From Hyphomonadaceae bacterium (GTDB lineage: Bacteria; Pseudomonadota; Alphaproteobacteria; Caulobacterales; Hyphomonadaceae), in the NCBI GenBank assembly GCA_030158285.1, contig JAOATF010000173.1:3251-37114 (forward strand): 33,864 bases of DNA, given 5' to 3'. Both the position numbers and the translations under genes were made by a program. The notes below the pieces were generated by a model, which saw only the letters and a program-made list of their open reading frames with translations, was not told the DNA's origin and ran no database searches. Of this stretch, positions 1 to 33,864 are shown piece after piece; positions within the stretch are counted from its first letter, which is position 1; the number at the start of each line of letters is the position of its first letter.

Positions 1-3000
1 GTCGAGGACAGGATGGCGAAATCATCGAGCGTGAGCGCGCTGACCTGCTCTGCCGTGAGGCCGCTGACCAGCGTGGAGGAGAGCGCGCCGATCTGGGTCG
101 CCGTGAAGCTGTCGACCTGCGTGGTGGTGAGGGCGGACATCCAGGTGGAGCCGAAGCCGGCGCCGGACAGTTGCGTGGTGGTCAGGAGGCCGAGATTGGT
201 GAGCGACAGCGCGGCGATGGCGGTGGACGACAGGGCGGAGAGACGCGTGGCGCCCAGCGAGGTGAACTGGCTGGTCGACAGCTGGGCGGCCTGATCGGCG
301 GAGAGGCCGCTGACCGCCGTCGACGAGAGCGCGCCGAAATTGGTGGTGCTGAGCGCCGCGATCGTGGTGGGCGACATGGCCTGCACCTGCGTTTCGGCGA
401 GGCCGGACATCTGCGTGGTGGTGAAGCCGTTGAAGGTGGAGGCCGGGAAGGCGCCCATCTGCGTGGTGCTGAGCGCGCCGATCTGCGTCGAGGTCAGGCT
501 GGCGAACTGCGTGGCGGTGAGCTTGCCGATCTCGGCGGCGGTGAGGCCCTGCACTGTCGTGGTGGAGATTGCGCCGATCTGCGTGGTGAACATCACCTGC
601 AGCTGTGTCGTGGTGAAGGCGGCGATGTCTTCGGCTTCGAGGCCGCTGACGGCGCTGGACGAGAGGCCGCGCAGTTGCGTGGTGGTGAGGCTGGCGACGT
701 TGGTGACGGTGAGCGCGGCGATCTGCGACGAGGTGAGGCCCGCGGCCTGGGTGACGGTGAGCGCGGCGAGGCGGGCGCCGGTCATCGCTTCAAGCGCTGT
801 TGTATTGATCGCACCAACCTGTGTGGCCGTGAAGGCGATGGTCTGCGTGGTTTCGAGGCCGCCGATCTGGTCGTAGGTGAGACCGGAGACGCCGCCGGCG
901 GAGAGCGAGGCGATGTTCGTGGTCGACAGCATGGCGATGCGGTTGACGTCGAGCGCCGAGACTTGCGTGGCTGTCAGGCCGGAGACGCCGCCGGCGGAGA
1001 GCGCCGCGAACTGCGTGGTGGAGAGAGCCTGCATCTCCGTCACGGTGAGCGCGCCGATCTGCGAGGACGTGAGGCTCTTCAGCTGCGTCGTCGTGAAGCT
1101 GCCGATCACGGTGGGGCCGAGCGCGGAGAGCGCGGCGGGGGCGAGGCGCGCGAGCTGGGCGCCGGTGAAGCCGGAAATCTGCGTGGCGGTGAAGGCGCTC
1201 GACTGGTCGGTCGAGAGCGCGGCGAATTGCGCCGCCGTTAGGCCGCTGATCTGCGTGGTGGTGAGCTGGGCGATGTTCGTGGTGGTTAGGCCGGTGACGG
1301 CGGTGGTGGTGAGCGCGCCGATGTGGGTGGACTGAAGTGCGGACAGCTGTTCGGTGGAGAGCGCTGCGACCTGCGTGGAGGTGACGCCCGGCGACTGCGT
1401 GGTGGTGAGGCTGGCGAGTTGCGTGGTGGTGAGGCTGGGGACCTGCGTCCCCGTGAGGCCGCTGATCTGCGTGGCGGTGAAGCCCGACAGTTGCGTGGTG
1501 GTGAAGGCGGCGATGTCTTCCAGCTCGAAGCCGCCGATGGCGGCGCTGGAGAGGCCGGACAGTTGCGTCGCGGACATGACGCTGATCTGGCCGGGCGACA
1601 GGATGGAGACCTGCGTTGAAGAGAGCGCGCCGACCTGGTTGGACGACAGGGCTTCGACCTGCGCCATCGTCATCACGCCGATCTGGTCGGCGGAGAGGAT
1701 GGCCATGGCGGCGTTGGAGAAGCCTTTGACTTGAGTGGTCGTGAGGTCGGCGACCTGGAAGATGGTGAGGGCCTGGACCTGCGTGGTGGTGAGGCCCGCG
1801 ATGGCGCCGGCGCTGAGGGATTCGAACTGGGACGGGCTGAGCGAGGCGATCTGCGTGGAGGTGAGGCCGGCCGCCTGCGTGCCGACGAGGCCGCCGATCT
1901 GGGTCGCGGTCATCGCCTCGAGCTGGTCGAGGCTGAGGTGGGCGATGGCGGTGGTGCTGAAGCCGCGCAGCTGGGTGGTGGAGAGCGCACCGATGTGCGT
2001 GGTGGAGATGGCGGCCATCTGGCTGTCGCTGAAGGCGCGCAGCTGGACGTAGGTGATGCCGCTCCATTGCGTGGATGTGAGGGCGGCGATCTCGGCGGGC
2101 TCGAAGCCGCCGATGGCGGTGGAGCTGAGCTGCGAGAGATGCGTCGAGGTCAGGCTGGCCAGCTGGTCATTCGACAGGATGGCGATGTCGTCGGCGCCGA
2201 GCCCCCTCGCCTGCATGGCGGAGAGCGAGGCGATCTGCGTGGTGGTGAAGGCGGAGACCTGTTCTGCCGTCAGGCTGGCGATGGCGGTGGAGGTGAAGCC
2301 GCGGATCTGCGTGGTGGTGAGCGCGGGGATCTGGTCGTCGGTCAGCGCGCCGAGATGGACAGTTCCGAAGACGCCGAGCTGGGTGGAGGTGAGCGCCGCG
2401 AACTGCGTCGGGCTGAGGCTGGCGACCTGCGATGAGGTGAGGCCGGCGACTTGCGTGGTGGAGAGGCCGACGACTTGCGAGGTAGTGAAGCCGGCGACCT
2501 GCGTGGTCGAGAACTGGGCGATGTCGGCGGCGGTGAAGCCGAGCACCTGCGTTGTGGTGAGGCCTGCGATCTGCCCGCTGGTGAGGGCGGAAAGCTGGCT
2601 GGCGGTCAGCGCATCGAGCTGGGTTCCGAGGAAGCCGGAGAGCTGGCCGGCGGAGAAACCAGAAATGTCCTGCGTCTCGAATCCGGCGATGGCGGTGGTG
2701 GTGAGACGCGAGAGCTGCGTCGAGGTGAGGCTCGCGACCTGTGTGTCGCTGAGCTGGGTGATTTGCGTTGGTGTCAGGCCACGGATCTGGGTGGAGGTCA
2801 TCGCCGACAGCTGCGTGCCGGTGACGGCGCCGAGCTGGTCGGCGGTGAGGCCGGAGACGCTGGCGGCGGAAAGGCTGACGATCTGGGTGGTGGTGAGCGC
2901 GCCCATCTGCGATTGCGTGAGGGCTGCGATCTGCGTCGCGTTGAAGGCGGCGAGCGCGGAGCCTGACAGGGCGGCCAGCTGCTGCGAGGACAGGCCAGCG

Positions 3001-4763
3001 ACTTGCGTCGTGGTGAGGCCTTTCACCTGGACCTGCGTGAAGGCGCCGACCTGCTCCGCCGAGAGTGTGCCGGCTTGCTGAGCCGAGAGCGCGGCGACGG
3101 CGCCGGCATTGAGCGCGCCGATCTGCGTCAGGGACAGGTTGGCGATCTGTGCAGTGGAGAGCGCGTCGATCTGCGTGGCGGTGAAGCCGGAGATGCCGGA
3201 TTCCGACAGCGACGACATCTGCGTCTGCGAGAACGCGCCGAGCTGGTCTGCGGTGAACGCGGCGGTCTGGGCGGGGGCGAGCGCGTAGATTTGCGTGGTG
3301 GCGAGGCGCGCGAGTTGCGTGGCGGTGATCGCGCCGACCTGCAGCTTGGAGAGGCCTTTGACTTGCGTGGTCGCGATCGCGCCGAGCTGGTCGGTTGTCA
3401 GGGCATTGAGCTGGTCGCCGGTCAGCGCGCCGACGGTCGCAGGCAACAAGCCGGTGATCTGCGGCACGCTGAGCGAGGCGATCTGGGCGGTCGACATGGC
3501 GGCGAGCTGCTTGCCGGACAGCGAGCCGATGCCGGCGACGGAGATCGCGCCGAGCTGGGCGGCGGTGAAGGCCGCGACCTGCGTGTTGGACAGGGCCTTG
3601 AGCTGCGTGAGCGTGAAGCCGGCCGCCTGCGTGGCGGCGAGCGAGCCGACCTGGTCGCCCGAGAGCAGGCGAAGCTGGGCGATGCCGAGCGAGCCGACCT
3701 GCCCGGCCGACAGCGCGCCGAGCTGGTCGTTCGAGAAGGACGCAAGCTGCAACGGCGTGACGGCGGCGAGCTGGCTGGCGTTGAGCGCGCGGACCTGCGT
3801 GGTGGTGATCGCTGCGGCCTGCGTCGTGGTGAAAGCGGCGATGTGGGCGCCGGTGAGGCCCTTGACCTGCGCGGCCGTGAGCAACGGGATCTGGTCGACG
3901 CCGAGCGCTGCGATCTGTGTCGCGGCGAAGGCGGCGAGCTGCGTCGAAGCGAGGGCTGCGAGCGTGGTGGTGTTCAGCGAGGCGACCTGCGTGCTGGTCA
4001 TGCCCCTGATCTGGGCGGCCTGGAAGCTGGCGATCTTCTGGACCGAGAGGGCGCCCCATTGTTCGTCGCTGAGCGCGGCGATGGCCGTGCTGGCGAAGCC
4101 GCGCATCTGCGACACGCTCATCGCGCCAATCTGCGTGGAGGTGAGTGCGCGGACCTGCGTCAGGCTGAGCGAGGTGAGCGTGGCCGGGGTGAGGCCGGAG
4201 ACCTGGGTTGTCGAGAGGCCGGCGACCTGCGTGGCGGACAGCGCGCGGATCTGCGCGACGACGAGGCCGCCGAGTTGCGATCCTGACAGCGCGCCGAGCT
4301 GCGTGGAGGTGAGCGCTGTCATGTCGGCGGCGGTGAAGCCGCGAAGCTGTGCGGTGTTCAGTGCACCGATCTGCGTTGCGGTGAGGACTGAGAGCTGGCT
4401 GGCTTCGAGCGCGGTGATGGCCTGCGCCGAGACGCCGCGCATCTGGCTGGCGGTGAGGACGGCGATGTCTTCGGGATCAAGCGAGGCGAACTGCTGCGCG
4501 CTGAGGGCGAGGAGCTGGGCCGAGTTGAAGGACATCTGGCTCGGCGAGAGCGCAGTGATCTGCGCGCGCGTGAGGGCGGCGACCTGCTTGGTGGAAAGTT
4601 GCGCGACCTGGGTCGAGGAGAAATCGGAAATGCCGGTGGTGGTGAAGGCCGCGACCTGCGTGTTGGACAGGGACGCGATGTCGGCGCGGGTGAGCGATTG
4701 AATCGTCTCCCGCGACAGACCCGCGATCTGCGCAACGCTGTAGGAGGCGATAAATGAGACCAT
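1..4763 (-). CDS. giant octapeptide-repeat protein, 5' part (C-terminus beyond window)
   Basis: Reading the minus strand from ATG at 4763 gives an open frame to the left edge (about 1587 codons, no stop seen). After a start of about ten residues (MVSFIASYS) the protein is an almost pure 8-residue repeat, consensus (V/I/L/M)-x-(A/G)-L-(S/T)-x-(S/T/A)-Q, with D or E sometimes at the last position; typical units are VAGLSTTQ and IAALTSTQ. No signal peptide or other domain is visible at the N-terminus, and the repeat is still running at base 1. An in-frame stop at 4866-4868 bounds the start upstream; ATG 4763 is preferred, with TTG 4811 and GTG 4835 as alternatives and only a weak GGAAGAG upstream. 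The S/T-x-x-Q/D/E element resembles a helix-capping box, so a solenoid of very short helices is possible, but a beta-solenoid adhesin is equally open. Function unknown; I would guess a surface or structural protein. Confidence 0.85.
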   Translation of the reverse strand, partial: MVSFIASYSVAQIAGLSRETIQSLTRADIASLSNTQVAAFTTTGISDFSSTQVAQLSTKQVAALTRAQITALSPSQMSFNSAQLLALSAQQFASLDPEDIAVLTASQMRGVSAQAITALEASQLSVLTATQIGALNTAQLRGFTAADMTALTSTQLGALSGSQLGGLVVAQIRALSATQVAGLSTTQVSGLTPATLTSLSLTQVRALTSTQIGAMSVSQMRGFASTAIAALSDEQWGALSVQKIASFQAAQIRGMTSTQVASLNTTTLAALASTQLAAFAATQIAALGVDQIPLLTAAQVKGLTGAHIAAFTTTQAAAITTTQVRALNASQLAAVTPLQLASFSNDQLGALSAGQVGSLGIAQLRLLSGDQVGSLAATQAAGFTLTQLKALSNTQVAAFTAAQLGAISVAGIGSLSGKQLAAMSTAQIASLSVPQITGLLPATVGALTGDQLNALTTDQLGAIATTQVKGLSKLQVGAITATQLARLATTQIYALAPAQTAAFTADQLGAFSQTQMSSLSESGISGFTATQIDALSTAQIANLSLTQIGALNAGAVAALSAQQAGTLSAEQVGAFTQVQVKGLTTTQVAGLSSQQLAALSGSALAAFNATQIAALTQSQMGALTTTQIVSLSAASVSGLTADQLGAVTGTQLSAMTSTQIRGLTPTQITQLSDTQVASLTSTQLSRLTTTAIAGFETQDISGFSAGQLSGFLGTQLDALTASQLSALTSGQIAGLTTTQVLGFTAADIAQFSTTQVAGFTTSQVVGLSTTQVAGLTSSQVASLSPTQFAALTSTQLGVFGTVHLGALTDDQIPALTTTQIRGFTSTAIASLTAEQVSAFTTTQIASLSAMQARGLGADDIAILSNDQLASLTSTHLSQLSSTAIGGFEPAEIAALTSTQWSGITYVQLRAFSDSQMAAISTTHIGALSTTQLRGFSTTAIAHLSLDQLEAMTATQIGGLVGTQAAGLTSTQIASLSPSQFESLSAGAIAGLTTTQVQALTIFQVADLTTTQVKGFSNAAMAILSADQIGVMTMAQVEALSSNQVGALSSTQVSILSPGQISVMSATQLSGLSSAAIGGFELEDIAAFTTTQLSGFTATQISGLTGTQVPSLTTTQLASLTTTQSPGVTSTQVAALSTEQLSALQSTHIGALTTTAVTGLTTTNIAQLTTTQISGLTAAQFAALSTDQSSAFTATQISGFTGAQLARLAPAALSALGPTVIGSFTTTQLKSLTSSQIGALTVTEMQALSTTQFAALSAGGVSGLTATQVSALDVNRIAMLSTTNIASLSAGGVSGLTYDQIGGLETTQTIAFTATQVGAINTTALEAMTGARLAALTVTQAAGLTSSQIAALTVTNVASLTTTQLRGLSSSAVSGLEAEDIAAFTTTQLQVMFTTQIGAISTTTVQGLTAAEIGKLTATQFASLTSTQIGALSTTQMGAFPASTFNGFTTTQMSGLAETQVQAMSPTTIAALSTTNFGALSSTAVSGLSADQAAQLSTSQFTSLGATRLSALSSTAIAALSLTNLGLLTTTQLSGAGFGSTWMSALTTTQVDSFTATQIGALSSTLVSGLTAEQVSALTLDDFAILSS
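171..4514 (-). repeat. 24-bp tandem repeat array, about 181 units in unbroken register
   Basis: The codon for the conserved Gln (CTG or TTG on the plus strand) falls at positions that are 3 modulo 24 at every anchor checked (171, 675, 1395, 2235, 2979, 3315, 3987, 4347, 4515), so 4344 bp equals exactly 181 units. The register shifts only at a 10-residue unit (141-170) and a 7-residue unit (4515-4535). Copies differ at many bases but keep the amino-acid pattern, which points to selection on the protein rather than recent duplication. A distinctive GFE-x-x-DI unit recurs at 624, 1512, 2088 and 2664, i.e. at spacings of 37, 24 and 24 units. Anchors were checked, not every unit. Confidence 0.88.
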
Positions 4764-5186
4764 CCCGGCCGTCTGCTCTTCCGCTACTGGCCGACCATCG
4801 TCGCACCACAACTGAGCCCGCCTGCGCGCGCCCACGCGAGACAGAGCAACATCCAGGCCAGAGCGTTAACCAACTCTGGCGACGTAAAATCAATGACTTA
4901 GCTGAAGGTTTCAGGAAGCGGGCCCGGCAGAATTTACCGGCCCGGCAGGTCGTGACCGGGCGCAGATGGCCGCTGCGGAAGGTCGGTTCGCGCGTGGCGG
5001 CGATCTGAGAGACCTCTCATCTGGACGCGGCGGCGTGGCTTTCGCCGCATCACCCGGCACCCGCGCACGGCTTTCGATCATGTTGCGGCGCCGCGCATTT
5101 TTGCGGCGGGCGCGCGAACCAATTCGCTTGCAAACAAAAGTGAGCGATGACTAGCTTTCAGCGAGTAGATGGACAGGAGAGTCATC
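4764..5186. promoter_or_regulatory. divergent intergenic region between repeat gene and TonB receptor
   Basis: About 420 bp with no convincing gene. It must hold the promoters of both flanking, divergently transcribed genes. Visible structure is limited to a 7-bp inverted repeat GCCAGAG/CTCTGGC (4857-4863 with 4874-4880) on the repeat-gene side and a short direct repeat GGCCCGGCAG at about 4921-4948. No promoter boxes could be assigned with confidence. Confidence 0.5.
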
Positions 5187-7463
5187 ATGCGCGCCTTCCG
5201 GACGGTGTTCCTTTCATGCACGGCGCTGACCGTTGCGAGCTTCCCGGCATTTGCACAGCCTACGGACGATGCGGCGCGCGATGTCATCATCATCACCGCG
5301 AACAAGCGGGCGGAGAACATCCAGGAAGTGCCCGTGGCGGTGACCGCGATCGGCGGCGAGGCGCTGCAGGATCTCGGCGTGACGGACGTGCTGGACCTCA
5401 ACGCCCTCGCCCCCAGCCTTCAAGTGAAGACGGACGACAATGCGGCGAACCCCAAGGTGTTCATCCGCGGGATCGGCCTCAACGACTTCAACCCGAACAC
5501 GGCGGGCGCGGTCGCGATCTATACCGATGGCGTCTATATCGGTTCTCCCCTCGCCCAGATGGGGCAGTTCTTCGACCTTGAGCGCGTCGAGGTTCTGCGC
5601 GGGCCGCAGGGCACGCTGTACGGACGCAACACCACGGGTGGCGCGATCAACGTGATCAGCCGCAAGCCGAGCGATGAGTTCGAGGCGAACGCCTATGTGG
5701 AATACGGCAGCTTCAACAGCATTACGACGGAAGCCGGCGTCGGCGGGCCGATTGCGCCGGGGGTGCTGAACTATCGCCTTGCCGGAACCTACGTCGCCAA
5801 TGACGGCTATACGCTGAACCGGCTGACGGGAAATCGCGGCAACAACTCAGATCGCGCCAGCGCGCGCCTGACGTTCGAATGGACGCCGTCGGAAAATCTC
5901 GAAGGCCTGTTCCAGCTGCGTTATGGCCGCTCGAAGGGTGGATCGATCCTCGCTTACAACCGCTCGCTGCTGCCGCAGACAGCGCAGGCGACGGGGCCGG
6001 ACGGGTTCTGCGCGCCGGCGTTCTACACGTCGGGCCAATGCACCGATCTCGCGGGTTATGCCAACACGAGCGACAATCTCTATCAGGGCGATTACCACCT
6101 TGAAGGCAAGGACAATGTCGAGACGTACGGCGCATCGGCGACACTGACGTGGGATCTGGGCGGCATGTCGCTGGTTTCCGTCACCGGCTATGACCATGCC
6201 GATCGCGACGATGTGGAAGAGACAGATGCGGGCCCGACCGACATCGTGACCGCGCGTTATCGCGCCAAGCAGTGGGCAGCGAGCCAGGAGCTGCGCCTGC
6301 AGTCGAACGGCGACAACCAGCTTGACTGGGTGGCGGGCGTCTATCTGGCGAAGGACGATCTCAGCACCAATTCCTATCTCGATGTGTTCCGCGTTGCGAA
6401 CTCCGGCGATCCGGGGACGGACCTGCCGCAGGGCATCGGCGTGTTCCACTGGCCGTTCACGCAGGAGACGGACAGCTATGCGGTGTTCGGCCAGGTCGAT
6501 TACGACATCACGGATCGCCTGACGGCGACGGTGGGCCTGCGCTATTCGGCGGACAAGAAGGCGTTCGACTATCAGGGGCTCTATTCGAGCGATCCGGATG
6601 GTCCGCGCATTCCGATTCCGTACGATGATGGCGTGAACCCGCCGACGGTCGTGGGCCTCAACGCCAGCCGCACCTTTGACTCCCTGTCGGGCCGGCTGGG
6701 CCTGAAATACCAGATCAACGACGACATGAACGCCTATGCGACGTACAATCGCGGGTACAAGAGCGGCGGCTTCTTTGGCGGGCAGACGACGGACAACACG
6801 GCGCTTGCCCCGTACAATGACGAGATCGTCGACGCTTACGAGGCGGGCCTGAAATCGGAATGGATGAATGGCCTGATCACGGCGAACTTCGCGGCGTTCT
6901 TCTACGACTACCAGGACCTGCAGGTTTACACGCTGATTGTGGACCCCAACACCAACCTGACGGTGCAGAACTTCACCAACGCGTCGAACGCCGAGGTGTC
7001 TGGTCTTGAGGCGGAGTTCACAGCCTCGCCGATGGACGGGCTCGATCTGTCGCTGAGCGCGTCGCTCCTCGATGCGAAATACAAGAACTTCCAGTCTGTC
7101 GGCGACGATTATTCGGGCAACACCCTGCCCAACGCGCCGGAGACCAGCGTCAACGCATCGGCGCGGTACACGTGGGCGCTGTTCGGGGGCGACGCCTCGG
7201 CGCAGGGCGATGTGGCCTATCGCACCAAAGTCTATTACGACACACGGAATGTAGAGCGGCTTTCCGATGGCGACCGCACCTTCGTGAACCTGCGCTTTGG
7301 CTGGAAGCCGTCGTCTGGCAACTGGGAGTTCGGCGTGTTCGGACGCAACATCTTCGACGAAACCAATATCAGCGACATCATCCCGATCGAGGGGCTGGGC
7401 TTCGACCTGTTCAGCATGGGCGCGCGGCCGACCTACGGCGCCTTCCTCCGTTGGGACTACTGA
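5187..7463 (+). CDS. TonB-dependent outer-membrane receptor (cassette 1)
   Basis: A 758-aa TonB-dependent receptor for energised uptake of an unknown ligand across the outer membrane. It has an N-terminal Sec signal peptide ending near AFAQ, a TonB-box-like DVIIITA just after it, and a plug domain with the typical VFIRGIG, DGVYIGSP and ERVEVLRGPQGTLYGRNTTGG motifs. A long beta-barrel follows, ending in the aromatic C-terminus FLRWDY used for outer-membrane insertion. Start chosen at ATG 5187 because AGGAG (5175-5179) lies 7 bp upstream; the in-frame ATG at 5169 has no ribosome-binding site. It is followed after 5 bp by an MFS permease, so it probably leads the operon running to 11705. The ligand cannot be read from the sequence. 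It belongs to a different receptor subtype from the one at 20865. Confidence 0.95.
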   Translation: MRAFRTVFLSCTALTVASFPAFAQPTDDAARDVIIITANKRAENIQEVPVAVTAIGGEALQDLGVTDVLDLNALAPSLQVKTDDNAANPKVFIRGIGLNDFNPNTAGAVAIYTDGVYIGSPLAQMGQFFDLERVEVLRGPQGTLYGRNTTGGAINVISRKPSDEFEANAYVEYGSFNSITTEAGVGGPIAPGVLNYRLAGTYVANDGYTLNRLTGNRGNNSDRASARLTFEWTPSENLEGLFQLRYGRSKGGSILAYNRSLLPQTAQATGPDGFCAPAFYTSGQCTDLAGYANTSDNLYQGDYHLEGKDNVETYGASATLTWDLGGMSLVSVTGYDHADRDDVEETDAGPTDIVTARYRAKQWAASQELRLQSNGDNQLDWVAGVYLAKDDLSTNSYLDVFRVANSGDPGTDLPQGIGVFHWPFTQETDSYAVFGQVDYDITDRLTATVGLRYSADKKAFDYQGLYSSDPDGPRIPIPYDDGVNPPTVVGLNASRTFDSLSGRLGLKYQINDDMNAYATYNRGYKSGGFFGGQTTDNTALAPYNDEIVDAYEAGLKSEWMNGLITANFAAFFYDYQDLQVYTLIVDPNTNLTVQNFTNASNAEVSGLEAEFTASPMDGLDLSLSASLLDAKYKNFQSVGDDYSGNTLPNAPETSVNASARYTWALFGGDASAQGDVAYRTKVYYDTRNVERLSDGDRTFVNLRFGWKPSSGNWEFGVFGRNIFDETNISDIIPIEGLGFDLFSMGARPTYGAFLRWDY

Positions 7464-7468
7464 CGCCG

Positions 7469-8650
7469 ATGCAGGCCGCAGCGCAGACGGGACAGTGGAT
7501 CGGGCCGAAGCCTTCGGCGATGGAAATCTTCGCGGTCATGTTTGTCGGCGTCGCCGGCATCATGATCGCGGGGTTGCAGCCTCTCCTGCTGGGGACGCTG
7601 TCGCATGAGGGCAAGATCACGGCGAACCAGCTCGGGCAGGCCGCCACGGCGGAACTGCTGGCGCTGGGGCTGGCAGCGTTTCTTGCGGGTGCGGTGCTGA
7701 AGCCGGTTCGGCTGAAGCTGATCGCGGTCGTGATGGCGATTGTGCTGGCGGCGCTGGATGCGGCGACGCCGCTGGTGGAGGGGGATAACATCACCCTCAT
7801 TCGCGGCCTCGCGGGACTTCCGAGCGGCGTGCTGATGTGGGTGACCATTGCGATGATCGCGCGGACGCCGGCGCCGGAACGCTGGTCTGGCGCGTATCTC
7901 ACCGTGCAGACGCTGGCGCAGTTTCTTCTGGCGACGCTGATTTCTGTCGCCGTAGTGGAGACGTATGGCGCGAGCGGCGGGTGGATCGCGCTGGCCGGGT
8001 TCTGCGTGATCACCGCGATCATCGCGCTGTTCGTGCCGGACAAGCTGGCGCCGCTGGTGCGGGAGGAAGGCGCGAGTGCGCTGCCGGGCTCGCGCGGCTG
8101 GATCGCGCTGCTGTCGGCGTTTCTCTATTCGGCTTTCACCATTGCGGTGTGGGTCTATGCCGAGCCGCTGTCGAAACAGGCGGGGCATGATCCGTCGATC
8201 TTCGGCTATGCGGTGTCGATCTCGCTGGCGTGCCAGGTGGTGGGGGGCTTTGCGGCGACGATCCTTGCAGGACGGATCAACTGGCTGTGGACCGTGCTGG
8301 TCTGCACGGCGCTGAACGTTGCGATCCTGGTTGGCTATTACGCGCTGCCGACGCCGGAGATGTATCTGGTGCTGTCGGGTGCGTTCGGCTTCCTGTGGAT
8401 GTTTGTGCTGCCCTTCCTGGTGCCCATGATCATCGAGGCGGACCCAACGCGGCGCGCGGCGGTGCTGATCGGTGGGGCGCAGGTGCTGGGGTGCAGTTTC
8501 GGGCCTTTCGTGGCGTCGATGATGGTGACGGAAGTGGATTCCCGCGCGGCGATCAGCTTTGGCGGCGCTTGCCTCATCGTCGCGGTTCTGATCGCCTTCG
8601 GGCTTCATCAGATTCGGTCGAAAAAGACCGGAGCGGAAGGAGCGCCGTAA
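7469..8650 (+). CDS. MFS-type inner-membrane transporter
   Basis: A 393-aa polytopic membrane protein with the length and spacing of hydrophobic segments of a 12-helix major facilitator permease (for example helices around FAVMFVGVAGIMIAG, LLALGLAAFLAGAVL and FLWMFVLPFLVPMII). Start taken at ATG 7469, five bases after the receptor stop codon; the frame stays open further upstream but that part overlaps the receptor. The stop TAA overlaps the next ATG by one base (TAATG), indicating translational coupling to the TetR gene. In context it would move across the inner membrane whatever the adjacent receptor brings into the periplasm. No family-specific substrate motif was recognised, and the MFS assignment rests on topology and general sequence character. 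Confidence 0.82.
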   Translation: MQAAAQTGQWIGPKPSAMEIFAVMFVGVAGIMIAGLQPLLLGTLSHEGKITANQLGQAATAELLALGLAAFLAGAVLKPVRLKLIAVVMAIVLAALDAATPLVEGDNITLIRGLAGLPSGVLMWVTIAMIARTPAPERWSGAYLTVQTLAQFLLATLISVAVVETYGASGGWIALAGFCVITAIIALFVPDKLAPLVREEGASALPGSRGWIALLSAFLYSAFTIAVWVYAEPLSKQAGHDPSIFGYAVSISLACQVVGGFAATILAGRINWLWTVLVCTALNVAILVGYYALPTPEMYLVLSGAFGFLWMFVLPFLVPMIIEADPTRRAAVLIGGAQVLGCSFGPFVASMMVTEVDSRAAISFGGACLIVAVLIAFGLHQIRSKKTGAEGAP

Positions 8651-9297
8651 TGGCCACCGTCAAACGCGGCAAGCGCAAGGCAAAAGCCCCTGCCCTGCGC
8701 GCCGCGCCGATTCAGGATCGCGCCGTTCAGACGCGTGAGCGGTTGCTGGACATTGCCGGTGCGCTGCTGGGCGAGGTGGGGATCGAGCGCATCTCGACCA
8801 ACATGATCGCGGCGCAGGCGGGCGTTTCGCCGGCGGCGCTGTATCGCTACTTCAAGGACAAGTATGCCGTGCTGGAGGCGCTGGGTCGGCGGCTGATGGA
8901 CCGGCAGAACGCGGTGTTGTTCGCGTGGCTGGAGGAGCACAAGGCAGGCGGGCTGGATGGGCTGGCCGAGGGCACGGAGGAGTTGCTGCGGCTGACGGCG
9001 GAGATCACCGACAGCGAGCCGGGTGGCGTGTGGATCCTGCGCGCGATGCGGGCGGTGCCGCAGCTGGGGCATGTGCGTCTTGAATCGCACAACGAGGTGA
9101 CGGACGCGCTGCTGGAGGCCTATGCGCCGCTGTTGCCGAAGATGAACAAGCGCATGCTGTGGCGGCGGCTACGCATGACGGTCGAGTTCGGGTATGCGGT
9201 GGACGAGATGCTGCATGACGATGACCGCTTCTCGCGCGATGAAATCCTGCGCGATGCCGCGCACCTGCTCAGCACTTCCAGACTTGAGGACGAATGA
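8650..9297 (+). CDS. TetR/AcrR-family transcriptional regulator
   Basis: A 215-aa protein with a TetR-type helix-turn-helix after a basic 30-residue leader. The core reads TRERLLDIAGALLGEVGIE, then ISTNMIAAQAGVSPAALYRY, then FKDKYAVLEAL, matching the family pattern in which the recognition helix contains S-x-x-x-LYRYF-x-(D/N)-K. The remainder is an alpha-helical ligand-binding and dimerisation domain with no recognisable ligand motif. It overlaps the MFS stop by one base and overlaps the oxidase start by four bases (ATGA). The likely role is local ligand-responsive control of this cassette, which is inference from position. No clear palindromic operator was found upstream of 5187. Confidence 0.92.
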   Translation: MATVKRGKRKAKAPALRAAPIQDRAVQTRERLLDIAGALLGEVGIERISTNMIAAQAGVSPAALYRYFKDKYAVLEALGRRLMDRQNAVLFAWLEEHKAGGLDGLAEGTEELLRLTAEITDSEPGGVWILRAMRAVPQLGHVRLESHNEVTDALLEAYAPLLPKMNKRMLWRRLRMTVEFGYAVDEMLHDDDRFSRDEILRDAAHLLSTSRLEDE

Positions 9298-10568
9298 TGG
9301 CGACGTGGTCCAACTGGTCCGGCAGCGTTGATTCAAAGCCCGCGCGGATCGAGCGGCCGAAGACCTATGCCGAGCTGGCGGGGCTGGTGACGTCTGCGAA
9401 GAAAGTGCGCGTGGTGGGCGCGGGGCATTCGTTCATGCCGCTGTGCGAGACAGATGGGACGCTGCTGTCGCTGTCCGACCTTGAAGGCGACATCACGGTG
9501 GATGCCGCAACCAACCGCGCGACGGCCCCTGCCGGATGCTCGTTGGCCAAGCTCACGGACATCCTGTGGAAGCAGGGCTACTCCCTCATCAACCAGGGCG
9601 ACGTGAACCCGCAGGCGCTCGCGGGCGCGATCGGAACTGGGACGCACGGGACGGGCGCCAAGCTAGGCACACTCTCCACCGCCGCGCGCTCCTTCGAACT
9701 GATGGGTCCTGACGGCGCCCTGATGCGCGCCAGCGCGACCGAGAACCCCGATCTGTTCGAAGCCGCCCGCCTGTCGCTCGGCCTTGTCGGCGTGGCGACG
9801 CGGATCGAGATCGATGTGCTGCCGGCCTATCACCTTGAAGAGCGGCTGGAGGTTTACCGGCTCGATGAGATTGCCGAGCGGTGGGAACAGCTGGCGGCGG
9901 AGAACCGCCATGTCGAGTTCTTCGTATTTCCGTATGCCGACCTGGCCATGCTGAAAATCCTGCATCCCAAGCCCTTCGAGGGCGAGATGAAGGAGATGCG
10001 GGACATGGACGACGAGGCGTTCCGGAAGGTGTGCGAAGTCTGCCGGCGGTTTCCGTTCATGACGAGCTTCCTGCAGAAGCGGTTGCTGCCGAAGGAGATG
10101 ATGCGGCGGCGGATCGGGCCGGCGTACAAGATCTTCCCGTCGGAGCGGACGGTGAAGTTCGAGGAGATGGAATACGAACTGCCGCGCGCCAATGGCTGGC
10201 CTGCCCTGCGCGAAGTGATTGCGTGGATCAGGAAGAACAGGCTGCCGGTGGCCTTCCCGTTCGAGTTCCGGATTGTGGCGTCGGACGATATCTGGATGAG
10301 CCCGTTCAAGGGGCGCGAGGGGGCGTCGATCTCGATGCACCAATACCATCGCATGAAATGGCGGGAGATCTTCAAGGAGGCCGAGAAGATTTTCCAGGCG
10401 CATGACGGGCGGCCGCATTGGGCCAAGCGGCATACGCTGACCACGGCGGATGTGCACCGGCTTTATCCCGACGCAGTGAAGTTCTGCGCGGTGCGGGACC
10501 GGATCGATCCGCAGGCGAAGTTTGCCAACGCGCACCTGACCCAGCTGTTCGGCATCAAGGCGAGCTAG
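9294..10568 (+). CDS. FAD-linked oxidase, D-arabinono-1,4-lactone/alditol oxidase type
   Basis: A 424-aa flavoprotein of the vanillyl-alcohol-oxidase fold. Residues 41-47 (VGAGHSF) are the FAD-binding loop, with His45 in the position that carries covalent FAD in this family. ALAGAIGTGTHGTG, at about residues 106-119, is the second FAD-binding segment. The C-terminal HWAKRHTLTTADVHRLYP and DPQAKFANAHL segments are typical of the aldonolactone oxidase domain, which includes D-arabinono-lactone, L-gulonolactone and alditol oxidases. It would oxidise a polyol or sugar lactone, passing electrons to oxygen or another acceptor. Start is ATG 9294 (overlapping TetR) or the adjacent ATG 9297. The substrate is not determinable; pairing with the PLP enzyme downstream suggests a dedicated catabolic step. 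Confidence 0.9.
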   Translation: MMATWSNWSGSVDSKPARIERPKTYAELAGLVTSAKKVRVVGAGHSFMPLCETDGTLLSLSDLEGDITVDAATNRATAPAGCSLAKLTDILWKQGYSLINQGDVNPQALAGAIGTGTHGTGAKLGTLSTAARSFELMGPDGALMRASATENPDLFEAARLSLGLVGVATRIEIDVLPAYHLEERLEVYRLDEIAERWEQLAAENRHVEFFVFPYADLAMLKILHPKPFEGEMKEMRDMDDEAFRKVCEVCRRFPFMTSFLQKRLLPKEMMRRRIGPAYKIFPSERTVKFEEMEYELPRANGWPALREVIAWIRKNRLPVAFPFEFRIVASDDIWMSPFKGREGASISMHQYHRMKWREIFKEAEKIFQAHDGRPHWAKRHTLTTADVHRLYPDAVKFCAVRDRIDPQAKFANAHLTQLFGIKAS

Positions 10569-10571
10569 ACG

Positions 10572-11705
10572 ATGAATGATCGCGATCTTCATGCGCACCT
10601 GATCAACCAGCAGGGCGGGCGGCGGTCTCTGAACACGCCGGTGCTGCTGATCGACCTTGATGTGTTCGAGCGGAATGTGGCGGCGATGGCGGCGTTTGCG
10701 AAGGCGAACGGCATTCGCCTGCGGCCGCATGCGAAGACACACAAGTGCGCGGAGATCGCGCGGCGGCAGGTGGCGGCGGGGGCTGTGGGCGTCTGCTGCG
10801 CGAAGCTGGGCGAGGCGGAAGAGATGGCGGCGGGCGGGATTGGCAGCGTGCTGATTACCTCGCCGGTTGTGTCGGAGCCGGCGATCAAGCGGCTGGTGCA
10901 GCTGAATGCGCGGATGGCTGGTCTGCAAGTGACGGTCGACAACCCGGACAATGCGCGGGCGTTGGCAGCGGCGGTGGGGTCGGGCAAGCCGCTGACCGTG
11001 CTGATCGATGTCGATCCGGGGATCAAGCGGACGGGCGTGGCGTCCGCCGAGGCCGCTGTCGCGCTGGCGCAGGTGATTGCAGGACTGCCGCAACTGAAGC
11101 TGATCGGCGTGCAGTATTATTGCGGGCGGCAGCAGCATATCGAGAGCTATGCGGAGCGGCGCAACGAGATCGTGGATCGCACGGATTACCTGCGTGGCGT
11201 GATCAACGCGCTGACCGAGGCGGGATTTGCGCCAAGCATCATCACCGGCGGCGGCACGGGCACGCACCGGATCGATGTGGAGCTGGGCCTGCTGAACGAG
11301 TTGCAGACGGGCTCGTACGTGTTCATGGACCGTCAGTACAATGAATGCGACATCAGCGGCGAAGGGACGCCGGGGTTTGACACCTCGCTGTTGATCGATG
11401 CGCGGGTGGTGAGCGCGAATACGCCGGGGCTGGGCACGATCGATGCCGGGTTCAAGGCGATGGCGACGGATGGCGGACCACCGACTGTTCTGTCGGGTGC
11501 GCCTGTTGGGGCGGCATTCCACTTCATGGGCGATGAGCACGGGCTGGTGCTGTTCGGGGAGACGTCGCCGCCGGTGGGGTCGATCGTGACGCTGGCTGTG
11601 CCGCACTGTGATCCGACGGTGAACCTGTACGATTTCTACCATGTGGTGCGCGGCGATACGCTGGTGGACATGTGGCCGGTGGAAGGTCGCGGCAGGTCGC
11701 GCTGA
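10572..11705 (+). CDS. PLP enzyme of the D-threonine aldolase / D-serine dehydratase family
   Basis: A 377-aa fold-type III PLP enzyme. The N-terminal alanine-racemase-like barrel has the PLP lysine in RPHAKTHK (Lys55), followed by the phosphate-binding glycine-rich GGGTGTHR. The C-terminal domain carries the divalent-metal motif PHCDPTVN (His345, Cys346, Asp347). Known D-threonine aldolases use a His-x-Asp pair and eukaryotic D-serine dehydratases a His-x-Cys pair; the spacing here gives His-x-Asp, which favours the aldolase or hydroxy-amino-acid-lyase side. It acts in the cytoplasm on a D-beta-hydroxy amino acid, or possibly a related hydroxyaspartate-type compound. ATG lies 3 bp after the oxidase stop. 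It is the last gene of the five-gene cassette. Confidence 0.9.
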   Translation: MNDRDLHAHLINQQGGRRSLNTPVLLIDLDVFERNVAAMAAFAKANGIRLRPHAKTHKCAEIARRQVAAGAVGVCCAKLGEAEEMAAGGIGSVLITSPVVSEPAIKRLVQLNARMAGLQVTVDNPDNARALAAAVGSGKPLTVLIDVDPGIKRTGVASAEAAVALAQVIAGLPQLKLIGVQYYCGRQQHIESYAERRNEIVDRTDYLRGVINALTEAGFAPSIITGGGTGTHRIDVELGLLNELQTGSYVFMDRQYNECDISGEGTPGFDTSLLIDARVVSANTPGLGTIDAGFKAMATDGGPPTVLSGAPVGAAFHFMGDEHGLVLFGETSPPVGSIVTLAVPHCDPTVNLYDFYHVVRGDTLVDMWPVEGRGRSR

Positions 11706-11722
11706 GGCTACATGCCCCAGAC

Positions 11723-11881
11723 TTACATACGAAGCGCGCGCCAGAGCGACTGGCCTAACGCCAGCGCGGCGGCGAGGATGAGCAGCACCAGCCCTGCCCG
11801 CGCAGCGTGAAACATGCCCCACTCGATGCCGGCGAGGATGGCGATGCCCAGCGCAAGGAGATGGAAGGGCCCAAGTCTCAT
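11723..11881 (-). CDS. small two-helix membrane protein (52 aa)
   Basis: A short minus-strand frame, ATG at 11879-11881 to TAA at 11723-11725, encodes 52 residues with two hydrophobic segments: FHLLALGIAILAGIEWGMF, and GLVLLILAAALALG after a short AARA turn. It ends SLWRALRM. The organisation (Arg near the N-terminus, helix, basic turn, helix, basic tail) is that of a small inner-membrane hairpin protein. It fills the gap between the PLP enzyme and the response regulator and is convergent with the former and divergent from the latter. No strong Shine-Dalgarno is visible. No family recognised; it could be chance, but the hydrophobicity is unusually clean and the competing plus-strand frame looks non-coding. 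Confidence 0.55.
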   Translation of the reverse strand: MRLGPFHLLALGIAILAGIEWGMFHAARAGLVLLILAAALALGQSLWRALRM

Positions 11882-11959
11882 TTTCAGACTGGCGACCTGT
11901 GCTGCAGCTTTTGACGCACCACGCTCGCATTCCCGGCCATCAGGCCGCTGTGGTAGCCT

Positions 11960-11973
11960 TTACATGCATGTAA
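11960..11973. promoter_or_regulatory. perfect 14-bp palindrome upstream of the two-component operon
   Basis: TTACATGCATGTAA is a perfect palindrome ending about 31 bp before the response-regulator start codon. It is noticeably AT-rich for this genome and sits where a promoter or operator is expected between the divergent small membrane protein and the regulator. It may be an autoregulatory site, though OmpR-type regulators usually bind direct repeats, so another factor is possible. Confidence 0.5.
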
Positions 11974-12004
11974 GGTTTAACGCCTTTCAGGTTGGGAGTT
12001 GGCC

Positions 12005-12688
12005 TTGCCGTTCCGCATCCTTGTCGTCGAGGACGACGCCAACGCCGCCGAGTTCGTGACCAAGGGTCTCAGGCAGGACGGCTATACGGTGGAAGCCGTG
12101 GGCACGGGCCCCGATGCGCTGCACATGGCGACGGCGGAGCATTTCGACGCTATTATCCTGGATCGCAACCTGCCGGGGCTGGACGGGCTGTCGGTGCTGC
12201 GGGCGTTGCGCGGGGCGCAGAAGGATACGCCGATCATCATCCTCTCTGCCCTCGCCCATGCGGATGAGCGCGTGAACGGGTTGAAGGCGGGGGCGGATGA
12301 TTATCTCGGCAAGCCGTTCTCGTTTTCGGAGTTGCAGCTGCGGCTGGACAATCTGTTGCGGCGGCGCGGAGGCAAGGCGGCAGAGACATCGCTCAGCTGC
12401 GCCGAGCTGTCGATGGACCTGCTGACGCGGCGGGTGACGCGCGACGGCAAGGTGATCGACCTGTTGCAGCGGGAATTCCAGATCCTCGAGCAGCTGCTGC
12501 GCCACAAGGATCGCGTGATCACGCGGACGGCGTTGCTGGAACAGGTGTGGGACTATCGCTTCGATCCGCACACCAGCCTGATCGACACGCATATGAGCCG
12601 GCTGCGGAAGAAGCTGGACGACGGATTTGACCGGCCGCTGCTGCATACGGTGCGCGGCGTTGGCTACAGGCTGTCGGAGACACCGTGA
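12005..12688 (+). CDS. OmpR/PhoB-type response regulator
   Basis: A 227-aa response regulator. The receiver domain has the acidic pocket Glu9-Asp10-Asp11 (VVEDD), the phospho-acceptor Asp53 (IILDRNLPG) and the conserved Lys103 (GKPF). The C-terminal winged helix (about residues 130-224) ends in the hallmark HTVRGVGYRL. Start taken at TTG 12005 because GGGAG (11994-11998) is then 6 bp upstream; TTG 11999 would put the ribosome-binding site directly against the start. It overlaps the kinase gene by 4 bp (GTGA), so the two are translated together. The domain pattern resembles QseB/PmrA/TctD-type regulators. The signal is unknown; the following gene encodes an exported peptidoglycan-binding protein, hinting at an envelope role, which is inference. 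Confidence 0.95.
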   Translation: MPFRILVVEDDANAAEFVTKGLRQDGYTVEAVGTGPDALHMATAEHFDAIILDRNLPGLDGLSVLRALRGAQKDTPIIILSALAHADERVNGLKAGADDYLGKPFSFSELQLRLDNLLRRRGGKAAETSLSCAELSMDLLTRRVTRDGKVIDLLQREFQILEQLLRHKDRVITRTALLEQVWDYRFDPHTSLIDTHMSRLRKKLDDGFDRPLLHTVRGVGYRLSETP

Positions 12689-14034
12689 TGGCGCAGGCGC
12701 GTCCGGGATGGCTTGGGCGCTGGGGCGCGACGATCATTGCGGGCACGTGCGTCATCGTGCTGGCCGCGTGCGCGGCGGCGCTGTGGCTGGTGGATTCCGA
12801 AGGCCAGCGGCGCATCGCCGACCAGGAGCGCGAAGCTGTCTCGGTGGAGCTGGATCTGCTGACGCAGATACAGGCCGAAGAAGGCAATGACGCGCTGGTG
12901 CGGTCGGTGGAGCGGCATGCCGAGCTGGACGGCTCGCATTCGATCTATGCGCTGCGTGACGCTGGAGGCCGGATACTTGCGGGCGACCTGAAAGCCTGGC
13001 CGGCGGCTTTGAAGCCCGATGGCGTATGGACAGCCGTGGCGGCCGAAGGCTTCCACATGGACGTGACGGCGCGGACACTGCAGGGCGGCCTGGAGCTGAT
13101 GGTCGGCCGCGATCGCAGCGCGCTGGAGCAGTTCCAGGGGCGCGTGATCGATTCCGTCTGGCTGGCGATTGCGCTGGTGGCGGTCACCTGCCTGCTCGCG
13201 GGGGCGGCGGTGACATCGTACATCCTTGCGAAAGTGCGTGGCCTTTCGGGCGTGGCGGAGCGCGTATCCGCCGGGGACTTTTCGGCGCGCGCAAAAGGCG
13301 CGAGCGACAATGATCCGTTCGGCCAGATCGCCAAGGCGCAGAACCTGATGCTCGACCGGATCGAGGATCTGGTGACAGGCTTGCGCACGGTGACCGACAG
13401 CCTCGCGCATGACCTGCGCACGCCGCTGGCGCGGCTGCGGCGGCATATCGAGGAGGGTCTGGTCGCCAACGATGGCGAGGCCAAGCAGGCGGCGCTGGAG
13501 GCAGCGCTTGCCGATGCCGACCGCACGATCGGGACGTTTGCCGCGCTGATCGACATCGCGCGCGCGGATGGCGGGCTGTCGCGCGAGGCGATGACGGAGG
13601 TCGACCTCGAGGCGCTGGTGATGGATTTGCAGAGCCTGTTCCTGCCGATGGCGGAGGATCGCGGACAGACGCTGACGGTCGCGGCGGTCCCTGCCCGGCT
13701 GACGGGACACAAGCCGCTGCTGATGCAGGCGGTGTCGAACCTCGTACACAATGCGATCAAATACGCGCCAGAGGGCGGGCGCGTGGGGATCATGCTGTCG
13801 ACCGATGGCGCGGATGCCGAGATTACGGTGAGTGACAACGGCCCCGGCATTTCGGCAGGACAGCGCGAACAGGCCCTGCAGCGGTTTCATCGCCTGGCGC
13901 CGGGCGATGGCGGCGACGGGCTGGGGCTGGGCCTTGCGATCGTCGAGGCGTGCGCGCGGCTGCACCGGGGCAAGCTGCTGCTGGAAGACAACGCGCCGGG
14001 CCTGCGGGTGCGGCTGCTGCTGGGCGCTTCCTGA
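12685..14034 (+). CDS. membrane sensor histidine kinase
   Basis: A 449-aa kinase partnered with the preceding regulator. One transmembrane helix lies at about residues 14-36, a short periplasmic sensor domain at 37-155, a second helix at 157-180 and a HAMP linker to about 230. The dimerisation H-box SLAHDLRTPLARLR has the phospho-acceptor His242. The ATPase domain carries the N-box NLVHNAIKY (352-360), G1 box SDNGPGIS (383-390) and G2 box GLGLGLAIV. All catalytic elements are intact. Start is GTG 12685 overlapping the regulator stop, or ATG 12688. Architecture is that of the QseC/PmrB group, but the 120-residue sensor domain has no recognised ligand signature. Confidence 0.94.
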   Translation: MMAQARPGWLGRWGATIIAGTCVIVLAACAAALWLVDSEGQRRIADQEREAVSVELDLLTQIQAEEGNDALVRSVERHAELDGSHSIYALRDAGGRILAGDLKAWPAALKPDGVWTAVAAEGFHMDVTARTLQGGLELMVGRDRSALEQFQGRVIDSVWLAIALVAVTCLLAGAAVTSYILAKVRGLSGVAERVSAGDFSARAKGASDNDPFGQIAKAQNLMLDRIEDLVTGLRTVTDSLAHDLRTPLARLRRHIEEGLVANDGEAKQAALEAALADADRTIGTFAALIDIARADGGLSREAMTEVDLEALVMDLQSLFLPMAEDRGQTLTVAAVPARLTGHKPLLMQAVSNLVHNAIKYAPEGGRVGIMLSTDGADAEITVSDNGPGISAGQREQALQRFHRLAPGDGGDGLGLGLAIVEACARLHRGKLLLEDNAPGLRVRLLLGAS

Positions 14035-14137
14035 CACGGATGTAGGGGTGCGGGCAGGATCGCGGCAGGGAGCGGGCGCAGGTTGGCCTCGTCGGACGCG
14101 GGAGACACCGCCGCCGACCAAGCAAAGGACATCCGAG

Positions 14138-14473
14138 ATGAATACCCGTCCCCTCCTGATCGGTATCGCCGCCGCCACCCTTCTGGCCGCTCCGGCCCTT
14201 GCCGCCCCGCCCGCCGCCAACACCGGGCAGGTCACGGTCACCGCGCCAGCGGCCTCGACCGCCGCCAAGCCGGCGATGAACAAGACCGAGAAGCAGCATG
14301 CGCTCTACAAGACGGCGCAGGAGAAGCTGAAAGGCATGAACCTCTATTCCGGGCCGGTGGACGGCCAGCGAAATGCGACGTTCGTGAAATCGGTCGAGAG
14401 CTTCCAGAAGGCGCACAAGCTGAAAGTGACGGGCCTGCTGTCGAACGAGACGCAGAAGGCCCTCGGTATCTGA
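14138..14473 (+). CDS. small exported peptidoglycan-binding-domain protein
   Basis: A 111-aa protein with a clear Sec signal peptide (MNTRPLLIGIAAATLLAAPALA, cleaved near ALA-AP). A low-complexity Ala/Thr/Pro linker follows, then one PG_binding_1-type repeat of about 60 residues containing AQEKLKGMNLYSGPVDGQ and the typical SVESFQKAHKLKVTGLLSNETQKALG ending. Such domains bind peptidoglycan in the periplasm; no catalytic domain is attached. Start at ATG 14138 with AAAGGA (14124-14129) 8 bp upstream. It lies 100 bp after the kinase and is followed by a terminator, so it may be co-transcribed with, or a target of, the two-component system. Confidence 0.87.
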   Translation: MNTRPLLIGIAAATLLAAPALAAPPAANTGQVTVTAPAASTAAKPAMNKTEKQHALYKTAQEKLKGMNLYSGPVDGQRNATFVKSVESFQKAHKLKVTGLLSNETQKALGI

Positions 14474-14487
14474 ACCACGTCGACCTT

Positions 14488-14528
14488 GCTGGCTGAATGT
14501 CCCGTCCCCAACCAGCCGTTCAGCCAGC
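14488..14528. other. 10-bp inverted repeat after the peptidoglycan-binding gene
   Basis: GCTGGCTGAA (14488-14497) pairs perfectly with TTCAGCCAGC (14519-14528) across a 21-nt loop. It lies 15 bp after the stop codon, before the stronger terminator at 14560. It could add to termination or stabilise the mRNA 3' end. Confidence 0.4.
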
Positions 14529-14559
14529 CGGCGCCGCCTGACCTTCTTTACGGCGCCTG

Positions 14560-14598
14560 AACCGCCAGACATCTCCAGGTGTCTGGCGGTTTCAATTT
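14560..14598 (+). terminator. Rho-independent terminator
   Basis: AACCGCCAGACA (14560-14571) and TGTCTGGCGGTT (14580-14591) form a perfect 12-bp stem with an 8-nt loop, followed by TCAATTT. It closes the regulator-kinase-peptidoglycan-binding unit before lldD. Confidence 0.8.
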
Positions 14599-14979
14599 GG
14601 GGATGACGCCTCTGCAAGCCGCTCGCCGCCTCACACAAATGACAGGATCGGGTCAGAGTGAATTCAGCTGGCAGGCGCAGGTTGAACCTGTCGATCACGA
14701 CCAGATCGGCGGCGGACATGAAAGGACGTCCGGATCATCTCCCCAAGCCCGACCCCGGCGCTTCACCCCCTCCTCCCCGGAAGCACTGGCTCGACTTTGG
14801 TGATCCCTTCCTTTGCGGCCTGCCAAACTTGGTCTGTCTGAGCGCCAGTTCCCCCCCGACCTTGGCGCCAGCGGGTTGTCGCGGGCTCCCTTGTCACGGG
14901 GGAGCCCGCGCACCGTTTGCGGTTCTCCCTCTGCAGTCGTATCGGTGCGCACGGACTGCGCCGGACGTGGAGAGCCGAT
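14599..14979. other. gene-free leader of lldD with a strong hairpin
   Basis: About 380 bp without a credible gene. The notable element is a perfect 11-bp GC-rich stem, CGCGGGCTCCC (14880-14890) with GGGAGCCCGCG (14900-14910) and a 9-nt loop, ending 69 bp before the proposed lldD start. It has no T-run, so it looks more like an mRNA-leader or attenuator-type structure than a simple terminator. No promoter boxes were assigned. Confidence 0.45.
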
Positions 14980-16128
14980 TTGAAGCTGGCAGCGATATCG
15001 GACTACCGCGAAGCGGCGCGGCGGCGGCTGCCGCATTTCCTGTTCGAGTACATGGACGGCGGATCCTATGACCAGGTGACGCTGGGCCGGAACGTGTCTG
15101 ACCTGCGCGAGATCGAGCTGCGCCAGCGCGTGATGCGCGATGTTTCCAGCCTCGATCTTTCGACCGAACTGTTTGGCCGCAAGCAGAAGCTGCCCGTGGC
15201 GCTGGCGCCGGTGGGGCTGGCAGGCTTGGCGGCGCGGCGGGGCGAGACGCAGGCGGCGCGCGCGGCGGAGGCGGCGGGTGTGCCGTTCACGCTGTCGACG
15301 GTGTCGCTGTGCAGCCTGCCGGAAGTGCGGCGTGCGGTGAAGCAGCCGATCTGGTTCCAGCTCTACATGCTGCGCGACCGGCCGTTCATGGAAGACCTGA
15401 TGGCGCAGGCGCGGACGGCGGAGTGCCCGGTGCTGGTGTTCACGGTGGACCTGCCGGTCGCGGGATCGCGCTATCGCGACAGGCGATCCGGCCTTTCAGG
15501 GGCGAGCGGTTTTGCCGGCAACATGCGGCGCGTGTGGCAGGCGATGCAGCGGCCGGACTGGGCGTGGGATGTCGGCGTGCGCGGGGGCCCACATCATCTC
15601 GGCAATGTGGCGCCGGTGCTGAAAGGCAAGACGGGGCTGGAGGATTTCTTCCAGTGGCTCGGCCAGAATTTCGATCCGGCGATCAACTGGAACGACCTTG
15701 AGTGGGTGCGCAGCCACTGGAAGGGGCCGATCGTGCTGAAGGGCGTTCTCGATGCGGAGGATGCGCGTGAGGCCGTGCGGTGCGGCGTTGATGGCATCGT
15801 GGTGTCGAACCATGGCGGACGGCAGCTGGATGGCGTGATGTCGTCGGCGCGGGCGCTGCCGGAGATTGCCGATGCTGTGCGCGGCGAGACCGTGGTGATG
15901 GTGGATGGCGGCGTGCGGTCCGGCCTTGATGTGGTGCGCATGCTGGCGCTGGGGGCGCAGGGCGTGATGCTCGGGCGGGCGTGGGCGTTTGCGCTGGCGG
16001 CGCGCGGCGAGGCAGGCGTGGCGCACATGCTGCAGCTGATCGAGGCCGAGATGCGCGTGGCGATGGCGCTGACGGGCGCGCGTAATCTAAGCGAGATCAC
16101 GCGGGATATTCTGGTGAAGCGGGGTTAG
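14980..16128 (+). CDS. lldD: L-lactate dehydrogenase (FMN-dependent, respiratory)
   Basis: A 382-aa alpha-hydroxy-acid dehydrogenase that oxidises L-lactate to pyruvate and feeds electrons to the respiratory chain at the inner membrane. It follows LldD closely along its length: [21 protein letters not shown] at the start, [49 protein letters not shown], the catalytic-His segment [11 protein letters not shown], and [19 protein letters not shown] for FMN phosphate. Start chosen at TTG 14980, with GGAG 7 bp upstream and an N-terminus aligning with the family; ATG 14917 would add 21 residues with no family resemblance. It stands alone between a terminator and a convergent gene. No lactate permease or LldR-type regulator is adjacent. 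Confidence 0.92.
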
Positions 16129-16159
16129 ATGGCATGTGGGCTGGCCAGTGAGCCCGCGG

Positions 16160-16282
16160 CCTCGTGGTTCGACGGGCGCTCCCTTTGGTCGCTGCTCACC
16201 ATGAGGCCACTCTCGCTAAATCGACGTCGTTGCCTGAGCCCTCATGGTGAGCAGCGCGAAGCGCGTCCGTCGAACCACGAGG
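16160..16282. repeat. nested inverted-repeat element C in a convergent junction
   Basis: The outer arms pair perfectly over 15 bp (16160-16174 with 16268-16282, CCTCGTGGTTCGACG) and the inner arms over 16 bp (16191-16206 with 16240-16255, GCTGCTCACCATGAGG). The element lies between the converging 3' ends of lldD and the esterase gene. A related but broken version occurs at 33730-33810. No coding potential. It resembles dispersed intergenic palindromes (REP/MITE-like) common in alphaproteobacteria and could terminate transcription in both directions. Confidence 0.75.
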
Positions 16283-16334
16283 GCGGGATGGGGATTGGCT
16301 CAACAAGCCACGCTCGCCGCCGACTCCAATCGAC

Positions 16335-17690
16335 CTATTGAAGCGCGCCAAACACGCCGTGCGCCCTGCCCCACGCCATCACCATGTCTGGCCATGCGCG
16401 GCGCGGATCGTTGTCGAGGCCGCGCAGGCCAAAGCCGTGGCCGCCGGTTTCGAAGATGTGGAGCGACGCGGGGACGTTCGCGGATTTCAGGCCGGAGAAG
16501 AGAAGCAGTGAATTTTCCACCGGAACGCTGGCGTCGTCGGCGGCGTGCAGGAGGAAGGTTGGCGGCGCGTCTGCGGGCGGCGCGGTCTCAAGGGAATATT
16601 TTGCGACCTGTTCATCTGTCGGGGCCTCGCCCAGAAGATTGCGACGGGAGCCGGGGTGGGCTTGGCCCTGCTTCATCGTGACGACGGGATACATCAGGAC
16701 GGCGGCGTCTGGCCTTGCCGAGAGTTGATCGGTGGCGTCGCGGGGTTCGTACACGGTGGCGTTGAAGCGGGTGGCGAGGGAGCCGGCGACGTGGCCGCCG
16801 GCGGAGAAGCCCATCACCATAACGCGTTTGGGATCGATGCCGTCTGCGCTCGTGCGGGAGCGGATGAGGCGGATGGCGCGTTGGGCGTCCTGCAGGGGTG
16901 TGTCGGGGCCGGCGGCCCAGCCCTGATGCGGCAAGCGATGGCGCAGGACGTAGACGGTGGCGCCGTGTCGGCTGAACCAGCGGGCGCCTTCATAGCCTTC
17001 CTTGTCGATGACGACCCAGGAATAGCCGCCGCCGGGGATGATGAGGATGGCCGAGCCGTCCGGCTTCTGCGGGCGGAAGACGGAGAGCGTTGGGCGCGTG
17101 ACGTTGTGAGCGGCGCGGTCCAGCAGGTTGTAGGGGTTTTCGCGTTCGACGATCTTTTCTTCGAGCTTGATGCTCTCGCCGCCGGGCGGGCCGGCGGGCC
17201 AGAGGTCGATCACGGCGTCGGGTTCGCGGGTGGGATCGACCAGCAGAGGCGATGGCATGGGCTTCAGCGGATAGGAGATGATGAGATCGAGCGGTTCTGT
17301 GCCGAGTTGTCTGATGCCGACGATGGCGCGGTCATAGAGATAAGCGGCCATGCCGGGCTTGAGGATGCGGCGTTCGCCGTCAGAGACGACTTCGCCCTCG
17401 CCTGCCAGCACGTAGTAGACTTCGTCATGGTCGATCGGGTGTTCGCCGATGGCGCTGCCAGGGTGGAGGACGCGGCGGCGGAATTCCATGGTGCGACCGG
17501 GGGCGGCGTCGCTGATGCGGTAGGCGGTGCTCATGCCGATGGCGCCGTGGGGCGGCGGCTGGTCGATGGCGACGTCGGCTTCGTTGACGACGACCATGCG
17601 GCGGGCGGGCGGATCGATCGTGGCGATTGGCGTCTGCGGGCTGGCGCAGGCGGCCAGCAGCAGGGCGGCGGCGAGGACCGCGCGGATCAT
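16335..17690 (-). CDS. lipoprotein with N-terminal cupin and C-terminal alpha/beta-hydrolase (esterase)
   Basis: A 451-aa two-domain protein. The signal peptide ends in a lipobox (LAAC, Cys15), predicting a membrane-anchored periplasmic or surface lipoprotein. Residues 50-140 form a cupin barrel with metal-type residues His84, His88 and Glu90 (HPIDHDEVYYVLAGEGEV). Residues 200-451 form an acetyl-esterase-like hydrolase with oxyanion loop IPGGGYSW, nucleophile Ser296 in GFSAGG, likely acid Asp386 (HAADDASVP) and His418 (GGHGFGL). The triad is complete. Its start overlaps the dctM stop by 4 bp, so it belongs to the TRAP operon and probably removes acetyl (or other ester) groups from pectic material. 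Cupin plus esterase in one chain is unusual; the cupin might bind uronate or be catalytic. The substrate is inference. Confidence 0.87.
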   Translation of the reverse strand: MIRAVLAAALLLAACASPQTPIATIDPPARRMVVVNEADVAIDQPPPHGAIGMSTAYRISDAAPGRTMEFRRRVLHPGSAIGEHPIDHDEVYYVLAGEGEVVSDGERRILKPGMAAYLYDRAIVGIRQLGTEPLDLIISYPLKPMPSPLLVDPTREPDAVIDLWPAGPPGGESIKLEEKIVERENPYNLLDRAAHNVTRPTLSVFRPQKPDGSAILIIPGGGYSWVVIDKEGYEGARWFSRHGATVYVLRHRLPHQGWAAGPDTPLQDAQRAIRLIRSRTSADGIDPKRVMVMGFSAGGHVAGSLATRFNATVYEPRDATDQLSARPDAAVLMYPVVTMKQGQAHPGSRRNLLGEAPTDEQVAKYSLETAPPADAPPTFLLHAADDASVPVENSLLLFSGLKSANVPASLHIFETGGHGFGLRGLDNDPRRAWPDMVMAWGRAHGVFGALQ

Positions 17691-18976
17691 CCGCCACCTT
17701 TCATCAGGGCGGGCAGTGTCATAGAGAGCGCGGGGAAATAGGTGACGATGATGAGCGCCACGGTGAGCGCGCCGTAGAAGGGCCAGATCGTCTTCATCGC
17801 GGTTTCCATCTTCGTCTTGCCGATGGCGGAGGCGACGAAGAGGACGGAACCGACCGGGGGCGTCAGCAGGCCGATGCCCTGGTTGAGGATCATGATGATG
17901 CCGAAATGCACGGGATCAACGCCGATCTTCATCATGATCGGCAGGAGGATCGGCGTCATGATGATGATCAGCGGCGCCATGTCCATGAAGGTGCCGAGGA
18001 TCAGCAAGATGATGTTGACGATCATCAGGACCGCAATGGGGTCGCTGGAGATCGCGGTGATCATGTTGGCGAGCTGGGTGGGCGCTTCGAGGATGGCGAG
18101 GGCGTAGCTGAACGAGGTGGCGGCCCCGATGATCAGCAGCACCATGGCGGTGACGCGAACGGATTGCGCGGCGGCTTCCTTGAAGCGCGTCCAGCCCAGC
18201 GTGCGATAGACCAGCGCGCCGACGATGATGGTGTAGATCACGGCGATGGAAGAGGACTCGGTCGGCGTGAAGACGCCCGAGAGGATGCCGCCGACGATGA
18301 TGATCGCCGCGAGCAGGCCGGGAATGGCGGTGATGAGGGCGTGGAGGAAGGGGCGCCAGCCGGGGAAATCGTGGCGGGGATAGCCGCGTTTCACGGCCAC
18401 AAGCCACGCAACGACGCCGACAGAGATGGCGGTCACCACGCCGGGCACGATGCCGGCGAGGAAGAGGTCGCCGATGGGCACGCCGATACCGCTGGAGGCG
18501 GAATAGATGATCATGTTGTGCGAGGGCGGCAGCAGCAGGCCGACAATGGCGGCCGACGCCGTGACGTTCACGGCATAATCGGCGTGATAGCCCTTGTCCT
18601 TCATCAGCGGCATCAAGGTGGAGCCGATGGCGGAGGCGCTGGCGATGGCGGAGCCGGAGACGGAGCCGAACACGGTGGACGCGCCGACCGTGACAAGGCC
18701 GAGGCCGCCGCGGGCGCGACCGAAGGCCGCTTCCGCAATCTGGACGATGCGCTTGGCGATGCCGGCGCGGTACATCAGGTCGCCCGCGAAGACGAAGAAC
18801 GGGATCGCCATCAGCGAGAATGTGCTGACGCCGGCGGCCATGCGCTGGACGACGACGACCAGCGGGATGTCCATCACCAGGAAGCACAGGATCGACGAGC
18901 CGAGCAGCGCGAACGCGACGGGGACGCCGAGGATGAAGAGGATCGTCAGGCTGACGAGGAGGACGGTGATTTCCAT
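17687..18976 (-). CDS. dctM: TRAP transporter large permease subunit DctM
   Basis: A 429-aa polytopic protein of the DctM family, the ion-coupled translocation subunit of TRAP importers. It starts MEITVLLVSLTILFILGVPVAF and contains the family-typical FVFAGDLMYRAGIAKRIV, the GSVSGSAIASASAIGS loop, LLLPPSHNMIIYS, GVFTPTESSS and GIGLLTPPVGSVLFV. Length and number of hydrophobic stretches (about 12) are normal. Start at ATG 18976, overlapping the dctQ stop by one base (TAATG). With DctP and DctQ it should import an organic acid using a sodium or proton gradient. In this locus the likely cargo is galacturonate or short unsaturated oligogalacturonides, inferred from neighbours. Confidence 0.95.
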   Translation of the reverse strand: MEITVLLVSLTILFILGVPVAFALLGSSILCFLVMDIPLVVVVQRMAAGVSTFSLMAIPFFVFAGDLMYRAGIAKRIVQIAEAAFGRARGGLGLVTVGASTVFGSVSGSAIASASAIGSTLMPLMKDKGYHADYAVNVTASAAIVGLLLPPSHNMIIYSASSGIGVPIGDLFLAGIVPGVVTAISVGVVAWLVAVKRGYPRHDFPGWRPFLHALITAIPGLLAAIIIVGGILSGVFTPTESSSIAVIYTIIVGALVYRTLGWTRFKEAAAQSVRVTAMVLLIIGAATSFSYALAILEAPTQLANMITAISSDPIAVLMIVNIILLILGTFMDMAPLIIIMTPILLPIMMKIGVDPVHFGIIMILNQGIGLLTPPVGSVLFVASAIGKTKMETAMKTIWPFYGALTVALIIVTYFPALSMTLPALMKGGG

Positions 18977-19476
18977 TACTCGGCATCCACCGTCATGTCG
19001 GCGGCAGCGTCCGGGAAGAGGACGCGCTCGATTTCGAACAGGATGATCAGGCCGCCCGCGATGGGCAGCCCGAGATAGGCAAGGCCGCGCGACATGCCCA
19101 GCGAGGGAATGGTGTGGCTCCACGCGCGCATCACCAGCTCGCCGCCGAGGACGAGCATGACGAGGCCGCAGGCGGCAACGGCGAGGCTGGCGGAGCGTCG
19201 GATCCAGCGGCGGACGGTGGGCGAAGCCATCTCCTCGACCGCGACGATGCGGATGTGAAAGCCTTCGCGCACGCCCGCCGCAGCAGCGAGGAAGGCGAAC
19301 CAGATCATCAGGACTTGCGCGGCTTGTTCAGTCCAGGAGGGGCTGGAGCCGAGGACGTAGCGGCCGAGCACCTGCCAGCCGACGATCACCGTCATGGCGA
19401 CGAGGCCGGCGGCGGCGAGCCCGATGAGGGCGTTAGAAGCTGCGCGGGAGAGGCGCTGGATGGGATGCAGGCTCAT
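18976..19476 (-). CDS. dctQ: TRAP transporter small permease subunit DctQ
   Basis: A 166-aa membrane protein with four hydrophobic helices: ALIGLAAAGLVAMTVIVGWQ, VLMIWFAFLAAAAGVREG, LAVAACGLVMLVLGGELV and YLGLPIAGGLIILFEIERV. The segments WQVLGRYVLGSSPSWTEQAAQ and AAAAGVREGFHIRI are characteristic of DctQ. Start at ATG 19476, overlapping the dctP stop by 4 bp. It pairs with DctM as the small membrane subunit. The gene order P-Q-M with overlapping ends is the usual TRAP arrangement. Confidence 0.94.
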   Translation of the reverse strand: MSLHPIQRLSRAASNALIGLAAAGLVAMTVIVGWQVLGRYVLGSSPSWTEQAAQVLMIWFAFLAAAAGVREGFHIRIVAVEEMASPTVRRWIRRSASLAVAACGLVMLVLGGELVMRAWSHTIPSLGMSRGLAYLGLPIAGGLIILFEIERVLFPDAAADMTVDAE

Positions 19477-20453
19477 ACGGTCATGGCCTCGATCTCGGAG
19501 ACGATCCGCTTTTCGAACGGGGTGGTGACGAACTGGTCGTAGACCGGCTTCATCAGCTTCACGAAGGCGTCGCGGTCGGTGACTTCGTTCTCCTGCACGC
19601 CCGCAGCGAGCAGGCGCTGGCGCGATCCGTCCACACGCTCGTCCCACAGCTTGCGCATGAAGGGCACGCTTTCGGCGGCGCAGGCCATGACGATGTCGCG
19701 ATCGGCGCTGGAGAGCTTGTCCCAGCGCGCTTTCGACATCAGCAGCACTTCGGGCGTCATCACGTGGCGGGTGAGGCTGTAGTATTTCGCGGCTTCGAAA
19801 TGGCGGCCGGATTCATAAGAGGGCCAGTTGTTCTCTGCGCCGTCGATAACGCCCTGCACCAGCGAACCGTAGACCTCGCCGAGGTCCATCGGCGTGGCGT
19901 TGGCGCCGGTGGCGTTGATCATCGCCACGGACATGTCGGAGTTCGGCGTGCGGATCTTCATCCCCTTCATGTCGGCGGGCGTGAAGATCGGATTCTTTGT
20001 ATTATAGAAGCTGCGCTCGCCGGAGTCGTAGTAACAAAGTCCGATAAGGCCATGCGGCGCCAGTGTATCGAGGATGGCGCGGCCGGGGGCGCCATCGAGG
20101 GCGCGGCGCATGTGCTCTTTCGAATGGAAGAGGAAGGGCAGCGACGGAATGCTCGTCGCGGGCTCGATGGCGTTGAGCGGGGACAGGAAGACACGGTTCA
20201 GGTCCAACCCGCCGAACGTGGTGATCTCCAGCGTGTCGCGCTCGGCGCCGAGCTGTCCGCCGGCATAGATGCGTATGCCCAGGCGGCCCGATGTGCGCTC
20301 GGCGAGCAGGCGGCCCATTTCGGTGACGGCCTGCACGGTGGGGTAGTCCTGCGGGTGCGTGTCGCTGGAGAGGAGCATGCGCCCCTCGCCACGCCCGCAG
20401 GCCGACAGCGCAAGCGCCGACAGGCCCGAGACGGACACTGCGCGGCGCGTCAT
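19473..20453 (-). CDS. dctP: TRAP transporter solute-binding protein DctP, probable lipoprotein
   Basis: A 326-aa DctP-type periplasmic binding protein. The N-terminus MTRRAVSVSGLSALALSACG has a lipobox (LSAC) and a paired arginine, so it may be an anchored, possibly Tat-exported receptor. Family segments include SGRLGIRIYAGGQLG, FTPADMKGMKIRTPNS (containing the Arg that normally binds the substrate carboxylate), TPMDLGEVYGSLVQGVIDGAENN and YYSLTRHVMTPEVLLMS. Start is uncertain: ATG 20453 fits the signal peptide but has no ribosome-binding site; ATG 20513 lies upstream in frame, and a GGAGG lies 6 bp before an in-frame ATT (about 20486). A predicted LacI-type operator lies at 20580-20593. It heads the dctPQM-esterase operon. 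Confidence 0.93.
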   Translation of the reverse strand: MTRRAVSVSGLSALALSACGRGEGRMLLSSDTHPQDYPTVQAVTEMGRLLAERTSGRLGIRIYAGGQLGAERDTLEITTFGGLDLNRVFLSPLNAIEPATSIPSLPFLFHSKEHMRRALDGAPGRAILDTLAPHGLIGLCYYDSGERSFYNTKNPIFTPADMKGMKIRTPNSDMSVAMINATGANATPMDLGEVYGSLVQGVIDGAENNWPSYESGRHFEAAKYYSLTRHVMTPEVLLMSKARWDKLSSADRDIVMACAAESVPFMRKLWDERVDGSRQRLLAAGVQENEVTDRDAFVKLMKPVYDQFVTTPFEKRIVSEIEAMTV

Positions 20454-20579
20454 CGACACGCGGCTTGCGGGATAAATGTCCCTTGTAATGGCCGTCCTCC
20501 CTCGCGATCGCACGGGCGATCACCTGCCGGTTGGTCCTGTCTCCATTAGGAGGCTGGCCACCGGTCGTGTTCAATGTAT

Positions 20580-20593
20580 GGTAACCGGTGTCA
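20580..20593 (+). promoter_or_regulatory. predicted LacI-type operator, site 1
   Basis: GGTAACCGGTGTCA, a match to the 14-bp motif shared by six sites in this locus. It lies between divergent dctP and the TonB receptor, closer to dctP, and probably controls the TRAP operon. Confidence 0.72.
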
Positions 20594-20727
20594 GACTCAG
20601 CGCAAGCCCAGTTTTTTGGAAGGGCGTCAGCGCAGTTGAGCCTGTGTCGCAGGGCTTGGAGGCCCCTGACGCTACGTCCGCTCATGCTGCAGGTGCGGGC
20701 GTTCAAATAAAAAAATGCGTGACTTTA

Positions 20728-20741
20728 GGAAACCGGTGTCA
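20728..20741 (+). promoter_or_regulatory. predicted LacI-type operator, site 2
   Basis: GGAAACCGGTGTCA. The surrounding 20-mer TTAGGAAACCGGTGTCAATT (20725-20744) is identical to that around site 4 (24920-24939). It starts 31 bp, about three helical turns, before site 3. Confidence 0.78.
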
Positions 20742-20748
20742 ATTTTCC

Positions 20749-20777
20749 TTGCGGCTTAGGTAACCGGTGACTATTCC
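20749..20777 (+). promoter_or_regulatory. candidate promoter of the pectin-locus TonB receptor
   Basis: TTGCGG (20749-20754) and TATTCC (20772-20777) are separated by exactly 17 bp, and operator site 3 fills the spacer and overlaps the -10 box, as expected for repression by occlusion. It lies 88 bp before the receptor start. The -10 match is only moderate. Confidence 0.5.
20759..20772 (+). promoter_or_regulatory. predicted LacI-type operator, site 3
   Basis: GGTAACCGGTGACT, slightly degenerate in its right half compared with the consensus GG(A/T)AACCGGTGTCA. It sits within the proposed receptor promoter. Confidence 0.68.
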
Positions 20778-20864
20778 TGTAAACAACACGGTGGGGGGCG
20801 CCGCATCCCATCAGATAAGCCAGGCCTGCACTGACGGGTCCGGCACGGATCAGGGAGTGGAACA

Positions 20865-23762
20865 ATGGCTCAATCGAGCAACAAGAAAGCGTGGCTTCGC
20901 CTCGGGACCGGCGTGTCACTGTTCACGATGTCCTCCGCTCTTGGCCTCGCCGCACCGGCGCTGGCCCAGACGCAGCCGGCGCCGCCGGCAGCCGACACGG
21001 AGAGCGTCATCGTCGTCACCGGCTTCCGCGAAAGCCTTGCCGCCGCCATCGAGGTGAAGCGCGAGGAGAATGGCATTGTCGATGTCATCACCGCAGAAGA
21101 CATTGCCGACTTCCCCGACCTCAACCTCGCCGAATCCCTGCAGCGTGTGCCGGGCGTACAGATCGACCGGGATGGCGGCGAAGGCCGCACGATCAACGTG
21201 CGCGGCCTGTCGTCCGATTTCGTGCGCGTGCGTCTCAACGGTCTCGAAGCGCTGGCCACCACGGGCGGACGCGACGGACGCCAGAACCGCAACCGCGCCT
21301 TCGACTTCAACGTGTTCGCCTCCGAACTGTTCAACTCGATCAAGGTGTCGAAGTCGCAGTCGGCGGAAACCGAAGAGGGATCGCTGGGCGCCACGGTGGA
21401 CCTGACCACGGCGCGGCCGTTCGACTATGACGGCTTCACCTTCGCGGCCGGCGCGCAGGCCTCCTACAACGATCTCGCGGGCAATACCGATCCGCGTTAC
21501 ACCATGCTGGTTTCGGACCGCTTCCTCGATGGCCAACTCGGCGTGCTGTTCTCGCTGGCCTACTCCACGCGTAACACGGTGGAAGAAGGCTCCAGCTCGG
21601 GCCGCTTCCGCATTCCCAGCGTGGATGGCTGCGCGGCGACCCCGCCCATCAGCGGCACGGTCGCAGGCGCCAACCGCTGTTACCAGACCATTCAGGGCCC
21701 GATCACGACGCCATCGGGCGTTCTCACGGGCGCAGCCGCCGCGACGGCCGCGAACAGCGCCGCCCACCCGCGCATCCCGCGCTATGGCCGCATCAGCTAT
21801 GACCGCGAACGCCTGGGATCGACGCTCTCCGTGCAGTACCAGCCGTTCGAATCGACCACATTCGGCTATGACCTGCTCTATGCCGATCTGAAAGAGCAGC
21901 GCCAGGAAGAGTTCCTCGAGGCGATCAGCTTCGCGCGTGAGACCAACGCCTCCGGCCTGCGTTCGACAGATCTGCTCGCAGGCACGATCGATGCCTCCAA
22001 CACGCTGGTGGCCGGAACGTTCAACGATGTCGACGTTCGACTGGAACAGCGCCGGGATAACCTGGAAACCGAATTCTTCCAGAACGTCTTCCGTGTCGAT
22101 CATGACTTCTTCGACGGTCTGAAGGGCGAGTTCGTGGCGGGCCACACGCGCGCCGTACAGTACAACCCCAACCAGACGACGCTGTCGTTCGAGCGCTATG
22201 ACGTGGACGGGTATTCGTATGACTATTCGAACCCCAACCTGCCAGCCTTCAACTACGGCTTCGACGTCACCAATCCAAACAGCTACGTGTTCTCGTCTGC
22301 AGCGACGTCGGGCGATGCGTCGCTGATCCGGTTGCGGCCGAACAAGGCGGTGAACACTTTCCTGTCGTTCGACGGGCGCCTGATCTACGAGCTGGACGAT
22401 GTGTGGACGCTGAAGGGCGGCGCCTCTCGCAAGCAGTTCGAGTTCACAGGCACGGAATCGCGCCGCGCGACGGAGGCGCTGCCCGCCAGCGTGCTGACGG
22501 CGCTGGCCAGCGGCGGCTATGGCATCGCCGACTACTCCTCCCTGCTGACGGGCTTCGGCAAGAATCTCAACCTGCCGGCCGGAACGGCGACAAGCTGGGT
22601 TGTTCCCTCGATCAACAAGCTCAACAAGCTGATCGATTTCGAGTGTGACTGCGTCAACGCGTTCGGCGATTTCCGCACGGACGCCGTGAACAGCCTCGGC
22701 GAGAACCGCTCGGCCACCGAGACATCGACCGGGTTCTGGGCGCAGGCCGATTTCGACTTCGAACTTGGCGCGATGCCGGTGCGCGGCAACTTTGGCGTGC
22801 GCTATGTCGAGACTGACCTCAAAGCGACGGGCTATACCAACCAGGGCACAGGTTCGCTGCCGCTGACGGTCAGCAACAAGTACAATAACACGCTGCCGTC
22901 GGCGAACATCACGATCGAGCCGGTCAGCGACTTCCTGGTGCGCTTTGCGGCCGCCAAGACGATCGCGCGGCCGAGCCTGCCGGCGCTGACGCCGGGGGGC
23001 ACACTCGACGCCAACCCGCCGGGCTTCTCGATCAACGCGGGCAACCCGTTCCTCGCGCCGATCGAGTCGACCAATTATGACGTGTCGTTCGAATGGTATC
23101 CGTATGACGAGGCGCTGTTCGCCGTGGCCTTCTTCCAGAAGGACATCGGCACGTTCGTGCAGCGCCTGCGCCAGCTGATCCCGTACAGCCAGACCGGCTT
23201 CCCGGACTCACTGCTGCCGCCGGGCGTGGCCAACACCGAGCTGTTCGACACCAACACCTTCCTCAACACGCCGGGCGGAAATCTCGAGGGCTTCGAGGTG
23301 ACGGCGCAGACACCGTTCACCTTCCTGCCGGGACCGTTTGACAAGTTCGGTGGCCAGCTGAGCTACACCAAGATCGAGAGCGATGTGTCCTACGTGCTTG
23401 CCGCCACCATCGGCGCGGGCTTCGTGAATGCGCCGCTGACCGGCCAGTCGCCGGAGTCGACCAGCGCCACGCTGTACTATGATGACGGTCCGTTCCAGGC
23501 GCGCATCTCGGCAGTGTCGCGTGCCGCGTATCTGACGCTGGTGCCTGCCGCGAATGGCAATGATTTCGAGGGCAAGGCCGATGTGCTGAACGTCGACTTC
23601 TCGGCGTCTTACGAGATCAACGACAACTTCACCGTGTCGTTCGAGGCGATCAACCTCACCGACCAGTTCGACGAGCGCTGGATCTCCTCGGCGCGGCGCA
23701 ACAACCTGAACTACGAACACACCGGCCGCGAATTCGTGATCGGCGGGCGGTACAAGTTCTAG
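20865..23762 (+). CDS. TonB-dependent receptor, Caulobacter/Xanthomonas type (pectin locus)
   Basis: A 965-aa outer-membrane receptor. The signal peptide ends at APALAQ; the TonB box region reads DTESVIVVTGFRESLAAAIEVKR, typical of the large proteobacterial carbohydrate-type TonB receptors. The plug carries DIADFPDLNLAESLQRVPGVQ, the GRTINVRGLSSDFVRVRLNG segment and EEGSLGATVDLTTARPFDY. The barrel ends with HTGREFVIGGRYKF and a terminal aromatic. Start at ATG 20865 with GGGAG (20853-20857) 7 bp upstream. Two predicted operators precede it and a strong terminator follows, so it is monocistronic. Divergence from the TRAP operon and the shared operators suggest uptake of pectic oligosaccharides; the ligand is inferred, not seen. 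Confidence 0.95.
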   Translation: MAQSSNKKAWLRLGTGVSLFTMSSALGLAAPALAQTQPAPPAADTESVIVVTGFRESLAAAIEVKREENGIVDVITAEDIADFPDLNLAESLQRVPGVQIDRDGGEGRTINVRGLSSDFVRVRLNGLEALATTGGRDGRQNRNRAFDFNVFASELFNSIKVSKSQSAETEEGSLGATVDLTTARPFDYDGFTFAAGAQASYNDLAGNTDPRYTMLVSDRFLDGQLGVLFSLAYSTRNTVEEGSSSGRFRIPSVDGCAATPPISGTVAGANRCYQTIQGPITTPSGVLTGAAAATAANSAAHPRIPRYGRISYDRERLGSTLSVQYQPFESTTFGYDLLYADLKEQRQEEFLEAISFARETNASGLRSTDLLAGTIDASNTLVAGTFNDVDVRLEQRRDNLETEFFQNVFRVDHDFFDGLKGEFVAGHTRAVQYNPNQTTLSFERYDVDGYSYDYSNPNLPAFNYGFDVTNPNSYVFSSAATSGDASLIRLRPNKAVNTFLSFDGRLIYELDDVWTLKGGASRKQFEFTGTESRRATEALPASVLTALASGGYGIADYSSLLTGFGKNLNLPAGTATSWVVPSINKLNKLIDFECDCVNAFGDFRTDAVNSLGENRSATETSTGFWAQADFDFELGAMPVRGNFGVRYVETDLKATGYTNQGTGSLPLTVSNKYNNTLPSANITIEPVSDFLVRFAAAKTIARPSLPALTPGGTLDANPPGFSINAGNPFLAPIESTNYDVSFEWYPYDEALFAVAFFQKDIGTFVQRLRQLIPYSQTGFPDSLLPPGVANTELFDTNTFLNTPGGNLEGFEVTAQTPFTFLPGPFDKFGGQLSYTKIESDVSYVLAATIGAGFVNAPLTGQSPESTSATLYYDDGPFQARISAVSRAAYLTLVPAANGNDFEGKADVLNVDFSASYEINDNFTVSFEAINLTDQFDERWISSARRNNLNYEHTGREFVIGGRYKF

Positions 23763-23791
23763 ACTGGGGCGATCTTCCCAAGGGTGACTTG

Positions 23792-23825
23792 CGCCGGCGC
23801 TGATGAAGCGCCGGCGTTTGTTTTT
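23792..23825 (+). terminator. Rho-independent terminator of the TonB receptor
   Basis: CGCCGGCGCT (23792-23801) and AGCGCCGGCG (23807-23816) form a perfect 10-bp GC stem with the 5-nt loop GATGA, followed by TTTGTTTTT. This is the clearest intrinsic terminator in the window. Confidence 0.92.
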
Positions 23826-23855
23826 GGGGTGGGGGTCGGTCGGAACGCTGAATGC

Positions 23856-24041
23856 ATCCTTCGAGACGATCGCATTGACACGGCTGCGCCGTTGAAATGG
23901 CGTGCCTGCGATCCCTCAGGATGAGCGCCAGTGGGCGTTGCTCGATTCTTTTGGCGAAACACCCACCAGCGCTCGTCCTGAGGGATCGCGGGCACGATGC
24001 ATCAGGTGCGGGACTCGCGCGTGGCGATCGTCTCGAAGGAT
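23856..24041. repeat. nested inverted-repeat element A in a convergent junction
   Basis: The outer arms ATCCTTCGAGACGATCGC (23856-23873) and its exact complement (24024-24041) form an 18-bp stem. The inner arms 23901-23939 and 23958-23996 pair at about 34 of 39 positions around an 18-nt centre. Element B (27617-27801) has the same outer 18-mers, the same inner CGATCCCTCAGGATG-type arms and almost the same length (185 against 186 bp). Both lie at the 3' ends of converging genes. Non-coding; a MITE-like or REP-like dispersed element is likely. Confidence 0.82.
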
Positions 24042-24044
24042 GGA

Positions 24045-24851
24045 TTATTGGGCTGCTACGGCCTTGCAGGTGATCTCGCCGCAACCCGCGAACGTGATGC
24101 GCGCGGTCTGGCCGGCGAGGATGTCGTGGACGCCGGTGATGGCGCCGCTGGAGACGAGCTGGCCCCTGGCGAGGGGACGGCCGCGCTGGGCGAGATGCGA
24201 CAGCAGGAAACGGAGTCCGGCGATGGGGCCACCCGGGAGAATGCTGGCGAAGCCTGTGCCGACGGCGGCGCCGTCGATCAGGGTGGTGACTTCGATGTCG
24301 GCGAGGCGTTCGCGCCACTCCGGAATCTCTGCGCCGAGGATGACGCCGTAATTGTTGCCGAAGTCGGAGCTGACGACGGTGGCGCCGAGATCGTTGATCG
24401 CGGCCATGGGCGAGCCTGCGGTTTCAACACCGATGTGCAGGGCGGCGACAAGGGCGATAGCTTCCGCGTCAGTCCACTCGGTCTTACCGGCGGGCGCGTC
24501 GACGCCCATGCGGAAGACGAACTCGCCTTCGACCGCGGCAAAGCCACCGGTGAAGACGGGGAACACGATCTCCTGCCCGGCTGTCGCCAAGCGAACGTCG
24601 CGCGTGAAGATGGGGCCGGAGAGACGCTCGGCGCCGAGGCGGGCGCGCATTGGCAGCGGATTGACCATGCCGATCTTCCAGCCGGCGATCGTATCCTCCC
24701 AGCGGGCAATGCCGGCTTCCTGGATGCGGTAGGCTTCATCAAGCGAGGCGGGCATCGGACCGGGGAAGCCATCGAGCGCGCGACGCGACAGGCGGGCGCC
24801 GACCAGCGCCCCCGCAATCTCGTCAGCTGTTGCGACCCTCGCGCTGTCCAT
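24045..24851 (-). CDS. 2-keto-4-pentenoate hydratase-like enzyme (FAH superfamily)
   Basis: A 268-aa protein matching the MhpD/2-oxopent-4-enoate hydratase group in length and pattern. It has an N-terminal helical lid (DEIAGALVGARLSRRALDGF, then SLDEAYRIQEAGIARW) and GWKIGMVNP. The metal-site segment GFAAVEGEFVFRMG supplies the E-x-E pair, with further acidic positions after VALVAALHIGVETA, and GGPIAGLRFLLSHLAQRGRPL near the end is typical. These enzymes hydrate or cleave 2-keto acids with Mg2+ or Mn2+ in the cytoplasm. Start at ATG 24851 where similarity begins. It is divergent from the pectate lyases and shares operator site 4. Its reaction on pectin-derived keto acids is unknown; it may serve a lactone/2-keto-3-deoxy acid side route. 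Confidence 0.86.
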   Translation of the reverse strand: MDSARVATADEIAGALVGARLSRRALDGFPGPMPASLDEAYRIQEAGIARWEDTIAGWKIGMVNPLPMRARLGAERLSGPIFTRDVRLATAGQEIVFPVFTGGFAAVEGEFVFRMGVDAPAGKTEWTDAEAIALVAALHIGVETAGSPMAAINDLGATVVSSDFGNNYGVILGAEIPEWRERLADIEVTTLIDGAAVGTGFASILPGGPIAGLRFLLSHLAQRGRPLARGQLVSSGAITGVHDILAGQTARITFAGCGEITCKAVAAQ

Positions 24852-24922
24852 GCTTCCTGCTTGCGTCCTGTTCCTGTCCGCGTCCGGGGACTCACGATTC
24901 CAGAGCGACAGTTGCGCTCTTA

Positions 24923-24936
24923 GGAAACCGGTGTCA
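24923..24936 (+). promoter_or_regulatory. predicted LacI-type operator, site 4
   Basis: GGAAACCGGTGTCA in the divergent region between the hydratase-like gene and the first pectate lyase. The preceding TTGCGC (24912-24917) and the CAATTG exactly 17 bp later (24935-24940) mimic the promoter layout at 20749-20777. Confidence 0.78.
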
Positions 24937-24985
24937 ATTGTTGTCAGTACCGTATTCGGCGGCCATGTGCAAAGTCGGGTGAGAC

Positions 24986-26371
24986 ATGATGAAGCTGCGC
25001 CATACCAAGATCGCCGTGCTGGCCGCGCTTGCCCTTTCGGCATGTGTGGGAACCGGCGCGCTGGGACAGGTCGGGGCTGGCGGCGGGCAGCCGACGCTGG
25101 TTGCGGGCGATCCCGTCTCGCAGTGGTTTCCGGCGCCGATGGGATGGGCGGCGGGAACGAAGGGCGGCGCGGGCGGGCAGATCATCCGCGTGACCAATCT
25201 CGACGCGAAGGGGCCGGGATCTCTGCGCGCGGCGCTGGACACCAAGGGCCCGCGCATCGTGGTGTTCGAGGTGGGCGGCGTGATCGATCTTGGCGCGACG
25301 ACGCTGAAGATCGAGGAGCCGTATCTCACGATCGCGGGACAGACGGCGCCATCGCCCGGCATCACGCTGATCCGGGGCGGGATCGATATTCCGGCGCATG
25401 ACGTGATCGTGCAGCATATCCGCGTGCGGCCGGGAGCGGCGGGCGGGACATGGCGCAAGGGGCCGGACTTCGATTCCATCTCCACCGTCGGCGCGTACAA
25501 TGTGGTGATCGATCACTGCTCGCTGACATGGGGGACGGACGAGAACCTTTCCGCCTCGGGCCCGCGCTTCACCGGATCAACACCGGACGCGTGGCGCAAG
25601 GGCGCGAGCCATCAGGTGACCTTCTCCAACAACATCATCGCCGAGAGCCTGGCGCATGCGAGCCACCCGAAGGGCGAGCACTCGAAGGGGTCGCTGATCC
25701 ACGACAATGCGGCGGACATCCTGATCATCGGGAATCTCTACGCGCACAATTACGAGCGCAATCCCTTGTTCAAGGGTGGGGTGCGCGGGACCGTGGTGAA
25801 CAACCTGATCTACAATCCGGGGCAGCGCGCCCTGCACTACAACCTGATGGCCAATGAGTGGGGCGCGACGGCGCCGGTGAACGGGCATCTGACGGCTGTC
25901 GGCAATGTGCTGCGCGGGGGACAGGATACGGCGCAGGGGATGCGCTTCCTCACCATCGGCGGACAGGGCGATCTGGACTACTTCGGGCGCGACAACCTGA
26001 TGGTGGATCGCTGGGGATCGGCGCTGGAGGAGTTGGGCTCTTACGGACAGACAGGCGCGAAGATCGTGAAACACGGCGCGCCGCTCGACTGGCCTGTGGG
26101 GCTGGTGGCGTTACCCGCGCTGCAGGTGGAGACGCATGTGCTCACACATGCGGGCGCGCGGCCGTGGGATCGCGATGCGGATGATGTGCGCATTCTGGCG
26201 GATACGGCGGAAGGGCGTGGCGAGATCATCGACAGCGAGGAGGAGACCGGCGGCTATCCGAAGCATGCGATGACGAAGCGCGCGTTTGATCCGGCGCAGT
26301 GGGATCTGGCGACGATGCGGCCGAAGGATGCGAGCGTGCTGGATAGCGGCGCGAAAGCGCGCGGGACGTGA
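24986..26371 (+). CDS. pectate lyase-type lipoprotein (PL1-like), paralogue 1
   Basis: A 461-aa secreted lyase with a lipobox (LSAC, Cys20), so probably anchored to a membrane. The parallel beta-helix shows the PL1-like series GGQIIRVTNLDAKGPGSLRAAL, GPRIVVFEVGGVIDLG, LTIAGQTAPSPGITLIRGG, then VVIDHCSLTWGTDENLSASG, which holds the acidic residues used for Ca2+ binding, and HSKGSLIHDN. It would cleave polygalacturonate by beta-elimination, giving 4,5-unsaturated products that feed KduI. Start is ATG 24986 or the adjacent ATG 24989. It overlaps the second lyase by 4 bp (GTGA). The two proteins align along most of their length, so they arose by tandem duplication, but only this one has a lipobox. 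Exact PL subfamily not assigned. Confidence 0.88.
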   Translation: MMKLRHTKIAVLAALALSACVGTGALGQVGAGGGQPTLVAGDPVSQWFPAPMGWAAGTKGGAGGQIIRVTNLDAKGPGSLRAALDTKGPRIVVFEVGGVIDLGATTLKIEEPYLTIAGQTAPSPGITLIRGGIDIPAHDVIVQHIRVRPGAAGGTWRKGPDFDSISTVGAYNVVIDHCSLTWGTDENLSASGPRFTGSTPDAWRKGASHQVTFSNNIIAESLAHASHPKGEHSKGSLIHDNAADILIIGNLYAHNYERNPLFKGGVRGTVVNNLIYNPGQRALHYNLMANEWGATAPVNGHLTAVGNVLRGGQDTAQGMRFLTIGGQGDLDYFGRDNLMVDRWGSALEELGSYGQTGAKIVKHGAPLDWPVGLVALPALQVETHVLTHAGARPWDRDADDVRILADTAEGRGEIIDSEEETGGYPKHAMTKRAFDPAQWDLATMRPKDASVLDSGAKARGT

Positions 26372-27612
26372 ACCGGCGGCTTTTCCTGCTGGCATCGGCG
26401 GCGATGGCGGCAACGCCGGCATGGGCCGTGCCAATGCCGGGAACGATTACAGGTGGATATGGCGGGCGCATCATCCGCGTGACGACGCTGACACCGGATG
26501 GACCAGGATCGATCAGCGAAGCGGTGAAGGCCAAGGGGCCGCGCATTATCGTGTTCGAAGTGGGCGGCGTGATCGACCTCGGACGCGAGACGCTGGAGAT
26601 CAAGTCTGGCGACGTCACGATCGCGGGGCAGACGGCGCCCTCGCTGGTGACGTTCATCAGGGGCGGGATCGCGATCCGCGCGGAGAATGTTGTCATCCAG
26701 AATATCGCGGTGCGGCCAGGCGAGGCTGGACAGGCGAAGGCAAGCGGCTGGGAGTGCGATGGCATCTATGCCTACGGCGCGGCGCGGGTGGAGGTGTCCA
26801 ACTGCTCGATCACCTGGGCGACGGATGAAGGACTGTCCGCTTCGGGCAAGAGGTTCGAAGGCGCCAACGTCGATGAATGGCGGGCGAACACGTCTCACAC
26901 CATCATGTTCCGCAACAACATCGTGGCGGAGGGGCTTTCAAATTCGACGCACTCGAAGGGCGAGCATTCCAAGGGCACGCTGATCCACGACAATGTGCGC
27001 GATGCGGCGATCATGGACTCGCTCTATGCGCACAACCGCGAACGGAACGTGCTGTTCAAGGGCGGAACGCAGGGACTGATGGCTGGGAACGTCGTCTACA
27101 ATCCGGGCAAGCGGTTTGCGCACTACAACCTGCATGCGAACGAATGGGAAGGACATCCGTTCGAGGCGGGCAAGGTGCGCGTGGAACGGAATGCGTTTCT
27201 CGCGGGGCCGTCGACCGATGCCAAAGCTGCGGCGTTCATGATGGGCGGCGATGGTCCGCTGACGCTGGAGATCGAGAACAATCTGGCGTTGCGCGCGGAT
27301 GGATCAGTGCTGGCAATGACAGGGCGGTTCGGCGACGGAGATCCAGTGCTGGACATGCGAACGAACGCGGCGTTCGACGATGCGGCTGCGGTGCGCGCGA
27401 ACATGGCGCGCGTGCTGGAGGCGTGCGGCGCGTGGGCGTGGGCGCGTGATCCCGTGGACGCGCGGATCGTGGCCGATGTGAAGGCGGGGACGGGGCGAAT
27501 CATCGATTCCGAGAGCGAGGTCGGCGGGTATCCGGTGAGGCCGGAAACGCGCACGGCGTTTGTGGAGAACGAGTGGCATCTGGCGAGCATGGTGCGGCGG
27601 ACTGCGCCCTGA
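26368..27612 (+). CDS. pectate lyase-type secreted enzyme (PL1-like), paralogue 2
   Basis: A 414-aa tandem paralogue of the preceding lyase, starting at GTG 26368 inside the upstream stop codon. The signal peptide MNRRLFLLASAAMAATPAWA ends in AWA and has a twin-arginine-like RRLFLLA, so Tat export is possible; there is no lipobox cysteine, predicting a soluble periplasmic or exported form. Core motifs are conserved: GPRIIVFEVGGVIDLG, VTIAGQTAPS, VEVSNCSITWATDEGLSASG, HSKGEHSKGTLIHDN and AHYNLHANEWEG. Compared with paralogue 1, the His of the DHC motif is Asn (SNC), which may change activity or specificity. It is followed immediately by repeat element B. Confidence 0.87.
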   Translation: MNRRLFLLASAAMAATPAWAVPMPGTITGGYGGRIIRVTTLTPDGPGSISEAVKAKGPRIIVFEVGGVIDLGRETLEIKSGDVTIAGQTAPSLVTFIRGGIAIRAENVVIQNIAVRPGEAGQAKASGWECDGIYAYGAARVEVSNCSITWATDEGLSASGKRFEGANVDEWRANTSHTIMFRNNIVAEGLSNSTHSKGEHSKGTLIHDNVRDAAIMDSLYAHNRERNVLFKGGTQGLMAGNVVYNPGKRFAHYNLHANEWEGHPFEAGKVRVERNAFLAGPSTDAKAAAFMMGGDGPLTLEIENNLALRADGSVLAMTGRFGDGDPVLDMRTNAAFDDAAAVRANMARVLEACGAWAWARDPVDARIVADVKAGTGRIIDSESEVGGYPVRPETRTAFVENEWHLASMVRRTAP

Positions 27613-27616
27613 GTGC

Positions 27617-27801
27617 ATCCTTCGAGACGATCGCATCGCGAGATCAGTATCGTTGAGGTGACGTGCCTGCGATCCCTCAGGATGGGGCCGGTGGGCGTGG
27701 CGCCAAAGAGTTCGTCGACATCATCACAGACCTCATCCTGAGGGATCGCGGGTACTGCGGTTCGACAGCGCCGCCTTATCGGTGCGATCGTCTCGAAGGA
27801 T
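27617..27801. repeat. nested inverted-repeat element B in a convergent junction
   Basis: The outer 18-bp arms (27617-27634 and 27784-27801) are identical to those of element A. Inner arms at about 27662-27687 and 27731-27756 pair well (GCGATCCCTCAGGATG type). The centre has diverged from element A. It fills the gap between the converging second pectate lyase and the GH43-like gene. Confidence 0.82.
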
Positions 27802-27819
27802 GTGTTGTGGAGCGAGCTC

Positions 27820-29451
27820 CTACAACGCGCGATAGGTCGTGGAGCGGATCAGCGCGCTGCCCTGCCCGGTGCAGTAGAGCGCGGGGCGCAGGCTCAGGAA
27901 GTCCCAGGCGGTGTTGTGGTTGTAGCCGCTGGTTTCGAAGCGGACGCCGTATTGGGTCCAGCGTTGGCCGGGCGTGCGCGTCCAGCAGGTGACGATGTGG
28001 CGGTCGTTCTGGAGTTTGATCTGCAGGCGTTTGCCGAAATCGGCGGGTGGGGCGTTGCGGCGTTGCGTGGCGACGCGGTGCATGACGAGGCCGGAGTTGG
28101 AGAAGCCGAGGCCGCAATAGAGTTTGGGGGAGTAGAACAGCAGCACGCCGGCTTCGGCGCCTTCGTTGAGTTCGATGTCGGCTTCGATTTCGTAGGCGAG
28201 GTCGCCGTTGATGAAGGTGAGCGGGCGGCTGTCGGTTGGCGATGAGCCCGAGGCGCGGAGCGTGAGGCCGCCGGTGTTGCGCGTGATGCGCGCGGCATCC
28301 GTTGGGCCGGGCGCATGGAAGGCCCACAGGAGGCCGGTGCGATCGGTGGTGAAATCGTCGGAGAGGGCCATGCCGTGTTCGGCGTTGGCGATGTTGACGG
28401 GCTTACGAATTGGCTTCGAGAGATCACCGCCTTCGGCGCGGAACCAACCATCCTGCGTCCACGACACGGGATCGAGCAGGCATTGGCGGCCGAGGGTCCA
28501 GAAGCCGTTTTCGTAGCCGTGATAGACCATCCACCAGCCGCCGTTGGGACCTTCGAACACGGTGGCGTGGCCGCGTGACCACCATTTTTCGCGCGACGAC
28601 CAGGTGCGCACGATGGGATTTTCCGGATCGTGCTGCCACGGGCCATGGATCGAGCGCGAGCGTGCGACGATGACCATGTGACCCGTTGGAGGACCGGCTG
28701 TGCCGCCGACGGCGGTGATGAGATAGAACCACTCTCCCCTGCGCAGGATTTTGGGGCCTTCGGGTGCGAAGCCTTCGACGACCCATTCCTCGGGATAGCG
28801 CCAGGGGTCGTAGACGTGCTCGACGCCTCCCACGGTGGAGAGGCCATCGTCGCTGAGACGGATGCGATCACCACCGGAGAGGAACAGCCAGCGCGAGCCA
28901 TCTTCGCCGACAGCGTGGCCGGGGTCGATGTGGCGCGGCAGGTTGAGATCGACAGGCTCTGACCACGGGCCTTCGGGATGCTCGGCGTGGATCACGTAGA
29001 TCGAGCGTTTCTCCGGGAAGCGCGCGGGGATGTAGAGGAAGTAGCGACCGTTGTGCTTTGAGAGTTCCGGCGCCCAGACGGAGCCGATGTTCGTCGTCAG
29101 CGCGGCGGTGAGCGGCGTCCAGTTCACCAGGTCCCGGCTCTGCCAGATGACGAGGCCGGGATAGGATTCGAAACTGGAGAAGGTCATCAGCCAGCGATCG
29201 CCGTCGCGGAGGATGGTGGGATCGGGGTGATCGCCCGAGAGGATCGGGTTGAGGAATGTGCCATCGCCATTGTCGGCGCGGCGCTGGTTTTCGATACCGC
29301 GTTTCCATTTGAGATGCGCCCAGTCGAGTCCGGCGGGCGAAATCTCGTCTTCGCGGCGGAGGGCTGGCGGCACGGCAAGCGTGGAACAACCGGCGCTGAG
29401 CGCGGCGCCGGACAGCGTGGAGAGGACAAGTCGCCGGGTCATCCGCGCCAT
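27820..29451 (-). CDS. GH43-like five-bladed beta-propeller glycosidase, lipoprotein
   Basis: A 543-aa lipoprotein (lipobox LSAGC, Cys22) with a GH43-type propeller at about residues 65-370. The putative catalytic residues are Asp77 in SGDHPDPTIL (base), Asp177 in HIDPGH (pKa modulator) and Glu231 in PEGPKI (acid). WAPELSKHNGRYFLYI and HATVFEGPNGGWWMVYHGYE support the fold. A C-terminal beta-sandwich of about 170 residues follows (DDFTTDRTGLLWAFHAPG onwards), as in GH43 enzymes with an accessory domain. It likely removes arabinose, xylose or galactose from pectic side chains; the sugar is not determinable. Start at ATG 29451 because GGAGG lies 7 bp upstream; TTG 29457 and ATG 29442 are alternatives. 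Divergent from the LacI gene, sharing operator site 5. Confidence 0.86.
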   Translation of the reverse strand: MARMTRRLVLSTLSGAALSAGCSTLAVPPALRREDEISPAGLDWAHLKWKRGIENQRRADNGDGTFLNPILSGDHPDPTILRDGDRWLMTFSSFESYPGLVIWQSRDLVNWTPLTAALTTNIGSVWAPELSKHNGRYFLYIPARFPEKRSIYVIHAEHPEGPWSEPVDLNLPRHIDPGHAVGEDGSRWLFLSGGDRIRLSDDGLSTVGGVEHVYDPWRYPEEWVVEGFAPEGPKILRRGEWFYLITAVGGTAGPPTGHMVIVARSRSIHGPWQHDPENPIVRTWSSREKWWSRGHATVFEGPNGGWWMVYHGYENGFWTLGRQCLLDPVSWTQDGWFRAEGGDLSKPIRKPVNIANAEHGMALSDDFTTDRTGLLWAFHAPGPTDAARITRNTGGLTLRASGSSPTDSRPLTFINGDLAYEIEADIELNEGAEAGVLLFYSPKLYCGLGFSNSGLVMHRVATQRRNAPPADFGKRLQIKLQNDRHIVTCWTRTPGQRWTQYGVRFETSGYNHNTAWDFLSLRPALYCTGQGSALIRSTTYRAL

Positions 29452-29491
29452 GGCCAATCCTCCGGTTGCCAGCGCACAGGTTTTCCCTTAT

Positions 29492-29505
29492 TGCTACCGG
29501 TGTCA
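29492..29505 (+). promoter_or_regulatory. predicted LacI-type operator, site 5
   Basis: TGCTACCGGTGTCA retains the ACCGGTGTCA half of the consensus, with a weaker left half. It lies between the divergent GH43-like gene and the LacI-family gene, so it would give autoregulation plus control of the glycosidase. Confidence 0.62.
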
Positions 29506-29596
29506 ACGCCTAAGCGGAAAATCTCGCAAGGCTGCGGCAAGCGAATGCGCCTTGTCCTGCTTGACGGCCTTGCGGCCGCGCGCGCAAGCAGGAGAC

Positions 29597-30685
29597 ATGA
29601 AGAAGACAATGAAGCCCGGACCAGCGACAAAACCCACGACATCCGCACCGCTGGAGCCGAAGCGACGGCCGACGATCAACGATGTGGCGCGTCTCGCCAA
29701 TGTCTCGAAGAAAACGGTGTCGCGCGTCATCAACCAGAGCCCGTTCGTCAACAAGGACACACGCGAGCGCATCGACGCGGTGATCAAGGAGCTGGGCTAT
29801 GCGCCCGACCCCGTGGCGCGCGGGCTGGCCTCGCGGCGCAGCTATCTGATCGGGCTGATCTACGACAACCCAAACCCGCAGCACGTGATCGACACGCAGC
29901 AGGGCATTCTCGACATCATCCGTGGGTCGGGGCTGGAGCTGGTGGTGCATCCGTGCAACCGGCGCGACAAGGATTTCCTCGCGGGCGTGCGCGGCTTCAT
30001 CGACCGGCAGAAACTGGCGGGCGTGATCCTGCCGTCGTCGGTATCGGAAGACGAGGAGCTGGTGGCGCTGCTGCGCGAGGCGGATACGCCTTATGTGCGC
30101 ATTGCCTCCGTGCTGCTGGACAGCGAAGAGAATTCTATCGTCACGCATGATCGCGAAGGCGCGCGGCAGGCGGCCGAGCATCTGGCGGGGCTTGGCCACA
30201 AAGTGATTGCGCACGTGTCGGGGCCGGACACGTTCCGCTCCTCGCACGAGCGGCGCGCGGGATTTGTCGAAGGCCTGAAATCGGCGGGGCTGGCGCTGGA
30301 CAAGAAGCTGGACCTGCGCGGCGGCTACACGTTCCAGTCAGGCATCGAGGCGGGGCGGCGGCTGATGGCGACGGTGTCGCGGCCGACGGCAGTGTTCTGC
30401 GGCAATGACGAGATGGCGGCCGGCGTCTGTCAGGCGATCCGCGAGACGGGGCTGGATATCGGCAAGGATGTGTCAGTTGTCGGGTTCGACGACAGCCCGC
30501 TGGCCTCGCGCATGTGGCCGGCGCTGACGACTGTGCTGTTGCCGATCCGCGCCTCGGGGCGAATGGCGTCGGTGCGGCTACTGGGCGACCGGCTGACGAA
30601 AGAGCCGCTTGAGGAAGACGACCAGGGCGAGGTGCATCCGCGCCTCGTGGTGCGCGCGTCCAGCGGACCAGCGCCGAAGGGCTGA
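29597..30685 (+). CDS. LacI-family transcriptional regulator of the pectin locus
   Basis: A 362-aa LacI/GalR-type regulator. A 25-residue Lys/Pro/Thr-rich leader precedes the helix-turn-helix and hinge helix: PTINDVARLANVSKKTVSRV, INQSPFVNKDTRERI, then ELGYAPDPVARGLASRRS. The periplasmic-binding-protein-like effector domain follows, with IGLIYDNPNP, GVILPSSVSEDEE, LAGLGHKVIAHVSGP, AVFCGNDEMAAGV and VSVVGFDDSPLASRMWP. The most likely ligand is KDG or another uronate-pathway intermediate, by genomic context. Start is uncertain: ATG 29597 has AGGAG only 2 bp away, ATG 29609 has it at 14 bp. Six predicted operators with a central CG, the usual LacI-type symmetry, lie in this locus, including one upstream of its own gene. 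A hairpin follows its stop. Confidence 0.94.
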   Translation: MKKTMKPGPATKPTTSAPLEPKRRPTINDVARLANVSKKTVSRVINQSPFVNKDTRERIDAVIKELGYAPDPVARGLASRRSYLIGLIYDNPNPQHVIDTQQGILDIIRGSGLELVVHPCNRRDKDFLAGVRGFIDRQKLAGVILPSSVSEDEELVALLREADTPYVRIASVLLDSEENSIVTHDREGARQAAEHLAGLGHKVIAHVSGPDTFRSSHERRAGFVEGLKSAGLALDKKLDLRGGYTFQSGIEAGRRLMATVSRPTAVFCGNDEMAAGVCQAIRETGLDIGKDVSVVGFDDSPLASRMWPALTTVLLPIRASGRMASVRLLGDRLTKEPLEEDDQGEVHPRLVVRASSGPAPKG

Positions 30686-30690
30686 TCCAT

Positions 30691-30726
30691 CCGTGGGAGG
30701 GCTTGACCAGAGCCCTCATTCCACGG
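30691..30726 (+). terminator. hairpin after the LacI gene, possible terminator
   Basis: CCGTGG plus GAGGGCT (30691-30703) pairs with AGCCCTC (30711-30717) and CCACGG (30721-30726), interrupted by a 3-nt ATT bulge; the loop is 7 nt. There is no T-run, so it would be a weak intrinsic terminator. It sits between lacI and operator site 6. Confidence 0.5.
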
Positions 30727-30730
30727 CTTA

Positions 30731-30744
30731 TGACACCGGTTTCC
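30731..30744 (-). promoter_or_regulatory. predicted LacI-type operator, site 6 (kdu promoter)
   Basis: TGACACCGGTTTCC, the exact reverse complement of sites 2 and 4. It lies 58 bp before the kduI start codon and should control kduI-kduD-kdgK. Confidence 0.78.
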
Positions 30745-30801
30745 GCGATGCTCTACGAGTAGTAGTAGTAGCCATAGAAAGCATCCGCCCAGGGAGGGAC
30801 C

Positions 30802-31650
30802 ATGTTCGAGAAGACCTATCACGCCACCCATCCCGACATGATGGACGGGGCGAGCAATGATGACCTGCGTGCGCGCTATCTGATCTCGGGGCTGTTTCAG
30901 CCGGACAAGGTGACGCTCAACTACTGTCACAACGAGCGGATGGTTGTGGGCGGCGCGGCGCCCGTGACGCAGGCGATCGAGCTGCCCGCGCAAACCGAGC
31001 CGGCTTCGGCGAAAGGAAAGCCTTTCCTCGAGCGGCGCGAGATCGGCGCGATCAATATCGGCAACGGGCCGGGCGTGATCGATGTGGATGGCGTGGCGCA
31101 TGACCTCGCGCAGCGCGACGGGCTCTACATTCCGATGGGCTCGGAAAAAGTGGTGTTCAAGTCCAAGGACGCCGCGAAGCCTGCGCGCTTCTATCTGGTC
31201 TCGACACCGGCGCATGCGCGTTATGAGGTGGCCAAGATTTCGATCGAGACGGCAGTGCCGCTGGAACGCGGCGCGCCGGAGACATCGAACGAGCGGACGA
31301 TCTATCAGTTCGTGGTGCCGGCGAAGGTGAAGTCGTGCCAGCTGCTGCTGGGCATGACGATCCTTAAACAGGGCAGTGTGTGGAACACCATGCCGCCGCA
31401 CCTGCACGATCGCCGCTCGGAAGTGTATCTCTATTTCGGGCTGGGGCCGAACGATCGCGTGTTCCATTTCATGGGCGAGCCGGACGACAGCCGCTCCATC
31501 GTGATGGCCAACGAGGAAGCCGTGATGTCTCCGCCGTGGTCGATCCACATGGGCGCGGGGACGGCGGCGTATACGTTCATCTGGGCGATGGGCGGGGAGA
31601 ATCTCGACTATACCGACATGAACCAGCTCGACATCTGCCAGTTGAAATAG
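30802..31650 (+). CDS. kduI: 5-dehydro-4-deoxy-D-glucuronate isomerase
   Basis: A 282-aa KduI. It isomerises 5-keto-4-deoxyuronate, produced from unsaturated galacturonate, to 2,5-diketo-3-deoxygluconate in the cytoplasm. The bicupin zinc ligands His200, His202, Glu207 and His249 are present in [15 protein letters not shown] and [11 protein letters not shown]. Their spacing (2, 5, 42) equals that of the E. coli enzyme. Family segments include [38 protein letters not shown] and [15 protein letters not shown]. Start at ATG 30802 with GGGAGGG 5 bp upstream. First gene of the kduI-kduD-kdgK operon, preceded by operator site 6. Confidence 0.97.
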
Positions 31651-31653
31651 GCC

Positions 31654-32412
31654 ATGACCTCTCCCTTCTCGCTCGCAGGCAAGGTCGCCATCGTCACTGG
31701 CGCCAACACCGGCATTGGCCAGGCGATTGCCGTGTCGCTCGCCGAGGCGGGCGCGGACATAGCGGCGGTGGGGCGGACGGCGCCGACCGAGACGGAGGGG
31801 CTGGTGAAGGCGACGGGGCGGAGGTTTGTTTCTGTCTCGGCTGACCTGTCGTCGACCGAACCGGTGGCGCGGGTGATCGCCGAGAGTGTGGGCGCGCTGG
31901 GGCGGGCGGACATTCTCGTCAACAATGCGGGGATCATTCGCCGCGCGGATGCCGTTGAGTTTTCGGAAGACGACTGGGACGCGGTGATCGACACCAACCT
32001 CAAGAGCGTCTTCTTTCTCTCGCAGGCATTTGCGAAGCACTGCTTCACGAACGCGCAGGCAGGCAAGATCGTGCAGATCGCCTCCCTGCTCTCCTTCCAG
32101 GGCGGGATACGCGTGCCGAGCTATGCGGCGGCGAAGAGCGGGCTCGCGGGCATCACCAAGGCGCTGGCGAATGAGTGGGCGGCAAAAGGCGTGAACGTCA
32201 ACGCCATCGCGCCGGGCTATATCGAGACCAACAACACCGAGGCGTTGCGCGCGGATGCGAACCGCAGCCGCGATATCCTCGCGCGCATTCCGGCGGGACG
32301 CTGGGGCGAGGCGCGCGACATTGGCGGGGCGGCTGTCTTTCTGGCGTCGGCTGCCGCAAACTATGTGCACGGGGCGATCCTGCCCGTGGACGGAGGCTGG
32401 CTCGCGCGATGA
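31654..32412 (+). CDS. kduD: 2-dehydro-3-deoxy-D-gluconate 5-dehydrogenase (SDR)
   Basis: A 252-aa classical short-chain dehydrogenase that reduces 2,5-diketo-3-deoxygluconate to 2-keto-3-deoxygluconate with NAD(P)H. It has the nucleotide motif TGANTGIG (15-22), NNAG (90-93), catalytic Ser144 in IASLLSFQGG, and Tyr157/Lys161 in YAAAKSG. LLSFQGG-x-x-VPSYAAAKSG and NAIAPGYIETNNTEALRAD are typical of KduD within the SDR family. The start is 4 bp after the kduI stop and the gene end overlaps kdgK by 4 bp, so the three are translated as a unit. Confidence 0.95.
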   Translation: MTSPFSLAGKVAIVTGANTGIGQAIAVSLAEAGADIAAVGRTAPTETEGLVKATGRRFVSVSADLSSTEPVARVIAESVGALGRADILVNNAGIIRRADAVEFSEDDWDAVIDTNLKSVFFLSQAFAKHCFTNAQAGKIVQIASLLSFQGGIRVPSYAAAKSGLAGITKALANEWAAKGVNVNAIAPGYIETNNTEALRADANRSRDILARIPAGRWGEARDIGGAAVFLASAAANYVHGAILPVDGGWLAR

Positions 32413-33404
32413 GCGGCAAGCTCGTTTGTTTTGGCGAGATGCTGGTGCGGCTGTCGGCGCCGCAGGGCGAGATGCTGTTGCAGACGCCGCGCCTCGCCGC
32501 GCATGTCGGCGGGGCGGAGGCGAATGTCGCGGTGTGCGTCTCGCGGTTGGGCGGACGCGCGGCGATGTCGACGGTGCTGCCGGACAATCCGCTGGGCCAT
32601 GCGGCGCGCGACGAGTTGCGGCGGCATGGCGTTGATGTTTCGGCCGTGCGGTTCGTGGCCGGACGGATGGGGCTTTATTTCCTGACACCGGGCGCTGTGC
32701 TGCGGCCGAGCGAGATCGTGTACGACCGCGCGGGATCTGCGTTTGCGGACAAGGCGGATGCGGCGGACTGCATCGCGCAGCTGGATAGCGCGGCGATGCT
32801 GCACGTATCGGGCATCACGCCGGCGGTGAGCGCGAAAGCGGGAGAAGCGGCGTTGACGGCCGTGGCGGCGGCGAATGCGGCGAGCGTGCCCGTGTCGTTC
32901 GACGGGAATTACCGCAGCAAGTTGTGGGAGGCGCGTGGCGAGACGGGCGCGCCGGTGCTGCGAAAACTGCTGGAGGGCGCAAGCCTCGCCTTCATCGACG
33001 AGCGCGACATTGCGCTGGTGCTGGGCGAGACGTTTGCGGATCGCAGCGCGGCATGCGCGACGGCGTTCAAGGCGTTCCCGAAATTGCAGCGCATCGCGGC
33101 GACAACGCGGACGACGCATGCGGTGGATGCCTTCTCGCTGGGCGCGACGCTGCACCGGCGCGATGGCGTGGCGAATGCCAAGCCGCTGGAGCTGGGCAAT
33201 GTGGTGGACCGCATCGGTGGCGGCGACGCCTTCGCGGGCGGCCTTCTGCATGGGGTGATGCAGGGCTGGGCCGACGAAGATGCACTGGACTTCGCGCTGC
33301 ATACGTCAGCGGCGAAGCACGGCCAGGTGGGCGATGCGAGCCATGCCAGCGAGGCGCAGATCAGGGCGTTGATGGGCTCTGGCGGGAAGGACGTGCGGCG
33401 GTAA
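32409..33404 (+). CDS. kdgK: 2-dehydro-3-deoxygluconokinase (PfkB family)
   Basis: A 331-aa sugar kinase that phosphorylates 2-keto-3-deoxygluconate to KDPG, entering the Entner-Doudoroff pathway. It begins SGKLVCFGEMLVRLS, followed by HVGGAEANVAVCVSRLGG (the N-terminal PfkB signature region) and FDGNYRSKLW, and has the C-terminal signature DRIGGGDAFAGG with the catalytic Asp. Length is normal. The ATG overlaps the kduD stop (ATGA). KDPG aldolase is not in the window, so it must be encoded elsewhere or beyond the edge. Confidence 0.94.
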   Translation: MSGKLVCFGEMLVRLSAPQGEMLLQTPRLAAHVGGAEANVAVCVSRLGGRAAMSTVLPDNPLGHAARDELRRHGVDVSAVRFVAGRMGLYFLTPGAVLRPSEIVYDRAGSAFADKADAADCIAQLDSAAMLHVSGITPAVSAKAGEAALTAVAAANAASVPVSFDGNYRSKLWEARGETGAPVLRKLLEGASLAFIDERDIALVLGETFADRSAACATAFKAFPKLQRIAATTRTTHAVDAFSLGATLHRRDGVANAKPLELGNVVDRIGGGDAFAGGLLHGVMQGWADEDALDFALHTSAAKHGQVGDASHASEAQIRALMGSGGKDVRR

Positions 33405-33414
33405 ACTGCCCCGC

Positions 33415-33693
33415 ATGCAATTCGCGAAACACATCCGCGCGAAGGTGATCGACGGCACGGTGACGTGCAGCGTGCGGATCTGGCAGAGCGCGCGCGTGAA
33501 GGCGGGCGGACGCTATCGCGTGGGGCCGGGGTTCATCGAGGTTGTGTCGGTGAAGGAAATCAGCCTTGGCGATATTACGCTGGTGCTGGCGCGGAAGTCC
33601 GGATTTGCTGGGGTGGTCGATCTGCTGAAGACGGCGAAGCATGGCGCGGGAGAGAAGGTGTATCTGGTGGAGTTCAGATACGGTGAAGGGTGA
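33415..33693 (+). CDS. small ASCH-domain-like protein
   Basis: A 92-aa basic protein starting MQFAKHIRAKVIDGTVTCSV, with RVKAGGRYRVGPGFIEVVSVKEISLGDIT and GAGEKVYLVEFRY. The pattern (N-terminal strand with R-x-K, a central GxRYRVGxGxIEV strand and a C-terminal VYLVEF strand) matches the ASCH/PUA-like fold of small stand-alone proteins, a fold linked to RNA or nucleotide binding. It follows kdgK by 10 bp and may be read through from the kdu operon, but a role in pectin use is not implied. The ribosome-binding site is weak. Confidence 0.7.
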   Translation: MQFAKHIRAKVIDGTVTCSVRIWQSARVKAGGRYRVGPGFIEVVSVKEISLGDITLVLARKSGFAGVVDLLKTAKHGAGEKVYLVEFRYGEG

Positions 33694-33864
33694 GGCGAGG
33701 TGCGCTGTTGCACGGCCGGCGAGCCCGCGCTCGTGCTTCGACGGACGGCCTTCGGCCTGCTCAGCATGAGCGCTTCTCGCTATCAGCGCTGAACCCACCA
33801 AGCGCTCATCCTTAGAGTCTGACTCATAATTGGGGCTGTGTTCTGAGGTGTCTTGCGCGGCGGC
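33694..33864. repeat. broken inverted-repeat element D and abrupt sequence change at right edge
   Basis: 33730-33772 resembles the left arm of element C (CTCGTGCTTCGACGGACG, then GCTCAGCATGAGCG). An inner stem ATGAGCGCTT/AAGCGCTCAT (33766-33775 with 33800-33809) is perfect. The expected right outer arm is missing: the sequence changes at about 33811 to a more AT-rich stretch containing GAGTCTGACTC (33815-33825) that runs to the window end. No gene seen. An inserted mobile element beginning here is possible but not proven. Confidence 0.5.

Follow-up and report, generated by a model that had tools for sequence, protein, structure and literature searches.

The long octapeptide-repeat protein encoded at the left edge of the window (the whole 33,864-nucleotide stretch of Hyphomonadaceae DNA that was analysed) is probably a rigid, screw-shaped rod of fixed length. 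Its role is most likely structural or adhesive outside the cell, and it is probably exported; a second type of the protein, type B (the window gene is type A), is probably glycosylated. Three features of the family are new: the number of repeat units is frozen between species, the side chains vary along the array with a coherent period of about 3.43 units, and type B genes adjoin a GT41 O-glycosyltransferase-like gene.

An uninterrupted reading frame runs on the minus strand from position 4835 to position 3 of the window and is open at the left edge. The likely start is the ATG at 4763-4761 (MVSFIASY...), which is kept in orthologues. The frame has no natural end at the left edge, where a run of 100 N marks an assembly gap; the contig ends that flank this run overlap (Table 1). 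Joining over the 55-bp overlap yields a 1782-aa protein with a normal stop; since two orthologues that were assembled without a gap (L035 and L037) are also 1782 aa long, the join is independently supported. The gap is an artefact that splits the gene, which automated annotation will probably report in two pieces. On the plus strand, long open frames of up to 468 aa lie opposite the array (positions 171-4701); these are a by-product of GC-rich codons and are not genes.

The complete protein consists of about 221 eight-residue units with the consensus V/I/L-A/G/S-A/G-L/F-T/S-x-T-Q; the last position is Q in 69% of units and the fourth is L in 66%. Repeats continue almost to the stop codon (the protein ends ...QIAGFTTTQIAGMTQDQQDALVRAVS). 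Residue identity at a lag of eight is 0.308, against a mean of 0.107 (maximum 0.131) in 1000 shuffles of the protein. Placement of a fitted unit profile on the window protein by dynamic programming gives 196 whole octads from residue 5, with 193 of 195 spacings exactly eight. The irregularity at residue 69 occurs at the same place in type A and, as 14 residues, in type B; the 15-residue spacing is also present in other families. Most units (217 of 221) are distinct, and DNA identity between units averages 0.53. No stop codon or frameshift is found within the array in the window. The earlier note, which was made from the sequence alone, had described a near-perfect octad register with two irregular places, diverged copies, a protein larger than 1587 aa and no visible signal peptide or other domain. 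All of these observations hold, no such peptide or domain having been seen; the gene is intact, which answers the question of a decayed pseudogene.

Table 1. Coordinates of the repeat gene and its features (window positions unless a locus is named)
Feature	Position	Strand	Basis
Type A ALTTAQ-repeat gene, residues 1-1587 of 1782 aa	1..4763	-	ORF, translation, Pfam PF20080, orthologue lengths
N-terminal ~165 residues, probable cap region	4269..4763	-	identity 0.67 vs 0.46-0.56 mid-array
Irregular spacing, residues 69-83 ITALSPSQMSFNSAQ, 15 instead of 16	4515..4559	-	conserved
Irregular spacing, residues 1524-1533, 10 instead of 8	165..194	-	common to 5/5 type A orthologues
55-bp contig-end overlap, assembly artefact	1..55	.	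identical copy across 100-N gap, L009:3096-3250
Last 195 residues of window protein	L009:2510-3150, same contig, left of window		continuation to stop

The window protein matches the Pfam repeat PF20080 (ALTTAQ_rpt) over 62 stretches with 579 bits (E=8.3e-179); the curated gathering cut-off is 26.4 bits. It had been put forward as an undescribed family, which it is not, though it is functionally undescribed: the Pfam entry gives a repeat name with no function attached. A search of NCBIfam with the window protein returned no family, and a literature search found no paper naming ALTTAQ, PF20080, HeliScrew or 9zem. Weak Pfam matches to CAAP1, SAM_3 and Phage_TAC_7 were rejected as compositional.

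Matches to PF20080 occur in 10 of the 61 close relatives searched, in 35 of the 348 genomes from the order and in 6 of the 385 from the class; of 14 control genomes, Caulobacter vibrioides alone has it, and this genome also carries GT41. Further members occur in relatives with Niveispirillum and AAP38 records, in Rhodocyclales, in Rubrivivax and in others; a single Azospirillales-type protein was the query for the wider genome search. Type A proteins start MVSFIASY and end like QDALVRAVS, and type B proteins start MSIS.LSVAQI and end like QLEAYLLGL; the home genome carries both, with type B on contig C37. A Rhizobiales member (L087:7019-12172) has a regular extra five residues about every 13 units. 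Elsewhere, a short ALTTAQ array lies within a protein with bacterial cadherin-like domains (L071:7568-10990), and one type B gene (genome G582, L120:7026-13855) contains near-identical 1485-bp internal duplications and is split into two frames, by either a frameshift or an assembly error.

Tandem repeats often gain and lose units. The five type A orthologues are 1778-1782 aa long at 43-64% identity, and no unit is gained or lost in their alignments; because three small indels (3, 3 and 1 residues) are present, length is nearly, not perfectly, fixed. Type B orthologues from seven species of the genus are 1721-1722 aa long at 67-90% identity, with no internal indel. Seven type B proteins from g296, a genus in a different family, share a length of 2104 aa and align at 58-76% identity with zero gaps; the exception is one g296 genome with a 1720-aa protein. 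Species whose proteins differ at a quarter to two fifths of their residues have exactly equal numbers of units, in arrays of 214-262 units. The neighbouring GT41 enzyme of the same genomes (identity 0.85 and 0.78) provides an internal control: for every 1000 aligned residues it has 0.43 and 1.59 gap events, while the type B repeats have 0.00 despite their lower identity. These alignments indicate that copy number is frozen between species. Freezing is not universal; there are recent internal duplications in other members.

Values of dN/dS are 0.21-0.41 in type A and 0.10-0.31 in type B, indicating purifying selection on both types. The ends of type A are better conserved (identity 0.67 and 0.68) than its middle (0.46-0.56), as would be expected of caps.

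The side chains of successive units vary periodically. Units were ordered by index and simple residue properties were transformed, with five orthologues averaged for type A. Acidic residues in type A peak at 3.419 units (power 19.5) and glycine at the third unit position (index 2) peaks at 3.426 units (power 20.9); in type B, acidic residues peak at 3.428 units (power 47.9), and none of 500 shuffles reaches any of these three peaks. Q at the last unit position of type B peaks at 3.418 units (power 33.5). Acid peaks in other, distant members from alpha- and betaproteobacteria lie at 3.439, 3.441, 3.418, 3.443, 3.409 and 3.382 units, two of these members being betaproteobacterial; the exceptions are two Azospirillales-type members and a Phaeospirillum member, with a period of 2 units, and a Rhizobiales member at 3.26. 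Phase is nearly constant and drifts slowly over the array. In type B, acidic residues number 1.20 per unit on one face and about 0.02 on the face opposite; the corresponding values for type A are about 0.6 and 0.10. At the level of sequence, the period of about 3.43 units gives an acidic stripe along the array. With eight residues per unit, 3.42-3.43 units correspond to 27.4 residues.

The lengths of long tandem duplications inside other members give the same value. Duplications of 576, 744 and 330 bp equal 7.00, 9.04 and 4.01 turns, and those of 327, 1488 and 1551 bp equal 3.97, 18.08 and 18.85 turns, the last being the worst fit. The 330- and 327-bp duplications (the latter in the Rhizobiales member L087) fit whole turns though they are not octad multiples. 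When 20-40 residues per turn are scanned, the duplication lags alone prefer 27.40 residues, matching the side-chain period; a V-test on eight lags, one per gene or group and chosen by the analyst, gives p = 1e-4. A possible confounder is that the period is a relic of old 24-unit duplications. This was rejected because other harmonics of 24 would be expected, and the significant type A and B peaks cluster at the seventh; in addition, long internal duplications are absent from the genes of both types. The side-chain period probably corresponds to one turn of a screw.

At each of the 23 Caulobacterales loci examined, type B has a GT41 gene as its neighbour. In the genus, a TPR-GT41 gene (PF13844) lies beside type B in each of the seven genomes having type B; at 16 further type B loci GT41 is directly downstream, and at L112 it lies 1.3 kb away. 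The home genome has a single GT41 gene, next to its type B paralogue on C37. Among the 61 relatives, GT41 is found in the seven type B genomes, as a fragment in G011 and in the more distant G053; in G261 it has a giant repeat gene on either side. Three other arrays, L111, L117 and L119, lack the type B start and have no adjacent GT41; GT41 is also absent beside the window gene, and it was not found in the two type A-only genomes, G003 and G006, which are both drafts. Thr occupies the seventh unit position (index 6) in 78% of units where arrays are GT41-linked and in 49% where they are not (Mann-Whitney p 4e-6, a significance that relatedness inflates). Gene order across these loci links type B to GT41; the adjacent enzyme probably decorates type B with sugar, and the pairing suggests a rod of constant length on the cell surface. 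In three genomes (L010, L032, L038) the type B-GT41 pair has a glycosyltransferase gene and Wzm/Wzt-like genes for an O-antigen-type ABC exporter nearby, in L010 at 119-3892.

For type A, it is the relatives that point to export. Four Azospirillales-type loci (L072, L077, L080, L081) have two GT41 genes, an HlyD gene and a C39-like ABC transporter gene of a type I secretion system (T1SS) beside the repeat gene, an arrangement that resembles a complete locus for glycosylation plus export. The window gene has no neighbour for either secretion or glycosylation. The earlier note had suggested looking to the left for type I secretion genes; none is there, and an acyl-CoA dehydrogenase gene lies beyond the gap. 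HlyB- and HlyD-like matches in the home genome are distant only (26% and 22%) and are adjacent on C130. At the C-terminus of types A and B neither a calcium-binding nor an anchor domain is found, and RTX or any other calcium-binding C-terminal domain is absent from the window protein, in which repeats fill almost all of this end.

A rather unlikely reading is an intracellular scaffold, in which a cytoplasmic solenoid rod binds a partner along its acidic stripe, like a very long ARM/TPR superhelix, and the GT41 beside type B is a regulatory OGT. It is favoured by the fact that neither a signal peptide nor a C-terminal export domain is seen and that type A has no export gene nearby; TPR GT41 enzymes, moreover, are cytoplasmic. 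Cysteine is extremely scarce (11 in 70,971 residues), which argues against a scaffold, as do the T1SS genes beside relatives and the array inside a cadherin-type protein. Nor was any conserved neighbour, and so no candidate partner gene, found for type A; of the nearby genes, those for a porin and a chemotaxis receptor are shared by no more than two genomes. An exported rod is preferred.

The predicted fold is a solenoid of very short helices. AlphaFold2 models of residues 1-400 (pLDDT 93.4; alignment of 16 relatives) and 388-1587 (pLDDT 84.0) have one helix of 4-6 residues per octad, almost without interruption, and no strands. This agrees with the first of two folds suggested earlier. AlphaFold2 can over-predict regular solenoids for repeats, and the pTM of the long model is low (0.39). 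Foldseek (PDB to April 2026) finds no close structural relative. The best match is mesothelin (E=4e-5, TM-score 0.25), an ARM-like superhelix of short helices with a different repeat and no homology shown; viral matches, with TM-scores below 0.3, were rejected. Among PDB sequences, HeliScrew4 (9zem, 120 aa; phmmer 1.1e-13, family profile 1.4e-28) alone gives a strong match; it is not among the Foldseek matches listed. Its octad pattern (VAALTPEQ...) is like that of the window protein; unlike the latter, it is short, P-E-Q-rich and, to judge from its name only, probably designed. Leucine-rich repeat matches in the PDB were rejected as chance, since 24-residue LRR units equal three octads and only the leucine spacing is shared.

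Four further readings are all very improbable. Ice-binding or ice-nucleating proteins order water on a Thr-array surface through T-x-T spacing, and length sets activity. The T-x-T in many units, the constrained giant length and the uniform arrays would fit such a role; it is very improbable, because the protein is predicted to be all-helical with Thr at helix starts and no flat beta face, and face charge varies with the screw period, leaving no single uniform Thr face. Nucleic-acid binding like that of TAL effectors, in which LTPEQV-like short helices recur, is more doubtful still. HeliScrew4 does match PDB TAL repeats through the short motif LTPEQ; the TAL repeat has 33-35 residues with a variable di-residue and the window repeat has eight, and the net charge is -29 (type A) or -54 (type B), with an acidic stripe. 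The beta-solenoid, the second fold suggested earlier, is just as doubtful: short regular repeats with V/I and L would suit it, but both models are strand-free and the related solved sequence is named HeliScrew4. A functionless array, whether neutral, decaying or selfish like a microsatellite, would account for repetitive sequence with diverged copies but is hardly credible given dN/dS of 0.1-0.4, no unit gain or loss within frozen groups and units that align position by position between species.

In the preferred reading, a rod exported for use outside the cell, each unit (V/I-A-A-L-T-x-T-Q) would be one short helix. Ser/Thr is predicted to cap the helix start and to pair with Gln/Asp/Glu three residues on, with V/I/L and L/F packed inside. 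One screw turn would take about 3.43 units (27.4 residues), giving the window protein some 64-65 turns and, at a typical ~1 nm per turn, a length of roughly 60 nm. The faces would differ in side chains, with the acidic stripe running the whole length. Loss or addition of one unit would rotate all that follows by about 105 degrees, break the stripe and change the length, and this may be why copy number is frozen. The rod would be exported whole, probably by type I secretion; in type B, the adjacent GT41 TPR enzyme would probably add sugar to exposed Thr before export. We infer a role of this kind for the rod generally, the function of type A included.

More tentatively, the family may represent a new class of surface ruler: an alpha-helical screw with one ultra-short helix per octad and about 64-100 turns, in which selection fixes both length and face pattern, which changes mostly by whole turns and of which one branch is decorated by a dedicated GT41. 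Both the side-chain periodicity and the duplication lengths allow the predicted screw turn to be read from sequence alone. The idea of a molecular ruler or a surface rod of fixed length becomes directly testable, a bacterial GT41 enzyme gains a probable substrate, and the HeliScrew fold gains a natural counterpart.

Several known systems resemble the family in part. Like giant type I secreted adhesins with repeat stalks, the window protein is a giant, Cys-free and acidic repeat protein, and some relatives adjoin T1SS genes or sit in a cadherin-type protein; it differs in having no calcium-binding repeats, RTX C-terminus or T1SS neighbour. HMW1 is a secreted adhesin with its own GT41-type glycosyltransferase (HMW1C), two-partner-secreted and modified on Asn (PMC3012730, PMC3983070). 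Type B is likewise a giant repeat gene beside a GT41 gene; it differs in being Thr-rich and in having no two-partner secretion partner among the neighbour families found, and the window type A lacks GT41. FlmG, the flagellin O-glycosyltransferase of Caulobacter, is soluble and modifies an exported filament protein before its export (PMC7591256); FlmG acts on flagellins, whereas the putative substrate of the GT41 described here is a repeat protein.

The remainder of the window (5169-33302) is ordinary metabolism. It includes genes for two TonB-dependent receptors (5169-7463 and 20865-23762), a TRAP transporter (DctM, DctP), KduI and a short-chain dehydrogenase, together with D-arabinono-lactone oxidase and D-serine dehydratase-like genes.

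Follow-up and report, generated by a model that had tools for sequence, protein, structure and literature searches.

A predicted cupin-esterase lipoprotein encoded with a TRAP transporter in an alphaproteobacterial pectin locus

Pectin is often acetylated, and to our knowledge little is known of how bacteria couple its deacetylation to uptake outside the cytoplasm. The original PaeX, a pectin acetylesterase of the alpha/beta hydrolase kind, is said to act on oligogalacturonides in the periplasm. Among the cupins, KdgF belongs to the pectin and alginate pathways, according to PMC11381880 and PMC12838403. The former gives His50, His52, Glu56, and His90 as the metal ligands of BeKdgF and proposes Asp102, Phe104, and Arg108 as its catalytic residues. 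Concerning uptake, the TRAP solute-binding proteins 4N8Y and 4X8R are reported with galacturonate and glucuronate, and the same source warns that most such ligands were co-purified (PMC11668362).

Here we analysed a stretch of 33,864 nucleotides from a Hyphomonadaceae bacterium, hereafter the window, in which these themes meet in a single gene. We consider it fairly probable that this gene encodes a lipid-anchored protein of two parts, a PaeX-like pectin esterase and a pectin-associated cupin devoid of a metal site, which acts ahead of import by a TRAP transporter.

The fusion protein and its locus

The gene is a single open reading frame of 451 residues on the minus strand (Table 1). An earlier note on this DNA had read it as one chain combining a cupin with a hydrolase, and this is what we find. 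Cupin_2 matches residues 74-137 with 33.0 bits for a cut-off of 27.2, while BD-FAE, Abhydrolase_3, and Peptidase_S9 match within residues 204-421, each above its cut-off (Pfam). AlphaFold2 folds both domains well, with a mean pLDDT of 91.0 and a pTM of 0.72 for the full chain and a mean pLDDT of 90.7 for the cupin alone; the models are weak at residues 6-26 and in the linker, 145-147. The N-terminus, MIRAVLAAALLLAACASPQ, is a short hydrophobic stretch followed by the lipobox LAAC with Cys15, and among the 11 fused ORFs (a script count that includes duplicates and the window) 8 have a lipobox by regular expression. This motif suggests that the protein is lipid-anchored, as had been proposed. 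The start codon of the fusion gene and the stop codon of dctM (TGA) share an ATGA, and the purine-rich AAAGGTGG lies just upstream; this agrees with the suggested translational coupling to DctM.

Table 1. Features of the window, with positions counted from its first nucleotide
Feature	Position	Strand	Evidence
Cupin-esterase fusion, predicted lipoprotein, 451 aa	16335..17690	-	ORF and translation, domains, model
Predicted signal peptide with lipobox LAAC, residues 1-15, ending at Cys15	17646..17690	-	sequence
Cupin domain (residues 32-141) without the canonical metal site (Ile86, Val124)	17268..17597	-	Pfam PF07883, model, family comparison
PaeX-like alpha/beta hydrolase, residues 156-447, Ser296-Asp386-His418	16350..17225	-	NF041902, alignment invariants, fold matches
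DctM, TRAP large permease; stop overlaps fusion start as ATGA	17687..19123	-	PF06808, TIGR00786
DctQ, TRAP small permease (ORF; real start may be later)	18976..19647	-	PF04290
DctP, TRAP solute-binding protein, nearest solved relative 4N8Y	19473..20513	-	PF03480
TonB-dependent receptor, divergent from TRAP operon	20865..23762	+	TIGR01782, 624.7 bits
PelZ-like pectate lyase 1	24986..26371	+	NF041900, 409 bits (cut-off 840)
PelZ-like pectate lyase 2	26368..27612	+	NF041900, 295 bits (cut-off 840)
GH43 family protein	27820..29457	-	PF04616
LacI-family regulator; domain from residue 142, gene start likely later than ORF start	29249..30685	+	PF00356, PF13377
KduI	30802..31650	+	NF002091, 398 bits (cut-off 250)
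KduD-like SDR	31654..32412	+	PF13561; 69% identical stretch in annotated kduD of L127
KdgK-like PfkB kinase	32409..33404	+	PF00294

The curated model that best fits the hydrolase is PaeX (NF041902 of NCBIfam), with 320.5 bits over residues 156-442, about 149 bits ahead of AxeA1 (171.6 bits). As this score remains below the equivalog cut-off of 550, the substrate could differ from that of PaeX. Five relatives score 159-328 bits on the same model. The complete Ser-Asp-His hydrolase described earlier is borne out by the alignment: Ser296, within GFSAGG, Asp386, and His418 are invariant in 102 of 102 distinct homologues, and so is Pro219-Gly220-Gly221 of the oxyanion loop. The fold alone leaves the substrate undecided, since the best structural matches are 6a6o, an acetyl ester-xyloside hydrolase, and 7dwc, the Bacteroides enzyme BTAxe1. 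Both the match to PaeX and the gene neighbourhood speak for pectin.

DctP, DctQ, and DctM are encoded together on the same strand, upstream of the fusion gene. Among solved structures, DctP is nearest to 4N8Y (E 5e-97), with 4X8R at E 2e-85, and the transporter is likely of the uronate type. The proximity to 4N8Y and the ATGA overlap fit the earlier picture of a membrane-anchored, pectin-type acetylesterase tied to such a transporter. The pectin setting itself, also part of that picture, is well supported by the gene content of the window, where the operon of DctPQM and the fusion is accompanied by two PelZ-like lyases, KduI, a KduD-like protein, a PfkB kinase, a LacI regulator, and a GH43 protein. 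Relatives of the TonB-dependent receptor recur in other cupin loci.

Other parts of the window deserve mention in their own right. A gene resembling 2-oxopent-4-enoate hydratases (HpaH/DmpE, weak scores) lies at 24045-25043 on the minus strand. A gene of the D-arabinono-1,4-lactone oxidase family, followed by one resembling D-serine dehydratase/alanine racemase, adjoins the pectin region at 9294-11705. Finally, a long stretch at 33-3961 contains tandem repeats of 24 and 48 bases with several frames open, and looks like the gene of a repeat protein with a period of 8 residues.

Loss of the metal site in the cupin

Metal-dependent cupins carry the motif HxH(x)3-4E and a histidine in motif 2. The earlier note had seen apparent metal ligands in the window cupin, a view that the comparison with its relatives contradicts. 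Motif 1 reads H84-P-I86-D-H88-D-E90, with Ile in place of the second His of HxH, and in motif 2 the His is replaced by Val124. In the alignment, which is gap-free between the two motifs, all 60 distinct alphaproteobacterial cupin cores carry Val at position 124, where all 30 cores from a xanthomonad-like family (see below) carry His. Position 86 is Ile or Leu in the same 60 cores; the xanthomonad-like ones have His (18), Asn (8), or Gln (4). We thus rejected a metal-dependent cupin for the alphaproteobacterial lineage, as two of the four canonical ligands are lost in all 60 distinct cores.

Because these ligands are lost, the function of the cupin must rest on other conserved residues. Arg58, Asp61, Arg66, and Glu69 are each fixed in the 60 alphaproteobacterial cores and occur 0, 4, 0, and 2 times, respectively, in the 30 xanthomonad-like ones. 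Eight residues are fixed in both groups (His48, Arg71, Arg73, His84, Asp89, Glu90, Tyr92, and Gln128); the cupin of Gemmatirosa has Val, not Gln, at position 128. Judging from strand alternation, the conserved residues would face the interior. The possibility, raised earlier, of a cupin lacking both metal and ligand binding is therefore half right: the metal site is gone, but conserved charged residues remain. Moreover, in 56 of the 56 loci with both parts (duplicates included) the cupin is closer to that of the window than the esterase is, with mean identities of 71.4% and 57.4%. Such conservation makes a tight ligand site or catalysis likely, rather than a loose appendage. The lineage-wide replacement of a metal site by charged residues can be probed directly by mutation.

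The same substitutions bear on KdgF. By register, His50, His52, Glu56, and His90 of BeKdgF fall on H84, I86, E90, and V124, so that two of the four are kept, and the identification of the cupin as KdgF was rejected on the two that are lost. For Asp102, Phe104, and Arg108 the comparison, made on ungapped register only, gives Leu136, Ile138, and Leu142. KdgF is one of the closer structural matches (5fpx, Z 14.1, 102 aligned, rmsd 2.2), not above other cupins, 1o4t being the best of the matches named (Z 16.4, 111 aligned, rmsd 2.0). The genome of the window, 90% complete, has 10 Cupin_2 matches, one of which is the fusion protein. No KdgF was recognised among the other nine, three of which were searched against solved structures, without a KdgF chain, and six judged by eye.

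Distribution of the cupin and its fusions

The fused architecture exists in other genomes and is rare. A search of the family gave a match at 1e-30 in 29 of the 105 genomes, and a scan of genome contigs gave the best 80 of 107 loci. A search with a 44-row cupin alignment found the cupin in 16 of the 105, seven of which have it joined to the esterase (G000, G091, G092, G095, G099, G102, and G050). Seven others encode it as a gene of its own, flanked by dctM and the esterase gene (G033, G045, G052, G057, G059, G064, and G085). The two parts are on different contigs in G098, and in G088 the cupin follows dctM with no esterase match nearby. A script count that includes duplicates and the window gave 11 fused among 58 cupin ORFs, and these 11 reduce to seven distinct fusions. 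At 7 of 105 genomes, the idea of a widespread fused gene was abandoned. The concern that the architecture might be widespread, with another substrate already attributed to it, is likewise not borne out: besides its rarity, no paper describing a cupin-esterase fusion was found, judged by titles and abstract openings, nor one combining cupin, pectin, acetylesterase, and TRAP transporter, or cupin, esterase, fusion, pectin, and periplasmic.

In the esterase tree, six fused rows fall together and the seventh (G050) falls with an unfused relative, which requires at least two changes. The fused rows form one group in 0 of 200 bootstrap trees, and a single origin of the fusion was discarded on these two grounds. 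There may also have been one fusion, then loss.

The association with pectin genes was assessed within the family, since the class draw, with PelZ in 8 of 240 genomes, could not inform on co-occurrence. Among the 105 family genomes, 15 have both the cupin and a PelZ-like lyase, 16 the lyase only, 73 neither, and one the cupin only (G099, 73% complete), giving a Fisher p of 7e-9 when the relatedness of genomes is ignored. Hence, 15 of the 16 genomes with the cupin carry the lyase, an association with pectin genes that the earlier note had suggested looking for. Within the family, the cupin is nearly confined to PelZ carriers and is not required by them; it is not essential, because 16 of the 31 family genomes with PelZ lack it.

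Further away, the cupin was found in 10 of 398 genomes drawn evenly from the phylum and in 1 of 240 drawn from the class. Both counts include the genome of the window and are possibly lower bounds, these draws having scored part of the candidates per genome (e.g., 11 of 38 and 19 of 38 in G000). In the nine other loci of the phylum draw, a KduD-type gene lies within about 10 kb of the cupin in eight, the ninth (L159) having none, and the cupin is fused to an SGNH esterase in three. Overall, the cupin follows pectin loci in Caulobacterales, Sphingomonadales, the xanthomonad-like family, and one plasmid of Gemmatimonadota. In Sphingopyxis loci it is unfused, with a PelZ-like lyase on one side and the esterase on the other, and it adjoins the lyase in several Novosphingobium loci (e.g., L017, L021, and L127, the latter being pNL2 of Novosphingobium aromaticivorans); in two others (L029 and L032) a lyase was not seen next to it. 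For the cupins at L159:9773-10102 and L167:9906-10241, pectin genes were sought within about 10 kb and none was found; several of the scanned ORFs had no match at all and are maybe in the wrong frame.

Some individual loci may be recorded here. In pASTEX01 of Asticcacaulis excentricus (L126:15001-15351), a metal-less cupin follows kdgD (5-dehydro-4-deoxyglucarate dehydratase) and is not beside a lyase or an esterase. The 1-Mb plasmid 2 of Gemmatirosa kalamazoonensis (L125:11998-12339) encodes an exported-looking cupin with a complete HxH-E-H site, near a likely GH28 gene and one resembling GH97 (both labelled by eye). The cupin of L167 is near a YhdP-like gene.

A second kind of fusion occurs in the family of genome G135, which we take to be Xanthomonadaceae-like from gene content. 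The cupin is present in 52 of its 149 genomes, and among 31 of these 52 loci that were examined it is C-terminal on an SGNH esterase in 23 and alone in 8, often beside kduD or kduI. The SGNH part scores 72.7 and 84.0 bits on PaeY, far below the cut-off of 1000 (NCBIfam), and a structure search matched it to YxiM (2o14) and to the fungal rhamnogalacturonan acetylesterase 1deo, whose family is presumably CE12. The HxH-E-H site is retained in most SGNH-fused cupins, as in that of Gemmatirosa. Of the 23 fused cupins, 19 have His and 4 have Gln at position 86, and the 8 stand-alone ones all have Asn there (duplicates included). The three loci of this family covered at 20 kb (L162-L164) also carry a PaeX-like esterase, DctP, and DctM, and the esterase of L162 scores 327.5 bits on the PaeX model. 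In the same three loci, the HpaH/DmpE-like gene recurs directly before dctP (L162:2147-2905, L163:1881-2657, and L164:774-1538).

By these domain assignments, the cupin family is fused to two unrelated folds of acetylesterases, at opposite ends, which is the strongest evidence that it belongs with deacetylation. It appears to be an exported family of its own, pectin-associated and uncharacterised. Together with the spread across pectin loci, the two fusions suggest an uncharacterised step or binding protein in the extracytoplasmic breakdown of pectin.

Possible roles of the cupin and comparison with described systems

In the explanation that we favour, the fusion protein would be lipid-anchored and would most likely face the periplasm. 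Neighbouring lyases would make galacturonides, from which the C-terminal PaeX-like serine esterase would take off the acetyl groups. The conserved residues of the cupin (two Arg, two His, acidic residues, Gln, and Tyr) most likely form a pocket for the same uronate, which the cupin would either process, for instance by ring-opening or isomerising its unsaturated end, or hand on. The TRAP transporter of the same operon would then import it. As for the cupin itself, we lean tentatively towards a second catalytic activity; binding or handing on a ligand is possible and ranks after it, and some other role seems unlikely. A more specific proposal, on the doubtful side, is that the cupin represents an unrecognised extracytoplasmic family of pectin enzymes that acts, ahead of import, on the galacturonide freed by deacetylation. 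This family would once have been metal-dependent, have become metal-free in alphaproteobacteria by trading His86 and His124 for Arg58-Asp61-Arg66-Glu69, and have been fused repeatedly to unrelated acetylesterases.

The alternative that survives best, possible without being probable, makes the cupin a non-catalytic uronate-binding module, akin to a carbohydrate-binding module, holding acetylated galacturonides close to both esterase and transporter. It would account for the loss of the metal ligands, for Arg71 and Arg73, invariant in both groups and suited to a carboxylate, and for the separate fusions to two kinds of esterase. However, binding modules are rarely free-standing, and this cupin is often alone with a signal-like N-terminus (only the 11 of 58 ORFs above are fused, duplicates included), besides being more conserved than the esterase.

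It is quite unlikely that the cupin acts as an extracytoplasmic counterpart of KdgF, opening the ring of 4,5-unsaturated galacturonate for import of the keto form by the TRAP transporter. The presence of 5fpx among the closer folds, the KduI, KduD-like, and kinase genes downstream, and the lack of a recognised KdgF elsewhere in the genome (three Cupin_2 proteins searched by structure, the rest by eye) speak for it, but they have to be set against the replacement of two of the four metal ligands by Ile86 and Val124, the Leu136/Ile138/Leu142 found by ungapped register at the Asp-Phe-Arg of BeKdgF, and a fold match not above that of other cupins. The lack of KdgF also comes from an incomplete genome (90%), and, according to PMC12838403, the enzyme is missing from many strains because ring opening is also non-enzymatic. 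Least probable of all is an esterase for another acetylated plant glycan, such as xylan or arabinan side chains, with a cupin that only stabilises or dimerises: AxeA1, 6a6o, and BTAxe1 are relatives and the window has a GH43 gene, but PaeX is the best curated model by some 149 bits, the locus has pectate-lyase-like genes and KduI, and so many charged residues would not be expected to persist in a scaffold.

The protein that we favour, an esterase and a metal-free cupin acting together ahead of import, shares features with several described systems. The window DctP resembles in sequence the solute-binding proteins of TRAP uronate transporters (4N8Y and 4X8R), its own ligand being a prediction. 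The cupin is, like KdgF (YeKdgF, HaKdgF, and BeKdgF), a small single-domain fold in a uronate setting, and shares the positions of His84 and Glu90; it differs from BeKdgF, for which PMC11381880 lists no signal peptide, by its signal-like N-terminus. The SGNH fusions of the PaeY/CE12 type combine, as in the window, the same cupin family with a pectin-type acetylesterase, but their esterase has an unrelated fold, their cupin is at the opposite end, and it has kept the His of motif 2. Finally, the fusion protein is, like PaeX (NF041902), an alpha/beta hydrolase with a Ser-Asp-His triad in a pectin locus; it differs by its score (320.5 against 550), by its place in a TRAP operon, and by the addition of a lipobox and a cupin.
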